Shown: positions 1-64,000 of the stretch, piece by piece | How positions within the stretch are numbered: position 1 is the first letter of the stretch | How the letters are laid out: every line of letters begins with the position of its first letter | Source of the DNA: Nitrospira japonica | GTDB taxonomy: Bacteria > Nitrospirota > Thermodesulfovibrionia > UBA6902 | Assembly (NCBI GenBank): GCA_020723105.1 | Contig: DYJL01000002.1 | Span: forward strand, 62,001-126,000 | Reading direction: 5' to 3' | DNA length: 64,000 bases | Program-made: the position numbers and the translations under genes | Notes under the pieces: model-generated | The model's database searches: none | What the model was told of the DNA's origin: nothing | What the model saw: the letters and a program-made list of their open reading frames with translations, nothing else

Positions 1-226
1 AAGCCGCAAGAGTCTTTTCGACCTCCTGCATTGCAGCCTGCCTGCTGACTGACATGAGGATAATCATCAGTTCGGTGGCATGGGACAGACTGTAGTTGCC
101 ATTAGCGACTAGAGCCCATAACCCGGCATGGGGATAGGGAATCGAATGACATATCTGCCCATCTCGGCTATTCAAAGTTACTCCCCTTGTCTCGACAAAC
201 CACGTTAGCTGTTCTGATGGTTTCAT
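1..226 (-). CDS. PqqD-like peptide chaperone (RRE fold), truncated by the window edge
   Basis: An open frame starts with ATG at 226-224, overlaps the stop of the radical-SAM gene (ATGA) and runs off the left edge after 75 residues. The visible part has the look of PqqD-type proteins found beside SPASM enzymes: a short beta-rich start, then SIPYPHAGLWALV, then a helical stretch ending in EVEKTL. PqqD-like proteins bind the leader of a precursor peptide and deliver it to the radical-SAM enzyme. The assignment rests on pattern and context, since no C-terminus is seen. Translational coupling to the upstream radical-SAM gene is evident from the 4-bp overlap. Confidence 0.6.
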   Translation of the reverse strand, partial: MKPSEQLTWFVETRGVTLNSRDGQICHSIPYPHAGLWALVANGNYSLSHATELMIILMSVSRQAAMQEVEKTLAA

Positions 227-1620
227 AGTTTCATCCGTGCTCCCTCTCTCCATGCTGTAATACGATCATCAGGATTGTTCGCGACAGCTTGCATAGCAGA
301 TATATTTTCTATAAATGACTCTGCCGCCATCGCTCCATCCAATTTACGCAACAGGCGTCCTGCAGTAATGAGACGGGTTGCCCGACAGCGATCATCGTAC
401 TCTATTGAACAACCTGGAGGAGTTTGTTCAATATGGCACCCTCCGGCGCATGTGTGGCGGCAGAAGCACCTGACACAACGCGGTTTGGAATCCAGAAGGC
501 CAGCAATAGCATCAAGTTTCTCTTGTTCGATCACGGGCCCGGACACCAGATCCATCCGCCCTACCACCGGATCAAGCCCACGACTCTTCCAACGCTTAGT
601 TTCAAGATAACAAGCTGTCAGTAGTCCCTCAGGATTTAGCATTAACGTCCCCCGTCCCATAGGACATGAGGTATCGCGAGGACTACACAACTCCGACGGG
701 CCGTGGACAACGTTGACACCATAAGATGCCACCAGTGTTTCTGCTTTCAATACACCTGCAGCAAAGCGGTAGGGATCCGGAGGATTCAATCCGGCAATCT
801 GCGACGACCTGTTCGGAACCATCATCTCGAAACAAAGAACATCGAACTCGAACTCCGAGCAGAAATGAGACGCAATGGCCGTCATTGAGTCTACGGAACA
901 ACTGGTAACGCACGTCCGCAAACTCACTTCGATGGGGAACCGGCTAAGTTGGCGGATGTTAGCCGCAATGGTAGAGTACGTGCCACGGCCATCAGTATGC
1001 CGGCGATTAATATCATGAACCGATTCGCCTCCATCTAACGAAATGACAACGCTGTCCATATAATCTCCGATCAATGGAATCACTGTAGTATCAAACAGCC
1101 CGTTAGTAGTGATCTCAAACCATGGGATTAAACCTGTTCGGGCACAAACCATGCGGGCATAATGCACAACGGCTTCTACACATGGCCGAGCTATCAGCGG
1201 CTCACCGCCAAAGAAGTGAATACGCAGCACGGCTGGCAACTCGGAAGATCGTTTGGCTACAGTATCATCAATCAGCCTGATAGCCAGAAGGGGATCGAGC
1301 GTTGTTCCGTTATTGTCTGTCTTGCCAAAATCACAGTAGACACAGTGCATATTGCAAGATCGGGTTGGTATGATGACTAATTTATCCTGTCCCGATGGGG
1401 AGTGGTCGGAAGACCCCTGTACCTCCACCAGATGCCGCCAGAGATCTTGTATAGTTTCAGAGGCAGCAGTATCACCAACTGCGTATTTTGCCACAGCATC
1501 AACGGCCGCGCGATTTACCATTGCACTTTTCAAATCGTGTGAAGATACAAGCATCCATTTCTCATTAATGGGTATTGCATAGATAGCTGCCGAAATATCA
1601 TCAAAAGCAGAATCCCTCAA
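223..1620 (-). CDS. Radical SAM/SPASM peptide-modifying enzyme (third of three)
   Basis: The protein carries the cluster motif CNMHCVYC about 90 residues in, followed by FFGGEPL, which binds S-adenosylmethionine. A C-terminal SPASM-type cysteine cluster (SCPMG, then CVRCFCRHTCAGGCH, then a later Cys) would hold auxiliary Fe-S clusters. Family members modify ribosomal peptides or activate sulfatases. I prefer a TTG start at 1620-1618, which overlaps the TGA of the preceding gene and has GAGGTGA just upstream. A longer frame opens at a TTG at 1686 but would overlap the neighbour by 70 bp without a better ribosome site. The predicted product is 465 residues. The substrate is unknown. Confidence 0.85.
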   Translation of the reverse strand: MRDSAFDDISAAIYAIPINEKWMLVSSHDLKSAMVNRAAVDAVAKYAVGDTAASETIQDLWRHLVEVQGSSDHSPSGQDKLVIIPTRSCNMHCVYCDFGKTDNNGTTLDPLLAIRLIDDTVAKRSSELPAVLRIHFFGGEPLIARPCVEAVVHYARMVCARTGLIPWFEITTNGLFDTTVIPLIGDYMDSVVISLDGGESVHDINRRHTDGRGTYSTIAANIRQLSRFPIEVSLRTCVTSCSVDSMTAIASHFCSEFEFDVLCFEMMVPNRSSQIAGLNPPDPYRFAAGVLKAETLVASYGVNVVHGPSELCSPRDTSCPMGRGTLMLNPEGLLTACYLETKRWKSRGLDPVVGRMDLVSGPVIEQEKLDAIAGLLDSKPRCVRCFCRHTCAGGCHIEQTPPGCSIEYDDRCRATRLITAGRLLRKLDGAMAAESFIENISAMQAVANNPDDRITAWREGARMKL

Positions 1621-3110
1621 GGGTTCACCTCGTTCCTTTGTCCGTTCTTGTAGACTCTTACATTCAACATCCTCTGCTTGTCCCAAATTTCATTACAATT
1701 TCCCCACTTGGTGGAAACCCATGCCTTATCGGCTGCCTCAACTATCATAGCTTCCATAAGCATCCGATTCACCAGGCACCGGAAACTCCCCCCCTCATAT
1801 TCGCGAAAAGAAGACGACTCGACGGACTCCTCCAACTTACAACGGTCGGGACAACCAAACGTGCACTGGCAACTGCACAGGCAGTTGTAGCAACCAATCG
1901 GCCGTTCGGAGCAACGGATGATCAGGGAACGGATATATTCCTTATCAATCCGGAACATCCTGCGGGCCGAATCAAGTGATCCGATCTGCACTCGTCGCCG
2001 GTTGACGCCGTCCGGACGCGACTCGAGAAAGCAGCCGGTGGCGATATCGCCAGGAATAAGGTTCAGTACGCGACGCAGCACATTACAGTACGGACCGTAT
2101 ATGGCGTTAGGACGTGTGATAGATGTGGTGACGGGAATGCCTCGCACTTTACCAGCCGTTTGCGAAGCAAGAAAGCCGTTAACAAAGGCGGCAGCATGCG
2201 AAACATCCAGCAGCGCCTCACCGGACGGGTTAATATAGACGGGTTCCAACCTAATCTCGCTCGGTGCATATCGGTCAGCCAGATACGACACGATCTCTGA
2301 CTGACGGTAAACTGTCTCGCGTGAGATCGTGGCCCGAATGTGAAAGGGTCGACCGTGCCGCTGCAGTGTAGACATCGTGTTGCTGACATACTCAGACAAC
2401 GGTCGTCCGTCACGGCCTGGACGATACCGGTCCTGGACTTCAGGAGGTCCGTCGCAAGAAACGCCGACGAGATCAAACCGGGTCACCAGCCAGAGCGCTG
2501 TTTCCTCGGAAACAGCCCCGTTTGTAGCAATGTAGGTCCGTGGGTGAAGGCCAAAAACGCCTGCCTCTTCCCTTGCAATATCAATAAAGCGATCAACATG
2601 CTGTGTGACCAAGGTCGGTTCGCCGCCTCCATGAAACGCCAGAGTGAATGGGATGTTTCTTGTTGCGCACGTCCCAGCGACGAGCCTTGCCGCCGCGCGA
2701 ACCCCATCTGCGCTGACAGTCCTATTTACGCTGACGTCCGGCTGAGAATAGCAGTAACGGCAACGCAGGTTGCATTGGTTGTTCACATAGATCGTGAGGC
2801 ACTCCGGCATAAACTCCTGACGCGAGGCTTCGGTCATCTCCCGTGCGGCCTCGCGAGCCGCCTGAATAATTCGAGCAGCGGCATGCAGAACCCTGGATTG
2901 GGACATTGCGCGCGAGTCCTCCCACTGGGGTAGTTCAAAAGCAAGACGTTCGATGTGGCGCAGGGCAGCTGGAGTGTCACGCTTGTCCAGAACACAAATC
3001 AGGCGGGGCGCGTATAGTATCAACCGGTCACTGCTCGTTGCCGAGTAGATTGGCAACGAATCCGCTAGCACTTGCCGAAAGCCGCTCCGCCAGAGTGCCT
3101 GCGCCTGCAT
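1617..3110 (-). CDS. Radical SAM/SPASM enzyme (second of three)
   Basis: The 497-residue protein has a roughly 100-residue N-terminal extension before the radical-SAM motif CNLRCRYC, then FHGGGEPT, the SAM-binding signature. The C-terminal third is very rich in cysteine (CYNCLCSCQCTFGCPDRC), typical of a SPASM or twitch domain with two auxiliary clusters. This architecture resembles anaerobic sulfatase-maturase and RiPP-maturase enzymes. It starts 2 bp after the stop of the upstream radical-SAM gene, so the three genes form one operon. Base composition is higher in GC than in the chaperone genes to the right, hinting at separate ancestry. Confidence 0.85.
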   Translation of the reverse strand: MQAQALWRSGFRQVLADSLPIYSATSSDRLILYAPRLICVLDKRDTPAALRHIERLAFELPQWEDSRAMSQSRVLHAAARIIQAAREAAREMTEASRQEFMPECLTIYVNNQCNLRCRYCYSQPDVSVNRTVSADGVRAAARLVAGTCATRNIPFTLAFHGGGEPTLVTQHVDRFIDIAREEAGVFGLHPRTYIATNGAVSEETALWLVTRFDLVGVSCDGPPEVQDRYRPGRDGRPLSEYVSNTMSTLQRHGRPFHIRATISRETVYRQSEIVSYLADRYAPSEIRLEPVYINPSGEALLDVSHAAAFVNGFLASQTAGKVRGIPVTTSITRPNAIYGPYCNVLRRVLNLIPGDIATGCFLESRPDGVNRRRVQIGSLDSARRMFRIDKEYIRSLIIRCSERPIGCYNCLCSCQCTFGCPDRCKLEESVESSSFREYEGGSFRCLVNRMLMEAMIVEAADKAWVSTKWGNCNEIWDKQRMLNVRVYKNGQRNEVNP

Positions 3111-3112
3111 GG

Positions 3113-4327
3113 TCAGGATTCAACCGCTTCTTGTATGAGTTCGAAATGGGTCCACTGTCCAGGATCTTCGAGAGACAGTGGCAGCAATCGTCGTACAATG
3201 GCCGCACCAATCCTTGGGGGACGCTGCTTCGAGTCTGTCAGCGTTGTTGGATGCGCGAATTCGCAACGGGTGTTACTGAAATAGCAAACACTTTCCGCCT
3301 CGTCGTCTTTGTATAGATGTTCATAAGGCTGCAACGTGCAGGCCGACATCATGCGGCGGCGTCCCCGCATTTGCAGGGCTTTGCTAGCAAGTGAACAGTA
3401 GTTGACCGCAAGTGATAGGCCACTGGAGTCTATGTCACGCAGCACGTCTGCTACCAACTCCGAACTGCGGGGATTAAACTCACATGCGTGACCATCAGGC
3501 ATCCGACAATGTTCGCGGACGCCTGGTATCGTTTCGGAAGGACTGCCCGGCTCGTAGATCAACTCGTGGAGATTGAGGTATTTCACGCCCGCATGGTTCC
3601 AGGCAGGCAGTGCTTCTCGCAGATGCTTTGCATGTTCTGGTATGGCTGGAATCTCCACTGTTACGGATGGCAAACAGGTGACGGCATGACGGAGCATTGT
3701 GGTGACATAAGTATGGGAATAGCCAGTCGCAGCCATGTTGAAGCGGAGTTCATGTAAACCAGCATCAGCGAGGGCTGAGATGAGATGCGTCGTCAACAGC
3801 AGTCCGTTGGTATATGCCCAGAAGTAGATATCCGGCCGTTTTGCACGAAGCCGCGAGAGGCAATATAACAGGCGGTCTGGCATAAGTAACGGCTCGCCGC
3901 CCGAGAACCCAATGCCGATGACCTCGGAGTGCGCGTAGATCTCTTCCAGTACATTCAAGTCGTTACTCAGGGAAGAAAGAGAGGATGCTTTTGTAAGACC
4001 GCAGGGGGTCAGGCAGAAGATGCACGAGAGATTGCAGTCCGTAGTAAGGAAGATACAATCCCACCTTCCTGCTTTACACGCCCGACACCCCGGGGACAGC
4101 TCACCTATCCTTATAGTATCCCCGTCATCCTCGATTCGAATGCCTGGCGTGACTTGTCGCATGTACTCAATCTGTTGCACCCACCGGCGTGCTGTTCGAG
4201 CCCTCTCATCGCCATGTGTTTCGAAGTCGCATACTTCATCCCAGATATCCAGTAGTGCGGCAGGCATCCGGGGGACTGACTTTCTGTGCGGCTGTTGGTG
4301 GTCACGAAGCATGGCAACTTGGTTCAT
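3113..4327 (-). CDS. Radical SAM enzyme (first of three)
   Basis: This is the first gene of the operon, with ATG at 4327-4325 and GAGAAGG about 8 nt upstream. A CRACKAGRWDC segment precedes the radical-SAM motif CNLSCIFC near residue 95, and GFSGGEPLL follows. The C-terminal part has scattered cysteines (CTLQPYEHL, CYFSN, RCEF) but no classical SPASM block, so it is a different subfamily from the two downstream enzymes. At 404 residues it could initiate or finish modification of a shared substrate. The exact reaction cannot be read from the sequence. Confidence 0.82.
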   Translation of the reverse strand: MNQVAMLRDHQQPHRKSVPRMPAALLDIWDEVCDFETHGDERARTARRWVQQIEYMRQVTPGIRIEDDGDTIRIGELSPGCRACKAGRWDCIFLTTDCNLSCIFCLTPCGLTKASSLSSLSNDLNVLEEIYAHSEVIGIGFSGGEPLLMPDRLLYCLSRLRAKRPDIYFWAYTNGLLLTTHLISALADAGLHELRFNMAATGYSHTYVTTMLRHAVTCLPSVTVEIPAIPEHAKHLREALPAWNHAGVKYLNLHELIYEPGSPSETIPGVREHCRMPDGHACEFNPRSSELVADVLRDIDSSGLSLAVNYCSLASKALQMRGRRRMMSACTLQPYEHLYKDDEAESVCYFSNTRCEFAHPTTLTDSKQRPPRIGAAIVRRLLPLSLEDPGQWTHFELIQEAVES

Positions 4328-4351
4328 GAGGGTACCTTCTCATGCCCGATG

Positions 4352-4420
4352 TCAAAAATGCTCGGGGACAAGAGTGGTATCGCCCTTTGATAATTGATAA
4401 CTGTGCTCTTTCGCACTCAT
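4352..4420 (-). CDS. Candidate 22-residue precursor peptide upstream of the radical-SAM genes
   Basis: An ATG-started frame beginning MSAKEHSYQL and ending LVPEHF lies 24 bp before the first radical-SAM gene, on the same strand. Its size is close to PqqA (about 23 residues), a known substrate of a radical-SAM/PqqD pair. It contains a Glu, a Tyr and several Ser/Thr residues that could be modified. The ribosome-binding site is weak (an AAGTGG-like stretch well upstream), and a short open frame can arise by chance. This is therefore a position-based candidate only. The real precursor could instead lie beyond the left edge of the window. Confidence 0.3.
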   Translation of the reverse strand: MSAKEHSYQLSKGDTTLVPEHF

Positions 4421-4663
4421 TTTACATTTAACCACTTTACCTCAAATGTGAGATAGAGTCAATAGTAGTAGTTTGAATTACCTCTAACCAGATAGATATA
4501 GACATACTTCCCTGTCATAAGGAGAAAAATCATACAGAAATGAAGCAAATAAAAGAGATGAGTTGACAGGGGGAATAAGCAGAAAAGAGGCTGCCTATGG
4601 AGGAGCCCCCGTCAGGAAACTCCTCCTCCCTGCTGTTATGCATTGATTGATCGAAAACATATA
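4421..4663. other. Intergenic region with a GC-rich hairpin
   Basis: No convincing gene is seen. A 7-bp inverted repeat (GGAGGAG 4599-4605, CTCCTCC 4620-4626) just past the small membrane gene could end the minus-strand transcript from the right, although no clean T-run follows. The promoter of the radical-SAM operon should lie here but no clear -35/-10 pair was recognised. Confidence 0.4.
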
Positions 4664-5014
4664 CTAACGAGGGCCTCCGGTCAGGTGAAAACCTAGGAAG
4701 CTCAATCCGATCATTGCAATCATGCCTGGCCATGCATTTGCCTTCCATGCAAAGCCGATTAACGGAAATCCAGCGAGTCCTGCAATAAATCCCGCAACGC
4801 CCATTACAAACACATCGGCTTTGATAAAATTAATGTTGTAAAGTTTCTGGATCTCCGGATGCATATCATTGCTAATTGATTCTGGATTACCTATTGTTGC
4901 GAGTGCCGGATTAGCTACTAATGCATTTGTAAACCATCTTTTTGCCAAAGGTGTTACTGCTATTGAACTTAAGCCCCACATAATCAATGTACATATAAAG
5001 ATATTTGGTAACAT
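4664..5014 (-). CDS. Small membrane protein of unknown function
   Basis: The likely start is the ATG at 5014-5012, which follows a strong GGGAGGG ribosome site, giving 116 residues. A longer frame to 5047 lacks such a site. An N-terminal hydrophobic helix (MLPNIFICTLIMWGLSSIAV) and two C-terminal helices (DVFVMGVAGFIAGLAGFPL and a Gly/Ala-rich end) flank a polar middle with many Asn residues. It is co-oriented with and directly follows the 133-residue membrane gene, so both probably come from the sigma54 promoter at 5498-5512. I do not recognise the family. Confidence 0.6.
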   Translation of the reverse strand: MLPNIFICTLIMWGLSSIAVTPLAKRWFTNALVANPALATIGNPESISNDMHPEIQKLYNINFIKADVFVMGVAGFIAGLAGFPLIGFAWKANAWPGMIAMIGLSFLGFHLTGGPR

Positions 5015-5036
5015 GTTAATCCCTCCCCGTTGTTTT

Positions 5037-5438
5037 TTAAACAGCATTTTGATTTGTAATTGGTGCTTCTACGATTACATTTGCATTCTTTTGTTTTTCA
5101 GTTGTCGTTTGTTGTTCCAAATTTGTTGAAAAAGCCCTTTTAACATTTTTACTGAGGAGATATGTCAGGATAAGCGAGGCAACAATTAATGCAATTATAT
5201 TTCCCTCCGCTAATCCAACAATTCCGTTCAGGATATAGCCTGCTATTGCTGCCTTTCTTGCCCAAGACTTTAATCTGAATAACCCGATTCCAACTACAAC
5301 TGAAAAAAGACCTGATCCCAAAAGCAGAGCAACTCCAAATCCTGAAGTCACTCCAAATGAACTCAGCGTCAGTATTGCACCGACCACAATATTGACTACA
5401 CTGATCACTCCGATCATTACCGGCATTTTCTTTTTCAT
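5037..5438 (-). CDS. Four-helix membrane protein, first gene after a sigma54 promoter
   Basis: The 133-residue protein starts at an ATG preceded by AAAGGAGG. It has four predicted membrane helices in the first 100 residues, Gly/Val/Ile rich with short loops, then a polar tail. The layout recalls small stress-linked membrane proteins, but I cannot name a family. A perfect -24/-12 element lies 60 bp upstream and a regulator palindrome lies about 120 bp beyond it. That makes this gene a clear member of the putative regulon of the FHA-GAF-sigma54 activator. Confidence 0.7.
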   Translation of the reverse strand: MKKKMPVMIGVISVVNIVVGAILTLSSFGVTSGFGVALLLGSGLFSVVVGIGLFRLKSWARKAAIAGYILNGIVGLAEGNIIALIVASLILTYLLSKNVKRAFSTNLEQQTTTEKQKNANVIVEAPITNQNAV

Positions 5439-5497
5439 TACTCTATCCTCCTTTCAAAAATTTGTTTGTTTAAGGTTTGTTAATGAATAGGTATAGA

Positions 5498-5512
5498 GCA
5501 ACCGCTGTGCCA
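5498..5512 (-). promoter_or_regulatory. Sigma54 (-24/-12) promoter for the small membrane genes
   Basis: On the minus strand the sequence is TGGCAC-AGCGG-TTGC, an exact match to the sigma54 core consensus TGGCAC-N5-TTGC. Transcription would start near 5487, about 49 nt before the ATG at 5438. The palindrome at 5624-5640 is about 120 bp upstream, a usual enhancer distance for sigma54 activators. Confidence 0.85.
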
Positions 5513-5623
5513 GTATCAAATGGTTAATTTAATGAGAAAGATAACCTACTGATTAAACAGGCAAATCAAGGAAAATAGGGCTGTTAAGTAGTTAGTAGAT
5601 AAAAAAAGGGGAGAGATTGAAAA

Positions 5624-5640
5624 CGTCTAATTTTTAGATG
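5624..5640. promoter_or_regulatory. Palindromic enhancer site 1 (CGTCTAA-TTT-TTAGATG)
   Basis: The two 7-bp arms are inverted repeats with one mismatch. The same motif recurs at 15284, 16311 and 18533, always next to this gene set. It is the probable binding site of the Fis-type helix-turn-helix of the activator encoded at 16321-18201. Confidence 0.75.
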
Positions 5641-5766
5641 GTGTTTTAATAAACAATTCTGAGAAGTAATTTATCTAATAAAAAATATTTAAACTTACCC
5701 GCATTGATATCACAAGACGCCAAAAATTCACTTGATATTAATACTATTGGGGTGTACTCATGAAAA

Positions 5767-8214
5767 TTAAATAATGCTAAAATGAATTTTCTCTGACACT
5801 ACTCCCACATTAATAATTTGTCCTGATTTCATATTCCCCTTAAGAATTAATGATGACAGTGGTTCAGAAATATGCTCATCAAAACATCTTTGTATCTCCC
5901 TTACTCCATTTGATCCGCTATAACCTTTTTGGAGCAGAAAGTTTAGTGCTTCATCCAATAAAACTATCTTGATGCCCCTTGATATCAGTCGTTTGTTTAA
6001 TTCACTAAGGATCTTCTCATCAATGATTTGTTTAACGCTTTCCAGACTGAGTGGATAAAATATTATTGTTTTCTGTATCCTATTCAAAAGCTCAGGCCTG
6101 AATGTACTGTTTATTGCCTGTCGAATACGATTTTCATAATCCTTCCACTTTTTACGATCATCCGGGATAATATGACTTTCCTTAATTGTTTTATCCTTCT
6201 GATCATTCAAATTTCGCTTACCAACATTAAAACCGATCTGTTTATTTATTAACCCCTGCACTGAACCGGGATAGTTCCCGAGATTTGATGTTAATATTAT
6301 TACACTCTCTGAAAAATTAACCCTTCTTCCATGTGAATCTGTTAGCCTTCCTTCTTCAAATATCTGAAGAAATAAATCAAAAACATCTGAATGGGCTTTC
6401 TCTATTTCATCAAAAAGAATAACTGAATATGGATATGTCCTGACCTTACCTGTAAGTTGTCCTTCCTCCTCATGCCCGATGTATCCCGGAGGTGAACCTA
6501 TTAATTTAGCGACAGAATGTTTCTCCTGATATTCAGACATATCAAATGCAATTAGACAGCTTTCATCATGCGACATGAATTCGGCAAGTGCTTTGGCAAG
6601 TTCAGTTTTGCCAGTCCCTGTTGAACCAGCAAGAAGGAATATCACAGGCTTGTTCGGATCTTTAAGGCCGGCCCTGGCAGACCGTATAGTATCTGATATT
6701 TCTTTTATGGCATAATCCTGTCCCTTTATCCGATGACACAAGTATTCCTCAATCTTTAATAATCTCTCTGTTTCGTCTGTTGTTAAACTATCAATCGATA
6801 TGCGACACCTTTCTGATACAACTCTTGCGACATCTTCTATTCTTAGTTCCTGTCTTCTATCATCAGCGTTTGCAGGGGAAAAGGATTGAAGCATTGTTTT
6901 TGCACATGCCTGATCTAAAATATCTATTGCCTTATCAGGAAGCCGGAAATCAGTAAGATATCTCATGGAAAGTTCTACTGCCTTTACTGTTACCTCATCA
7001 GGGATCTTAATCATATAATGATTCTCAAATCTCTGTTTAAGTCCTTTTAAAATAAGAATAGTCTCTTCTTTTGTCGGTTCATCTATCCAGATTATCTGAA
7101 ATCTCCGTTCTAAAGCAGCATCTTTTTCTATATATTTTCGGTATTCCGTAATTGTCGTTGCACCTATACATTTAATAGCCCCTTTGGCAAGAACAGGTTT
7201 CAAGATATTCCCTGCATCCAGTGCACCGCCTGCTGCACCTGCCCCTACGATTGTATGAATTTCATCAATAAACAAAACTATATTGGGATCCGAAGCCGCT
7301 TCCTTAAGCAAGGCGTCAAGTCTTTCTTCAAACTCTCCACGATATTTTGTACCTGCAATAAGCGAGCCCATATTAAGTTCAATTATCCTAAAATCTCTAA
7401 TTTGCGGCAACGCATCAGTCGCTGCTGCTTTTACTGCAAATCCCTCGACAATGTTGGTCTTACCAACACCTGACTCACCAATAAGAATAGGACTGTTCTT
7501 TTTCTTTTGTATAAGTGTCTGAGCAATTTTTTTGATCTCTGATGAGCGACCTATAGTAGGATCAAGTTTTCCATCTTTTGCTAATTGTGTTATATCTCTT
7601 CCCCATTTATCTATTAAAGGAGTTTTGGTTTTTAATGGTTGCTGTGAGTCCTTTTCCATCTGATTTTCTTCATGTGGTTTCTCTCCTGAAATAGTACTGT
7701 GATGGTCGTCCTCTTTTGACAAATTTTCTTCCAAGCCCGATAAAAGATCAATCCGTTCGGTGGATAGCTCTGAGAATAAAAGATCGAGGGAATGAGATTT
7801 CTGCCTTAATACTGACGAAAACAAGAGTTCAAGATTTATATTTGACGAACCTTTGTTTTTACAAAGACTATTAGCAATGGTAAATACCTCCCGGCATCGC
7901 GGCGTGCGATGGCCGGAAAAATCTCCCCTTTCAAATTCTGATTCATGAAGAATTTTTCTCAAACGTCTGCGCGCTTTTTTGGAATATACCCCTTTATCAG
8001 ATAAAAGGTCTTTAAATGACTGGATTTCTCTTCGAGCCAGCAACCATTCATTCTCTTTCAATGCAGGAATCGCACTGTTTTCAATTAACAGAATGTCTTC
8101 AATCTTAAAAAGCCCCAAAGCTAGGTGCTCTACATCAATATATTTACTGTGAAGCGCTTGAGCTTCACCTGAAGCAAGACTAAATGCTATCTGAGATGCA
8201 ATAGATACATTCAT
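5767..8214 (-). CDS. Clp-family AAA+ unfoldase with ClpP-docking-like loop, no long middle domain
   Basis: The preferred start is ATG at 8214 with TGAGG upstream (815 residues); the frame opens at a TTG seven codons earlier. The order is a Clp N domain (1-170), a charged linker, AAA1 with Walker A GESGVGKT near 246 and Walker B VLFIDEIH, then AAA2 with GSTGTGKTE and [10 protein letters not shown]. Between the two AAA modules only a few residues follow [15 protein letters not shown], so the coiled-coil middle domain of ClpB is absent. Near residue 660 the segment [10 protein letters not shown] aligns with the IGF/VGF loop by which ClpA and ClpC bind ClpP. It is probably an unfoldase that feeds a protease. 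It is the last gene of the kinase-led operon. Confidence 0.88.
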
Positions 8215-8293
8215 AATTAAAACCTCAAGTATCAAATTATCAGATGATGTTAATCTGCTATATCTGAAACAAATTGATTTTATTCCTCTCTAC

Positions 8294-9244
8294 TCATCTG
8301 ATTAATTCTGAAATCTTGATAATTACGCTTCTATTTCTATATTTACTGGTGTTTGGGTTATTGTTATATAATGAATTTTCTCCGACGCTGCTAACAAGAA
8401 ATGTTTTATATGGAAACGTAGTAGTTTTTCTCAGATGATCAACAACAACAGTAGCCCGTCTCATGCCTAAAGCGATGTTATCGATATAAGCAGAGCCAGT
8501 AGGAATCGGGACATTGTCAGTACATCCAACCACTTTTATAGAAATTTGCCCTGCATATGGTTCAAGTTTTTGCCCTAAAGTTGTGAGTAAAGTCTTCGCT
8601 TCAGGTTTCAATATGGTTTTACTGGAAAACAGACCCATATCAAACATTATTGTGATTTCATCACCTGTTGCTATGACAGAAGTCCCCGGAACTTTAATTG
8701 CATCAGATGGAATACCCAACTTTGCTAATGCCATATTTTTATTTTTTTGCACGGAATTTATATTAGCGATCTCTGCCATAATAGATTTATGCTGATTGTC
8801 AAAATATTCTTTCATGGCAAAACCAATGATTACTACGCATAACAATAAAACGAATCCGGTAATAAATGGTGTCAGATAGCTCATCCATACCGGACGACTT
8901 TGCATTTTTGCTATGAGCTGCAATCCTCTCCTGTATGATTCGTTGGTCGGATCCATTTCTGAAGCTTCCATCCACAATTTTTCTGCCTCAGCAAGCCTCC
9001 CTTGCTGAGCATTAATGCGTGCAAGAAGGTCTAAGAAAGCTGGTGTAGCCCCCCCCTTCACTTCTTTTAAGAGCCTCTGAGCTTCTGAATATTTGCCTTC
9101 TCTGGCCAGTCTCGTCGATTGCACTAAAAGAGATTCATTTATCATAGAAATGATAGAATTATTATCATTTGAATGCTGTATATTAGTTGTATTGAAAAGA
9201 TTAATTGTTTGGTCGTATGAAGTTTTCATTATCCTCCCATTCAT
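8294..9244 (-). CDS. TPR - membrane helix - OmpA/MotB-type peptidoglycan-binding protein
   Basis: The 316-residue protein has an N-terminal cytoplasmic part with TPR-like helices (residues 35-115, including EGKYSEAQRLLKEV and GRLAEAEKLWMEA). One membrane helix follows at about 124-143. The C-terminal OmpA-like domain (195-316) has the KVVGCTDNVPI and NRSVIIKI motifs that bind peptidoglycan. This would anchor the chaperone machinery at the inner membrane and reach the cell wall. It starts 8 bp after the Hsp70 gene, so the two are co-translated. A second ATG at 9229 follows GGGAGG but only 3 nt away. Confidence 0.8.
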   Translation of the reverse strand: MNGRIMKTSYDQTINLFNTTNIQHSNDNNSIISMINESLLVQSTRLAREGKYSEAQRLLKEVKGGATPAFLDLLARINAQQGRLAEAEKLWMEASEMDPTNESYRRGLQLIAKMQSRPVWMSYLTPFITGFVLLLCVVIIGFAMKEYFDNQHKSIMAEIANINSVQKNKNMALAKLGIPSDAIKVPGTSVIATGDEITIMFDMGLFSSKTILKPEAKTLLTTLGQKLEPYAGQISIKVVGCTDNVPIPTGSAYIDNIALGMRRATVVVDHLRKTTTFPYKTFLVSSVGENSLYNNNPNTSKYRNRSVIIKISELIR

Positions 9245-9252
9245 TAATATTT

Positions 9253-11736
9253 TTACCGAATAACAGTGCTTTCATCAGGAGCCTTCGGCGGATTTGGCAA
9301 GAGAGCTGCAAGCTGTCTGTTAACAGCTTTCAGTCCCTGATAGTCATTATTGTTTATTGCCCTCTGTCCCTGTGCTATTAATTGATCCGCTTGAGACTGA
9401 TCACGCATCTTTGATTTGTCCTCGCAAAGATTCTGATAATAATAAATATGTAAGACTCCCTTCTGATCCAGAACGCGTAGTGATAATCCTCTCAGCTCAC
9501 TAATACGATGCCTTAGCAGATCGGTATCATTAGTATTCATAGCAGCCATTATCTCTTTTTCATATCTTTCAAGATTCTGCTTATCAGTAGAATTTCCGCT
9601 TTCATTAACAATCGATTTTGCATTGTTTAATGCACTTTTTGCATCCTCCAACAGTGCTGGCCATTCCAATGCATCTTCAACCTCATCCAGAGTAACCTTC
9701 AGATCAAGAAGACGGTTCTTGCATTTGTCTCCAGCATCACGATCTCCCTTTGATGCTGCAAATGCGGTATCAATGTCATGAACTATTCGTTCAGAATCAA
9801 TCTTCTGAAGCAGATGTTTTCCTCTCGGATCATCTATACTTTCCATCTTCTTTCTGGCATCTTCGAGACGTTTCTTTTCTCGCTCAATTTCTTTAAGAAG
9901 ATTTTCAGGGTCAGCTTTATCAAACATCATTTTTAAAACGTCTTCATATTCTTCATCAAGAATCGGGATATACGCCTTTACTCTTACTAATCGCGACTGA
10001 TCAATTTCTATCGTAACTTCAACATCGCTGCCGGCAGGGACATTGCGTTTGACCTGATGGGCCTTGACCTCGAGGCTTCCAATCCGCATATTGCGGTCCG
10101 CCCTCCAGTTCAGTCCTTCCATTACGGGAATCCTGATGACATCTCCGCTTTGACCTTGTATCAGTTGGCTGACAGTCCTGAATATTTCTCGTTTACGCAC
10201 TGGCAACGAAGTTCCCTTTTCCATAAACCATGCCATTTCGTTATTAGCCAGTGCGACACCTACATGATGCGTCAGAGGTGCAGCTGTTATTACCATCCCG
10301 ATTGTATAACTGAAGCGGTCAGGATCTGTTTTACATTTTGTTCCCTTGGCATCGCAGAGCTCAATGATAAAAGTGTTAATACGACCCTTCTCTGCCCAAA
10401 GATTTGTCATAAAACTTCCGTTGGGCGACAGCCCGAGTTTGCCGCTCCGCCACTCCGGTCTTGCGTCAGCATGAACGAATTCGATTGTAAAACCGGAAAA
10501 ATCTACTCCATTGGACGTCAGGATTTTTCCGCCCACAAGCGGTTCGGTATCAGTTCCGACGGGCTTATAATCCAGATCTATAGCATATTCTCCGGATGAT
10601 AAAGGTTGCTGAACGGTATGTTCGTTCCTTTGCGTGCCTGCGAAAATGGCTGCCCCTCTTGCCACAACAGTCAACGGGTCAACGTTAAATTCAAGCGGGA
10701 TTCCAAGCCCTTCTTTACTGTCAGCCAGATGTTCTTTTAAATAAGGTGCCAGCGTCGGACCGCCTACGAGTAACACTTTTTCAATGTTACCGATTCCCAA
10801 TCTTTTTTCATTCAAGACTTTTTTGCAAATATTTACTGAACGCAGAATGAATGGCTCGGCAAGTCTTTTAACATCAGCCTTTTTTAGCTCGTATTCAAAT
10901 GAAATCGGAGATCCTTTATCATCATTACACAGAAAATCTTCTATAATCTCTGCTGAATCATCACGCGATACCCTTATTTTGGCCTTTTCAGCTGCGAGTT
11001 TCAGTTTGTTTATAGCCCCTTTCCATTTGGGGTTGCTTCGATTGAAATCCGAGACGCGGTGCTCACGTACCACGGCAGGTATCAGCAATTGCTCCACGAT
11101 CTCCCAGTCAATCAGTTTCCCGCCAAGGTGGTTATCGCCGCCGTGATTAACAACCTGTATGACTCCATCCCGTACTTGGATTACAGCAGCATCGAATGTC
11201 CCGCCCCCTAAATCATAAACTAACCAGAAAACGTTGTCGCTTTCGCTTTGAAAACCGTATGCCATTGCTGCAGCTACAGGCTCCTGCAAAAGAGGACTTG
11301 ATGTGAATCCCGCCAGATGTGCGGCCTTTTTTGTTGCCTCACACTGTGGCAATTGAAACGCAGCCGGGACAGTTATGACCGCACTCATAACGTTTTCGTT
11401 TCTACGTTGTTTCACATCGTTTTTCAGCGCTTTTAATACTTCCGCCGATAATTCCTCGGATTTCATGCGGCATCCGTTTCTTTTGAATATCTTTTCCTCA
11501 CCTGTCCCCATCTGCAACTTAAATTCGCTGAACGCATTTTCATCGTCGTCTCCCAGACGTTCTTTAGCGCGTCTGCCTACATGTATACTTTCCTTTTTAT
11601 CAAGCCACACAGCAGAAGGTGTACATTCAAAATCTTCATTATTTTTAAAGATCTCGACATTTGTTCCATTCAGTAAAGCAATCGTGCTGTTAGTGGTACC
11701 GAGGTCAATACCGTAATCAATTGTTAATCTTTTCAT
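9253..11736 (-). CDS. Divergent Hsp70 (DnaK-like) chaperone with long inserted and C-terminal regions
   Basis: The ATPase domain is intact: GIDLGTTNS (residue 9), a VYDLGGGTFD phosphate-2 loop near 173 and VLLVGGPT near 318. At 827 residues it is about 190 longer than housekeeping DnaK. After the ATPase domain (about 375) come 110 or so residues resembling a beta-sandwich insert (YAIDLDYKPVGTDTEPLVGG onward), then a substrate-domain-like stretch. A long charged helical tail (620-827) replaces the usual lid and EEVD-like end. Ribosome site GGGAGA precedes the ATG. It sits between a GrpE-like and an OmpA gene, so it is probably a dedicated chaperone with its own cofactors. Confidence 0.88.
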   Translation of the reverse strand: MKRLTIDYGIDLGTTNSTIALLNGTNVEIFKNNEDFECTPSAVWLDKKESIHVGRRAKERLGDDDENAFSEFKLQMGTGEEKIFKRNGCRMKSEELSAEVLKALKNDVKQRRNENVMSAVITVPAAFQLPQCEATKKAAHLAGFTSSPLLQEPVAAAMAYGFQSESDNVFWLVYDLGGGTFDAAVIQVRDGVIQVVNHGGDNHLGGKLIDWEIVEQLLIPAVVREHRVSDFNRSNPKWKGAINKLKLAAEKAKIRVSRDDSAEIIEDFLCNDDKGSPISFEYELKKADVKRLAEPFILRSVNICKKVLNEKRLGIGNIEKVLLVGGPTLAPYLKEHLADSKEGLGIPLEFNVDPLTVVARGAAIFAGTQRNEHTVQQPLSSGEYAIDLDYKPVGTDTEPLVGGKILTSNGVDFSGFTIEFVHADARPEWRSGKLGLSPNGSFMTNLWAEKGRINTFIIELCDAKGTKCKTDPDRFSYTIGMVITAAPLTHHVGVALANNEMAWFMEKGTSLPVRKREIFRTVSQLIQGQSGDVIRIPVMEGLNWRADRNMRIGSLEVKAHQVKRNVPAGSDVEVTIEIDQSRLVRVKAYIPILDEEYEDVLKMMFDKADPENLLKEIEREKKRLEDARKKMESIDDPRGKHLLQKIDSERIVHDIDTAFAASKGDRDAGDKCKNRLLDLKVTLDEVEDALEWPALLEDAKSALNNAKSIVNESGNSTDKQNLERYEKEIMAAMNTNDTDLLRHRISELRGLSLRVLDQKGVLHIYYYQNLCEDKSKMRDQSQADQLIAQGQRAINNNDYQGLKAVNRQLAALLPNPPKAPDESTVIR

Positions 11737-11767
11737 TTATAGGATCTCCCTTCTTGTTTAAATTTGT

Positions 11768-12274
11768 TTATGATTGATGAGTACTTTCAAGTTTTTCCTC
11801 AGTTTTTTCCGGGGTACCGACTATAACTTCACCCATTTGAATCGACTCGTTCTTATAGTAAATTGAAGGTTTGATCGTCTCTATCACCTTTTCACGTCCA
11901 ATTCCAGGCGTGGGTTGAAAAGCAATTACCTTGAGAGACAGCCCTGAGTCAAATAGCTTTCCGGTATGTTCCTGGATCTCAAATCCTGCCTGTATCAGTG
12001 CATCCCAGACAGACTGCAAATGACGGTATGCCCTGCGCATTTCCTCCAGCGGACGGTCTGTTCCCATCTGTAACATTTTCTGCCTTAAACGCCACAATCC
12101 TGTACATACATCAGCAAAAAAACTTAAATTTTCTTTCATGATATTTGGTGATTCGAGTGTGTTTTCCGGAAGAGTCATCAGTTTCTCAAAAACCGATAAC
12201 AACTCAGGAGGCCATTCATAAGGTGCAATCCTAAATTCCTCTGGATACATCAGTTGTCTAACACTTGCAATCAT
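11768..12274 (-). CDS. GrpE-like nucleotide exchange factor
   Basis: The 168-residue product has a helical first half and a C-terminal part (ALIQAGFEIQEHTGKLFDSG, then VIETIKPSIYYKNESIQMGEVIVG) that follows the GrpE pattern of a Gly-X-X-hydrophobic turn, beta wing and final VxV-type strand. Classical GrpE is about 190 residues with a long N-terminal helix, which is shorter here. It lies directly upstream of the DnaK-like gene, exactly where an exchange factor is expected. Similarity is weak at the residue level and the call leans on context. Confidence 0.7.
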   Translation of the reverse strand: MIASVRQLMYPEEFRIAPYEWPPELLSVFEKLMTLPENTLESPNIMKENLSFFADVCTGLWRLRQKMLQMGTDRPLEEMRRAYRHLQSVWDALIQAGFEIQEHTGKLFDSGLSLKVIAFQPTPGIGREKVIETIKPSIYYKNESIQMGEVIVGTPEKTEEKLESTHQS

Positions 12275-12295
12275 TATTCTAACCTCACTTTTAAA

Positions 12296-13921
12296 TTATT
12301 GAGTATTGGGGCGTTCACCGAATGCCCATCCTTCTTTTAATTTCGATTGAATAAGCGGAAAGTTATTCTTCTTTGATTCCGATAAAGAATTTGTATTGTT
12401 TTTAATAAAATTTTTACGGATTAGAAAATTGGCAAGTAGCCCAGTTGTAATGGACAGGGCAGCAATAGATAAGAAGTAATGACCATTATACGCATCGTCA
12501 ATTTCCATATTCATAAACTCTAGAATAGAACTTATAACATTATCGTAGAGAAACAGAGTAGCAATTATGGTTACTATACATATTGCAATAGCTATAGAGC
12601 GACGTGAGTGAATGGTTTTACATTCTGTACAGCGTGGTACTTTAATAGTTACATAATTCCAGACTGTCCGGGTCATATTATATCCAGCCCATTCCTTTCT
12701 AACATTGCCATGCATCTTCACCTCAATCCCTGCTGAGTCAACGCAGGTATTCTTCTTGCAAAACCAGCACGTTTTATACATCGAATGATACTCAATATTG
12801 CTTTTGAAAATCTCAATGTTTTGTTCAATTCGGCTCCGAGCCGTATCGGTTACTGCAATTGAGTGAACTCGATTGAGGAATTCAAGTGACTTACTCCAGT
12901 CACTTGTTTTATTCCCAAAAACTATTTCACATGAAAGCGCGCAGATTGCCACTTCATCATGAGATCCATCCCGTGTAGGATTACCTGCCGGTAATAAACA
13001 ATCCATAATAGCTAACACAGGTTCTACCTGCTCCAATAAATGTCTGCCTACCTTATCAGCATTCTCCGCGTCAGCACTTGAATCAGTATCTGCAACTTTA
13101 CATAAAGCCTTTACGCGCTCCCTTATGTGTTCAAGCGCCTTTCTGTTGGCTTCGTCAATAACATTTTGTCCAAAACCCGATTCCTGCATTATCTTCATAT
13201 GACGCTTGGCTTCCTCAAATTCACCAAGTTCTGCAAACCGTACTGCTAATTTGGCATTTATTGAAAGCAGCACCAGCGGCAGATTCATTCTCATACGACG
13301 GGCCATGCCAGTGGTTAAACGAGGGTCGTTTAACTCACGGATTCTCCCGGTCAGCCTGCTCCAGAACACTTCCTCCTCCAATAAAACTTTCCATCGTTTA
13401 AATGCGTCTTGCCAATATTTATCCCGATGCTTCTTCTCACTTTCTGCAAGCTTCTGTGAAAAGGATGTATTTTCCAAATCAAGCGCATCCATATGTGACA
13501 AAACAGCAAGGTTATGGATCGAAACATTGGTGTTACTGGATTTAGCACGCGTTGTCCATATTTCCGTAGCTTTTTTCATGTCACACTTTGTAAGCGCAAT
13601 CAGAGCCTCATCCGTTCTGCTCTGCCCAAGATTCTGAGGCCAAAACCAGAAAAACTCATCCAGTATCCGATGCTCCGGATCCCTTAAGCGCTGCATCGCT
13701 GCACGAATGGCATCTTCATTATATATTCCCCCATCCGGCTGTGAACCATTGCCGTATTTCTGCATCATTTTGAGTTTCTCAACCTGTCGAGCCATTTCTC
13801 TCTCTGTCGCATCTACAGGTACGCCGGCAATTCGGAAAGCATTTGATAGATAAATATCAGGGGTCGCTGATGCTATAAATACTTCAGTTTCTATTTGCGG
13901 ATTCTCAGATATATTACTCAT
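12296..13921 (-). CDS. Degenerate J-domain-like protein with Cys-pair motif and two membrane helices
   Basis: The first 90 residues (DIYLSNAFRIAGVPVDATEREM ... RDPEHRILDEFFWFWP, quoted in part) match the pattern of a J-related domain family that starts with NAFR-type and ends with a DEFFWFWP-type motif. No HPD motif is present, so stimulation of Hsp70 ATPase in the classical way is doubtful. A helical middle with TPR character follows (120-370). A CWFCKKNTC / CTECK pair (about 395-445) could bind zinc, and two hydrophobic helices lie at about 450-470 and 485-510. The gene follows the kinase and precedes grpE-like. It probably brings the Hsp70 to the membrane. Confidence 0.7.
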   Translation of the reverse strand: MSNISENPQIETEVFIASATPDIYLSNAFRIAGVPVDATEREMARQVEKLKMMQKYGNGSQPDGGIYNEDAIRAAMQRLRDPEHRILDEFFWFWPQNLGQSRTDEALIALTKCDMKKATEIWTTRAKSSNTNVSIHNLAVLSHMDALDLENTSFSQKLAESEKKHRDKYWQDAFKRWKVLLEEEVFWSRLTGRIRELNDPRLTTGMARRMRMNLPLVLLSINAKLAVRFAELGEFEEAKRHMKIMQESGFGQNVIDEANRKALEHIRERVKALCKVADTDSSADAENADKVGRHLLEQVEPVLAIMDCLLPAGNPTRDGSHDEVAICALSCEIVFGNKTSDWSKSLEFLNRVHSIAVTDTARSRIEQNIEIFKSNIEYHSMYKTCWFCKKNTCVDSAGIEVKMHGNVRKEWAGYNMTRTVWNYVTIKVPRCTECKTIHSRRSIAIAICIVTIIATLFLYDNVISSILEFMNMEIDDAYNGHYFLSIAALSITTGLLANFLIRKNFIKNNTNSLSESKKNNFPLIQSKLKEGWAFGERPNTQ

Positions 13922-13957
13922 CCCGTTTCCCTCCTCTAAAAATATATTTTAACTTGT

Positions 13958-15064
13958 TCACATTGCTATCCCACGACGCCAAAGCTTAAGTTGATATTCA
14001 TACTGTTTGCGAAGACCCGGACTTTTATTAAATGCTTCTTCCATAAGATCCGCTGCCTCAGCCAGCTTGCCTATCTGGAGAGAAAGCTTAAGTGCTTTGT
14101 CTGCCATTTTACGAGCTTTAGCTTCGTCGACAGGGGTATGTATACCCAATGCACTTTTAGACATCTCAGATGAAATAGTGTTTTTCGATATTGCTGAAGA
14201 ACCTGCTGTAAAAGGTTTCCACCCATTCAGATCAGCAAGAAATTCTTTAGCAGAAGGATAGCGGTCCTCTGGTTTCAGTGCTAATGCTTGGAATAATATC
14301 TGATCCAGCAGTGGATTGACTCGTATATTCAAACAACTTGGTGGGATCAAGGGCCGTTCAAAGCATTGGCCAACTATTACATCAATAGCATCAGATTCAG
14401 AGAAAGGAAACCTGTCAGTAAGAAGTAAATAAAGCGTGGCTCCAAGCGCCCATACATCTCCTGCGCAAGAGTCGCTCCGGAAATCACGAAATGTTTCCGG
14501 CGCCTTAAAACAGCGTGTGCCTCTGGCACTCGCCAATAGAGTTAAAGGATTTACTCTCTTAGCAAGACCAAAATCGCTTATACGCACACGGAGTCCGTCA
14601 GCATCGTAACCAGCTAATATATTTTGTGGTTTTATATCACGATGAATTATTGGAGGGCTCTCTCCATGCGCAATAACAAGTCCTCTGCAGACTTGCCTGA
14701 TAATTTCAACAGATGTCTCAACCGGAACTAATTGTGAACCATGTGACCGCCAGAACTGCTCCAAACTTCCTCCGGCTACATATTCCATGGTGAAGAAGCC
14801 ACATGTTCCCTTGGAAGTTTCTATGGTATTTGCGTCATAAACCCTGATAATATTTGGATGGCCAATTTGCGAGAGCATAATAGCTTCACCAAGCATTTGT
14901 TCGGTTTCTTCAATAGTCATTCCAGCCATTTTAAAGACCTTCATGGCTTGACGTCCAAGAAAACGATGTTTTACTCGGTAAACTTCAGCAAAAGCCCCTT
15001 CACCAATAAGTCGCTCGACTTCATAAGTCCCACGAATTAATTGTCCTTCTTTTATCAAGCCCAT
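13958..15064 (-). CDS. Hanks-type Ser/Thr protein kinase (PknB/PpkA-like), cytoplasmic
   Basis: All kinase landmarks are present: GEGAFAEVY glycine loop, AMKVF lysine, HRDIKPQN catalytic loop, DFGLAK and the KAPE anchor. The chosen start is ATG at 15064, with GGAGG at 15073-15077; the open frame extends two codons further to a TTG. After the kinase domain (about 280 residues) comes a short linker and a helical pair (LSLQIGKLAEAADLMEEAF). There is no membrane helix. As first gene of the chaperone operon, with a PP2C phosphatase and an FHA protein next door, it is likely the signalling input for the whole locus. Confidence 0.93.
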   Translation of the reverse strand: MGLIKEGQLIRGTYEVERLIGEGAFAEVYRVKHRFLGRQAMKVFKMAGMTIEETEQMLGEAIMLSQIGHPNIIRVYDANTIETSKGTCGFFTMEYVAGGSLEQFWRSHGSQLVPVETSVEIIRQVCRGLVIAHGESPPIIHRDIKPQNILAGYDADGLRVRISDFGLAKRVNPLTLLASARGTRCFKAPETFRDFRSDSCAGDVWALGATLYLLLTDRFPFSESDAIDVIVGQCFERPLIPPSCLNIRVNPLLDQILFQALALKPEDRYPSAKEFLADLNGWKPFTAGSSAISKNTISSEMSKSALGIHTPVDEAKARKMADKALKLSLQIGKLAEAADLMEEAFNKSPGLRKQYEYQLKLWRRGIAM

Positions 15065-15206
15065 GAACAATGCCTCCGAACGTTTTGTAGGATAAATATC
15101 TTAATAAAAAGAGGATGAAAAGTAAATTTAATTTTAATATTTCGATTATTAATTAACATGTTCTTATATTCATGTGATCTTATGCATTTTGATTAACAAC
15201 TGTTTA

Positions 15207-15221
15207 TCAAATAACATGCCA
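15207..15221 (-). promoter_or_regulatory. Probable sigma54 promoter of the kinase-chaperone operon
   Basis: On the minus strand TGGCAT-GTTAT-TTGA keeps the -24 GG and the spacing but has A instead of C in the -12 GC. The palindrome at 15284-15300 is about 72 bp upstream and the start codon about 130 nt downstream of the predicted start point. It is the weakest of the four promoters. Confidence 0.45.
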
Positions 15222-15283
15222 GCTTGTAAAATCTTTTTTATCAATATGTTGCAATATTGTGAGAAAAATAATTTAGTTAACTT

Positions 15284-15300
15284 CGTCTAATTATTAGACT
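15284..15300. promoter_or_regulatory. Palindromic enhancer site 2 (CGTCTAA-TTA-TTAGACT)
   Basis: Six of seven arm positions are symmetric. It lies upstream of the kinase-led chaperone operon and matches the other three copies in this locus. Confidence 0.75.
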
Positions 15301-15455
15301 ATGAATATTTTTAATCTGTTTCTGGGGTATGATAGAAAATATTCAACTGGTATTTCTTTTATTTAAAAAAATAAAAGATATAACGTATAGGTATTTTGGG
15401 ATAGTTGCGGGAATAAGGATCTTTACATATGTGGGTATTACAGAGAATCTTTTCT

Positions 15456-16187
15456 TTAATATAGTTGCCTAATGACAATTACTGTTATATTATCTTCTCC
15501 CCCTGCTTCGTTTGCCTGTTGAATTAAGCGCATGCATATTTCTTCAGAACTGTTTCCACTTATAACAATAGTCTGGATTTCATCTTCTGATAGCATATCC
15601 CAGAGTCCATCACTGCATAGCATAACAACATCATCTTTATGCAATATGTATCTACTATATTCTGGTACGATGGTATAAGGAGAGCCAAGCGCTTGGGTCA
15701 GTTGATTTTTAAATTGACTTGATAGAGCTTCATCCTTTGACATTTTTCCTGTTTCTATCAAAGCTGTTACGACAGAGTGGTCTTTAGTAATTTGTGTAAT
15801 AGAGGAACGATTAATCACATAAACACGAGAATCTCCAATGTGACATGTATGCAGTATGTTTTCCTGAATTAAACATAAAACGATAGTACACCCCATGCCA
15901 CTGTATTCAGTTCTTTTCATGCTTATATTCAGAATTTCCTGATTCGCTTTAATAACTGAGGTGACCAGTTCTTTCTTAATTATTTTATGATTCATATGGA
16001 GCTCTTTGTTATTGAAGTAATTCTCCAGTGTCTTTATGGCATTCCGGCTAGCAATCTCTCCTGCATTATGACCTCCCATCCCGTCCGAAATGATATATAT
16101 ATGTTTATCTGGGAGTAAAAGAAAAGCATCCTCATTACTATCCCTTCTCAGACCTACATTGGTTGTACCGTATACTGATTCGTTCAT
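15456..16187 (-). CDS. PP2C-type Ser/Thr protein phosphatase
   Basis: The 243-residue protein shows the full metal-binding set: RRDSNEDAF near the start, SDGMGGHNAGE, HIGDSRVYV, CSDGLWDML and the final GGEDNITVIV. It is a soluble single-domain PppA/Stp1-like enzyme and would reverse the action of the neighbouring kinase. It has its own -24/-12 element and enhancer site upstream, giving a leader of about 26 nt. No strong ribosome site is visible before its ATG. Confidence 0.95.
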   Translation of the reverse strand: MNESVYGTTNVGLRRDSNEDAFLLLPDKHIYIISDGMGGHNAGEIASRNAIKTLENYFNNKELHMNHKIIKKELVTSVIKANQEILNISMKRTEYSGMGCTIVLCLIQENILHTCHIGDSRVYVINRSSITQITKDHSVVTALIETGKMSKDEALSSQFKNQLTQALGSPYTIVPEYSRYILHKDDVVMLCSDGLWDMLSEDEIQTIVISGNSSEEICMRLIQQANEAGGEDNITVIVIRQLY

Positions 16188-16223
16188 ATATTTTTGCGAA
16201 CAATATTACAATGTTATTTTAAA

Positions 16224-16238
16224 GCAATTATGATACCA
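16224..16238 (-). promoter_or_regulatory. Sigma54 promoter of the phosphatase gene
   Basis: On the minus strand TGGTAT-CATAA-TTGC has the essential -24 GG, -12 GC and exact spacing. The palindrome at 16311-16327 is centred about 82 bp upstream. A partial extra site (AGTCTAA at 16247-16253) lies in between. Confidence 0.65.
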
Positions 16239-16310
16239 AATAATAAAGTCTAATATTCCAATAAGTTATAACTGAATAAAAAAACAATAGCCTTGTTGTA
16301 CTTCCAATAT

Positions 16311-16327
16311 TGTCTAAATATTAGACA
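16311..16327. promoter_or_regulatory. Palindromic enhancer site 3 (TGTCTAA-ATA-TTAGACA), overlapping the activator stop codon
   Basis: Both 7-bp arms are perfectly symmetric. The right arm includes the TAA stop of the activator gene (16323-16321), so the regulator gene carries an operator for its downstream neighbour in its last codons. Confidence 0.78.
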
Positions 16328-18201
16328 CCTAAACCCTCAAAGCCCGATATCCTGTGTTCTTTCCCCTTATTATAGAGAGTTTGTTTTGAGATGCATAGTA
16401 TTTTTGCAGCTTTTTCCTTATTCCCACGAGTATGTTCAAGGACTCTGATAATATATTCTTTTTCGATATCAACAAGTGATTTGAGATTTTCTAATAGGCT
16501 ACTATTTAATTGAATAGCATCAGGCGTTATAACTGAATCCTCGGAATAGACTATAGCTCTTTTTATGACAGTTTGGAGTTCTCTTATATTGTCAGGCCAT
16601 TCATATTGAGAAAGTAAATCTATGCTCTTATTTGAGAGTCGACTAATTCTTTTGCCAAAATTTGGTCTTTCCTTGAAAAGGAAATAGCCTGCAAGAAGCG
16701 GTATATCATCTTTCCTGTCCCTGAGAGGAGGCATATTAAATCTGAATACATTTAGTCGTGCATACAGATCGTGTCTGAATTTGCCTTCCTTAACTGCTTG
16801 TTCCAGATTGCAATTGGTGGCTGCAATGATTCTGATATCAAGAGGAATGGGTTCTTTACCTCCTAATGGCCAGATAATTTTTTCCTCTAAGGCATTCAAT
16901 AGTTTGGCCTGATGTTCTTTACTAAGATCACCTATTTCATCCAGAAAAAGAGTTCCTTCGTTAGCGAGTCTAAACTTTCCTGTCTTTTTTTCTAATGCAC
17001 CTGTAAATGATCCTTTCTCATGACCAAACATTTCTGATTCAAGAAGATTTTCAGGTATTGCAGAACAATTGATCATAATAAATGGTTTGTCTTTTCTTAT
17101 AGAATTCTGATGCACTGCCTTTGCAAGTTGCCCCTTTCCTGTACCAGTTTCACCAGTTATTAAAACAGTTACATCCATATTAATAATTCTAAGTATATCG
17201 TTCATTATCTCTCTCATCCTCGAAGAGATTCCAATAACTGCAGTCTCTAACTCGAGTCTTTTCTCAAGATTAAGTTTTTCATTCCTTAACGATTCATACG
17301 ACTTGACTCTGCTCATGAATGACGATATATCATCACCTATCAAAGAAAAAAGACTTAAATCTTTTTCTGTAAACAACCCCTTTTCTTTTAGACTATCCAT
17401 ATACAATAGGCCTTTGATCTCATTATCCCATTTAAGCGGAATACATACTACGGATTTTATCTTCACTTCAAGGATGCTTTTCGCTGTCTTCCAATCTATC
17501 TTGAATTTTTCGTCACTGACAGCATCTTCGATTATCATTACCTTTTTATTATCAAAAAAATATTTTAATATGGTTCTGCTTATTTTTAAGTCGGTATTCT
17601 CTCTGGGTGCTTGTGCTAAACAGATAATGTTGTCCTGAGCATTCTCAAATGATGCAATAAATATCCTGTCAGTGTTAAAGGTCCTATGGAGTTCTTCAAC
17701 AATTAGTTGTAATGATACCTCGAAATTAAGATTGAGGTTTGTAATATGAGTCAATTTATATAAAAGAGATAGTTTAACAGGCTCATCTTTGTATTCTTCA
17801 ATAGCCTGAAGCTCAACAGAAGGGGGAGAAAAAATGGTTTTCATACTATTACTTTTATTTTTATCTGTCAATGCAATATTGTTTTTCTTAACTGTATCTA
17901 CTGAAGTCTCTTCCTGGAAAACTAAAACATAATCTCCAATTTCTATGCTATCTTTGTCGTTTAACTTGCCATAATCACATTTTTTTCCGTTAAGGTAAGT
18001 GTTATTTTGACTACCAAGATCTTGTAGAAAATAGTTGCCATCAGTATCACAAAAAATTGCAGCATGAAATCTTGATATCTTAAGTGCAGGGTCTGGAAGA
18101 CAAATATCGTTTAACTTATGCCTTCCTATTGATATTGCTTTTTGTAAGTTTATATTGTAACTAGTTATGAGCTCAGTTCTTTTCTTAACTAATATGTGCA
18201 T
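16321..18201 (-). CDS. FHA-GAF-sigma54 transcription activator (bacterial enhancer-binding protein)
   Basis: From the ATG at 18201 the protein is 626 residues; a TTG six codons earlier also opens the frame. The FHA domain (1-98) shows GRH, SRFHA and NNTYLNG, the phosphothreonine-binding residues. A GAF domain spans about 145-300. The AAA+ domain has GETGTGKG (about 348), GSFTGA (the sigma54-contact GAFTGA loop with Ser for Ala) and LFLDEIGDL. A Fis-type helix-turn-helix (EKAAKILCISKQTLYNKGKEHRI) closes it. FHA binding to kinase targets would link phosphorylation to transcription. The four palindromes around it are its likely sites. Confidence 0.93.
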   Translation of the reverse strand: MHILVKKRTELITSYNINLQKAISIGRHKLNDICLPDPALKISRFHAAIFCDTDGNYFLQDLGSQNNTYLNGKKCDYGKLNDKDSIEIGDYVLVFQEETSVDTVKKNNIALTDKNKSNSMKTIFSPPSVELQAIEEYKDEPVKLSLLYKLTHITNLNLNFEVSLQLIVEELHRTFNTDRIFIASFENAQDNIICLAQAPRENTDLKISRTILKYFFDNKKVMIIEDAVSDEKFKIDWKTAKSILEVKIKSVVCIPLKWDNEIKGLLYMDSLKEKGLFTEKDLSLFSLIGDDISSFMSRVKSYESLRNEKLNLEKRLELETAVIGISSRMREIMNDILRIINMDVTVLITGETGTGKGQLAKAVHQNSIRKDKPFIMINCSAIPENLLESEMFGHEKGSFTGALEKKTGKFRLANEGTLFLDEIGDLSKEHQAKLLNALEEKIIWPLGGKEPIPLDIRIIAATNCNLEQAVKEGKFRHDLYARLNVFRFNMPPLRDRKDDIPLLAGYFLFKERPNFGKRISRLSNKSIDLLSQYEWPDNIRELQTVIKRAIVYSEDSVITPDAIQLNSSLLENLKSLVDIEKEYIIRVLEHTRGNKEKAAKILCISKQTLYNKGKEHRISGFEGLGV

Positions 18202-18532
18202 AACTGGAATTATGATCAATTAATTTTCAAGATAAAGTAATTTTTTTTACCAAAATAGAAGTCGAATTGATTTATTACTATTGTGTTTTCTCCTAACTAA
18301 GAAACACAGCATGAGAAAAATACCATTTTCTGAGTAAAAAGAACTTCACGCATGTAAGTATATCCAATTCAATGATTATTGGGCAAGAAAATAATTTTTA
18401 TGTGTCAAGCCAAATTTAAAATGTCTGATAGCTTCTAAAAAAAAACGTTTTCCGTCTCTTTTGTCGCTCTCGTAATCACTTTGCCGCCTCTGGAATGCTT
18501 AATTCTTCATCCATTTTTTTAGCTTGCCTCAT

Positions 18533-18549
18533 CGTCTAACATTTAGACG
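18533..18549. promoter_or_regulatory. Palindromic enhancer site 4 (CGTCTAA-CAT-TTAGACG)
   Basis: This is the most symmetric copy: the arms extend to 9 bp each (ATCGTCTAA and TTAGACGAT, 18531-18551). It is centred about 130 bp before the plus-strand -24 element and could also act on the activator gene. Confidence 0.8.
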
Positions 18550-18669
18550 ATTTCAACCATCAAGTTCAATTCAGTTTATTATCCCTTTTCACTATTCAAA
18601 AACAAAAAATTATTAATAATTAAGGCATTGTAACTTTTTCCATCAATCATTTATACAATCCACGCAATT

Positions 18670-18684
18670 TGGCACATAGGTTGC
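18670..18684 (+). promoter_or_regulatory. Sigma54 promoter of the protease transcript
   Basis: TGGCAC-ATAGG-TTGC followed by A is an exact match to the sigma54 consensus. Transcription would begin near 18696, about 38 nt before the first ribosome site and ATG at 18734. Confidence 0.88.
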
Positions 18685-18733
18685 AATAGTCAGGCTATAA
18701 ATCAATTAACCTTCAGGAAAGGAGGGGAAAAAG

Positions 18734-18992
18734 ATGTTAATGATTCTTGAGATAGTACTTACCATCAGGACGTGGAGAAATGGATGGGGAAAGCTATAAT
18801 CTTTGTCGCGATTTTTTTAGGATCGGCTTTTTTGCTTGGCTGATAATAGTGATGTCAGGCATGACAGTTGCCGATAAAAGTTTTTTTGTAATTAGGGACA
18901 TCTTGTTTGTAAGTACTCAATCAATACTTACATCAAAGGCACCGAGGCAGACGAAGGTTTATAAGACAGTAGAAATACTCTGTTATCAATAA
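18734..18992 (+). pseudogene. Broken small membrane protein gene (two frame changes)
   Basis: A very strong ribosome site (AAAGGAGGGG) precedes ATG 18734, which opens MLMILEIVLTIRTWRNGWGK and then stops. The hydrophobic continuation AIIFVAIFLGSAFLLG is in the next frame, and LIIVMSGMTVADKSFFVIRD in the third, ending at 18992. Read with one base added in the GGGGAAAG run and one near TTTTTTGCTTGGC, it becomes a single protein of about 86 residues. It resembles small membrane proteins that begin with a LEIVLTI-x-W-RNGWG-like segment. Either this is a decayed gene or the assembly has two missing bases. Confidence 0.5.
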
Positions 18993-19048
18993 TGTGTTAG
19001 AGAGACGTAATCCAATATGAAAACTTTTCAGGAGAAGGAGAAATAAAA

Positions 19049-21085
19049 ATGAAAAAAATAACCATTTTGTTTACATGGCTGATAATGACAATCGTCATTA
19101 TATTTTCACATGAAGTTGCGGCCAAAGAGCTTGCAGGTAAAATAGCCTCAATTAACCTTGGCACATCACATCCTTATACAAGTGTAAATGCCGGTGAAAT
19201 AATTGAGTCCTTTAAAATTAGCAACCCGGGAGCAGGATTTATTATCGTTCATTTCACAGGCTTTTCCATCAATGCTGAAGACTATGTTGAGATAAGAGAT
19301 GCAAACGGCGCATTAAGACAGACTATAACTAATGATAATCCCGGCAAGACAGACTTCTGGGCCTTTGCGGTTGACGGTGATACAGTATTTGTAAACCTGA
19401 TCTCAGGTGACGCTATTGGTCAGGCTTACGGTTTTGATATTGACCAGTATAGTTTTGGGATTTCTTCTTCCCAAAAATACGGGTCCTCTTCTCTGGTAAT
19501 TGAGAATTTATGTGGCAGCGATAATCTTGTAAATATTAATTGTATGACCGGCACCACCCAATATGATCGTGCCAGGAGTGTGGGACGCATATATTATCAG
19601 GATCCGAACGATGGAGACTGGTATTATTGCACAGGAGCTTTAATCTCCGGTCAAAATCATTTTCTTACCAATGAACATTGTATTAACAGCCAGGCTGCTG
19701 TTGATACAATGCAGGTTCGTTTCAATTATCAATATAATACCTGCAACGGTACAGCCATGGAGACTTACAAAACATTTTATGGTGATAACTATCTTGTATC
19801 TAATTATACTTATGACTTCTCCCTTGTGACTCTTGCTGGAAATCCGCAGGCCACTTACGGTTATCTGGAACTTGATTCCAGGGATGTTGTGTTAAATGAG
19901 TCCGTTTATATCCCTCAGCACCCTAATGGAGAGCCAATGAAATTGGATAGCGGACCGGTTGTTGATACTGCTATTGACGGCAACGCATCAAATAGCGATT
20001 TCGGTCATCGTGTTGACACCGAGGGAGGAAGTTCCGGCGCTCCGGTATTATCAATGAACAACCATAAAGTTGTAGGCTTACACCACTGGGGTGGGTGTAA
20101 CTATACTGGTGGAGAAAATCAGGCTGTACTTATAAAAAATATCTACCCATACATTGAATCTTATCTGACAGGTACTGTTGGGAACGTAACAAACCTGATA
20201 CAAAACTATGATTTTGAAAACGGAGATATGGGTTGGGTTGATCATGCCAATTTTTCTACGCCAAATATCACGAATAATTCACAAATTGCCTACGGAGGAA
20301 ACTGGTCAGCATATTTAGGCGGCTATAATAGTGCAAACGGTTATATATATCAGGATATAACTATAGCATCAAATATAACGCAGGCATATGTTCAGTTCTA
20401 CTACGAAATCATTTCAACCGAAACAACGACAACCAGTATATATGATAAGATGCGGGTTGAGATACTAAATCCTTCAGACAATACACTTTTGTCAACCTTG
20501 CTCACATTAAGTAATCTTGATGAAACTACAAATGATATAGTAAATCAGAAAAATTGGGTCTTAAGTCAAAAATATGATGTGTCGGCATTCAAGGGGCAAA
20601 CAATAAGATTGAGATTTTATGCTACAACTGACAGTTCAAATGCTACGGGGTTCCTTATAGATGACATATATCTTATGACAGATACCGATTGTACTAATAC
20701 ATATTGCTATCCACCTGACTTAACCATGACAGCATTAACTTTCACTCCTGCAAAAGTTGTCAGAGGCAAGAGCGTTACAGTCACATCTGTAACGGAAAAT
20801 CGTGGTAACGGTGTTGCAGGTGCCTCCGTGACACGTTATTATCTTTCAGCCAATAAGAAAAAAAATAATAAAGATATTCTGCTTATTAACAGCAGTGCTG
20901 TGCAGGTACTAAATGCAGCAGCAAGTTCATTCTTGACAACATCAGTTACAATCCCTGCAAATACACGTACCGGCAGCTACTATATGATCGCTTGTGCAGA
21001 TGATACGAAACAGGTATCGGAGAGTAATGAAAATAATAACTGCAAGATATCAAAGAAAAAAATAAAGGTAAAGAAAAAGAAATAA
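19049..21085 (+). CDS. Secreted trypsin-like serine protease with CARDB domain
   Basis: A signal peptide (MKKITILFTWLIMTIVIIFS, cleaved after VAA) leads a 678-residue protein. An N-terminal beta domain (about 30-130) is followed by the protease with LTNEHC (His), YDFSLVTL (Asp) and GGSSGAPVL (Ser), a complete triad. A MAM/carbohydrate-binding-like beta domain starts at NLIQNYDFENGDMGW, and a C-terminal CARDB domain (about 555-665) ends in a Lys-rich tail. AGAAGGAGAA gives a good ribosome site. It is the only exported enzyme in the sigma54 regulon and may remove damaged envelope proteins or act outside the cell. Confidence 0.9.
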   Translation: MKKITILFTWLIMTIVIIFSHEVAAKELAGKIASINLGTSHPYTSVNAGEIIESFKISNPGAGFIIVHFTGFSINAEDYVEIRDANGALRQTITNDNPGKTDFWAFAVDGDTVFVNLISGDAIGQAYGFDIDQYSFGISSSQKYGSSSLVIENLCGSDNLVNINCMTGTTQYDRARSVGRIYYQDPNDGDWYYCTGALISGQNHFLTNEHCINSQAAVDTMQVRFNYQYNTCNGTAMETYKTFYGDNYLVSNYTYDFSLVTLAGNPQATYGYLELDSRDVVLNESVYIPQHPNGEPMKLDSGPVVDTAIDGNASNSDFGHRVDTEGGSSGAPVLSMNNHKVVGLHHWGGCNYTGGENQAVLIKNIYPYIESYLTGTVGNVTNLIQNYDFENGDMGWVDHANFSTPNITNNSQIAYGGNWSAYLGGYNSANGYIYQDITIASNITQAYVQFYYEIISTETTTTSIYDKMRVEILNPSDNTLLSTLLTLSNLDETTNDIVNQKNWVLSQKYDVSAFKGQTIRLRFYATTDSSNATGFLIDDIYLMTDTDCTNTYCYPPDLTMTALTFTPAKVVRGKSVTVTSVTENRGNGVAGASVTRYYLSANKKKNNKDILLINSSAVQVLNAAASSFLTTSVTIPANTRTGSYYMIACADDTKQVSESNENNNCKISKKKIKVKKKK

Positions 21086-21108
21086 TAGTTCGAAACTGAT
21101 ATTACCCT

Positions 21109-21146
21109 AAAGCAGAACCCACGGGTAAGCCCGTGGGTTCTGCTTT
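21109..21146. terminator. Perfect hairpin terminator between convergent transcripts
   Basis: A 17-bp perfect inverted repeat AAAGCAGAACCCACGGG with a 4-nt loop (TAAG) ends in TTT. It lies between the protease stop and the minus-strand coiled-coil gene, and can serve both directions. Confidence 0.85.
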
Positions 21147-21244
21147 CAATAAAAACAAGAAAGATTTGTAATATTAACACAACACTACGGAGCAGATTCG
21201 AAGATGATGGTTATATTTTAACCGTATGGCGGCGGGTGTTATCT

Positions 21245-21874
21245 CTATTCGCCTTTGAAATTTTTGTATAACGCATTATACTCTTTTTCAAGGTAAATAT
21301 AATTTCTCTCGAGCTTTTCGAGATCTTTTGTTTTCTTTCCGAAATCTTCCCTTAGATTTTCCAGTTTTATTTCGAGACTCTTCTTTTCGCTTAATACCTT
21401 CTGATATTCTTCCTTATTTACCGTGTCTCTCAATTTTCTGGATAACCCGTCAACTTCTTTTTCAAAGGATTTCTTTCGTTGATTGAGGGCCTCATTTTCC
21501 TTCTGCAGGGTGCCAATACATGTAATAAGTTCGTTGTTGTTATGCTCAACTTCATTAAGTATCTCCTGAAATTCCTTGGAGCGCTCTGCCTCTGGCAGCA
21601 GGAAGTCAATCATTTCTTTCAATTTTGCATTGACAATGGTTAATTGTTCAAATTTCTGCTGAAGTTCACTAAACAGGGTCTGCAGGTTTGAGAATTCGGC
21701 CATGCCTTCTTTCTGTACATCAAGCTCATCTGCAAGTTTTTTTATCTCCTCATGGGAAGAGGCGGCCTGTATGTTTAACTTTTTGTTCCTTTTAAAGAGC
21801 GCTATGGCAGTGCCCCAAGATATCAAAAGTAGCTGAATAAGAAATAACACTAAAAGAGCGGGGAGTTTAATCAC
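21245..21874 (-). CDS. Membrane-anchored coiled-coil protein
   Basis: One N-terminal membrane helix (LPALLVLFLIQLLLISWGTA) is followed by about 170 residues of charged heptad-like sequence rich in Glu, Lys and Leu, giving 209 residues in all. The GTG start overlaps the TGA of the vWA gene, so the two are coupled. Function is not recognisable; it may be a scaffold for the vWA protein. Confidence 0.7.
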   Translation of the reverse strand: MIKLPALLVLFLIQLLLISWGTAIALFKRNKKLNIQAASSHEEIKKLADELDVQKEGMAEFSNLQTLFSELQQKFEQLTIVNAKLKEMIDFLLPEAERSKEFQEILNEVEHNNNELITCIGTLQKENEALNQRKKSFEKEVDGLSRKLRDTVNKEEYQKVLSEKKSLEIKLENLREDFGKKTKDLEKLERNYIYLEKEYNALYKNFKGE

Positions 21875-23340
21875 GGTTTTTTCTCTTTTTTGAGTTTAGA
21901 GTTAATGAAATTCTTTATACGGTCTCTCTTAAGATAGGCAAAAACAATAATGCCAAGCAGTAAATTAATAATTAGAAACTGACTTGTTACCTTTATCCAT
22001 GAGACACTGTCTTCATGGCCCTGTTCGGCGGGCCTGTCTTCAGATGACTTCTCTTTTTCTTTCAAGGCCTGTTTCGCTTTGAAATCTTGCAGGGATTCCT
22101 TTGTGTCTGCTACCTTGAATGTGAAGGCTTTCTCCCTCTGAAAAGTCTTTCCGTCTGCCAATATCCTGAGTTTGTAATTTCCAGCGGTATAAAGTTCGAT
22201 CTTTCTCTCAAATGTGCCGTCTCCTTTGGGAAAAGGCTGTAACTGTGTTGTTTCACCATCAGGTTTTATCAATTCAAGGGAGATATTGATTTTCTCCAGA
22301 ACTTCATTTTCCTTGATTGGGTTGCTTTCCCGTTCAAGCCAGACTTTAATGTCAAGCGTCTGGCCAAAAAGCGGATACAGCTCATTGAAATTAGTCTGCA
22401 AGTTGAGGTTTGTAATTACATAGGCCTTATTGGAATTACCTGTGCTGAAGAGTATCTTCCATTTCCCCTCAACAGGTTTTCTTATTGTCATCATATCAAA
22501 ATTATTGGAGACAACCCATTCAGTCTCGGGGGGCTTGTTTCTGGAAGAATATTTTTTCCCGTCAGGAGAGTCCAGTTGAATCGTTGTATTAGCCGCTTCT
22601 TTTGTTGCAATAATGGTGACTTCCTCAATAGAGTTGTCTACGAGAAAGCCGCTATCAGTCATGGGCAGCATATCAGGCCTCTTGAGGCTTTCAAATATTG
22701 ATGTAAAGACAATATGGAAATCTTTGTCTGTCAGCGCCAGATGATAAAAACCACCCGTCTGTTTTGAGACTTTTTCCAGAAGCGCCCTGTCAGACCCCTC
22801 AGTAAAAGCGATTGCGTAGACTTTTATGCCTTTATCAAGCAGCGCTTTTGTAAGGTCCTGCTTCAGCTTTTCCAGAAGCGCCCTGTCTTTTTCCGGATCG
22901 CCTGTATCCATCATGCCGTCTGACATCAGGACCACTATTTGTTCCCGCCCTGATTTTTTGGCTCCGGAAAGGACCTCAAGTCCCTTGTTCAGCGCCTCAA
23001 ATAGATTTGTATGAAGCCCTGATGAGGTAATCTTTTCAGTGGCCTGCAGCAGCATTTTCTTATTGCTGTCGCTGTCAAGCAGTAAAAGCGGGCTTAGCGG
23101 AGAGGCTTCGTCACTGAAGCTTATTATACCAGCCCGATCGTTTTGGCTCAGCAGGGAGATGAATAATTTTGCTGCCGGAATGCGAAGCGAGAGGGGGTCT
23201 GTTTTTTTCATGCTTCCCGAACTGTCCATAACAACCACGACATCAATATCAGGTTTACTGGTAGCAGTGGAAGTCTCTGGAATGTATGAAAACACTGCCA
23301 GAATTATTAAACAGGAGATGCTTTTTAAACTTATCTTCAC
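21871..23340 (-). CDS. vWA-domain membrane protein
   Basis: A signal peptide (first 25 residues) precedes a von Willebrand A domain with MIDAS motif DSSGS near residue 39 and a SDGMMDTGD segment. A beta-sandwich stalk follows (about 230-410). A charged linker then leads to one membrane helix (FLIINLLLGIIVFAYL) and a basic tail, so the bulk lies in the periplasm. The 489-residue protein starts with GTG at 23340, right after the preceding gene. Such proteins often act with chaperone-like or metal-dependent assembly systems, but no MoxR partner is nearby. Confidence 0.85.
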   Translation of the reverse strand: MKISLKSISCLIILAVFSYIPETSTATSKPDIDVVVVMDSSGSMKKTDPLSLRIPAAKLFISLLSQNDRAGIISFSDEASPLSPLLLLDSDSNKKMLLQATEKITSSGLHTNLFEALNKGLEVLSGAKKSGREQIVVLMSDGMMDTGDPEKDRALLEKLKQDLTKALLDKGIKVYAIAFTEGSDRALLEKVSKQTGGFYHLALTDKDFHIVFTSIFESLKRPDMLPMTDSGFLVDNSIEEVTIIATKEAANTTIQLDSPDGKKYSSRNKPPETEWVVSNNFDMMTIRKPVEGKWKILFSTGNSNKAYVITNLNLQTNFNELYPLFGQTLDIKVWLERESNPIKENEVLEKINISLELIKPDGETTQLQPFPKGDGTFERKIELYTAGNYKLRILADGKTFQREKAFTFKVADTKESLQDFKAKQALKEKEKSSEDRPAEQGHEDSVSWIKVTSQFLIINLLLGIIVFAYLKRDRIKNFINSKLKKEKKP

Positions 23341-23344
23341 GGTA

Positions 23345-23713
23345 TTACTTAAAACCCTTTTCTTTGAACAGCGTTAGCGCCTCTTCCAGCGCCTCTTTTG
23401 TTATCATTCCTTTTTTTACAAGGAGTTCACCCAATTTTACAGAATTTTCCTTGTGAGCATCGTCAATCTTTTTTATGGTTTCATCGTCAGTGATTTTTAA
23501 CTCTGTCAGGGCGTCACGGAACCTGATTCCTTTCTCTCTTTGATAAGTTAAGGCCTTCTTAAGGTCCTCGAGTGTAATAAAATCGTTCCCAATTGCAGTG
23601 GTCGCATAAGACCAGTTTATTTCAGACTGCACCCTTGTAACTTCTTTCAAATCTTCTTCAGAAACCTTGCATTCCCGTACAAGAAATCTGCCAAAAAGAA
23701 TCGGGATATCCAT
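23345..23713 (-). CDS. Small protein resembling the N-terminal domain of type II/IV secretion ATPases
   Basis: The 122-residue protein contains two short helical repeats of the kind LGELLVKKGMITKEALEEAL, as in the GspE/PilB/MshE N-terminal domain. No ATPase domain follows. AAGGAG precedes its ATG. It leads the three-gene vWA operon. It might be a stand-alone adaptor; nucleotide binding cannot be judged. Confidence 0.65.
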   Translation of the reverse strand: MDIPILFGRFLVRECKVSEEDLKEVTRVQSEINWSYATTAIGNDFITLEDLKKALTYQREKGIRFRDALTELKITDDETIKKIDDAHKENSVKLGELLVKKGMITKEALEEALTLFKEKGFK

Positions 23714-23966
23714 AAATTTCTCCTTAATCTCCGTGATGTTTTCCTGTCAACTTAGCTCATAACATATATAATTATCGCACTTTTAAGGGAATAACTTTAG
23801 TTAACGTCTGGTTATAAACCGGATTTGCCTGCTGTTCTTCTGGCAGTTCTTAAGCCCGGATTGAGTCCTTATCAGTGCCGTAACGTAGAAAATTCGCCCC
23901 CTTGTTTTTTTGGATTAGAAGTGTTATTCTGGTGATAGTTTTTTTCATACCTAAGTAATTTATTTG

Positions 23967-23997
23967 AAAGAGTGGGCCTTCCCACTCTTTTATTTTT
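23967..23997 (+). terminator. Hairpin in the rimP leader (attenuator-like)
   Basis: A perfect 10-bp inverted repeat AAAGAGTGGG / CCCACTCTTT with a CCTT loop is followed by TATTTTT, just before the rimP ribosome site. Such a hairpin is a known feature of rimP leaders. There is no upstream plus-strand gene to terminate, so control of the rimP-nusA operon is the likely role. Confidence 0.7.
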
Positions 23998-24009
23998 GCA
24001 GGATTAGAA

Positions 24010-24477
24010 ATGAAAAGTATAGAAGAAATAAAAGACAAAATCATAGAAATTATAACACCAGTAGTCAAAGCACTTGGGATTGAACTTTACAATGTAGAAT
24101 TCAGCAAGATGAGAAGTAAAGGGCTGTTAAGGGTCTTTATTGAAAAAGAGGGCGGAGTAACGATTGATGATTGTGAACGTGTTAGTCATGAGGTAGAGGC
24201 TGTGCTTGACGTTGAGGACCCTGTTCCCTTTTCTTATGTTTTGGAGGTGTCATCGCCAGGACTTGACAGGCCGATTAAGGAACTGAAAGATTTTAAAAGA
24301 TATGTCGGAAAGACAGTCAGAATTATTACACATGAGCCTGTAGATAAGGAGTCATTTTTTGTTGGAACGCTTGCGGATGCAGGGGATAATGAAATATCGC
24401 TTCTTATGCCTAAGGACCGGAGAGTCATTATACCGTATAAAAACATTTCAAAGGCAAGACTGGAGGTGGAGGTATAA
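24010..24477 (+). CDS. rimP: Ribosome maturation factor RimP
   Basis: The 155-residue protein shows the family landmarks GIELYNVEF, VTIDDCERVSHEVEAVLD and YVLEVSSPGLDRPI, and a C-terminal SH3-like domain. RimP helps assemble the 30S subunit. It ends one base before the ATG of nusA, so the pair is one operon, as in most bacteria. Confidence 0.96.
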   Translation: MKSIEEIKDKIIEIITPVVKALGIELYNVEFSKMRSKGLLRVFIEKEGGVTIDDCERVSHEVEAVLDVEDPVPFSYVLEVSSPGLDRPIKELKDFKRYVGKTVRIITHEPVDKESFFVGTLADAGDNEISLLMPKDRRVIIPYKNISKARLEVEV

Positions 24478-25584
24478 ATGAACCGCGAATTAATTCATAT
24501 TATTGAACAGATGAGCAAGGAAAGAGGCATTCCCAAGGAGTCTATAGTTGGAACGCTTGAATCCGCCCTTTTATCTGCAGTCAGAAAAAAATATGGACTT
24601 CAATTAGAGATAAAAATAAAGATTGATAGCAAGACAGGCGAGATTCTGATAACGGCCTTGAAAAAAATCGTTAAAAAGGTTACGAATCCGATAGAGGAGA
24701 TATCCCTGGAGGAGGCTCAAAAAATAGATCCATCTAAAGAAATTGACGACATGGTGGAATCGCCTCTGGCCGTTGAAAATTTTGGAAGAATTGCGGCCCA
24801 GACTGCAAAGCAGGTGCTGTTTCAGCGCGTGAGGGAGGCTGAAAAAGAGGCTATTTTCGAAGAATACAAAGACAAGGCAGGACAGATTGTAAGCGGGGTT
24901 GTAATACGCAAAGAGAAAGGAAGCTATTTTGTGGCGCTCGGGAGGGCCGAGGCTACACTTCCAATAAAATCTACACTGCCTACAGAAAATCTTAAAAGAG
25001 GCGAAACGGTCAGGACGTACATTGAAGAAGTAAAGATAACCCCAAAAGGGCCTCTTATTCTTCTTTCGAGAACCCATCCTAACTTTGTCGGGGAGCTTTT
25101 TAAAATGGAGATCCCCGAAATCTATGAAGGCCTGGTTGTTATCAAGAATATTGTCCGGGAAGCCGGAGACCGTACCAAGCTGACGGTTTACTCAAAAAAT
25201 CCTATGGTGGATCCGGTCGGGGCCTGTGTAGGAATGAAAGGCACACGTGTGCAGTCTATTGTAAGGGAATTAAAAGGAGAGCGAATTGATATTATCCCCT
25301 GGACCGAGGACCTGAGAGTCCTTATAGCAAAGGCCTTAAGTCCTGCATCTATTGAGAGCATCGGGGTTAATGAGGAAGAAAAATCTGCGATAGTCGTTGT
25401 TAACGATCAACAGCTTTCTCTGGCCATTGGCAAAAAGGGACAGAATGTCAGATTGGCCATGAAACTCACAGGCTGGGACATTGAGATATTCAGCGAAACA
25501 GAATACAACCGGATGAGAAAAGGAGAAACTGAAGCGCAGCTTGAAGAGTTACAGGAGAAAAATAAAGAAGATAATGAACAATGA
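24478..25584 (+). CDS. nusA: Transcription elongation/termination factor NusA
   Basis: The order is an N-terminal RNA-polymerase-binding domain, an S1 domain (GQIVSGVVIRKEKGSYFVAL), KH1 with DPVGACVGMKGTRVQ and KH2 with LAIGKKGQNVRLA. At 368 residues it is the short form without the C-terminal acidic repeats. InfB, the usual next gene, is not here; a repeat and recG follow instead. Confidence 0.97.
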   Translation: MNRELIHIIEQMSKERGIPKESIVGTLESALLSAVRKKYGLQLEIKIKIDSKTGEILITALKKIVKKVTNPIEEISLEEAQKIDPSKEIDDMVESPLAVENFGRIAAQTAKQVLFQRVREAEKEAIFEEYKDKAGQIVSGVVIRKEKGSYFVALGRAEATLPIKSTLPTENLKRGETVRTYIEEVKITPKGPLILLSRTHPNFVGELFKMEIPEIYEGLVVIKNIVREAGDRTKLTVYSKNPMVDPVGACVGMKGTRVQSIVRELKGERIDIIPWTEDLRVLIAKALSPASIESIGVNEEEKSAIVVVNDQQLSLAIGKKGQNVRLAMKLTGWDIEIFSETEYNRMRKGETEAQLEELQEKNKEDNEQ

Positions 25585-25595
25585 ATCAGTAGTCA

Positions 25596-25658
25596 GTAGA
25601 CAGCAGTCAGTAGACAGGCAATACATCGTGTAGTTACTGTTTACTGACTGCTGTTTAC
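25596..25658. repeat. Long hairpin built from the CAGTCAGTAGACAG repeat
   Basis: The arms 25596-25615 and 25639-25658 pair over 18 of 20 positions (GTAGACAGCAGTCAGTAGAC). The same word family recurs at 37418-37442, suggesting a dispersed repeat. It may also end the nusA transcript. Confidence 0.7.
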
Positions 25659-25674
25659 CCTTTCTGATAAGGGT

Positions 25675-27798
25675 ATGTCTAACAACATTTCCAATATAAA
25701 TAAATCAAATTACACCCCTCAGACAACAAAAGACACTCATATCCAGTATATAAAAGGGGTCGGGCCGGCCCGCTCTAAAATCCTTGAACGTCTTGACATC
25801 AAAGTTCTCAACGACCTGCTTTTCTATTTTCCCTGGCGTTATGAAGACAGGAAGAGCCTGAAAAAAATAAACGAGCTGAGTTACGGCCACATTGAGACCA
25901 CAATGTGCGAGGTGTTGTCAACAGAGATTGTCACTACGCCGCGAAAGAGGATGAAGATATTTGAAATAACTGCGTCAGACAAAACAGGTTTTCTGAAGTC
26001 GAAGTGGTTTAACCAGCCTTATCTTGCAAGGTATTTCAAGAAGGGGCAGAAGGTCATTCTGAGCGGCGCTGTAAAAGGCAATCCATATGCCGGAGCAGGG
26101 CTTGAAATGGAAAACCCTGATTTTGAACTGGTTGGTGAAGAAGACAGGTTTATCCATACTTCAAGGATTGTGCCTGTCTATAAAGCTACAGAAGGGATTT
26201 CTCCAAAGCAGATTAGAACGCTTATGTTTAACGCTGTTAGTAATTATTTATTCCTTATAGAGGACTATATCCCTGAAGAGGTCCTGAAGAGGCATGCCCT
26301 TAAGCCATTAGATTGGGCTGTGAAGGAAATGCATTTTCCTGAAGAGGTTGCTGATGTGAATATGTTAAACAACGGGTCCAGTCCGGCGCACAGGCGCCTG
26401 GCCTTTGATGAATTCTTTTTGCTGGAACTCGGGCTTGCGCTCTTAAAGAAAGGGGAGGTATTAGAACAGGGAATAAGCTTTAAGACAGATAATTGTTTAG
26501 TGAATAAATTTCTCAACTCCCTGCCCTTTCAGCTCACTAAGGCGCAACACAGGGTACTGGCCGAGATAATGGCAGACTTGCAACGCCCTTTGCCTATGAA
26601 CAGGCTTATTCACGGCGACGTCGGCTGCGGCAAGACGGTTATAGCTCTTGTGTCAATGCTTGTTGCCGTTGAAAACGGTTATCAGTCCTGTCTTATGGCT
26701 CCCACAGAACTTCTGGCCGAGCAGCATTTCATTAACATACATAAAATGATAGAAACGCTTGGGCTCAGGATTGTGCTGTTGACGTCAAGCAGCAAGGGAA
26801 AGCCTGTTGATGATATTTCTGAGGGGAACGCACAGATAATTATAGGAACTCATGCCCTTATCCAGGAGCAGGTGAAATTCAAAAAGCTGGGCCTGGCCAT
26901 AATTGATGAGCAGCACAAGTTCGGCGTTGTACAGAGAGCAAATATCAGGCGCAAGGGATTTAATCCTGATATACTTATCATGACGGCCACTCCTATTCCA
27001 AGAACACTGGCGCTGACCCTTTACGGGGATCTCGATATATCCATAATTGACGAGCTGCCCTCAGGGAGGAAGCCGATTATCACGAAAATGTTTTTCCCGG
27101 CGCAAAAGGACCGGATTCATTCCCTGATTAAAGAAGAGCTGACAAAGGGAAGGCAGGTGTACATTGTATATCCTCTTATTGAGGAATCTGAAAAACTGGA
27201 CCTTAAATCAGCTATTGACGGTGCTGAGGCCTTAAGGAAAATTTATCCGGAGAGAAGGGTAGGCCTGGTACATGGAAAAATGCACCGCAATGACCGGGAA
27301 GCAGTTATGACGCAGTTTAAATCAGGAGAGATTGATATATTGGTTGCGACAACGGTCATTGAAGTGGGAATAGATGTGCCCAATGCCTCCCTCATGCTCA
27401 TAGTTCATGCGGAGAGATTTGGACTTGCACAATTGCACCAGCTCAGGGGAAGGATAGGGCGGGGCGGTTATGATTCATACTGTCTGCTTATGGCGTATCC
27501 GACATTCAGCGAGGAAGCAAAGAGACGTCTCAAGGCCATGGAGGCCACAAGCGACGGCTTTAGAATTGCAGAGGAAGACCTTGCTATAAGAGGGCCGGGC
27601 GATTTTTTTGGCACCCGGCAGTCAGGGATTCCGGATTTAAAGATAGCTAATATAATAAGAGATATTAAAGAACTTGAGACGGCGAGGAAAGAGGCCTTTG
27701 ATTTAATTGAGGCTGAACCGGGCCTGAACAGATATCCCCTGCTCAAAGAAAATTTACAGAAGAAATGGAGGGGAAGGCTGGAGTTGATTAAGAGTTAA
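25675..27798 (+). CDS. recG: ATP-dependent DNA helicase RecG
   Basis: The wedge (OB) domain is followed by the helicase core with HGDVGCGKT, IDEQHKFG (DEQH box), TATPIPRTLALTLYGDLD and QLRGRIGRG. The length of 707 residues is typical. RecG remodels stalled replication forks. It has only a weak ribosome site (AAGGGT). The next small gene begins 16 bp after its stop. Confidence 0.96.
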   Translation: MSNNISNINKSNYTPQTTKDTHIQYIKGVGPARSKILERLDIKVLNDLLFYFPWRYEDRKSLKKINELSYGHIETTMCEVLSTEIVTTPRKRMKIFEITASDKTGFLKSKWFNQPYLARYFKKGQKVILSGAVKGNPYAGAGLEMENPDFELVGEEDRFIHTSRIVPVYKATEGISPKQIRTLMFNAVSNYLFLIEDYIPEEVLKRHALKPLDWAVKEMHFPEEVADVNMLNNGSSPAHRRLAFDEFFLLELGLALLKKGEVLEQGISFKTDNCLVNKFLNSLPFQLTKAQHRVLAEIMADLQRPLPMNRLIHGDVGCGKTVIALVSMLVAVENGYQSCLMAPTELLAEQHFINIHKMIETLGLRIVLLTSSSKGKPVDDISEGNAQIIIGTHALIQEQVKFKKLGLAIIDEQHKFGVVQRANIRRKGFNPDILIMTATPIPRTLALTLYGDLDISIIDELPSGRKPIITKMFFPAQKDRIHSLIKEELTKGRQVYIVYPLIEESEKLDLKSAIDGAEALRKIYPERRVGLVHGKMHRNDREAVMTQFKSGEIDILVATTVIEVGIDVPNASLMLIVHAERFGLAQLHQLRGRIGRGGYDSYCLLMAYPTFSEEAKRRLKAMEATSDGFRIAEEDLAIRGPGDFFGTRQSGIPDLKIANIIRDIKELETARKEAFDLIEAEPGLNRYPLLKENLQKKWRGRLELIKS

Positions 27799-27814
27799 GG
27801 GGTAAGGAGGAGTT

Positions 27815-28129
27815 ATGATAGACAGAATACGAAAAAATTTGGACCGAGGGCTGGATCAGGTAAAATGGTTTGCAACGTTTCTTGCAGAGAGGACCAAGGC
27901 AGAGACAGAAATTGCCAAGCTTCTTTTTGAGAGCACCAGGATTGAGGGCAAGATTGAGGACCTTTACAGGGACATCGGCAAGAGGGTACTGGAGATCAAA
28001 GAGAAGGGGGAGAGGGCCATATGGAAAGATTTTGTTATACAGCAGGCGCTTGATGAGATAAAACACTTGAGAGAGGCTGCGGAAGAATATAGAAATCAGG
28101 CAAAGGATTTAAGCAAGCTCCCGGAATGA
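27815..28129 (+). CDS. Small charged helical protein
   Basis: The 104-residue product is almost entirely predicted helix, with alternating Glu and Lys, no cysteines and no membrane segment. AAGGAGGAG provides a strong ribosome site and its stop overlaps the pilD start (ATGA). I do not recognise the family; it is probably a coiled-coil partner in the recG-pilD operon. Confidence 0.7.
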   Translation: MIDRIRKNLDRGLDQVKWFATFLAERTKAETEIAKLLFESTRIEGKIEDLYRDIGKRVLEIKEKGERAIWKDFVIQQALDEIKHLREAAEEYRNQAKDLSKLPE

Positions 28130-28911
28130 TGGAATATATTTTTATCTTTATCCTCGGCGCACTGATAGGTTCTTTTCTTAATGTGTGCATTTACCGCATG
28201 CCGCAGGACCTGTCAATAGTAATGCCTTCTTCACGGTGCCCTTCATGCGGCACCCCGATCAAGTTTTACGACAACATTCCTGTTATAAGTTATATGTTGT
28301 TAAGGGGCCGCTGCAGATCCTGCAAGGCGCCGTTGTCTCTCAGGTATCCCCTTGTAGAACTTCTTAATGCCGTTTTATATGTTACAGTGTGGTCCAGATT
28401 CATCGGAGCCTCCTCAGGGGTTCTGTTGGTTTATTTTGTTTTTGTCTCAGCGCTTGTAGTAATAATTTTCATTGACCTGGATCATCAGATAATCCCTGAC
28501 AGCATAACGCTGCCTGGTATCCCCCTGGCCGTGGTTCTGGGCTCTACCATATTGCCGGACCCGTTTTTACATTTTGAATTGCTTGGGTTTAAATCATCTG
28601 TAATAGGCGTTCTGGCCGGAGGGGGGTCTTTTTATCTTATAGCAGTTACAGGGAAGGCAATTTTTAAAAAAGACGCAATGGGCATGGGAGATATAAAGAT
28701 GATGGCGCTGGTTGGGGGTGTGTTAGGGTGGAAGGGTGTAGTTCTTACAACCTTTATAGGCAGCCTTCTGGGATCGGTTATCGGGGTTTCACTTATCTTC
28801 TTAAAAGGGAGAGAATGGGGAAGCAGAATACCTTTTGGCCCCTATCTTGCCGCCGGCGCCCTTGTCAGCCTCTTCTGGGGACAGGATATATTAATGTGGT
28901 ATCTGGGTTAG
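28126..28911 (+). CDS. pilD: Prepilin peptidase / N-methyltransferase
   Basis: The 261-residue membrane protein has the zinc-binding pairs CPSCGTP and CRSCKAP in the methyltransferase loop. Both catalytic aspartates are present, in FIDLDHQIIPD and GMGDIKMM. It cleaves the leader of type IV pilins and pseudopilins and methylates the new N-terminus. No pilus gene is adjacent. Confidence 0.95.
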   Translation: MMEYIFIFILGALIGSFLNVCIYRMPQDLSIVMPSSRCPSCGTPIKFYDNIPVISYMLLRGRCRSCKAPLSLRYPLVELLNAVLYVTVWSRFIGASSGVLLVYFVFVSALVVIIFIDLDHQIIPDSITLPGIPLAVVLGSTILPDPFLHFELLGFKSSVIGVLAGGGSFYLIAVTGKAIFKKDAMGMGDIKMMALVGGVLGWKGVVLTTFIGSLLGSVIGVSLIFLKGREWGSRIPFGPYLAAGALVSLFWGQDILMWYLG

Positions 28912-28966
28912 CCGCATGAAATTGTAAAGTATATAATCAAAGTTGTCGAAAAGTTTATTGGAACCC

Positions 28967-30307
28967 ATGCGCCAGGACAGTTTTACCAGGAAAATAACGC
29001 TTTTCTTTTTTATATCCCTCGGATTGTTTATCGGTATTGTACTCGTGTTTGCAGTGAGTAACACTGGCAAAATGACCTCAGGCACGACTGTGCTGCTGAT
29101 TTCTGCAGGACTTCTTTCAGTATTAGCAGCTTATCTATTCAGAAGGAGAAATATCATAAAAGCCTCCGGAGATGAAAAAGAACGTACCGAAGTCGGCTTT
29201 GTTGTGGACACCTTTCATGAACTTGTCGGCAAGCTCAAAGATAAAGAGAAAGAACTGGAGAGGTTAAGGGCCTTTGCCGAGGAGAAGGCCGTTCGTATCG
29301 AGGCTTATAACGAAAACGTTCTTCAAAGCGTACCGAGCGGTGTTATAAGCATTGATAATGATATGAAGATCAAAAGTATAAATCAGACAGCCGGGCAAAT
29401 ACTTGGCATAGATGCGAGCGATGCAATTAACAAAGGCGTTGAGGAAGTATTCAAAGAACCTTTGACGACTCTTATGAAAGAGCACCGGGCCCTTTCAAGA
29501 GGCGAATATCTTTATATTACAGGTAATAGCAGAAACGTCTGGCTTGGCATATCTGCCTCAGAACTGAAGAATATGTCAGGTGATATCATTGGTTTTATTT
29601 TTGTATTCACAGATCTGACGGAAATAAAGGCCCTTCAGGCGCAGGTTGAGTTAAAGGAAAGGCTTAGCCAACTTGGAGAGATGTCAGCAGGTATTTCCCA
29701 TGAATTGAGAAATTCCATGTCCGTGATTTCCGGTTATGCCAAACTCCTCAGTAAAAAAACAGAGCAGGCTCACAAACCTGCCGTGGACGCAATCATGGCG
29801 GAAATCAAGGGTATGGATAAAATTATTTCCGAACTCCTTTCATTTGCCAAGCCTTCGGTTTTGACTATGGAAGAGGTAGGTTTAAACAAGTTGATTAAAG
29901 ATACAGTTGAGGCGGTAGTAGGTGACAAAGAAGCGATTAAGGTCTCAATGAATTTCCAAAACGTTGTAGCAGTAAATGCCGATGCAGCACTTCTGCGTCA
30001 GGCCCTGTCGAATCTCTTTATCAACGCAGTAGAGGCCATGCCGCAGGGTGGAGATATTACTATCGGATTAAGGACGATACAGGACAAGGCAGAGATAAGC
30101 ATCAGGGACACAGGTTGTGGAATATCCGAAGACATAAAACAGAAGATATTCCTTCCTTTTTTTACGACAAAACCTGAAGGCACTGGTTTTGGGCTGGCGC
30201 TCGTACAGAAGATTATAATCTCACATGGAGGTACTATCGAACTTGAGAGTCAAGAAGGGACCGGAAGCGTATTTACCATAACGTTCCCTGGTTATCAGGA
30301 CTTATGA
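28967..30307 (+). CDS. Membrane PAS-domain sensor histidine kinase
   Basis: Two N-terminal membrane helices are followed by a coiled coil, a PAS domain (NVLQSVPSGVISIDNDMKI...) and HisKA with ISHELRNSMSVISGY, where H is the phosphorylation site. The ATPase domain has NLFINAVEAMPQGG and DTGCGIS. ATG 28967 is preferred; the frame also opens at a TTG at 28943. No response regulator is adjacent, but the next gene overlaps it by 4 bp. This resembles NtrB-type kinases whose partner is a sigma54 regulator elsewhere. Confidence 0.9.
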   Translation: MRQDSFTRKITLFFFISLGLFIGIVLVFAVSNTGKMTSGTTVLLISAGLLSVLAAYLFRRRNIIKASGDEKERTEVGFVVDTFHELVGKLKDKEKELERLRAFAEEKAVRIEAYNENVLQSVPSGVISIDNDMKIKSINQTAGQILGIDASDAINKGVEEVFKEPLTTLMKEHRALSRGEYLYITGNSRNVWLGISASELKNMSGDIIGFIFVFTDLTEIKALQAQVELKERLSQLGEMSAGISHELRNSMSVISGYAKLLSKKTEQAHKPAVDAIMAEIKGMDKIISELLSFAKPSVLTMEEVGLNKLIKDTVEAVVGDKEAIKVSMNFQNVVAVNADAALLRQALSNLFINAVEAMPQGGDITIGLRTIQDKAEISIRDTGCGISEDIKQKIFLPFFTTKPEGTGFGLALVQKIIISHGGTIELESQEGTGSVFTITFPGYQDL

Positions 30308-30753
30308 TCAAAAAAATTACAGTGGACCAATTAAAGCCGGGAATGTTCATTCAGGACATTAACTGCGGCTGGCTGGACCATCCTTTTCTGAGCAACAGCA
30401 TGAAAGTTGGTGATGAGCAGCTCATTAATAAGATCAGGGACTACGGCATACGCGAAATTTATATTGATACTGACAACGGCTATGATGTTGGCGATGCGCC
30501 GACAGAAGATGAGGTAAAGCAGGGGATACAGACCGAGATTGACAGAATTATTGAGCCGGAGAAGATAAGCCGGGCTGCCGTCCCTATTCACGAAGAAATA
30601 CTCAGGGCCAGAGAGATTAAAAACAGGGCCAAAGAAACCGTTAAGGATATTATGGAAGATATGAGATTCGGGAAACAAATCAAGACCGAGAAAGCCGCAC
30701 AAGTAGTAGATGAAATGATTGATTCAATATTCCGCAATCAGGATGCCTTATGA
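30304..30753 (+). CDS. DUF3391 protein, N-terminal part of an HD-GYP phosphodiesterase (truncated)
   Basis: The 149 residues (VDQLKPGMFIQDINCGWLDHPFL...) match the domain that precedes HD-GYP in c-di-GMP phosphodiesterases, but the gene stops at FRNQDAL. There the family continues into the HD-GYP domain. In another frame, YDLDLSQPSKKNGEDRIVSY and about 14 more residues follow to a stop at 30853, a plausible decayed continuation. No catalytic HD motif remains. It overlaps the kinase stop (ATGA). Confidence 0.7.
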   Translation: MIKKITVDQLKPGMFIQDINCGWLDHPFLSNSMKVGDEQLINKIRDYGIREIYIDTDNGYDVGDAPTEDEVKQGIQTEIDRIIEPEKISRAAVPIHEEILRAREIKNRAKETVKDIMEDMRFGKQIKTEKAAQVVDEMIDSIFRNQDAL

Positions 30754-30880
30754 TTTGGATCTTTCGCAACCGTCAAAGAAGAACGGTGAAGACAGGATTG
30801 TCAGCTACGAATCGTCTGAAAGACTTAGTATCAAACCTGAGATGTATTTGTAGTAAAGTTTTTAATTGTTGAACCGCCAA

Positions 30881-32032
30881 CTAACGTCCATACGGACTCA
30901 ACCCCCTCAGTTCTTTTACAAGATCCGGCATTATTCTGAGGACTAAATCAATATCTTCATCTGTGTTATATACGCTCAGGGAAAATCGGACCGATCCGTG
31001 AATGGCAGTGAAGGGCACGCCCATGGCCCTCAGCACATGCGACGGTTCAAGAGAGCCCGATGTACAGGCTGAGCCTGATGACGCACATATATTATATTCA
31101 TTAAGCCGTAACAGGATAGCTTCCCCTTCCACGTATTCAAAGCTTATATTTGTTGTGTTGGGGAGTCTGCTTATGGTATCGCCGTTTACCCTTGCATTGG
31201 GACATGTTAATAGTAAACTCTTCTCAAGCTTGTCTCTCAGTCCTTCAACTTTTGTATATTCCTGAAGATGTTTTCTGGCGAGTTCGCAGGCTGTTCCGAA
31301 ACCGACAATAGAAGCCACATTTTCAGTTCCGGCTCTTCGGCCTTTCTCCTGATGGCCTCCAATGATATACGGAGAAAAGCGTACACCTCTTCTTACATAA
31401 AGGGCGCCCACTCCCTTGGGAGCGTGTATTTTATGTCCTGAAAGAGACATCATATCAACAGAGAGTTTTTTTACATGGACCGGTATTTTACCGGCAGCCT
31501 GCACTGCATCTGTATGAAAAAGCACGCCTCTGGATTTGACAAAGGCTGCGATTTCTTCAATGGGAAATATCACACCGCTTTCATTGTTTGCATACATTGT
31601 TGAAACAACTGCGGTATCGTCTGTAATTGAGGCCTTTAATTCATTGAGATTAAGCTTCCCGGATTTATCAACCGGCAGAAAAGTCACCCGGTAACCTCTT
31701 CTCGCCATTGTCTTGCAGAAGTTTAAAACAGCAGGATGTTCAACTCTTGTTGTTATTATGTGTTTCTTCTGAGGAACGGCTTCAAGACTGCTCATTATGG
31801 CGGTGTTGTCGCTTTCTGTGCCGCAGCTTGTAAAAATGATCTCCTCAGGTTCGGCATTGATAAGTGCGGCCACCTGCTCCCGGGCCACTTCAATCTTTCT
31901 GTGAACCTGTCCTCCAAAGGTATGCATACTCGAAGGATTGCCGTAATATTCGGAGAGATAGGGGAGCATGGCTTCCCTGACTTCGTCAGCAATGCGGGTC
32001 GTAGCATTATTATCTAAATAAACAACTCTCAT
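30881..32032 (-). CDS. nifS: Cysteine desulfurase NifS
   Basis: The 383-residue PLP enzyme shows LDNNATT at the start, the PLP lysine in SLSGHKIHAPKG and the active cysteine in ASSGSACTSG. It supplies sulfur for Fe-S clusters. Its start overlaps the stop of nifU, so the pair acts as a unit. Confidence 0.96.
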   Translation of the reverse strand: MRVVYLDNNATTRIADEVREAMLPYLSEYYGNPSSMHTFGGQVHRKIEVAREQVAALINAEPEEIIFTSCGTESDNTAIMSSLEAVPQKKHIITTRVEHPAVLNFCKTMARRGYRVTFLPVDKSGKLNLNELKASITDDTAVVSTMYANNESGVIFPIEEIAAFVKSRGVLFHTDAVQAAGKIPVHVKKLSVDMMSLSGHKIHAPKGVGALYVRRGVRFSPYIIGGHQEKGRRAGTENVASIVGFGTACELARKHLQEYTKVEGLRDKLEKSLLLTCPNARVNGDTISRLPNTTNISFEYVEGEAILLRLNEYNICASSGSACTSGSLEPSHVLRAMGVPFTAIHGSVRFSLSVYNTDEDIDLVLRIMPDLVKELRGLSPYGR

Positions 32033-32862
32033 TCAGCCTCCACAATAAGATCTTCACTGACAAGCTCTTTAAGTTTTTTCTCAATATTCTTTACAGTAAC
32101 ATCAGCCATAAGACAGCCTTTGCACATTCCTCTCAGTGACACGAGCACTTTGTTGCCCTCAACGTCTGACAGTTCAACATCGCCTCCATCTGACTGCAGG
32201 AGCGGCCTTATTTCCCTTTCAAGGATGTCCTGTATCATCGCTATTTTTTGAATGTTCGTAAGCTTCTTTCTGGGCGCCACAGCTTCTATAGTGGGCTGCT
32301 CAGCCCAGACTTCTTTCAGGATTTTCTCAAGGTCCGGTATACAGCTTCCACAGCCTCCGCCTGCCTTTGTAAAATTTGTGACGTCTTCAAGAGTGCGCAG
32401 ATGGTTTTCCTTGATTACACGCTTGATCTTCTGGTCTGTGACTCCAAAACACTGACAGACAATTTCACCTTTTTCGACTTCAGGAGGCTTTTCTCCCCGG
32501 TAATTTGCGATAGCAGCCTCAAGCGCTTCACGGCCCATAACCGAACAGTGCATTTTCTCACGCGGCAGGCCGCCAAGATATTTTGCAATGTCGTTATTGG
32601 TAACTTTTAATGCTTCGTCGAGGGTCTTGCCCTTTATCAATTCCGTTAATGCAGATGATGATGCTATAGCGCTCGCACAGCCAAAGGTCTGAAATCTGGC
32701 GTCAATTATCCTGTTCGTTTCCCGGTCAATATCAAGGTAGAGTTTTAATGCATCACCGCAGACAATGCTTCCCACTTCACCGACAGCATCCGGGTTTTCA
32801 ATCTCGCCAGCATTCTTTGGATGGAGAAAGGCTTCCTTTACCTTTTCAGTATATTCCCACAT
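32029..32862 (-). CDS. nifU: Fe-S cluster scaffold NifU (three-domain)
   Basis: The N-terminal IscU-like domain has CGDALKLYL, FGCASAIASSS and CSVMGREAL. A central BFD-type [2Fe-2S] domain follows with CQCFGVTDQ and GGGCGSC. The C-terminal Nfu domain carries CKGC. All cluster ligands are present over 277 residues. With nifS it forms the cell's likely Fe-S assembly pair, useful for the radical-SAM enzymes; there is no nitrogenase gene here. Confidence 0.96.
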   Translation of the reverse strand: MWEYTEKVKEAFLHPKNAGEIENPDAVGEVGSIVCGDALKLYLDIDRETNRIIDARFQTFGCASAIASSSALTELIKGKTLDEALKVTNNDIAKYLGGLPREKMHCSVMGREALEAAIANYRGEKPPEVEKGEIVCQCFGVTDQKIKRVIKENHLRTLEDVTNFTKAGGGCGSCIPDLEKILKEVWAEQPTIEAVAPRKKLTNIQKIAMIQDILEREIRPLLQSDGGDVELSDVEGNKVLVSLRGMCKGCLMADVTVKNIEKKLKELVSEDLIVEAE

Positions 32863-32871
32863 AGCTATTCT

Positions 32872-32900
32872 TTATTAGCACAGCCTTATTTTCTTGTCAA
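32872..32900 (-). promoter_or_regulatory. Sigma70-type promoter before nifU
   Basis: TTGACA, 17 bp, TAATAA on the minus strand. The predicted start point is only about 3 nt before the nifU ATG, and no ribosome site is visible, so a leaderless message is possible. Either that or the match is chance. Confidence 0.5.
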
Positions 32901-33010
32901 GGCAGAGGAGGCCCATCAGTTTACTTGACCTCTTTTTTCAAGCTTAATATAATAGTTTCACCGTCAAGGGACATGGCGAGTTAATTTCTTCATTCAATAA
33001 ATAGAATTTA

Positions 33011-33229
33011 TGTTGTTAATCATCAAACATCTTAGAATTTATCTAAGATTTTTTGGCAGACATGGCAGCCTGTTTCAGAATTTCTATAATCGACAAAACG
33101 GCATATTACATTTTTGCTTTATGGCAAGAATGCTCTCTCTTCCTTACCCTGACTACTTTTCAAAGGTGTCGTATAGAAATTCTTTCACAGCCTTCCATAT
33201 CTGCAACCATCGGAACAGAGTTCACCATG
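33011..33229 (+). repeat. Interspersed repeat, copy A (inverted relative to 37343-37582)
   Basis: This 219-bp stretch resembles the reverse complement of 37343-37582 over nearly its whole length, ending in TTCACCATG just before the next gene. Part of it is an open frame (33053-33244) but the copy shows no sign of a conserved start. It lies directly upstream of the BNR gene. I see no transposase. Confidence 0.75.
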
Positions 33230-33261
33230 AATAATATAGGTTAAAAGAAAGGAGATTTGTT

Positions 33262-34911
33262 ATGAGGGGACGCAGCATTTCTTTAGTGGCAGTCAGTTTT
33301 ATTGTTCTTGTTGCATCAATGGTGTCTGCAGGTATGCAAGACGTAGTTTGGAGGGATGTTAGTAATGGGATTATTGACGCTGACTTGCAGCAAGTAGTTT
33401 TTACTCCTGGCAATCCGGAGACAGTTTATGTAAATTCTTTAAACTCTGTCTATCAGACAACTGACAGCGGCAAAACATGGAATGAAGTTTTATCCTTCAA
33501 AGGCACAGGAAATATAATAAACACTCTTGCTGCTGTAAAGAATGACAAGGTAGTTTTAGCTGGAACTCGTGAAGGACTTTACAGAAGTAATGACAGAGGA
33601 AAGCATTGGAGGAAAATTTTCAGTGGCATAGGAGAGTTGGAAAGCTCTGTTTTTTCTATTGCCGTTAATCCCGTTAACCCGGACATCATATTTATAGGCA
33701 CAGGTTCAGGCCTTTACTGGACAGATAGTAGCGGAAAAGACTGGAACAAGGGACGGAATTTGCCGGCAGGAGTGGTGATAACATCTTTAGCTGTAGATAA
33801 CTTCGAGCCCAATATAGTTTATTCTGCAACAAATAAAGGGCTGTATAAAAGTATAAACAATGGAATGGACTGGGAGAGGATTTTTGTAACGAGTATTCAT
33901 GAAAACAATAATGCCTTTTATGAAGATGAAAAACATGAGGAAATTAAAACAGAAATAAAGAGCATTGTAATCAGTCAGGCAGACCATAAGACTATATTTG
34001 CCGGGACCACAGCCGGGCTCTTAATTACTGAAGACGGCGGATTGACGTGGAAGAGGACCGAAAGTTCGGGATTGATTGATCATGAGATACGGTATCTTGC
34101 AACAAATCACAAAGACTCTGACAGCATATTTGCAGCTACAGGGAAGGGGGTATTTCAATACTCAGGAAGTTCTGGCATCTGGCATGAAATGTATAAAGGA
34201 CTCGTTTCATCTGATATACGTTCTCTTGCTTTTTCCAATGATCTTCAAGATGGTTTTATTGCTCTTTGGGCTGCAGCAAGAAATGGAATATTCAAGACAA
34301 TCCCGGTGGAACAATCTTTCAATGAGAATATAACTTATGAGGCTCAACAGATTTTCTCAGAGTTTGCTTCGGAGCCCGCTATTGAAGAAATCCGGCAAGC
34401 CGCTATGAATTATGCCGAAGTGCAGCCTGAGAAGATAGCGGGATGGAGGAAGGCTGCTGCGTGGAAAGCATTGCTTCCCGACCTGAATTTTGAATTTAAT
34501 AAAAACAGGGCATGGCAAAAGAGCACCTATTTCTACAGCACTAAAGATGAAAAATACAAAGATGATGATATAACACTTGACAGGGACAAGGAATGGTCGG
34601 TCTCGCTTACATGGGAATTAGGGGAACTAATCTGGAATAATGATCAGACATCAATTGACATACGCTCAAAGCTCATGGTTGAACTGAGAGATGATATCCT
34701 GAATGAAGTTACACGTCTCTATTTTGAGAGGAGAAAAGTTCAGATAGAGATGCTTCTCTCTTCTTATGCAGATGTTAAAGACAGGGTAGATAAAGAACTG
34801 CGTTTGCAGGAACTTACTGCTGATATTGATGCACTTACAGGCTCTTATCTCTCAAAAAGGCTGGCTCAGATGCAGAAAAGAAATGTTGTATACAGGGGCT
34901 TGACAAACTAA
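33262..34911 (+). CDS. Secreted BNR-repeat protein with helical C-terminus
   Basis: A signal peptide (cleaved after VSA) leads into about six repeats of the SxDxGxTW type (TTDSGKTWNEV, SNDRGKHWRKI, TDSSGKDWNKG, SINNGMDWERI, TEDGGLTWKRT), forming a beta-propeller to about residue 350. The remaining 200 residues contain long helices (LRDDILNEVTRLYFERRKVQ) somewhat like outer-membrane efflux components, so this may be a fusion or surface protein. AAAGGAG precedes the ATG. Propellers of this type bind ligands or glycans; no catalytic residues can be named. Confidence 0.75.
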   Translation: MRGRSISLVAVSFIVLVASMVSAGMQDVVWRDVSNGIIDADLQQVVFTPGNPETVYVNSLNSVYQTTDSGKTWNEVLSFKGTGNIINTLAAVKNDKVVLAGTREGLYRSNDRGKHWRKIFSGIGELESSVFSIAVNPVNPDIIFIGTGSGLYWTDSSGKDWNKGRNLPAGVVITSLAVDNFEPNIVYSATNKGLYKSINNGMDWERIFVTSIHENNNAFYEDEKHEEIKTEIKSIVISQADHKTIFAGTTAGLLITEDGGLTWKRTESSGLIDHEIRYLATNHKDSDSIFAATGKGVFQYSGSSGIWHEMYKGLVSSDIRSLAFSNDLQDGFIALWAAARNGIFKTIPVEQSFNENITYEAQQIFSEFASEPAIEEIRQAAMNYAEVQPEKIAGWRKAAAWKALLPDLNFEFNKNRAWQKSTYFYSTKDEKYKDDDITLDRDKEWSVSLTWELGELIWNNDQTSIDIRSKLMVELRDDILNEVTRLYFERRKVQIEMLLSSYADVKDRVDKELRLQELTADIDALTGSYLSKRLAQMQKRNVVYRGLTN

Positions 34912-34925
34912 AAAAATGAGCTAAA

Positions 34926-35072
34926 ATGAAACTAAGAAATCAGCTTGCGATACCCTGGAGCGGAATGAACCAGAGGACCAAGCAAATTGGTAAGGAGCGG
35001 GAGACAGATGCGGTGAGCAAGTCTCTGAAGCAAGAGAGAAAGCCTGAACCATCTGCCGAAGCTCCAAAATAA
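34926..35072 (+). CDS. Candidate 48-residue hydrophilic ORF
   Basis: An ATG-started frame right after the BNR gene encodes a very charged peptide (QIGKERETDAVSKSLKQERK). There is no clear ribosome site and no recognised family. The stretch on to 35223 holds nothing else that I can support. Confidence 0.2.
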   Translation: MKLRNQLAIPWSGMNQRTKQIGKERETDAVSKSLKQERKPEPSAEAPK

Positions 35073-35223
35073 AAAAAGCTCTAAGGTTTAACGAATCAGG
35101 GCATCGCTTTAATATTTATAGAGCCATCTAAAGGCATTTGGTCATGCTGTTAAACGGTTTGGCATAAGAGAACGTGCCGGCGTTTCAGTTGTCCAAGGAA
35201 GCAGGCTGGAAGATGACTCTATT

Positions 35224-36318
35224 TTATTTTGATTGCTTTTGTCGTACCTGCTTTTTTATCTCACTCATTAATGTGCTGAACAATTCCTGTTCTTTAAGGG
35301 TCTTTATTACCTTGCCGTGTTTAAAGAGGATACCCATACCTTTCCCGCCTGCAATGCCGACATCGGCTTCCCGTGCCTCGCCGGGGCCGTTTACAACACA
35401 TCCCATGACAGCAACTTTAAGAGGTTTCTTTATCTTTGAGAGTTCACTTTCAACCTTTTCTACAAGGCCTCTTATATTTATCTGACAGCGTCCACATGTG
35501 GGACAGGAAATTATTTCCGGCCCGGTTTGTCTTAAATGCAGGCATTTCAGAATTTCATATGCGACCTTAACCTCTTCAACAGGGTCTGCCGTGAGGGAGA
35601 CTCTGATTGTATCTCCAATGCCTTCTGAAAGGAGTATGCCGAGGCCCACAGCGCTTTTTATAGTTCCGGAAAAAGCAGGGCCAGCCTCGGAAACGCCGAT
35701 ATGAACAGGATAGTCAAATTTTTTCGAGAAAAGCCTGTACGCTTCAACAGTCCTGATTACATCCGACGCCTTGAGGGAGACTTTGATGGATGTGAATTTT
35801 AAGTCCTCAAGAATCCTGATATGTTTGCCTGCGCTTTCGACAAGCGCCTTTGCGGTTGGATGGCCGTATTTTTTTAGAAGGTCTTTTTCGAGAGAACCTG
35901 CATTTACACCAATCCTTATTGGAACGTTTTTATCCTTTGCAGCGCTGACAACTTCCTGTACTTTCAGTTTGCTTCCGATATTCCCGGGGTTTATCCTCAA
36001 CCCGTCTGCTCCGCTTGCCATTGACTGAAGCGCAAGCCTGTGATCAAAATGCACGTCTGCAATGAGAGGAATTTTGATTTTTTTCTTTATTCCCCTTATG
36101 GCTTTTGCTGCCTCGGAATTCAGTACAGCAACCCTTACTGCTTCACATCCGGCGACCTCAAGTTTCTTTATCTGTGATACAGTGGAAGATATATCGCGTG
36201 TGTCTGTTTTCGTCATTGACTGAACTATGACGGGGGCGCCTCCTCCGATTTTAACAGGGCCGAGGGTTATCTGTTTAGTTAACTTTTTCCTGGGCATCCT
36301 GGGACCTGTTGTTTTCAT
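35224..36318 (-). CDS. ispG: 4-hydroxy-3-methylbut-2-enyl diphosphate synthase
   Basis: The 364-residue protein has VQSMTKTDTRD near the start and the C-terminal cysteines CPTCGRC and MGCVVNGPGEA that hold the [4Fe-4S] cluster. IspG makes HMBPP in the MEP isoprenoid pathway. Its start overlaps the end of mltG by over 40 bp; an in-frame ATG at 36297 would shorten this to about 23 bp. Confidence 0.96.
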   Translation of the reverse strand: MKTTGPRMPRKKLTKQITLGPVKIGGGAPVIVQSMTKTDTRDISSTVSQIKKLEVAGCEAVRVAVLNSEAAKAIRGIKKKIKIPLIADVHFDHRLALQSMASGADGLRINPGNIGSKLKVQEVVSAAKDKNVPIRIGVNAGSLEKDLLKKYGHPTAKALVESAGKHIRILEDLKFTSIKVSLKASDVIRTVEAYRLFSKKFDYPVHIGVSEAGPAFSGTIKSAVGLGILLSEGIGDTIRVSLTADPVEEVKVAYEILKCLHLRQTGPEIISCPTCGRCQINIRGLVEKVESELSKIKKPLKVAVMGCVVNGPGEAREADVGIAGGKGMGILFKHGKVIKTLKEQELFSTLMSEIKKQVRQKQSK

Positions 36319-37315
36319 TGTTTCGCTGATAAAGCATCACGGCACGGGAATGCTCTTCATTGGTTTTTGAAAAATGATGAGTGCCGTCGTTTTTGGAGAC
36401 AAAATACAGATAACTTGCTTTTGCAGGATAAAGTGTGGCCTTAATGGATTTTAATCCTGGTGATGCTATGGGCCCGGGCGGGAGCCCCTTTATCACATAA
36501 GTATTATAAGGAGTCTTTCTTCTGAGGTCTTCTTTAGTGATAGATTGCATATAACTCCGTATTCCATAGACAACGGTAGGGTCGGCCTGCAGTTTCATAT
36601 TCTTTTTTAACCTGTTATGGTAAACAGCAGAAACTACGGGCCTTTCTTCGTCAATAAATGTTTCTTTTTCAATAATTGATGCGAGTGTCATGACTTCATT
36701 TTCGCTCATTCCGAGTTCTCCGGCCCTCTCTATGAGCGTCTTGTCATAATTTTCTCTCAGTTTCTGAACCATTGTCTTCAGGATTGTTGTTGGTTCTGTG
36801 CCTTTTGCGAAATTGTAAGTTTCAGGGAACAGATAGCCCTCAAGACTTGGGGCCTTTATACCAAGCGAGCCTAAAAAATTTTTATCATAAACAAGCTTCC
36901 AGGATTCTTCATTGATGAGTTTGGTTGTCTTCAGTTTTAGTTTGATATCTTCCAGGGCAAAACCTTCAGGTATGGTTATTGTATAAAATATGGCTTCGCC
37001 TTTGACTAATTTGTCGAAGATTTGCAGCGGAGTCATGGAGGCGCTGAGATTGTAGTAGCCTGGTTTTATCTTCCGGTCTTTCATGGTCAGCCTCCCCAAC
37101 AGAATAAGGGGAAAGCGGTTTTCAATAATGCCTGCATTTTTCAGGATGGTAACAGCGTGTGAATAGGTGTCTCCTTCCGGAATTAAAATCTCCTGCCATT
37201 TCTCCTGTGAGGACAAGGGTGTTACCAGACTGATATAAATAATTGCTGCTGTCAGCAAGATAAAAACAAGCAGTATATAGGCAGCTTCTGCAAAACTCTG
37301 AAAATATTTCCCCAT
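36275..37315 (-). CDS. mltG: Endolytic murein transglycosylase MltG
   Basis: One N-terminal membrane helix anchors a periplasmic YceG domain with LASIIEKETF (catalytic Glu), AVYHNRLKKNMKLQADPTVVYG and YNTYVIKGLPPGPIASPG. The length of 346 residues is typical. MltG cuts nascent glycan strands. The upstream side is the repeat at 37343-37582. Confidence 0.94.
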   Translation of the reverse strand: MGKYFQSFAEAAYILLVFILLTAAIIYISLVTPLSSQEKWQEILIPEGDTYSHAVTILKNAGIIENRFPLILLGRLTMKDRKIKPGYYNLSASMTPLQIFDKLVKGEAIFYTITIPEGFALEDIKLKLKTTKLINEESWKLVYDKNFLGSLGIKAPSLEGYLFPETYNFAKGTEPTTILKTMVQKLRENYDKTLIERAGELGMSENEVMTLASIIEKETFIDEERPVVSAVYHNRLKKNMKLQADPTVVYGIRSYMQSITKEDLRRKTPYNTYVIKGLPPGPIASPGLKSIKATLYPAKASYLYFVSKNDGTHHFSKTNEEHSRAVMLYQRNNENNRSQDAQEKVN

Positions 37316-37342
37316 TGTTTTATACCTTCAGTCCAGATAACC

Positions 37343-37582
37343 CATGGTGAACTTTGTTCCAATGGATGCAGACAGGGAAGGCTGTGAAAGAATTTCTATA
37401 CGACACCTTTGAAAAGTAGTCAGTAGACAGTAGTTAGTAGTCAGGGTAAGGAAGAGAGAGCATTCTTGCCATAAAGCAAAAATGTAATATGTAGTTTGTC
37501 GATTATAGAAATTCTGAAACAGGATGCCATGTCTGATAAGAGATATTAAATGAATTTTAAGATGTTTGATGATTGATAACAT
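37343..37582 (-). repeat. Interspersed repeat, copy B, upstream of mltG
   Basis: This copy has the same orientation relative to mltG as copy A has to the BNR gene. It carries an extra 21 bp (GTCAGTAGACAGTAGTTAGT and one more base) between two GACTACT words absent from copy A. The rest of the region to 37837 shows no gene. Confidence 0.75.
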
Positions 37583-37837
37583 AATTATTGCAATTTTTTT
37601 ATTTTCTGCAGAGATTGCCGGTAATTGCATATATAAGGATGCCAGAAGGGAAAGATAAAAGTAAACTCTGAAGTAACCCTTCAGTGAATAGTTACACTCT
37701 GAAAAAGAAGGGAGGCAGGGAGCAGGAGTAGATAAGAAGAAACATCATAAGCGGCCGGCGCTCACGGACATCACCATTAATAAGTTTCAGAAGGATTTTG
37801 GCAGGGGGCGTTATACCCCCCCTCGCCAGTTTATGGC

Positions 37838-38977
37838 CTAATACATCTCATACTTCACAAGCCTTCCATCCAGCCCGCCAGCTTCCAGCGGTTTTTTCCA
37901 TGCCGGTTTCAGGCCGATTCGTTTAATGAATTCCCGCTCTCCGAAATAGATATAAGCAGTGGAGCCTTTACATTTTTGCTTCAGGAAGTCTCCGAGCGAT
38001 TTATAGAGCGGTCCCAGCTCTTCTGTATTCCCCATACGGATGCCGTAAGGAGGGTTTGTGATAATCACTCCATTCTCAAAGTCGTTGCTTTTTCTGAAAT
38101 CAAGCACGTCAAGCTTTATTTTCTCCCAGTTCGGTAAACGCTGTATATTGGCCCTTGCTGTTTTAACAGCTTCAGCCGATGAATCACTTCCGATAATGTG
38201 TCCTGCCGGCAATTCCCTAATCTGACGATCCAGTTCTTTTCTTGCTTTACTCCACAGCGCTTTATCATAGTCCGGCAAGAATTCAAAACCAAAGCGCTTA
38301 CGAAAGATACCGGAAGGAACCCGGCAGTAATGCATCAGCGCTTCACAAAGTAAAGTGCCGGACCCGCACATCGGGTCATAAAGCGGAACAGAGCCATCCC
38401 ATTGTGAATATCTGATAATTGCAGCCGCAACAGTCTCCTGCATTGGGGCTGACAGGGAATCCTGACGATATCCCCTGCGGTGAAGAGAGCCGCCCGACAG
38501 ATCCAGACTTATGACAGCCCGGTTGTTTTCTATGAAGATATTCAGCCATATATCGGGCTTTCTGGAGTCAATGTCAGGCCTTTTGCCTGACAATTCTCTG
38601 AAGGAATCTACAACAGCATCTTTAAGACAGAGAGCTGCATAATGTGAATTATTTATTCTGCTGTTTGATACATTGCTAAAGACGGCGAAGGTGCTATCCA
38701 CAGAAATAAAATCAGTCCAGTTTATTAACCTTGCCTTTTTGTATAACTGTGCGCTTGTATGACAACTGAATGACATGAGAGGCGCCAGTATTCTTGAGGA
38801 TAGTCTTACGGAATAATTGATTCGATAAAGTGTTTCTCTTGCGGCCTTGAAAAAGATTCCCCCATATCCAGGCCTGATTTCTTGGGCCCCGAGTTCAGAA
38901 AGTTCCATGGCTCCAAGCTCTTTTATCCCTTCGGCAATCTGTGCGAAGTATTGATCGTCTTTTTGATAGGCATACAT
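37838..38977 (-). CDS. RNA methyltransferase, THUMP + UPF0020 (RlmL/YcbY N-half family)
   Basis: A THUMP domain is followed by the methyltransferase core with YDPMCGSGTLLCEA and TNPPYGIRMG (the NPPY motif of N6/N2 methylation). RlmL's first half modifies G2445 of 23S rRNA. The 379-residue protein ends without the second (RlmK) half. Confidence 0.88.
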   Translation of the reverse strand: MYAYQKDDQYFAQIAEGIKELGAMELSELGAQEIRPGYGGIFFKAARETLYRINYSVRLSSRILAPLMSFSCHTSAQLYKKARLINWTDFISVDSTFAVFSNVSNSRINNSHYAALCLKDAVVDSFRELSGKRPDIDSRKPDIWLNIFIENNRAVISLDLSGGSLHRRGYRQDSLSAPMQETVAAAIIRYSQWDGSVPLYDPMCGSGTLLCEALMHYCRVPSGIFRKRFGFEFLPDYDKALWSKARKELDRQIRELPAGHIIGSDSSAEAVKTARANIQRLPNWEKIKLDVLDFRKSNDFENGVIITNPPYGIRMGNTEELGPLYKSLGDFLKQKCKGSTAYIYFGEREFIKRIGLKPAWKKPLEAGGLDGRLVKYEMY

Positions 38978-39166
38978 TCCGGTTTGCTGGAAAATCTCCC
39001 TGCGTTCTTTTTTGTTAAAGAGGTAAACAGATCTTTCGACATTCAGTAGTCTGCAATATTCTACCAGATTGAGGCGACTTCTGCAGTTTACGTAAAGTAC
39101 CCGGCAAAATTAAAGCTGTATAAGGAAAGCTCCGAGTAATAATATAATGGTGGTAAGGTTAAACGG

Positions 39167-39589
39167 ATGGGAATAGTAAGATTTCTAAAGACATCATCTG
39201 TATTTTGCTTTGTCCTCTTCCTGTTAAGCGGGTGCTCTACTTACTCTTTACATAATAAAAACACAGAACGGATAGTGAATATCACTAAAAATAATGTAGC
39301 TCTGGCCCCCGCCGGCTCTTTTGAGGAATGCATAAAATTAACACAAGGGCAATCTTTAAAGTACAAATTTTCGTCTACAAAACCGGTGGATTTCAATATT
39401 CATTATCATGAAGAAGAACAAGCCCACTATCCAGTCTTTCAGAATGAAATAACCGAATCAGACGGCTACATTGACGCGGGGAATCATCAGACAAAAAATC
39501 AGGAATACTACTGCCTGATGTGGGGAAATCCGGATATGAGGACTATCAATATTTCCTTCGAGTGTGTTGTAAGAGAGAAGCACAATTAA
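39167..39589 (+). CDS. Putative lipoprotein
   Basis: The first 22 residues are a signal sequence ending in the lipobox LLSGC, followed by a polar 117-residue chain with no recognised family (two Cys late in the sequence). It is likely anchored in a periplasmic membrane leaflet. It stands alone with long flanks. Confidence 0.75.
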   Translation: MGIVRFLKTSSVFCFVLFLLSGCSTYSLHNKNTERIVNITKNNVALAPAGSFEECIKLTQGQSLKYKFSSTKPVDFNIHYHEEEQAHYPVFQNEITESDGYIDAGNHQTKNQEYYCLMWGNPDMRTINISFECVVREKHN

Positions 39590-39849
39590 CCTACCCAAAT
39601 GTGTGGTCTGTATTGTAAATTCGTAAAATCTTATGTGTTGTTCGCTCCTCTGATTTCTTCACTTTGCCACTTCTGTACTGCTGCATGGATTTGCCAGATT
39701 CCGTAGTTATGCTATAGATATATATAAATAGATATTTCTTGCCGTTTAGCCCGATATTAGATTAATATTATGTGTGGATTTTTAAAGGGAAAGGCGGGTG
39801 ATGAGTAAGGACTATCCGCAGATGACACAGATTACCGCAGAGCAACTAC

Positions 39850-39922
39850 TGTCATTCCAGCGAAGGCGGGAATCCAGAATGTTCATTAACAAAACTGGAT
39901 TCATGGTCAAGCCCGGAATGAC
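39850..39922. repeat. Palindromic interspersed element (TGTCATTCC...GGAATGACA)
   Basis: The ends are inverted repeats TGTCATTCC and GGAATGACA, and the inside also folds (GGAATCCAG / CTGGATTC). Such REP/MITE-like units are common in many bacterial genomes; a related one lies at 57889-57982. Confidence 0.65.
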
Positions 39923-39967
39923 AACCACAAGGATTTGATAGGATGAAAAACTAAGGGGGGACAAGAC

Positions 39968-40060
39968 ATGAAAGAAAACTTGCTGGCTGTTTTTGAGACA
40001 ACTTACAATGCCATTTTAATTTTGTCACTACTCTGTCATCATCTCATAACATCTGATTAA
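39968..40060 (+). CDS. Candidate 30-residue hydrophobic ORF
   Basis: ATG follows GGGGGG about 7 nt upstream and opens MKENLLAVFE, then a hydrophobic stretch (AILILSLLCHHLI). It might be a small membrane peptide. It lies in an otherwise empty region and may be chance. Confidence 0.22.
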   Translation: MKENLLAVFETTYNAILILSLLCHHLITSD

Positions 40061-40108
40061 CCATACAATTGGACAAATAAACTGAAATTTCTTTAATATT
40101 ACTTACAT

Positions 40109-40191
40109 GCGAGAGTGGCGGAACTGGCAGACGCGCTGGACTTAGGATCCAGTGGGCAACCGTAGGGGTTCAACTCCCCTCTCTCGCACCA
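40109..40191 (+). tRNA. tRNA-Leu (anticodon TAG)
   Basis: The acceptor GCGAGAG pairs with CTCTCGC, with encoded CCA. The anticodon stem CTGGA...TCCAG frames a loop containing TAG. A long variable arm (class II) is present, as in Leu tRNAs. Confidence 0.95.
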
Positions 40192-40200
40192 TCTGAAATA

Positions 40201-40839
40201 ATGAGGAACGCTCCAGCTCCCAATATAAAACTTGTCATCACAATTGCCCTCAAAAAAGAAATACCGAAAGACTGGCTGGTGGCGCATCATATCCCGGTTC
40301 TTACCTTTGCAGCTCTTAAATCTGGAGCGCTCAGTAAACAGGACAATATAGAGGCAGGCATTTTGGCAGTGATAACCGGCGCCGGTTGCAAGGCCAGTGA
40401 GGACGCTGCATCCTGGATACGGGTTCATCTGGATCCGTCAAGTGTTATCAATATCGGGACCTGTGGTTTGATACACAGAAAATATCCGCTTGGCAACTGG
40501 ATCAGCCCCCGATATGTTGTAAATGAAGAAGGCCATCGGCTTAAACTTGCTGCGGAGATCCCTATTCTTTGTCAAGAAAAGATTATTGATGTTTATTCAT
40601 TAATAAGCGTCAGGCAGCCTTTCTCAGGCGATATTCCAGAGGCGTTAAAAGAACATGATGCGATTGATATGGAATGTTATTCACAGGCGAAGATATTTTA
40701 TGACAGTCACATTAATTTTTATTGCCTGAAGTTCGGTACGGATTATTCAGATGATAATATTACATCTGACTTTAATACGCATCTTAGTTTATTCAGGCAG
40801 AACTTGAAGAAACTTCTGGCAGACATGAAAGCAGGTTAG
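40201..40839 (+). CDS. Nucleoside phosphorylase-like protein
   Basis: The 212-residue protein has the family pattern GAGCKASEDAA, VINIGTCGL and DMECYSQAK, then GTDYSDDN in place of the usual catalytic SDxxD region. It belongs to the phosphorylase/MTA-SAH nucleosidase superfamily. The substrate cannot be told. It starts 10 bp past the tRNA-Leu, so it may share its transcript. Confidence 0.72.
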   Translation: MRNAPAPNIKLVITIALKKEIPKDWLVAHHIPVLTFAALKSGALSKQDNIEAGILAVITGAGCKASEDAASWIRVHLDPSSVINIGTCGLIHRKYPLGNWISPRYVVNEEGHRLKLAAEIPILCQEKIIDVYSLISVRQPFSGDIPEALKEHDAIDMECYSQAKIFYDSHINFYCLKFGTDYSDDNITSDFNTHLSLFRQNLKKLLADMKAG

Positions 40840-40873
40840 AGGCGAAATATTAAAAGGCATATCACTGGAAATA

Positions 40874-40950
<77 letters not shown>

Positions 40951-41078
40951 ATAAATGATAGTTGAAAGTTGTGAATGCAGAATGAACAGTAACGGCCTCT
41001 CAACGTAACAGGGTATATTTTAATTGAGACGTCTTAATATGGCAAGTATGGCTGGATGATTGATGCTATACTTTAATT

Positions 41079-42797
41079 ATGCGCAATCAGGAAGTAGCTA
41101 AAATTTTTAACGACATTGCTGATCTCCTTGAGATCAAAGGTGATAATCCCTTCAGGATACGTGCATACAGGCGCGCTGCACAGAACATTGACAGCTTTGC
41201 AAAGGACGTTGCCGAAATATCCGTTGAGGAATTGCAGAAGATCCCCGGCATAGGCGCTGATCTTGCGGGTAAGGTTCATGAATATGTTGCGACAGGGAGT
41301 TTAAAATTTTACGAGGACATGAAAAAGGAAGTGCCCTCCGGGCTTGTCGATCTCTTGTCGGTGCCGGGCCTCGGTCCTAAAACCGCAAAGCTGCTTCTCG
41401 ATAAACTTCACATTAAAGACGTTGATGACCTTGAGAAATGCGCTAAGGAAGGCAAACTGAAAGGGCTTCCCGGCATTCAGGCAAAGACAGAAGAGAACCT
41501 TCTTAAAGGGATTGCAATGATCAGGAGACACACCGGGCGTTTCCCTATCGGCCGCGTCCTGCCTGTTGCAGATGGTATTCTGGGTAAACTGAAAGAAAAA
41601 GCCCCCATCAATAAAGTCAGCCTTGCCGGAAGTCTCAGGCGCTGGAAAGATACAGTAAAGGACATTGACATACTGGCAACTTCAAAAGACCCTTACAAGG
41701 TGATGGATATCTTTGTTAATATTCCTCAGGTTAAAGACGTGCTCATGAAAGGTCCGATAAAATCGAGCGTCATCACACAGGAAGGTATTCAGGTAGATTT
41801 ACGGGTAGTGGAAGAGAGCTCCTTTGGTGCGGCATTAGCTTATTTTACCGGCAGCAAGGAACATAACATACGCCTCAGGGAAATGGCCGTAAGAAAAGGA
41901 TTGAAGATAAATGAATACGGCATCTTTGATGTGAAGACGGAAAAGAAGCTTGGCGGAGAGCGTGAGAGAGATGTTTACAAAATACTGGGAATGCCTTACA
42001 TTGCCCCTGAATTAAGAGAAGACACGGGAGAAATTGAGGCGGCCCTTGGAGGCAAGTTGCCAAAACTTATTGAGATAGAAGACATAAAAGGCGACCTCCA
42101 TGTGCACACATCAGACAGCGACGGCAGCCATGATATTCAGGAGCTTATTGATGCTGCAAAGATAAGAGGTTATGAATATCTCGCAATCACAGACCATTCA
42201 AAAGGGCTTGGTATTGCGAGAGGCCTGAGCATTGAACATGTTTTAGAGCAGAATAAAACGATAAGAATGTTAAATAAAAAATTAAAAGATTTTAAACTTC
42301 TGTCAGGCACAGAGATGGATATTAAAAGTGACGGCTCTCTGGATTATCCTGATGAGGTATTAAGGAAGTTTGACATTGTTATAGCTTCCATACATTCCGG
42401 CTTCAGGCAGTCAAAAGAACAGATAACAAAGCGGCTTGTTTCCGCCATGAAAAATCCCTATGTGTCAATTATCGCCCATCCTTCCGGACGGCTTATCGGG
42501 GAAAGGGATGCCTATGAAATTGATATGGAAGAAATATTAAAGACTGCAAAAGAGACCGGCACTGCGATAGAGATAAATGCCTATCCTCTCCGGCTTGATT
42601 TGACTGATATATACGTCAGGAAGGCAAAAGACATGGGCGTGTCCTTAACGATTAATACGGATACCCATATCATATATCAATTTGATTTCATGGCATACGG
42701 AATCGGCACGGCAAGAAGAGGGTGGGCCGAAAAGAAGGATATCCTGAATACGCTGAGTCATAATGCTCTAATGAAGAGGCTGAAGAGGAAAGTTTAA
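41079..42797 (+). CDS. polX: DNA polymerase X family with PHP exonuclease domain
   Basis: The N-terminal helix-hairpin-helix part and polymerase core contain KIPGIGADLAGKV, LAGSLRRWKDTVKDIDIL (the catalytic Asp pair) and a fingers/palm region. The C-terminal PHP domain has GDLHVHTSDSDGSH, AITDHS and HPSGRLIG metal ligands. At 572 residues it is the typical bacterial PolX, a repair polymerase with 3'-5' nuclease activity. Confidence 0.94.
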   Translation: MRNQEVAKIFNDIADLLEIKGDNPFRIRAYRRAAQNIDSFAKDVAEISVEELQKIPGIGADLAGKVHEYVATGSLKFYEDMKKEVPSGLVDLLSVPGLGPKTAKLLLDKLHIKDVDDLEKCAKEGKLKGLPGIQAKTEENLLKGIAMIRRHTGRFPIGRVLPVADGILGKLKEKAPINKVSLAGSLRRWKDTVKDIDILATSKDPYKVMDIFVNIPQVKDVLMKGPIKSSVITQEGIQVDLRVVEESSFGAALAYFTGSKEHNIRLREMAVRKGLKINEYGIFDVKTEKKLGGERERDVYKILGMPYIAPELREDTGEIEAALGGKLPKLIEIEDIKGDLHVHTSDSDGSHDIQELIDAAKIRGYEYLAITDHSKGLGIARGLSIEHVLEQNKTIRMLNKKLKDFKLLSGTEMDIKSDGSLDYPDEVLRKFDIVIASIHSGFRQSKEQITKRLVSAMKNPYVSIIAHPSGRLIGERDAYEIDMEEILKTAKETGTAIEINAYPLRLDLTDIYVRKAKDMGVSLTINTDTHIIYQFDFMAYGIGTARRGWAEKKDILNTLSHNALMKRLKRKV

Positions 42798-42867
42798 AAA
42801 ATTTGTTTGATAAGTCAGAAAAGAAAATTGTAGATTATTTCGGGCTTATAATTTTTATGATTCTGAC

Positions 42868-43215
42868 ATGCTAAATAAAATTTCTACTGTCTATACCAAA
42901 TATCTAAACGTATTCTGGCTTCAAATATTGGTTTCTGGCGGGCTGGGCAGCATTATTTATATAACCAGACAATATTCGCAAAGTACGACAGCCACGGTTA
43001 TAGGAATAACAGCAACCATTCTTCTGGCAGTCCATGCATATTTCAATAGTGTTGCAGCAAAAATCAGTCTTAAAGAACTTGATTTCTGGAAAAGAGAATT
43101 GGATGGACATAAATGGTTGCTAAACACAATACAGGAGATGATTGTAAGAAAACTTCAAAAATTTAAAAAAATGAATATCTTGCTGATGAATCCGAATACA
43201 GAAATGCTGTTATGA
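42868..43215 (+). CDS. Membrane N-terminal half of a split GAF-type protein
   Basis: The 115 residues include two membrane helices (FWLQILVSGGLGSIIYI and TVIGITATILLAVHAYF) and a helical linker. The reading frame ends just after an A7 run. In the -1 frame the text NEYLADESEYRNAVMKNLD leads straight into the next gene. A frame change is therefore likely, through a sequencing indel, a pseudogene or programmed shifting. Confidence 0.6.
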   Translation: MLNKISTVYTKYLNVFWLQILVSGGLGSIIYITRQYSQSTTATVIGITATILLAVHAYFNSVAAKISLKELDFWKRELDGHKWLLNTIQEMIVRKLQKFKKMNILLMNPNTEMLL

Positions 43216-43715
43216 AAAATCTCGACATGTTGAGGGAATTTTATGTTCATTATTCGGGCGAACCAGATAATTATTTCCGGGTTACACTTTTTCAGGTAAG
43301 TGAAGATGGCAAATATTTGGTTTCCAAGTTTTATTCTACTAAGGATGGAGAGCCTCATGCTTCTCATGGTGATGAAACAAGACAAAGGGAAAACTTCAAT
43401 AAGAACAGAAGCCAAACAATAGCGGTTTCTGCCTGGAGAGACTTGAGGCCTAAAATTGTTGAAAGTGAAAAGGAAATCAATTACCTATATCCTCAACATA
43501 AAGATAAAATCAAATCAATTATTGCATTGCCGATATTTTCAGGAGATATTTCGGAAGATAATCTTATCGGCATAATAACAGTAGCTTCAAGTAAAGAATA
43601 TTTCAGAAGAACCGATATGGAAAGACATAAAGAATATATTGAGCAGTTTACGTTAAGAATAGTGTTTGAGTATTGTAAATGGCGGGCACTGAAAAAAATA
43701 GAAAAGAAAAATTAA
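43212..43715 (+). CDS. GAF-like C-terminal half of a split protein
   Basis: The 167 residues follow the GAF pattern (FRVTLFQVSEDGKYLVSKFY ... IIALPIFSGD ... LIGIITVASS). It overlaps the preceding gene by ATGA, but its frame runs upstream with sensible sequence to the A7 run. Together the two halves would make about 280 residues: two membrane helices plus a GAF sensor. Confidence 0.6.
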   Translation: MKNLDMLREFYVHYSGEPDNYFRVTLFQVSEDGKYLVSKFYSTKDGEPHASHGDETRQRENFNKNRSQTIAVSAWRDLRPKIVESEKEINYLYPQHKDKIKSIIALPIFSGDISEDNLIGIITVASSKEYFRRTDMERHKEYIEQFTLRIVFEYCKWRALKKIEKKN

Positions 43716-43767
43716 ATACATAATTATTATTTTGTGTTAAAATTTATTTAAACCGGAGGGCAAACAC

Positions 43768-43932
43768 ATGGCACCTAAAATAAATGTAAAACCTGTGACA
43801 AAAGAAGAAGTAAAAAAGATAACACAGGAAATGCAGGAAGTAGTAACAACTGTATCGAGAAAAGTGGCCGAGTCCATGAGGCTCTGTGAATCGTCCGCTG
43901 CTGTATATGTTAAATCTGTAAAGAAGGGTTGA
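43768..43932 (+). CDS. Small basic protein (54 residues)
   Basis: GGAGG is well placed before ATG. The peptide is Lys/Glu rich and helical (VTKEEVKKITQEMQEVVTTV), with one Cys. No family is recognised. The good ribosome site argues for expression. Confidence 0.55.
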   Translation: MAPKINVKPVTKEEVKKITQEMQEVVTTVSRKVAESMRLCESSAAVYVKSVKKG

Positions 43933-44089
43933 GCTTTCTAAGCTGCTAAAATAATTACCTCTACGTCCCCACTTTTATTATCACGATTTTCTTCAATTGC
44001 GATGCAACAAGGCAACTTACGCCCCCTGAGACCAAAAAGGGAAAGATCAGATTCCTTTAGAAAAATTTCTGCTTAGGCGGTGGGTCGTA

Positions 44090-44368
44090 TCATACCTCCG
44101 ATTCAGGAACCCTAACTTCATCCCCGCACTTCGGACATCGATACAGACCTTTCCCCTCATCAACTGCTGAAAATCTTAATCCTGTGTCAATGCTGGGGTT
44201 TGAGCGATCAGCAACGATCAAAAAACTTTCGAAAGTCACATCTTCCTCCAAATTGCAACTATGGCATGAGAGCAGCTCCCTGTCTTCGCAAAATAATCCC
44301 ATCTGTCTTTGCTGTTCCTTAATTTTTTGTATTTGCTTGGCCAAGGCGCGAATTTCTGATGAAAACAT
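44090..44368 (-). CDS. Small zinc-ribbon protein next to a ribbon-helix-helix gene
   Basis: The 92-residue protein has the metal-binding pairs CHSC and CPKC, suggesting one zinc ribbon. It lies 9 bp downstream of the RHH gene, so they form an operon. I cannot assign toxin or other activity. Confidence 0.55.
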
Positions 44369-44377
44369 ACTTCCCCC

Positions 44378-44677
44378 TTACGCTATCTTCAACTCTTTCC
44401 GGATCTTCTCGGCGACCCACTGACGAACAAGGGTTTGATACGGAATACCCTTTTGCGTAGCGACTTTTTTTATCGAGACGAGATACAACGGGTCGATCTT
44501 AATGGTTACGTTCCGCAGCTTCCTTTTCCGCTTCCCTTTTACGATGTCCCGTCTGAGGGCCTCGTCAAGGCTGATCGCAACGTCCTCCTCGATGATCTCG
44601 CCGAGGATACCCCCCTTATCGTAATATTCTTCGTCTGTTATTTTCTTCTTTGCCGCTTTAACTTTCTTATTTGCCAC
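44378..44677 (-). CDS. CopG/ribbon-helix-helix DNA-binding protein (antitoxin-like)
   Basis: The C-terminal half ([20 protein letters not shown] then [13 protein letters not shown]) matches the ribbon-helix-helix fold of CopG/BrnA-type antitoxins. The basic N-terminus is unusual. It would autoregulate its promoter in the space before uvrB. Confidence 0.75.
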
Positions 44678-44725
44678 TTAAATCATGCTACAATAATTTT
44701 ATTACTTTTTAAAGAGGATACTATT

Positions 44726-46735
44726 TTGTCACGTCAAAGAAAAAACTCCGGCGCCTTTAAACTGACCTCGGACTTCAAACCCGCAGGCGACCAGCTGAAG
44801 GCGATTGAAGCGCTCGCTGAAGGTCTTACCAGAGGTTTGAACCACCAGGTGCTCCTCGGCGTCACAGGTTCAGGCAAAACATTCACAATTGCAAACGTTA
44901 TTGAGAAGGTGAATAAGCCGACTCTTGTCATCGCCCATAACAAAACCCTTGCCGCGCAACTATACGGTGAATTCAAGTCCTTCTTTCCTGAAAATGCGGT
45001 GGAATATTTCGTGAGTTTCTACGACTATTATCAGCCTGAGGCGTACATCCCTTCAACAGACACGTATATCGAAAAAGATTCCATGATAAATGAGGACATC
45101 GACAGGTTGAGGCACGCTGCAACGTGCTCTGTGCTTGAGAGAAATGATGTCATAGTCGTGGCATCGGTCTCATGTATTTACGGTATCGGCTCGCCTGACG
45201 ATTATTTGGGCATGCACCTCGTTGTTGAAGAAGGCATGCGCACGGAGCGGGATGCGTTCCTGAGAAAGCTCGTGGACATGCTCTATGAACGTACGGAGGA
45301 CTTTAAAAGGGGCACCTTCAGGGTGAGGGGTGATATTGTTGAGATATTCCCTTCTTTTTCCGGCGACAGTGCGATAAGGGTTGAATTCTTCGGGGATGAC
45401 ATTGACGGCCTGTATGAATTTGATTCCCTGACCGGCAAGGTGATCAGAAGGCTTTCAAAGATTGCCCTCTATCCCAACAGCCACTGGATTACACCGAGAC
45501 CGAGAATCGAGAGTGCCATGCAATCGATCAACAAAGAGCTTGAGGACAGGCTGACGTTTTTACTCAGGCAGGATAAACATCTTGAGGCAAAAAGGCTGGA
45601 GCAGAAGACGAGGTTTGATATGGAGATGCTCAAGGAATTCGGATATTGTCACGGGATAGAAAATTATTCAAGGCATTTGAGCGGACGGGCGCCGGGCGAA
45701 CCGCCGTTCTGTCTCATAGATTATTTCCCGGAAGATTTTCTTTTAATCATAGATGAATCGCACGCGACTGTGCCGCAGATCGGCGGAATGTATGAGGGAG
45801 ACCGCTCCAGGAAGCAGACGCTTGTTGATTACGGCTTCAGACTTCCGTCTGCGCTTGATAACCGTCCGCTTAAGTTCAATGAATTTGAGCACAGGGTGAA
45901 TCAGGCGATATATGTATCCGCGACTCCTTCGGAATATGAAATCAACAAGGCCGGCCGGAGGCTGATTGAGCAGATCGTCAGGCCCACGGGTCTGATAGAC
46001 CCCGCGATAGAAGTCCGGCCTGTTGCCGGGCAACTCGACAACCTTCTCGGAGAAATCAGGAAGAGGGCCGAAAAAGGAGAAAGGATATTAGTAACGACCC
46101 TGACAAAAAAAATGGCTGAGGATGTAACAGAATATTATTCAGAATTAGGGATAAAAGCGCGCTATCTCCACTCTGACATAGACACCCTCGAAAGGATCGA
46201 AATACTGAGGGACCTGAGGCTCGGCAAATTTGACGTCCTCATCGGGGTAAATCTCCTGAGAGAGGGTCTCGATTTACCGGAAGTTTCTCTTGTAGCCATA
46301 TTCGATGCCGACAAGGAAGGGTTTTTGCGTTCAGGACGTTCTCTTATTCAGACAGCGGGGAGGGCGGCAAGGAATGTGAACGGCATTGTCATATTCTATG
46401 CCGATAGGATCACAGGTTCGATGAGGACAGCGCTTGATGAGACAAACAGGAGGCGTAAGATACAGGAGGCGTATAACAGAAAGCACGGGATAACACCAGC
46501 GTCTATCAAAAAGGAGATATCAAATATCCTGAGTTCGATCTACGAGGCCGACTACTGGACTGTGCCGGCAGTGGCAGAAGAAAAAGTTGAATATTCTGAT
46601 GAGTCAGTAATAGTAAAGCTTGAGGAGGAAATGAAGCTGGCCGCTTCAAAACTTGATTTTGAAAAAGCCGCTGAATTGCGCGACAGGATCAAGGCGATAA
46701 AGAAAAGACAGCTTGAGCTTGGAGTGAAGGTATAA
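44726..46735 (+). CDS. uvrB: UvrABC excision nuclease subunit B
   Basis: The TTG start at 44726 (after AAAGAGG) gives 669 residues, the usual length; a longer open frame from 44435 overlaps the RHH gene and is not credible. Motifs are [25 protein letters not shown] (beta-hairpin), [11 protein letters not shown] and TAGRAARN, plus the C-terminal UVR domain ([15 protein letters not shown]). Confidence 0.97.
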
Positions 46736-46739
46736 AAAA

Positions 46740-47546
46740 TTACTTTGCAGGGACCAGCTTGATCTCATAAATATTGGGCCATAGTTTGCCCGTTACAAAT
46801 ATCCGGTCGTTTTTCGCATCATATGCGATACCGTTGAGAACTTTTTTTGTTTTGTCATCATCGTTGACAGGGAATAGGCCGTCCATATTTATCCATCCTG
46901 TTATGCGGCCTGTCTGCGGATTAATTCTTGCAATGCTGTTTGTTAACCATACATTTGCAAATATTTCGCCGTTGATATATTCCAGTTCATTAAGCATGGT
47001 TACAGGGGTGTTGCCGTCATACACTTCAATGCGCTTAGTCACTTTAAAATTTTCAGGGTTTAGAAAATACAGGTTTGCGGTCCCGTCACTCATTATCAAT
47101 TGTTTGCCGTCATGGGTGAGCCCCCATCCTTCGGTGGGATAGTGAAACGTCCGGAGCAGATTAAAACTGTTTTTATCATATACAAACCCGGTATTGGACC
47201 TCCAGGTCAACTGGATAATTTTATCCTTGTAGGCAGTAATCCCTTCACCAAAAAACTCCTGTGGCAATTCGTGAATCTTCAGGATATCCCCGGTTTCCAG
47301 TTTTATTATGCGCAGTGTAGATTGGCCGCTGAGGCCAGTGCCTTCGTACAGGAGGCCGTCTTCAAAAACCAGCCCCTGTATGAAAGCCTGGCTGTCATGG
47401 GGATAAGTATTGATGATTTTATATGTAAAGACGGGTGTTGATGAAGCAGCCACTGTCATAGATAATGAGAGAATTAATATAAACCATAATGAAAAAAAAG
47501 ATAGTTTGAATAAGTCTGGTTTTCTTCCGTGGCCGCAGGTTTTCAT
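46740..47546 (-). CDS. Glutaminyl-peptide cyclotransferase (bacterial beta-propeller type)
   Basis: A signal peptide precedes the propeller with NTYPHDSQAFIQGLVFEDG, FGEGITAY and LNELEYINGEIFANVW, the fingerprints of this family. It forms N-terminal pyroglutamate on exported proteins. The 268-residue size fits. Confidence 0.9.
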   Translation of the reverse strand: MKTCGHGRKPDLFKLSFFSLWFILILSLSMTVAASSTPVFTYKIINTYPHDSQAFIQGLVFEDGLLYEGTGLSGQSTLRIIKLETGDILKIHELPQEFFGEGITAYKDKIIQLTWRSNTGFVYDKNSFNLLRTFHYPTEGWGLTHDGKQLIMSDGTANLYFLNPENFKVTKRIEVYDGNTPVTMLNELEYINGEIFANVWLTNSIARINPQTGRITGWINMDGLFPVNDDDKTKKVLNGIAYDAKNDRIFVTGKLWPNIYEIKLVPAK

Positions 47547-47634
47547 GGTATTTGATAATAACTTGCCCTTGCCTTAAAATTAAAGCCTGTATTTTAATAA
47601 ACCTGGAAAAATTACTGAGGGCTGAATAAGCAAT

Positions 47635-48435
47635 ATGAATATGCCAGTGAAATGGAACAGGAGAGAATGGGCGAGGGTGTTACTGTATGTTCTTCTTATT
47701 TTCTTTACCATACCTGTTACCAGGGAAATTCAGGGACTTATTACTACTTCTGTGGGCCGGGAATTTTTTACTTATCTGGTTCTTTCTGTTGTTGCCTGCG
47801 GATTGACGGGACTCATTTATTTTTTTATTTTTAAATTAAAAGTTAAAGAAATTTCCCAGTATATATGGATAACAATATGCGCCGGGCTTTATATATCCTT
47901 AACAATTCAGTTAAGAAAAATTCCCGAAGAATCAATTCACCTGATTGAATACGGATTGCTTTCCTATTTTGTATTCAAGGCACTCAGTCACAGGGTTCAG
48001 GACTGGACTATTTATATCACAGGCAGTCTGGTTGTATCGCTCATAGGCATAACAGATGAAGTCATACAGTGGATGATACCTAAACGGTATTGGGACTTCA
48101 GAGATATCGGGATAAATTTATTTGCAGGCGTGGTCTTTCAACTCTTAATCTGGAAAGGGGTTAAACCCGATATCATCAGTAAACCCCTGAAGAAGATCTC
48201 TGTTAAAATACTCGTGGGAGTTTTAACTGTTGATTTGTTTTTATTCGGTCTTTGCCTTTCTAATACTCCGGATGCAGTAAAGCGTTACACGGCAATTGTT
48301 AAGAGTTTGTCCTGGCTGCAGGCTGAAGAACCGATGTCTGAATTCGGCTATGTAAAGACAGCGTGGGTATTGATATTCATTCTATTGTTTGCAGCATGGA
48401 CGCTTGCCGCAAGATGGATAAAAAAAGCTGAATAG
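47635..48435 (+). CDS. VanZ-like membrane protein
   Basis: About six membrane helices, with RKIPEESIHLIEYGLLSY and DEVIQWMIPKRYWDFRDIGIN, the conserved VanZ core. Function is not well established beyond glycopeptide tolerance in some relatives. No ligase or other van gene is nearby. Confidence 0.82.
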   Translation: MNMPVKWNRREWARVLLYVLLIFFTIPVTREIQGLITTSVGREFFTYLVLSVVACGLTGLIYFFIFKLKVKEISQYIWITICAGLYISLTIQLRKIPEESIHLIEYGLLSYFVFKALSHRVQDWTIYITGSLVVSLIGITDEVIQWMIPKRYWDFRDIGINLFAGVVFQLLIWKGVKPDIISKPLKKISVKILVGVLTVDLFLFGLCLSNTPDAVKRYTAIVKSLSWLQAEEPMSEFGYVKTAWVLIFILLFAAWTLAARWIKKAE

Positions 48436-48439
48436 TTCT

Positions 48440-48790
48440 TTATTCGTCTTCAACAGGAAGGTTAAATTGCAACCACTCGTCAATTCCGCCTTCATAAACT
48501 TTCACATTGGCAATATGGAGCAGCTTTAAGCCGAGTGCCACTTTTTTTGAGGCTATACAATCCCGGTGCTTGCAATATATGATGATTTCCTCATAGGGAA
48601 TTAATTCTTTTCTCCTGTCAATAACTTCCGGATACGGGATGGTCCGGGCCCCCTTGATTTTGAATTTGTTTCCATTATACATGCCTACTGTATCCACAAG
48701 CACGAAATTTGTTTTTCCGTTGATGCGCTGCAGGAGTTCCTCTTTATCAATGCAGTCAAAAGATAATGTAAGCTCTTTTTTATATGCCAT
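48440..48790 (-). CDS. Rhodanese-like sulfurtransferase domain protein
   Basis: The single 116-residue domain has YCKHRDC with the catalytic Cys in the loop after the strand, and VYEGGIDEWLQFNLPV at the end. It would transfer sulfur from a persulfide. It follows the cobalamin adenosyltransferase gene in the same direction. Confidence 0.88.
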   Translation of the reverse strand: MAYKKELTLSFDCIDKEELLQRINGKTNFVLVDTVGMYNGNKFKIKGARTIPYPEVIDRRKELIPYEEIIIYCKHRDCIASKKVALGLKLLHIANVKVYEGGIDEWLQFNLPVEDE

Positions 48791-48803
48791 AAGTCTTCTC
48801 CCT

Positions 48804-49331
48804 TTAAAATTCTATTCCTTTCCTTGCCTTGACGCCTCTGTTAAAGGGATGCTTGATCATCCGCATCTCGGTCACATAGTCAGCAGCCTCTATCAGTTCT
48901 TCGGGGGCGCCCCTGCCTGTAAAAATGAGTTCAAGTCTTTCAGGTTTTGCGTCTATGATTTTCATGGCATTTTTTATTGTGGCATACCCGCAGTTGAGAA
49001 CAGTATTGAATTCATCGAGGATGACTACATCGTATGCATTGCTTTTTATTTCCTTTATGGTAAAAGCTGTGGCTCGTTTGATGGAATCTTTAAGTTTCTG
49101 TAAATTGACATCAGGATCAAAGAGCGGCGTGGTTTGATCTTTAAATTTTATGACTGTTATTCCGGTTTTTTCTGCTGTGACACTTTCGCCTGAATTTTTG
49201 GTCCTGCTTTTGAGAAATTGAAGTATCAGGACTTTTTTGCCATGCCCTGCAGCCCTTTTTGCAAGTCCGAAGGCCGCAGTGGTCTTGCCTTTGCCTTCAC
49301 CGGTGTAGACGTGTATTAATCCTTTTGGCAT
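48804..49331 (-). CDS. cobO: Cob(I)alamin adenosyltransferase (CobA/BtuR type)
   Basis: The chosen start MPKGLIHVYTGEGKGKTTA puts the P-loop near residue 10, as in the family; the frame opens further upstream at TTG 49385. Motifs include DVVILDEFN and LIFTGRGAPEELIEAAD. It attaches the adenosyl group to B12, a cofactor for some radical reactions. No cobalamin riboswitch was seen. Confidence 0.93.
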   Translation of the reverse strand: MPKGLIHVYTGEGKGKTTAAFGLAKRAAGHGKKVLILQFLKSRTKNSGESVTAEKTGITVIKFKDQTTPLFDPDVNLQKLKDSIKRATAFTIKEIKSNAYDVVILDEFNTVLNCGYATIKNAMKIIDAKPERLELIFTGRGAPEELIEAADYVTEMRMIKHPFNRGVKARKGIEF

Positions 49332-49388
49332 TCGATAGAGTAAAGATTTAAGGCGAGGGATTACCTCCCCCTCACCAACTAACAACTA

Positions 49389-49433
49389 ATTCACTAACTC
49401 ACTAACTCACTAATCACTAATTCACTATTCACT
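49389..49433. repeat. Short tandem repeat of TCACTAA(C)
   Basis: About six imperfect 7-8-bp units (CACTAACT, CACTAATC, CACTAATT, CACTATTC) lie between the adenosyltransferase gene and tRNA-Gly. This is a simple-sequence tract, too short for CRISPR. Confidence 0.7.
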
Positions 49434-49441
49434 GTCTCTTC

Positions 49442-49516
49442 TGGAGCGGGCGACGGGATTCGAACCCGCGACTTTCAGCTTGGGAAGCTAACACTCTACC
49501 ACTGAGTTACGCCCGC
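49442..49516 (-). tRNA. tRNA-Gly (anticodon CCC)
   Basis: The acceptor GCGGGCG pairs with CGCCCGC, with encoded CCA. The anticodon loop TTCCCAA gives CCC and the T-loop TTCGAAT is canonical. Confidence 0.94.
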
Positions 49517-49622
49517 ATTAATTAATGGAAATATTGTATATTGCAGATAATGTTTAATGCAACAAGCCGGACATTTACCATGCTTTCTCATTTTGATATT
49601 TATTTGATATATAATAATAGCG

Positions 49623-52295
49623 ATGTTTAAAATTTTATCAAAGATAATAGGCACAAAAAATGAGCGCGAGATCAAACGGCTGTGGGCTGTTGTAGAGCAA
49701 ATAAATTCTCTTGAACCTTCCATAAGCCCTCTGAGTGACACTGAACTGAAGGCTAAAACCGATGAATTCCGCAAGAGGATTGAAGACAGTGAGAGCCTGG
49801 ATGACATCCTGCCGGAGGCTTTTGCAGTTGTCAGGGAAACCTCGCGCAGGATTCTTAATATGCGGCATTTTGATGTGCAGCTTGTTGGAGGTCTTGCGCT
49901 GCATGAAGGAAAGATAGCAGAAATGAAGACCGGTGAGGGCAAGACTCTTGTTGCAACCCTGCCGGTTTATCTGAATGCACTTGACGGCAAAGGCGTCCAT
50001 ATTGTCACGGTCAATGACTATCTCGCAAAAAGAGATGCCCAGTGGATGGGGCCTTTATATCATTTTTTAGGATTGTCAGTCGGCATTATTCAGCATGAGA
50101 GCTCTTTCTTCTATGACCCTTCCTATCATTCTGAAGACAGCAGTCTCCAGCATTTGAGGCCCCTTGACAGAAAAGAAGCCTACCGGGCTGATATCACATA
50201 CGGTACCAATAACGAATTCGGCTTTGACTACCTTAGAGACAACATGCGATATCACATAGATGATTATGTGCAGAGAGAGCTGAACTATGCGATCGTTGAT
50301 GAGGTGGACAGCATATTGATTGATGAGGCCAGGACCCCGCTTATCATATCCGGCCCATCTGAGGAGTCAACAGATAAATATTATGTTATTAACAAGATAG
50401 TCCCAAAGCTTAATAAAGATACTGACTATACTGTAGATGAGAAGGCACGCAGCGTTATGCTCACCGAGGAAGGAAATGTAAAAGTTGAGAAACTGCTTGG
50501 AGCCGGCAATCTCTATGACCCTTCCAATATCGAGCTTGTTCACCATGTCAATCAGGCGCTGAAGGCGCATGTGCTTTTCAGGCTTGATGTGGACTATATA
50601 ATCAAGGACAACGAGGTGATTATTGTTGATGAATTCACAGGGCGTCTAATGCCTGGCAGGCGGTGGTCTGATGGACTGCATCAGGCTGTTGAGGCCAAAG
50701 AGAACGTCAAGATAGCCAGTGAGAATCAGACCCTTGCTACCATCACCTTCCAGAATTATTTCAGGATGTATAACAAGCTTGCCGGAATGACAGGCACTGC
50801 TGAAACAGAGGCCGAGGAGTTTGCAAAGATATATAACCTTGATGTCCTGGTAATCCCGACAAACAAGGCGATGATCAGAGCGGACCATTCAGATGTCGTT
50901 TATAAAACTGTGACAGCCAAATTCAATGCGGTCATAAATGAAATTGAGGATTGCCATAAAAGAGGACAGCCTGTTCTGGTAGGCACCATATCAATAGAAA
51001 AATCAGAACTGCTCAGCACCATACTGAAAAAGAAAAAGATCCCGCATTCTGTCCTGAATGCAAAATACCATGAAAAAGAGGCGGAGATTGTTGCGCAGGC
51101 AGGCCGGAGCGGAACTGTGACCATTGCTACAAATATGGCCGGCCGGGGTACGGATATAGTGCTTGGAGGAAATCCGGAAGGCCTTGCAAAGGACCTGCTC
51201 CGGGATAAGAAGGATTATACAGAAGAGGATTTTAAAAAGACCCTTGAGAAAGCCAAAGAATTGTGCGCACAGGACAGGGAAACAGTCATTGCTGCCGGCG
51301 GACTGCATATCCTGGGCACTGAAAGACATGAGGCCCGAAGGATAGACAACCAGTTGAGAGGGCGTTCCGGCCGTCAGGGAGATGCTGGTTCATCCAGGTT
51401 TTATCTTTCTCTTGAGGATGACCTCATGAGGATATTCGGCTCGGATAAAATTTCAGGGCTTATGGACAAACTGGGCATGGATGACACACAACCTATCGAA
51501 CACAAATGGATAACAAAGGCGATAGAGACTTCACAGAAGAGGGTTGAAGCCCATAACTTTGACATCAGAAAACACCTGCTGGAATATGATGATGTAAACA
51601 ATAAACAGAGGACGGAGATTTATTCCTTCAGGCGCGAAATACTTTCGGATGATAATCATAAGGACAAGATACTTGAAATGGCTGAAAACGTCCTTGACGA
51701 TATTATTTCTGTTTACTGTCCGGAGAACCAGCATCCTGAGGAATGGAATATAAAAGGACTGCGTGATGCGCTTTACGGACAATTTTCAATATATCCTGAC
51801 ATACAGGCGAAACGTATTGAAGAATTGCGCAATGAACTCCTGGAGGCCCTTAAACAGGCGTATGAGAAAAAAGAACAGGAACTCGGCTCAGATACGCTCA
51901 GATATCTTGAAAAGATGATACTGCTTCAGGTCCTTGATGCTCAATGGAAGGACCACCTTCTCAGCATGGACCACCTGAAAGAAGGCGTGGGACTTCGTGG
52001 CTACGGACAGAGGGACCCTCTGGTGGAATATAAAAAAGAGGCTTTTGATATATTCGCTGATTTAAGCAGCCGGGTAGCTGCAGAGGTGGTTGCCAGATTG
52101 ATGAAGATACAGGTTGCCAGAGAAGAAAAAATAGAGAAGAGATTGATTGCCAGGCCCGCAAGGCTGAATTACGGAAGGGGTGGGGAAGATGCTAAACCGC
52201 AGACTGTTATAAAGGACCGAAAGATCGGCAGAAACGACCCCTGCATTTGCGGAAGCGGCAAGAAATATAAAAAGTGCTGTGGGGTCCATGCATAA
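49623..52295 (+). CDS. secA: Preprotein translocase ATPase SecA
   Basis: The 890-residue protein has Walker [12 protein letters not shown], Walker [34 protein letters not shown] and the C-terminal zinc site [13 protein letters not shown]. SecA drives export through SecYEG, for instance of the protease at 19049. The length is typical. Confidence 0.98.
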
Positions 52296-53286
52296 GAATT
52301 TCATAGATTTTTTTAATGAAATTACAAATATCCTTACCACTGCGTCTGATCTGAACAAAAGTCTGAATTCCATCCTGAAGAAAACAAAGACTATAACCAG
52401 CGCAGAGGCCTGGTCCCTCCTTATTGTCAATGATCTCTTTTTCAAAACCATATCGTTAAAGGCTTCGATGAATATAAGGAAGTTCAGATTTAAGGCAGAC
52501 AGAGGTATCACGGGCTGGGTACTGGAAAAAGGACTCCCGCTTATTATTCAGGATGTGTCCGAAGATGTGCGTTTTGACAGACAGGCGGACGGATTTCAAA
52601 AGTTAAAAATCAAATCATTAATATATGTCCCTCTGAAAGTTCAGGGCAGATTGGTTGGTATTTTAAGGCTGATTAATAAAAGGCAGGGGACTTTCTTTAC
52701 AGATGAGGATCTGAAATTGCTTATGAATATTTCTAACTGTATTGCTATTACTTTAGAGCAGGCCTCCTTGAACAGGAAGATAGAAGAAATTTCAATAACT
52801 GATGACCTTACCGGTCTTTACAATATTCGTTATCTTAATCAGTCCATGGCCTTTGAAATAGAGAGGTCGCTGCGCTATGGCTCTTTATTCTCGCTGATAT
52901 TCATGGACATTGATGATTTGAAAAAAGTAAACGAAAAGTTCGGACATCTTACAGGAAGCAAAGTGCTCGTGGAAACAGCCCGTCTTTTGCAGGATAATTT
53001 GAGAAAGGTTGATATAACTATAAGATATGGCGGCGATGAGTTTGTGATAATTTTGCCTCAGACAACCAAGGAAGCCGGTTTTCTGGTTGCAGAGAGGTTG
53101 AGGAAGGTTGTTGAGAAGAATATATTTCTGAAAAAAGAAGACGGCCATATCAGAATAACAGCAAGTTTCGGGGTCGCATCTTTTCCTGATCATGCCAAAA
53201 ACAAGGAAGAACTGCTGAAGATTGCGGATAAAGCCATGTACCGCGGCAAGCTTTCAACAAAGAATGTCGTATTTGCAGCGAAGTGA
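52288..53286 (+). CDS. GAF-GGDEF diguanylate cyclase
   Basis: A GAF domain (about 20-165) is followed by GGDEF with [12 protein letters not shown], intact, and an RxxD inhibitory site (RKVD) five residues before it. It should make c-di-GMP with product feedback. ATG 52288 overlaps the end of secA by 8 bp; a GTG three codons earlier is also possible. Confidence 0.92.
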
Positions 53287-53316
53287 AATTTTTAATTATC
53301 TCTGAGAAGTTATTTA

Positions 53317-54933
53317 ATGTTTAACTTTTTAAACAATACATACCGCCAGATTCTTGATAACATGACAGAGGGGGTGTATTTTGTTGATCTGAATCAGAAC
53401 ATACAGTACTGCAACAGGGCTGCCGGGGTATTGACCGGCATTGACGCAGATGAAATCCTCGGGACCTCCTTCCAGAACAGTCACATTCAATATGAAGACG
53501 AGAGGGGAAATCCTTTACAGCCTTTTGAATATCCTGTAGCGCTTTGCTTTCAGGAGAAAAAGAAGATCAGAAAGATGTTTTTTCTGAAAGCAAAAGACAA
53601 TAAAAAGATTCGTGTTGAAGAAAGTGTTTCTCCGCTTTTTGTCAGAGGCCAATTCAAAGGGGTAATTGCTGCAATTAAAGATATTTCATGGTGTATAGAG
53701 ATAATAGAATCCCGGTTGAAATCCGAGAGGAAAGAGAGATTAATACCTATTTGCGGCTGGTGCAAGAATATAAGAAGTGATGAAAACTATTGGGAACAGC
53801 TTGAGACCTATCTCACGAATGAAGGCTTTGGCATCTTTACTCACGGCATGTGCCCTTCCTGCGCAGAGAAAATTTTTGAGAAAAAAGTATATCTGGAGAG
53901 CTATCAGCAGATATGTAAATCAATCAGCGCCAGCATTTCTCTTGATGAGGTCTTGCAGCTCATTGTAACCAATGTTGTCAAGGTCATGAATGTAAAGGCC
54001 AGCCTGCTTCGCCTCCTCAATAAAGATACCAAACAGCTTGAGCTGGCTGCATATTACGGGCTCAGTGAAAAATACGCCAATAAAGGGCCTGTAGCCTACG
54101 ATGCGAGTATTGACGATGCACTGGCAGGAAAACCCGTGTCAGTATACGATATAACGGAACATAAGGATTCAAAATATTACCGGGAAGCTCAGGAGGAAGG
54201 GATAAGGAGCATTCTTTCTATTCCGCTGCGCTTCGAGAAGGAAGTGATAGGGGTGCTCAGAATGTATACTACAGAACCCGTCAAGTATACTGATGAAGAC
54301 TTTAAATTCATAACTGCAATAGCGGAACAGGCTGCGACCACGATAGTTAATGCCCGGCGTTTTGAAGGGGCCGTATCAAGGGAGAAGGAATATCTCAATG
54401 TGTTTCAGGAAGTCACAAAAACAGTGAGCTCCACTCTGCATGTCAGAGAGGTGCTGGATATGATTGTCAGGAAAATTCCGGAGGTTATGAAGTTGAAAGC
54501 TGCCACCATCCGCCTCCTTGATCACACCGGCAAAAAACTTATGCTTGTGGCTTCTTACGGTTTGAGCGAGAAGTATCTGAACCGGGGGCCTGTTGATACG
54601 GAGGAGAATGTTATAGAAGCGCTTAACGAAAAACCTGTTGCCATTTATGATGTCACAACTGACAATAAAATCAAGTACCAGAAAGAGGCAGCGGAAGAGG
54701 GGATTAAGAGCATACTGACCCTGCCGATTAAGGCCAGGGGGAAGGTGCTTGGGATATTACGCCTTCTCACAGGCGAGCCCCGGATGTTTGCGAACCAGGA
54801 AATTGATTTCTCAGCGTCGCTGGCTGAGCAGTGCGGGATAGCCATTGAGAACGCCACAATGTATGAAAAGACGAAGAAGGATTACGACGATATGATGCAG
54901 TTTGTTGACGGCTCTTTTTTTGAGAAAGAATAG
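53317..54933 (+). CDS. PAS - Cys-rich insert - GAF - GAF signalling protein without output domain
   Basis: A PAS domain (1-135) leads to a short Cys-containing motif (PICGWCKNIRSDENYWEQLE ... CPSC) typical of some PAS histidine kinases, then two tandem GAF domains (about 205-350 and 375-525) that share long stretches with each other. No kinase, GGDEF or DNA-binding part follows. It probably works with the diguanylate cyclase just upstream. Confidence 0.82.
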   Translation: MFNFLNNTYRQILDNMTEGVYFVDLNQNIQYCNRAAGVLTGIDADEILGTSFQNSHIQYEDERGNPLQPFEYPVALCFQEKKKIRKMFFLKAKDNKKIRVEESVSPLFVRGQFKGVIAAIKDISWCIEIIESRLKSERKERLIPICGWCKNIRSDENYWEQLETYLTNEGFGIFTHGMCPSCAEKIFEKKVYLESYQQICKSISASISLDEVLQLIVTNVVKVMNVKASLLRLLNKDTKQLELAAYYGLSEKYANKGPVAYDASIDDALAGKPVSVYDITEHKDSKYYREAQEEGIRSILSIPLRFEKEVIGVLRMYTTEPVKYTDEDFKFITAIAEQAATTIVNARRFEGAVSREKEYLNVFQEVTKTVSSTLHVREVLDMIVRKIPEVMKLKAATIRLLDHTGKKLMLVASYGLSEKYLNRGPVDTEENVIEALNEKPVAIYDVTTDNKIKYQKEAAEEGIKSILTLPIKARGKVLGILRLLTGEPRMFANQEIDFSASLAEQCGIAIENATMYEKTKKDYDDMMQFVDGSFFEKE

Positions 54934-54943
54934 AATCAGTATC

Positions 54944-56497
54944 TTACCGCAAACTCTCCAGGGTTCTTATCAGCGCTTCAGCTTTTTTCAGCGTTTCGTA
55001 ATATTCCCTTTCCGGGTCTGAATCAGCTACAATTCCGGCGCCGGCCTGAACATAGGCGGTGTTGTCTTTGATTACAAAGGTCCTGATGATGATGTTTAAA
55101 TCCATATCGCCTGTAAAACTTATATAACCGATGGAACCTGTATAAGGCCCCCGTGTGACAGGCTCAAGCTCGTCAATTATTTCCATGCACCGCACTTTGG
55201 GAACTCCTGTAATGGTGCCGCCCGGAAAAGTGGCCCGTATGGCATCGAAACAGTCCCGGCCTTTTGCAAGGATGCCTTTGATATTCGATACAATATGGAT
55301 GACGTGGGAGTAATCTTCTGTAATCATAAACTCATCCACCTCTACAGTACTGTATTCAGAGATCTTGCCCAGGTCGTTTCTCTCAAGATCAATCAGCATG
55401 AGATGCTCCGCCCTTTCTTTTTCATTCAGCAGAAGATCGTTTCTCATCTTTAGATCACTTTCAGCATCTTTCCCTCTCGGCCTGGTACCTGCTATCGGGC
55501 GTGTTTCAACTGTACGTCCTGAGACTCTCACAAGTCTTTCAGGCGAAGAGCTTGCAATGCAGTAATTCCCAAAATTTAAATAACAGGCAAAAGGAGAAGG
55601 ATTAATCCTGCTCAGGGTTTGATAAATCTGCCACGGTTCAACAGCGCCAATATGGGCTGATACCCTCTGTGAAAGATTTGCCTGAAAAATATCTCCTGCA
55701 CGGATATATTCTTTTGCTTTTCTTACGATATCCATATAAGCCTCTTTACCCATTTCGTGCCGGATATGGATAGGGGTATTAGTACAGGTCCTGTCATTGA
55801 GAGCCGAAGGAGAAGCAATCTCTAAGAAATGGGATTGCTTCGTCGCTTTACTCCTCGCAATGACATTTTCATGAATCGCAAGAATCCTCTCACATGCTTT
55901 CTCATAAGCATTTTCCCACTCGGCAAGGGTGGCTTTAAAACCCACCCCTGCTCCCGCATCCCTGACCGGACATGATATCAGGAAGGTTTTCTGAAATTTA
56001 TGGTCCACAGCTATTACGGTGTCCACAAATATAAAATGTGCATCTGGTATATCGAGATCGTCAACTGCATTTCCGGGAATATTCTCAAAGTAGTGGACAA
56101 AATCATAACTGATAAGTCCCACAGCGCCGCCGACAAAAGGAGGGAGGTCTTCCGATAATTCTACCCTGTACGCTGAAAGTATTTCTTTTAATATTTTGAG
56201 AGGAGCTATTGAAGACTGAAAAGAGAGACCCCTGAACCCTGGCCCCTTTCTCCTGTCTCCCACCTCAATAACACCATTCTTTACCTTGAAAATAAGGAAC
56301 GGTTCAGTGCCGATGAATGAATAGCGGGCGATCTTCTCCGGCCCCTTTATGCTTTCAAGGATAAAACTATATGGGGAGGCTATGCATTCAAAGATTTGCT
56401 GGGGAGGCATGAAGGGAAGTTCTGCATAAACAGGGGAAATCTTGCCCGCCTTGGCGCTTTCGATAAATCTGGTTTTTGGGGGCAGCGTGCGGATCAC
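54944..56497 (-). CDS. trpE: Anthranilate synthase component I / chorismate-binding protein
   Basis: The chorismate-binding domain has AGDIFQANLSQR, TRPIAGTRPRG and FPGGTITGVPKVRCMEIIDE. Residues about 210-235 contain ARSKATKQSH, a well-known translated interspersed repeat, inserted in frame between N- and C-domains. The start is GTG 56497. It may serve as TrpE or PabB; no trpG is seen here. Confidence 0.88.
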   Translation of the reverse strand: MIRTLPPKTRFIESAKAGKISPVYAELPFMPPQQIFECIASPYSFILESIKGPEKIARYSFIGTEPFLIFKVKNGVIEVGDRRKGPGFRGLSFQSSIAPLKILKEILSAYRVELSEDLPPFVGGAVGLISYDFVHYFENIPGNAVDDLDIPDAHFIFVDTVIAVDHKFQKTFLISCPVRDAGAGVGFKATLAEWENAYEKACERILAIHENVIARSKATKQSHFLEIASPSALNDRTCTNTPIHIRHEMGKEAYMDIVRKAKEYIRAGDIFQANLSQRVSAHIGAVEPWQIYQTLSRINPSPFACYLNFGNYCIASSSPERLVRVSGRTVETRPIAGTRPRGKDAESDLKMRNDLLLNEKERAEHLMLIDLERNDLGKISEYSTVEVDEFMITEDYSHVIHIVSNIKGILAKGRDCFDAIRATFPGGTITGVPKVRCMEIIDELEPVTRGPYTGSIGYISFTGDMDLNIIIRTFVIKDNTAYVQAGAGIVADSDPEREYYETLKKAEALIRTLESLR

Positions 56498-56504
56498 CGG
56501 TTCA

Positions 56505-57224
56505 TTAAAACCCAGCTATTTCGTCTTCAATACGCTTCAACGCACTGACCGGGTTTGGCTGTGATAAGATGGCCCTTCCAATAACGAGGTAATCGGCGCC
56601 TCTGCGCAGAGCTTCATTAGGCGTTAACATCCTTTTCTGATCATCTGCTGCAGCCCATGAGGGTCTGATGCCGGGAGTTACAATCAGAAATCCTTTCCCA
56701 AAGTGGGAACGGATACTCTCTGCATCTTCAGGCGAGGCCACTACGCCATCCAGTCCGGCCCTCTGCGCAAGTCCCGCAAGATGTCTGACCTGAGCGCTTA
56801 TGCGTAACCCTATGCCGAGTTCATCCTGCAATGCAGCCTGATCAAGGCTGGTCAATATTGTTACGCCAATGAGTTTGGGCCTGTCAATGTTTTCATCAAG
56901 AGAAACGTTTCTCAGCGCCTCTGCGGCCTGTTGCATCATTTCAAGGCCTCCGAGGGTATGAACATTCAACATGAATACCCCCAGTTTTGCAGCGGCTGCT
57001 GCGGATTTTGCAACGGTATTCGGGATATCGTGGAACTTAAGGTCCAGAAAAACTTTTTTACCCATTGAATTGATCTGTTCAACTATCCTGGGACCGGCTG
57101 AAGTGAAGAGTTCAGAGCCGACCTTGAATATCTCAATATGTTCTTCAAATTTATATGCGATTCTTACGGCTTCGTCGTAGTCAGATACATCAAGGGCCAG
57201 AATTATGCGGTCTTTAGGTTTCAT
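56505..57224 (-). CDS. pyrF: Orotidine 5'-phosphate decarboxylase
   Basis: The 239-residue barrel shows ILALDVSDYDEA, FLDLKFHDIPNTVAKS (the DxKxxD catalytic motif) and VTPGIRP. It makes UMP. It sits tightly between trpE and dcd. Confidence 0.96.
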   Translation of the reverse strand: MKPKDRIILALDVSDYDEAVRIAYKFEEHIEIFKVGSELFTSAGPRIVEQINSMGKKVFLDLKFHDIPNTVAKSAAAAAKLGVFMLNVHTLGGLEMMQQAAEALRNVSLDENIDRPKLIGVTILTSLDQAALQDELGIGLRISAQVRHLAGLAQRAGLDGVVASPEDAESIRSHFGKGFLIVTPGIRPSWAAADDQKRMLTPNEALRRGADYLVIGRAILSQPNPVSALKRIEDEIAGF

Positions 57225-57230
57225 ACTTAT

Positions 57231-57779
57231 TTAAATTTTTGCAAGCGTTATCCCTTTCTGTGCCTGGTACTTTCCTGATTTGTCAGCATAGGATCTTTCG
57301 CATCTTTCATCAGCGCCGAGGAATATTAACTGTGCAATCCCTTCATTTGCATATACTTTTACAGGCAAAGGTGTTGTGTTGGATATTTCTATTGTCACAT
57401 GTCCTTCCCATTCAGGTTCAAGAGGAGTTACATTGACAATAATTCCGCATCTTGCGTACGTGGACTTTCCAAGGCAGATGACGATAGTCTCCCTCGGGAT
57501 TTTGAAATATTCCACTGAAGTAGCGAGTGCGAAAGAATTTGGCGGTACTATGCAGACCGCTCCCCGAAAATCTATAAAACTCTGAGGATCAAATTTCTTG
57601 GGATCAATCAGGGTTGTATTTATATTGGTAAAGATCTTGAACTCGTCAGTTATCCTCATATCATAACCGTATGAGCTTACTCCATATGAGATAACGCCCT
57701 TCCTCACCTGCTTTTCCGAGTATGGCGATATCATCCCTTTTCTTGCCATCTTCTTTATCCATCTGTCGTTTTTTACCAT
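57231..57779 (-). CDS. dcd: dCTP deaminase
   Basis: The 182-residue protein has [32 protein letters not shown] with the catalytic Glu, and TLEISN-like [13 protein letters not shown]. It converts dCTP to dUTP for dTMP synthesis. It starts the minus-strand dcd-pyrF-trpE cluster. Confidence 0.95.
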
Positions 57780-58195
57780 TAAAGTTTCTCCCGTATAAAT
57801 GAATTTTCAAAGGGTAACATAACGCCCTATTTTTTACAATAGAACGAATTGCCTCAACGCAACCCTTCATTGAAGGGTTGCGACTGCCGTCATTCCGGCT
57901 TGTCCGGAATCTTCTTTCAAGAGGATCCTCGCCTCGGCGAGTCGCCTGAGGTGACCCGACGCGCTTCACTTGCGGGAATGACAGTTTCAGTAGTATTGCA
58001 CCCTTCAGTGAAAGATTACGTCTTATAAGGCCTTGCCGGCACGTCTTTTTTTTCTGGCGGAAGGGTTGTTTCTCAGTATATTTTCAGTGTATTTTTCAGT
58101 TGATAGAATGAAATGTTTTTGATATTATTGTGTTGTTATTTATTGCAGTGTGTGATAAAGCAGTAGAACTTATAACAATCGGAGGAGGAGAAACT
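57780..58195. other. Intergenic region with palindromic repeats
   Basis: This holds two repeat features: the palindrome GCAACCCTTCA/TTGAAGGGTTGC at 57859-57881 and the element at 57889-57982. The plus-strand aldolase promoter probably lies near 58080-58130 but I cannot name hexamers with confidence. Confidence 0.5.
57889..57982. repeat. REP-like palindromic element (GTCATTCCGGC...GCGGGAATGAC)
   Basis: The ends form an imperfect inverted repeat, and the inside carries short nested hairpins (CCTCGCC / GGCGAGTCG). It shares its terminal words with 39850-39922. Confidence 0.65.
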
Positions 58196-59557
58196 ATGGC
58201 AGATGTATTAACTGAGCTGAAAAGTTACGTTAGTATCACAAACGGCAAGGTGCAGGTCCAGAACGCAGCCGCAGTGAGAGGTCTGATGGATGCTTTAATT
58301 TATGAGGCTGTCTTTAATCCTGATGAAGAGAAGAAAAAAGCCCTGCAGCGGCTTGTGATAGAAATAGCAAAGCAGATGGGCGCAGTGCCTTCATCCATTC
58401 AATCGCTATATGAGGAAATGGGGAAAAATTATCCCGGCTTTACAGTGCCTGCAATGAATATAAGAGGGCTTACTTATGACACATCGCGGGCGATATTCAG
58501 AAAGGCGCTGGAAAAAAATGCCAGCGCCATGCTATTTGAGATAGCACGCTCTGAAATCGGTTATACAAAACAGAGGCCGCTTGAATATACGGCAGTAGTT
58601 GTTGCAGCAGCCGTGCGTGAAGGATATACCGGGCCTGTATTTATGCAGGGGGACCACTTTCAGCTTGTGAGAAGACACTACCTGTCAGATCCAGACGCAG
58701 AGGTAACTTATATTAAAGGGCTTATTAAAGAAGCTATTGACGCTGAGTTTTATAACATTGATATTGATTCATCCACGCTCGTTGATCTCGACAAGCCGAC
58801 ACTTAAAGAGCAGCAGCGGCCGAACTATGAAACAGCGGCTGAGCTTACGGCATATATAAGGAGTCTGGAGCCAGCAGGGGTAACTGTATCAGTTGGCGGA
58901 GAGATTGGAGAAATAGGCGGGAAGAACAGCACACCGGAAGAACTGAGGGCTTACCTGGACGGTTTTAAAGAAACATTGAACTCAGGCAAAGGCGTCAGCA
59001 AGTTAAGCGTTCAGACAGGCACTGCACACGGCGGTGTGGTGCTGCCCGACGGCACCCTTGCAAAGGTGAAGATTGACTTTGACACACTCAGACAGATGTC
59101 CGATGCAGCAAGGAAAGAATACGGACTGTCAGGCGCGGTACAGCATGGAGCATCAACACTCCCTGATGAGGCCTTCCACACATTCCCAGAAACAGGAACG
59201 TCAGAAGTCCATCTTGCTACAGGCTTTCAGAACATTATGTATGACAGCCCGGCCCTGCCTGCGTCATTCAGGGATGAGATTTATTCTTATTTAAAGACTG
59301 AGTGCGCAAAGGACCGGAAAGAAGGGCAGACTGATGAACAGTTCTTCTACAGTACGCGTAAAAAGGGGTTCGGCACCCTGAAGAAAAAATGGTGGGACCT
59401 TCCCGAAAGCGTAAAGTCCCCGATCATGAAAGAAATTGAAGATAAATTTGATTTGCTCTTCAGGGAATTGAGGGTTGCAGGTTCAAGAGATATTGTAAAC
59501 AAAACAGTGAAGCCAGTGATTGTAGAGAAAACAGTGCCAGATAATATTTTGGGATAA
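58196..59557 (+). CDS. Class II fructose-bisphosphate aldolase family protein
   Basis: Starting at ATG 58196 after GGAGGAGGAG, the 453-residue protein has FTVPAMNIRGLTYD, FMQGDHFQ (metal-binding His) and GGEIGEIGGKNSTPEELRA, as in long class II aldolases. The neighbours are phosphofructokinase and glycogen phosphorylase, so it likely cleaves fructose-1,6-bisphosphate. The exact substrate is by family and context only. Confidence 0.85.
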   Translation: MADVLTELKSYVSITNGKVQVQNAAAVRGLMDALIYEAVFNPDEEKKKALQRLVIEIAKQMGAVPSSIQSLYEEMGKNYPGFTVPAMNIRGLTYDTSRAIFRKALEKNASAMLFEIARSEIGYTKQRPLEYTAVVVAAAVREGYTGPVFMQGDHFQLVRRHYLSDPDAEVTYIKGLIKEAIDAEFYNIDIDSSTLVDLDKPTLKEQQRPNYETAAELTAYIRSLEPAGVTVSVGGEIGEIGGKNSTPEELRAYLDGFKETLNSGKGVSKLSVQTGTAHGGVVLPDGTLAKVKIDFDTLRQMSDAARKEYGLSGAVQHGASTLPDEAFHTFPETGTSEVHLATGFQNIMYDSPALPASFRDEIYSYLKTECAKDRKEGQTDEQFFYSTRKKGFGTLKKKWWDLPESVKSPIMKEIEDKFDLLFRELRVAGSRDIVNKTVKPVIVEKTVPDNILG

Positions 59558-59563
59558 AAAACG

Positions 59564-59591
59564 GTAGGGGCGAACGGCTGTTCGCCCCTAC
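59564..59591. terminator. Bidirectional hairpin between convergent genes
   Basis: A perfect 12-bp stem GTAGGGGCGAAC with a 4-nt loop sits between the aldolase stop and the phosphofructokinase stop. On the plus strand it is followed by TTAAA only, so termination may be partial. The word is also typical of interspersed repeats. Confidence 0.7.
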
Positions 59592-60836
59592 TTAAACAAC
59601 ATATTCAAATCTTTTCCTGAATTCTTCAGGAGTCATGTTAGCGGTTTTTGCGAGGCGGGCGAGTCTCTCTCCGGTGAAATCTTCTTTCTCCAGACGAATC
59701 ATGTATTCCCTGCCAACCATGTATGTCTCAGACGTAACGTCTACAGGCCTCATTTTTACCTTGCCGGTATTGTAATCCATCAATTCGACAAACGGAATCG
59801 GCCTTAACCGTCCATCTTCAAACACTATCATGGCGCCTGAGCCGCCCTTGAGGAGATAGCGAATCACGCCGTAGCCGAGGTCTCTTGTATATTCAATATC
59901 ATATGGTATTGGAGCTGAGGACCTTAATTCATATCCGATAGTCTTGTCAACGATTGTTATCTTTATCCCCATGGGGTCCAGCGTTTTCTTGACCATGTTC
60001 TTCAGTATTCTGCCAAGCTGAATCTCAGAGAGCCTTACGCGGCCGGTCTCGTCTTTCTCAAGGTGTTCGTGCTTTTCAAGTTCATCATGATCAAACTTGT
60101 CTGCAATACCCTCAGCAAGAATTACCACGCCGTAGTCCCGGTCCATAGAAAACCTTTTTATTATTGAACCTGTGAGTATATCGGCAACTTTTTTGAAAGA
60201 GACTTTGTCTTCAAATTCCTCTGAGATAAGAGTTACTGTGGCGCCTGCAGCTTTGCCGATGCCAAGTGCGAGATGCCCTGCATATCTTCCCATTGTGGTG
60301 ATGAAATACCAGCGGTCCGTGGTCCTTGCATCCTGTATTAAATTGTCAACAATGTTCACTCCGCGGTGACGGGCCGTCTGATAGCCGAAGGTGCACACGC
60401 CGCCGGGCAGAGGGATGTCATTATCAATTGTCTTGGGGACATGAGCAACGCTTATGGTGCCGCGCGCCTCCCGTTCAATCCAGTTTGACATGAAAAGAGT
60501 GCCCTCTCCTCCGATAGTCACGAGATATTTGACGCCCAGTTTTTTCAGAGTGGACATCAGGACTTTGAACTTTTCCTTTACCTTGTCAGGATACTCACGT
60601 GAAGTTCTGAGGATGGCTCCGCCTTGCGCGTGAATCGTTGATACATCCGGAATGGTGAGCGGCATGGCGCAGGTAAGGTTTCCTGCAAAGAGCGACTTGA
60701 ACCCTCCCATTATTCCGACAACCTGTCTGCCTTCGTTAATGGCCTCAATGGTTGCGGAGCTGATGACCCCGTTTATTCCCGGAGCCGGGCCGCCGCCTAC
60801 GATTATTCCGACTGTTTCGTTATTCTTCTTAGCCAT
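59592..60836 (-). CDS. 6-phosphofructokinase (phosphoryl donor uncertain)
   Basis: The 414-residue enzyme has GGGPAPGINGVI, IGGEGT in place of GGDG, PKTIDNDIPL and MGRYAGHLALG. The Gly after the GGE signature favours ATP, whereas Lys in PKTIDND is usual in pyrophosphate-using forms. The donor cannot be called from sequence. The gene overlaps glgP by 8 bp. Confidence 0.88.
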   Translation of the reverse strand: MAKKNNETVGIIVGGGPAPGINGVISSATIEAINEGRQVVGIMGGFKSLFAGNLTCAMPLTIPDVSTIHAQGGAILRTSREYPDKVKEKFKVLMSTLKKLGVKYLVTIGGEGTLFMSNWIEREARGTISVAHVPKTIDNDIPLPGGVCTFGYQTARHRGVNIVDNLIQDARTTDRWYFITTMGRYAGHLALGIGKAAGATVTLISEEFEDKVSFKKVADILTGSIIKRFSMDRDYGVVILAEGIADKFDHDELEKHEHLEKDETGRVRLSEIQLGRILKNMVKKTLDPMGIKITIVDKTIGYELRSSAPIPYDIEYTRDLGYGVIRYLLKGGSGAMIVFEDGRLRPIPFVELMDYNTGKVKMRPVDVTSETYMVGREYMIRLEKEDFTGERLARLAKTANMTPEEFRKRFEYVV

Positions 60837-63318
60837 GTGTCTCCATTTTACATAAAGTTGTTGTTTTTATCTCCTTCTCTTTATTGTTCAGGTCTATTCC
60901 CCAGATCTCCTTTGCATATTCCATTATAGTGCGGTCACTGGAAAATCTCCCCATATTTGCGACATTTAAAATGGACTTTCGGGCCCATTCGTGTCTGTCT
61001 TCATAGAGCATGCTGACCCTCTCCTGACAGGCGACATAGGATTCGTAATCAGCAAGCACCATATATGTATCACCATGATAGAGAAGAGAGTCAATTATTG
61101 GTTTGAAAAGGCCGGCATTCTCAGGAGAGAAATATCCACTTCCTATCATGTCCAGGACCTCTTTCAATTCGTGGTTCCTATCGTAGTAGTAGTAAGGATT
61201 ATAACCAGAACTCTTTAAGCCGGGAACTTCCTCCGGAGTAAGTCCGAAAATAAATATGTTGTCCTTGCCTACTTCTTCCATTATCTCAATGTTTGCGCCG
61301 TCGAGGGTGCCTATTGTCAAGGCGCCGTTTAATGACAGCTTCATATTGCCTGTGCCGGAGGCTTCTGTACCAGCAGTTGAAATCTGCTCTGACAAATCAG
61401 CGGCTGGTATTATCCTTTCTGCCAGAGAGACATTATAATTGCCGAGGAAAGCTACCTTTAACTTGTTGCCCACTTCCCTGCTGTGGTTGACGACATCTGC
61501 CACAGAATGAATGAGCTTTATTATAAGCTTAGCCATCCAGTATGAAGGAGCGGCCTTACCGGAAAAAATGACAGTACGCGGCGCGATATCAGCATCCTTA
61601 TTGCGCCTTATCCTGTTGTAAAGGGTTATAACATGCAGGACGTTCAGTAGCTGTCTTTTGTACTCATGGATTCTCTTGACCTGTACATCAAACATGGAAC
61701 CGGCATCAACCTTTAAATTGTTTTTCTTTAAGATATACTCTGCGAGGCGTTTTTTGTTTTCAGTCTTGACTTCCATCCATTTTTCCCTGAATTCTTTGCT
61801 GTCAGACAGAGGAATCAGTTTTTTCAAATCGTCAAGATCAGCAATCCATTTATCTCCTATATGTTTACTTATAAGATTGGACAAGAGGGGATTTGCCTTC
61901 TTGAGCCACCTGCGCGGTGTAATGCCGTTTGTCTTGTTGTTGAATCGTTCAGGGAACATATCATAAAAATCTTTGAATATCTGATTCTTGAGTATCTCGG
62001 TATGGAGCTTTGAAACACCGTTGACAGAATGGCTTCCCACAATAGCAAGATTTGCCATTCTTATAAGTTTTTCATCACCGTCTTCTATGAGCGACATCCT
62101 TTGCCTTTTTTCAAAATCTCCCGGGAATTGCCAGCTTACTTCTTCAAGGAACCTCCTGTTAATTTCATAGATTATCTGTAAGTGTCTTGGCAGTAAATTT
62201 TCAAACATTGAGACCGGCCATTTTTCAAGCGCCTCGGGCATGACCGTGTGATTTGTATACCCAAAGGTCCCAACTGTAATATCCCAGGCATTTTCCCAGG
62301 AAAGCCCTTCAATATCTACCAGGATTCTCATAAGCTCTGGAATCGCAATGGCAGGATGCGTATCGTTGAGCTGCACCGCCACCCTCTTTGTAAAATTATC
62401 AAAGCAAAGCTCCTCCTTCTTATATCTCCTTATGATGTCCTGAAAGGTTGCAGAGACAAAGAAATACTGTTGCTTCAGTCTCAGGAACCGGCCTTCCATA
62501 ATGTGGTCTGCGGGATAGAGAACTTTTGAAATGCTTTCTGACTTGGCCTTGTTCTCAACTGCATTGATATAATTGCCGCCGTTAAAAAAATGCAAATCAA
62601 AATCCCTCGAAGATTTTGCGGTCCAGAGTCTCATATTGATCACCTTGTCGTTCATGTAGCCAGGGATAGGCGTGTCGCAGGCCATGGCCATGACTTCTTC
62701 CGTATCCACCCATTCATTTCTCAATATTCCCTTTGAGTCAGTATGCTGGTTTACCTTTCCGCAAAAGTGGACTGAGAAAAAATGTCCGTGCCTTGCTATT
62801 TCCCACGGATTGCCATATCTCAGCCAGTTATCCGGAGTTTCAACCTGATGTCCGTCTTTGATCTTCTGGTAGAAAAGGCCGTATTCATATCTTATGCCAT
62901 ATCCGTAAGCAGGGATTCCCAATGTGGCAAAGGAATCAAGGAAACAGGCCGCAAGACGTCCCAGTCCCCCGTTGCCAAGTCCGGCATCCCACTCTGATTC
63001 CCTTATATCTTCCATTTTACAGCCGAGCGCTTCCATGGCCCGGGTGCATTCATCCTCCATCCCAAGATTGACCATGCTGTTACCGAGGGTCCTGCCCACA
63101 AGGAATTCAAGGGAAAGATAGTAAACCCGTTTGGCCTTTGTCTTATAGTAAGACCTCTGCGTAGCAAGCCATTCCTCAATAAGCCTGTCCCGAATGGCAT
63201 ATGCCAGACCGACGTAAAAGTCAAATGTGTGAGACCTCTCGCAGTCCTTGCCGAGATGATGCTCTATGTAGCCTTTGACAGTTGATTCCAGCTTTTCAAT
63301 TCTCTTAGTGCTTTGCAT
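60829..63318 (-). CDS. glgP: Glycogen/starch phosphorylase
   Basis: The 829-residue enzyme shows RVYYLSLEFLVGRTLGN, QLNDTHPAIAIPELMR and the PLP-lysine motif EASGTGNMKLSLNGALTIGT. It releases glucose-1-phosphate from alpha-glucans. It is the promoter-proximal gene of the glgP-pfk operon and diverges from pyruvate kinase. Confidence 0.96.
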   Translation of the reverse strand: MQSTKRIEKLESTVKGYIEHHLGKDCERSHTFDFYVGLAYAIRDRLIEEWLATQRSYYKTKAKRVYYLSLEFLVGRTLGNSMVNLGMEDECTRAMEALGCKMEDIRESEWDAGLGNGGLGRLAACFLDSFATLGIPAYGYGIRYEYGLFYQKIKDGHQVETPDNWLRYGNPWEIARHGHFFSVHFCGKVNQHTDSKGILRNEWVDTEEVMAMACDTPIPGYMNDKVINMRLWTAKSSRDFDLHFFNGGNYINAVENKAKSESISKVLYPADHIMEGRFLRLKQQYFFVSATFQDIIRRYKKEELCFDNFTKRVAVQLNDTHPAIAIPELMRILVDIEGLSWENAWDITVGTFGYTNHTVMPEALEKWPVSMFENLLPRHLQIIYEINRRFLEEVSWQFPGDFEKRQRMSLIEDGDEKLIRMANLAIVGSHSVNGVSKLHTEILKNQIFKDFYDMFPERFNNKTNGITPRRWLKKANPLLSNLISKHIGDKWIADLDDLKKLIPLSDSKEFREKWMEVKTENKKRLAEYILKKNNLKVDAGSMFDVQVKRIHEYKRQLLNVLHVITLYNRIRRNKDADIAPRTVIFSGKAAPSYWMAKLIIKLIHSVADVVNHSREVGNKLKVAFLGNYNVSLAERIIPAADLSEQISTAGTEASGTGNMKLSLNGALTIGTLDGANIEIMEEVGKDNIFIFGLTPEEVPGLKSSGYNPYYYYDRNHELKEVLDMIGSGYFSPENAGLFKPIIDSLLYHGDTYMVLADYESYVACQERVSMLYEDRHEWARKSILNVANMGRFSSDRTIMEYAKEIWGIDLNNKEKEIKTTTLCKMETHG

Positions 63319-63474
63319 GGTTGTATCCTTATGTTAAAATTTTAATATGTGAAAATGTCTTAAGCATATATCGTCATTATCTCATAGAAACTTAATTTAT
63401 TCAGGAAGAAAGCCGAAACTAAGGCTACAACGAGTGAGTACTATCAAATATATACAGTTAAGAAAGGACAACAC

Positions 63475-64000
63475 ATGCCGCTGCCTTTAAATAAGACAAA
63501 AATTGTTTGCACCATAGGACCGTCATCTGAATCGCCTGACATCATGCAGCAAATGATACAGGCCGGGATGGATGTGGCGCGCCTGAACTTTTCTCACGGA
63601 GACTTTGACCGTCACGCAAAGGTAATCGAGGACCTCAAACAGGCTTCGCTGAAGGCTGGAAAACGCATCGCTATTATGGCAGACCTTTCAGGGCCCAAGA
63701 TGCGGATAGGCCGTCTCCTGAAAGAGCCCATTGAATTAAGGCCTGGCGATTCTTTTATTCTTACAACCGAGGAAGGCATAAGCAGCGACAATAAGGTTTC
63801 GGTAACCTTCCCCCGTTTCACACAATCAGTCAAAAAGGGAGATACTATTTTTCTTAATGACGGACTTATCCAGATGAAGGTTGTTGAGGTAGAGGGAGAT
63901 AATGTGCATTGCAAGGTAACTGTAGGGGGCGAACTCCGTTCAAAGAAGGGGATCAACATTCCGGGGATTAACCTCGGCATCAGCGCCTTTACTGATTATG
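63475..64000 (+). CDS. pyk: Pyruvate kinase, N-terminal part (cut by window edge)
   Basis: The first 175 residues include TKIVCTIGPSSESP, MDVARLNFSHGDF, MADLSGPKMRIG and the B domain. It starts after AAGAAAGG. The gene completes the glycogen-to-pyruvate group on this side of the window. Confidence 0.95.
   Translation, partial: MPLPLNKTKIVCTIGPSSESPDIMQQMIQAGMDVARLNFSHGDFDRHAKVIEDLKQASLKAGKRIAIMADLSGPKMRIGRLLKEPIELRPGDSFILTTEEGISSDNKVSVTFPRFTQSVKKGDTIFLNDGLIQMKVVEVEGDNVHCKVTVGGELRSKKGINIPGINLGISAFTDY

What the first reader, a model, noticed from the sequence alone, without database searches (positions are those of the whole stretch)
19049..21085. Exported trypsin-like protease in a cytoplasmic-chaperone regulon
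The only predicted exported enzyme of the locus shares promoter class and enhancer motif with the Hsp70/Clp operon. This couples cytoplasmic folding control with an external or envelope protease.
Basis: inference. Interest (0 to 1): 0.5.

Follow-up and report, generated by a model that had tools for sequence, protein, structure and literature searches.

The report
Secreted protease in a chaperone regulon
A bacterium seems to have placed a secreted protein-cutting enzyme under the same genetic switch as a set of protein-folding helpers, but relatives of the folding-helper genes have no such enzyme next to them, so the link looks local and recent rather than a general rule.

Summary
The gene is real: a 678-aa exported S1 (trypsin/lysyl-endopeptidase-like) protease with conserved His210, Asp256 and Ser329, and a CARDB tail. 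Upstream lie an exact sigma-54 promoter (18670) and an exact enhancer palindrome, GTCTAA-N3-TTAGAC (18534). That palindrome occurs exactly three times in the 3.13-Mb genome, all within 3.3 kb of this locus; the other two precede the PP2C gene and the kinase-Hsp70-Clp operon. The shared enhancer is confirmed; the sigma-54 box of the Hsp70 operon itself is weak. Four further near-exact enhancer sites with good sigma-54 boxes exist, one in this window and three on contig C57, in a second cluster (TerY-type vWA, PP2C, kinases, GAP1-N2). These units begin with small membrane-protein genes. The protease's leader holds the frameshifted remains of such a gene. The Hsp70 module recurs at 36 loci in many phyla; none shows a protease in the DNA held. 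No protease relative examined has this promoter. Best reading: a lineage-specific secreted protease behind a captured promoter of an FHA-activator/sigma-54 stress or conflict regulon. Functional coupling of cytoplasmic folding with external proteolysis is not supported; expression was not tested.

The parts
18534..18548 (+). Enhancer palindrome GTCTAACATTTAGAC of the protease unit
   Evidence: Exact match; only 3 exact copies in the 3.13-Mb genome, all in this locus
18670..18685 (+). Sigma-54 promoter TGGCACATAGGTTGCA
   Evidence: Exact consensus; one of two exact in the window and 8 in the genome
18734..18974 (+). Frameshifted remains of an m89-type small membrane-protein gene in the protease leader (end approximate)
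   Evidence: tblastn to the intact 89-aa homologue on C57: residues 1-18 61%, 30-81 28% in another frame; 0 of 500 shuffles and 0 of 696 control stretches score as high
19049..21085 (+). Exported S1 (trypsin/lysyl-endopeptidase-like) serine protease, 678 aa; S1 domain about 19619-20107, MAM-like stretch, CARDB about 20714-21046
   Evidence: Pfam; lysyl endopeptidase 9omd_A 2.3e-9; triad residues conserved
21109..21146 (.). 17-bp perfect hairpin between the protease and the convergent genes, likely transcript end
   Evidence: -32.4 kcal/mol, z -7.8; no long T run follows
16321..18219 (-). FHA-GAF-AAA+(sigma-54)-Fis HTH activator (ORF as listed from TTG; first ATG at 18201), presumed to bind the palindrome
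   Evidence: Pfam; the binding itself is inferred from proximity
16312..16326 (.). Enhancer palindrome at the activator stop codon, upstream of PP2C
   Evidence: Exact
16223..16238 (-). Weak sigma-54-like box TGGTATCATAATTGCT before PP2C
   Evidence: 2 mismatches, keeps GG and GC
15456..16187 (-). PP2C Ser/Thr phosphatase (Stp1/IreP type)
   Evidence: NCBIfam NF033484 249.8 bits over cut-off 230; paralogue at 77% on C57
15285..15299 (.). Enhancer palindrome upstream of the kinase-Hsp70-Clp operon
   Evidence: Exact
15206..15221 (-). Poor sigma-54-like box TGGCATGTTATTTGAT before the kinase operon
   Evidence: 2 mismatches, GA instead of GC at -12
13958..15064 (-). Ser/Thr protein kinase, first gene of the operon
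   Evidence: Pkinase 4.4e-42
12296..13921 (-). 541-aa conserved protein, no Pfam family; N-terminus looks J-domain-like by eye only
   Evidence: relatives at 36 loci
11768..12274 (-). GrpE-like nucleotide exchange factor, 168 aa
   Evidence: 6 of 21 family members match Pfam GrpE; model pLDDT 89.5, the 13 best fold matches are all GrpE entries
9253..11736 (-). Hsp70 (DnaK-like), 827 aa
   Evidence: HSP70 4.3e-78
8294..9244 (-). TPR-OmpA protein
5767..8235 (-). ClpB/ClpA-type AAA+ protein
5625..5639 (.). Enhancer palindrome, 1 mismatch
5497..5512 (-). Exact sigma-54 promoter TGGCACAGCGGTTGCT
4664..5438 (-). Two small membrane-protein genes (133 and 127 aa)
   Evidence: paralogous unit with the same promoter layout on C57

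Best explanation
The protease is a secreted S1-family enzyme transcribed by sigma-54 RNA polymerase. It belongs to a small regulon that an FHA-GAF-AAA+-Fis activator, most likely the one encoded next to it, switches on from GTCTAA-N3-TTAGAC enhancers. The activator's FHA domain would read phosphorylation set by the operon kinase and removed by the adjacent PP2C phosphatase. The same enhancers precede the kinase/541-aa protein/GrpE-like/Hsp70/Clp operon, PP2C, small membrane-protein genes, and a second cluster of TerY-type vWA, PP2C, kinase and GAP1-N2 genes. The protease joined this regulon in one lineage by lying downstream of a captured promoter whose original small membrane-protein gene has decayed. 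It is thus a lineage-specific secreted output of a stress or conflict response and not a conserved partner of the chaperones. Shown: the gene, its domains, the promoter and enhancer sequences, their rarity and pairing, the decayed leader gene, and the absence of a protease in the DNA held of related loci. Inferred: activator binding, phosphorylation control, transcription through the leader, secretion, and the stress or conflict role.
For: Enhancer exact 3 times in the genome, all within 3.3 kb; of 60 relatives only 2 have an exact match, one place each, both beside pilin-like ORFs. 5 of 9 enhancer sites with at most 1 mismatch have a sigma-54 box with at most 1 mismatch 113-156 bp away (positions also), against a genome count of 120 such boxes in 3.13 Mb; binomial 1.8e-6. 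rpoN present. Second cluster with paralogous PP2C (77%) and small membrane pair (76%, 85%) under the same promoter layout, with TerY_C, GAP1-N2 and FHA-sigma-54 activator domains. Decayed m89 gene directly after the protease promoter. Protease absent from the DNA held at 36 loci that carry the operon protein. Protease relatives without this promoter, 0 of 19 distinct.
Against: The protease start lies about 360 nt after the promoter, behind a dead gene. A sigma-70-like match in the leader (18773-18800, 10 of 12; such matches are somewhat above the shuffle mean in this region, 19 against 11.9 +/- 3.0) could drive it instead. Only one of the three exact enhancers has a good sigma-54 box; the kinase and PP2C boxes have 2 mismatches. 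Two FHA activators exist, 35% identical, so the cognate one is unknown. Short loci limit the absence claim: 22 of 36 hold at least 15 kb. No expression data.
Confidence: 0.6

Rival explanations
1. One reading: the protease and the Hsp70/Clp operon form one functional unit that couples cytoplasmic folding with envelope or external proteolysis.
For: Both have an exact copy of an enhancer otherwise absent from the genome. The Hsp70 operon of Candidatus Magnetominusculus also has a 1-mismatch sigma-54 box before its kinase. The C57 unit with intact m89 is followed further downstream by another short ORF with a signal-like start and a CPHC motif, which hints at an envelope arm.
Against: No protease at any of 36 loci with the operon protein; poor sigma-54 box before the Hsp70 operon in this genome; protease behind a decayed gene; a hairpin seen by eye separates m89 from the CPHC ORF, and that ORF matches no Pfam family.
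Confidence: 0.15
2. The protease is expressed independently from its own vegetative promoter in the leader; the sigma-54 site and enhancer are relics of the dead small membrane gene or serve only the locus's other units.
For: Dead gene between promoter and protease; a sigma-70-like match at 18773-18800; long leader with an inverted repeat.
Against: Enhancer and sigma-54 box are still exact although the gene behind them has decayed, which is easier to explain if they still serve the protease; the scan found no terminator between box and protease.
Confidence: 0.2
3. The locus is a type VI secretion accessory cluster (FHA, kinase, PP2C, Clp, OmpA, sigma-54 activator) and the protease is its cargo.
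For: Similar accessory genes are recalled (not from a call) for type VI clusters; the OmpA domain weakly matches the TssL model (41.4 against cut-off 139.8) and Clp matches the ClpV model (601 against cut-off 885).
Against: No VipB/TssC sheath gene in the whole genome, with the control ringing in E. coli; Clp scores higher as ClpB (711) than ClpV (601); Hsp70 and GrpE-like genes are not recalled as type VI parts.
Confidence: 0.02

Closest known systems
Lysyl-endopeptidase-like S1 proteases (secreted)
   Same: S1 domain with EGGSSG catalytic motif, conserved cysteines, signal-like N-terminus; best solved relative is lysyl endopeptidase 9omd_A
   Different: Different tail (MAM-like and CARDB); specificity pocket not tested; sigma-54/enhancer control not seen in 19 relatives
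Sigma-54 control of the cell exterior (Francke et al. 2011, PMC3162934; abstract and outline seen)
   Same: A sigma-54 unit drives an exported product and membrane proteins
   Different: Here the presumed activator is a FHA protein beside a kinase, PP2C and an Hsp70 operon
GAP1-N2 GTPase-centric conflict systems (Kaur et al. 2020, PMC7159879; passages seen)
   Same: That paper describes themes with HSP70 plus GrpE plus DnaJ, and with kinase plus PP2C plus standalone vWA; the C57 cluster has GAP1-N2, TerY-type vWA, PP2C and kinases with a zinc-ribbon-like end by eye
   Different: In this genome the Hsp70 operon is at a separate locus without GAP1-N2; both share one enhancer; trypsin-like proteins in the passages seen are parts of those systems, whereas this one has its own signal-like N-terminus and promoter
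TerY-P type stress modules (name recalled, not from a call)
   Same: TerY_C vWA proteins with PP2C and kinase on C57
   Different: Joined by motif to a sigma-54/FHA regulon that also reaches the Hsp70 locus

Membership tests
S1 serine proteases (trypsin/lysyl-endopeptidase-like) | Trypsin-like domain above Pfam cut-off | tested here: met
   Trypsin_2 59.6 bits over 27.6, Trypsin 42.3 over 20.6
S1 serine proteases (trypsin/lysyl-endopeptidase-like) | Catalytic His, Asp, Ser | tested here: met
   H210, D256, S329 invariant in 9 of 9 aligned; geometry not tested, the single-sequence model was poor (pLDDT 34)
S1 serine proteases (trypsin/lysyl-endopeptidase-like) | Lysine-specific S1 pocket of lysyl endopeptidase | not tested
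   No reliable model
Exported protein | Sec-type signal peptide | tested here: inconclusive
   Basic start, hydrophobic core mean hydropathy 2.50, VAA before the likely cut; no predictor available
Sigma-54-dependent transcription unit | -24/-12 box TGGCAC-N5-TTGCW | tested here: met
   Exact at 18670
Sigma-54-dependent transcription unit | Upstream activator site and an activator gene; rpoN in the genome | tested here: met
   that the activator binds the site is not tested
Same regulon as the Hsp70/Clp operon | Shared enhancer | tested here: met
   Exact at 15285 and 18534
Same regulon as the Hsp70/Clp operon | Shared sigma-54 promoter class | tested here: inconclusive
   Hsp70 operon box has 2 mismatches and no GC at -12
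Same regulon as the Hsp70/Clp operon | Co-expression | not testable with these tools
   No expression data
Conserved part of the Hsp70 module | Protease recurs at related loci | tested here: not met
   0 of 36 loci, mean 16.7 kb held each
Type VI secretion | VipB/TssC sheath protein in the genome | tested here: not met
   0 matches, control rings in E. coli

The most novel reading that the evidence does not exclude
A phosphorylation-read FHA/sigma-54 switch ties a chaperone trio (Hsp70, GrpE-like, putative J-like protein) plus Clp to a TerY/GAP1-N2 conflict cluster at a distant locus, and has recruited a secreted S1 protease as an envelope- or neighbour-directed effector, so that one signal arms both internal repair and external proteolysis.
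Probability: 0.2. Interest if true: 0.6.

Novelty: new variant of a known kind. Interest (0 to 1): 0.35.

Why it matters
The useful result is the regulon rather than the protease alone. A rare enhancer with sigma-54 boxes joins two separate clusters (Hsp70/GrpE-like/Clp with kinase and PP2C; TerY/GAP1-N2), which gives a testable control circuit for systems otherwise known mainly from gene neighbourhoods. The protease looks like a case of promoter capture: a dead small gene still stands between the promoter and the new cargo. It also warns against reading shared promoters as conserved functional coupling.

Tried and rejected
Tried without result: single-sequence fold of the protease (pLDDT 34.4, not used). 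Alignment of the regulon promoters gave no similarity beyond the motifs except for the paralogous membrane-gene pair. Pfam for the 541-aa protein and for the small membrane proteins gave nothing above cut-off. PADLOC gave only general kinase, AAA+ and similar matches, and none for the protease. Rfam found only three tRNAs in the window. Plasmid search gave distant relatives only, below 60% identity; several listed hits are annotated as trypsin-like or nonspecific endonuclease proteins.

Considered and rejected: type VI cluster; the sigma-54 box near the 2-mismatch enhancer at C2:95829 (lies inside an open frame); the 1-mismatch enhancers at C25:71771 and C62:14033 (no sigma-54 box within 350 bp; they are counted among the 9); the exact enhancers in two relatives (next to pilin-like ORFs).

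A mistake of mine: one search used a wrong position for the GC test in the sigma-54 scan, so its sigma-54 column is void; one search repeats it correctly for 16 of the 17 loci with a strong kinase match (L102 left out).

Full report
What is there. The ORF at 19049-21085 (+) is intact and encodes 678 residues. Pfam finds a trypsin-like domain, a MAM-like stretch of immune inhibitor A type, and a CARDB domain. The best solved relative by sequence is lysyl endopeptidase (2.3e-9). In an alignment of 9 proteins (own plus relatives from the phylum), His210, Asp256 and the GSSG around Ser329 are invariant. The first residues look like a Sec signal peptide, and no later stretch is hydrophobic enough for a membrane span (hydropathy only). 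A 17-bp hairpin follows the gene.

Control elements. The palindrome GTCTAA-N3-TTAGAC is exact at 15285, 16312 and 18534 and nowhere else in the 3.13-Mb genome; composition predicts 0.30 copies. Among 60 relatives, 2 have one exact copy each, both beside pilin-like ORFs. An exact sigma-54 box stands at 18670, 121 bp after the 18534 site; the only other exact box in the window, at 5512 (-), stands 112 bp from a 1-mismatch palindrome at 5625 and precedes two small membrane-protein genes. Allowing 1 mismatch, the genome has 9 palindromes; 5 of the 9 have a sigma-54 box with at most 1 mismatch within 350 bp, all oriented towards a downstream gene. The genome-wide count of such boxes is 120 (reversed-pattern control 30), so the pairing has a binomial probability of 1.8e-6. 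The sigma-54 factor gene is present. Next to the protease lies a gene for a FHA-GAF-AAA+-Fis activator. It is the natural candidate to bind the palindrome, but a second FHA activator on contig C57 is 35% identical, and binding was not tested.

The box before the kinase-Hsp70-Clp operon, TGGCATGTTATTTGAT, has 2 mismatches and lacks GC at -12; the PP2C box has 2 mismatches but keeps GG and GC. The enhancer is shared as a sequence; the promoter class is strong only for the protease and the small membrane pair.

The rest of the regulon. Three good enhancer/sigma-54 pairs lie on contig C57 at 162.8, 186.6 and 200.2 kb. That stretch holds several TerY-type vWA genes, kinases, PP2C, a FHA-sigma-54 activator and a GAP1-N2 protein, and ORFs that look like HEAT repeats by eye. 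One PP2C is 77% and the small membrane pair 76% and 85% identical to those in the window. The first ORF after each of the four intact strong pairs (window 5438, C57:162, C57:186, C57:200) is small with a hydrophobic, membrane-like product by eye.

The leader. Between the protease's promoter and its start codon lie the remains of such a small gene: from 18734 the first 18 residues match the 89-residue protein of C57:186 at 61%, and residues 30-81 match at 28% in another frame. The two best frames sum to 121, against at most 64 in 500 shuffles, and no stretch among 696 controls from the window reaches it. So the promoter once served a small membrane gene and the protease lies behind its remains. 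An assembly error could mimic a frameshift, but the divergence and the change of frame along the gene point to decay.

Is the coupling conserved? The 541-aa operon protein is missing from 60 relatives and found in 3 of 395 phylum genomes including this one. A scan of named genomes gave 36 loci across many groups, for example Candidatus Magnetominusculus, Accumulibacter, Actinomadura, Parafrankia and Chthoniobacter. By my count, Hsp70 is beside it in 28 of 36, the GrpE-like gene in 28, a strongly matching kinase in 17, the OmpA/TPR gene in 19, and Clp in 3 (one weak). Many loci are cut short: 22 of 36 hold at least 15 kb. A profile of the protease domain matched none of the ORFs in the 36 loci even at E 10, and the activator, PP2C and small membrane proteins matched none at E 1. 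Of 16 kinase-bearing loci, one (Magnetominusculus) has a 1-mismatch sigma-54 box before the kinase and one a 2-mismatch box. Conversely, relatives of the protease domain occur in 23 of 395 phylum genomes, own included; in 19 distinct relatives up to 600 bp upstream showed no sigma-54 box (at most 1 mismatch) and no palindrome (at most 2; start codons were guessed). In the 60 nearest relatives only the CARDB tail is common; the S1 part matched in one, at 30%.

Reading. The protease is best seen as a lineage-specific secreted output of an FHA-activator/sigma-54 regulon whose widespread core is a kinase-linked Hsp70/GrpE-like module. The GrpE assignment rests on 6 of 21 family members matching Pfam GrpE and on a good model (pLDDT 89.5) whose 13 best fold matches are GrpE entries. 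A stress or conflict role is inferred from published themes: HSP70 with GrpE and DnaJ, and kinase with PP2C and vWA, both in GAP1-N2 neighbourhoods (PMC7159879, passages seen). Sigma-54 control of the cell exterior is itself a published theme (PMC3162934, abstract and outline seen), so a secreted protease under sigma-54 is not strange. The claim that folding control and external proteolysis are coupled remains possible but unsupported.

Limits. No expression data, no binding data, no signal-peptide predictor, a poor protease model, and loci of limited length.

Noticed in passing
window 8294-15064 and loci L082-L117: A kinase / 541-aa (putatively J-like) / GrpE-like / Hsp70 / TPR-OmpA (sometimes Clp) module, with two parts that Pfam does not name in this genome, recurs sparsely across phyla including actinobacteria and a Methanothrix MAG.
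   Followed up: partly
L049-L051 (G000:C57 about 162-201 kb): A large cluster of TerY-type vWA, kinase, PP2C, FHA-sigma-54 activator, HEAT-like and GAP1-N2 genes carrying three copies of the same enhancer/sigma-54 layout.
   Followed up: partly
L050:17613-18017: A 135-aa ORF with a signal-like start and a CPHC motif downstream of the m89 unit; a hairpin seen by eye lies between them; no Pfam match.
   Followed up: partly
G000:C57:187211-187513 (L120): A third, decayed copy of the 127-aa small membrane gene with six stops, next to the intact m89 gene.
   Followed up: no
window 18908-18932: Inverted repeat TGTAAGTA-N9-TACTTACA in the protease leader; no T run, modest fold energy.
   Followed up: no
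window 223-4327: One radical-SAM protein (3113-4327) and two further ORFs that look like radical-SAM enzymes by eye, with higher GC (0.50-0.56) than the genes at 4664-15070 (0.37-0.44).
   Followed up: no
window 16324-18201: The activator has GSFTGA where the usual sigma-54 contact motif (recalled) is GAFTGA; the C57 activator has GAFTGA.
   Followed up: no
window 20714-21085: The CARDB tail is shared with many proteins of the genus (up to 57% identity), while the S1 domain is not, and it ends in a lysine-rich stretch not seen in the other tails looked at.
   Followed up: partly
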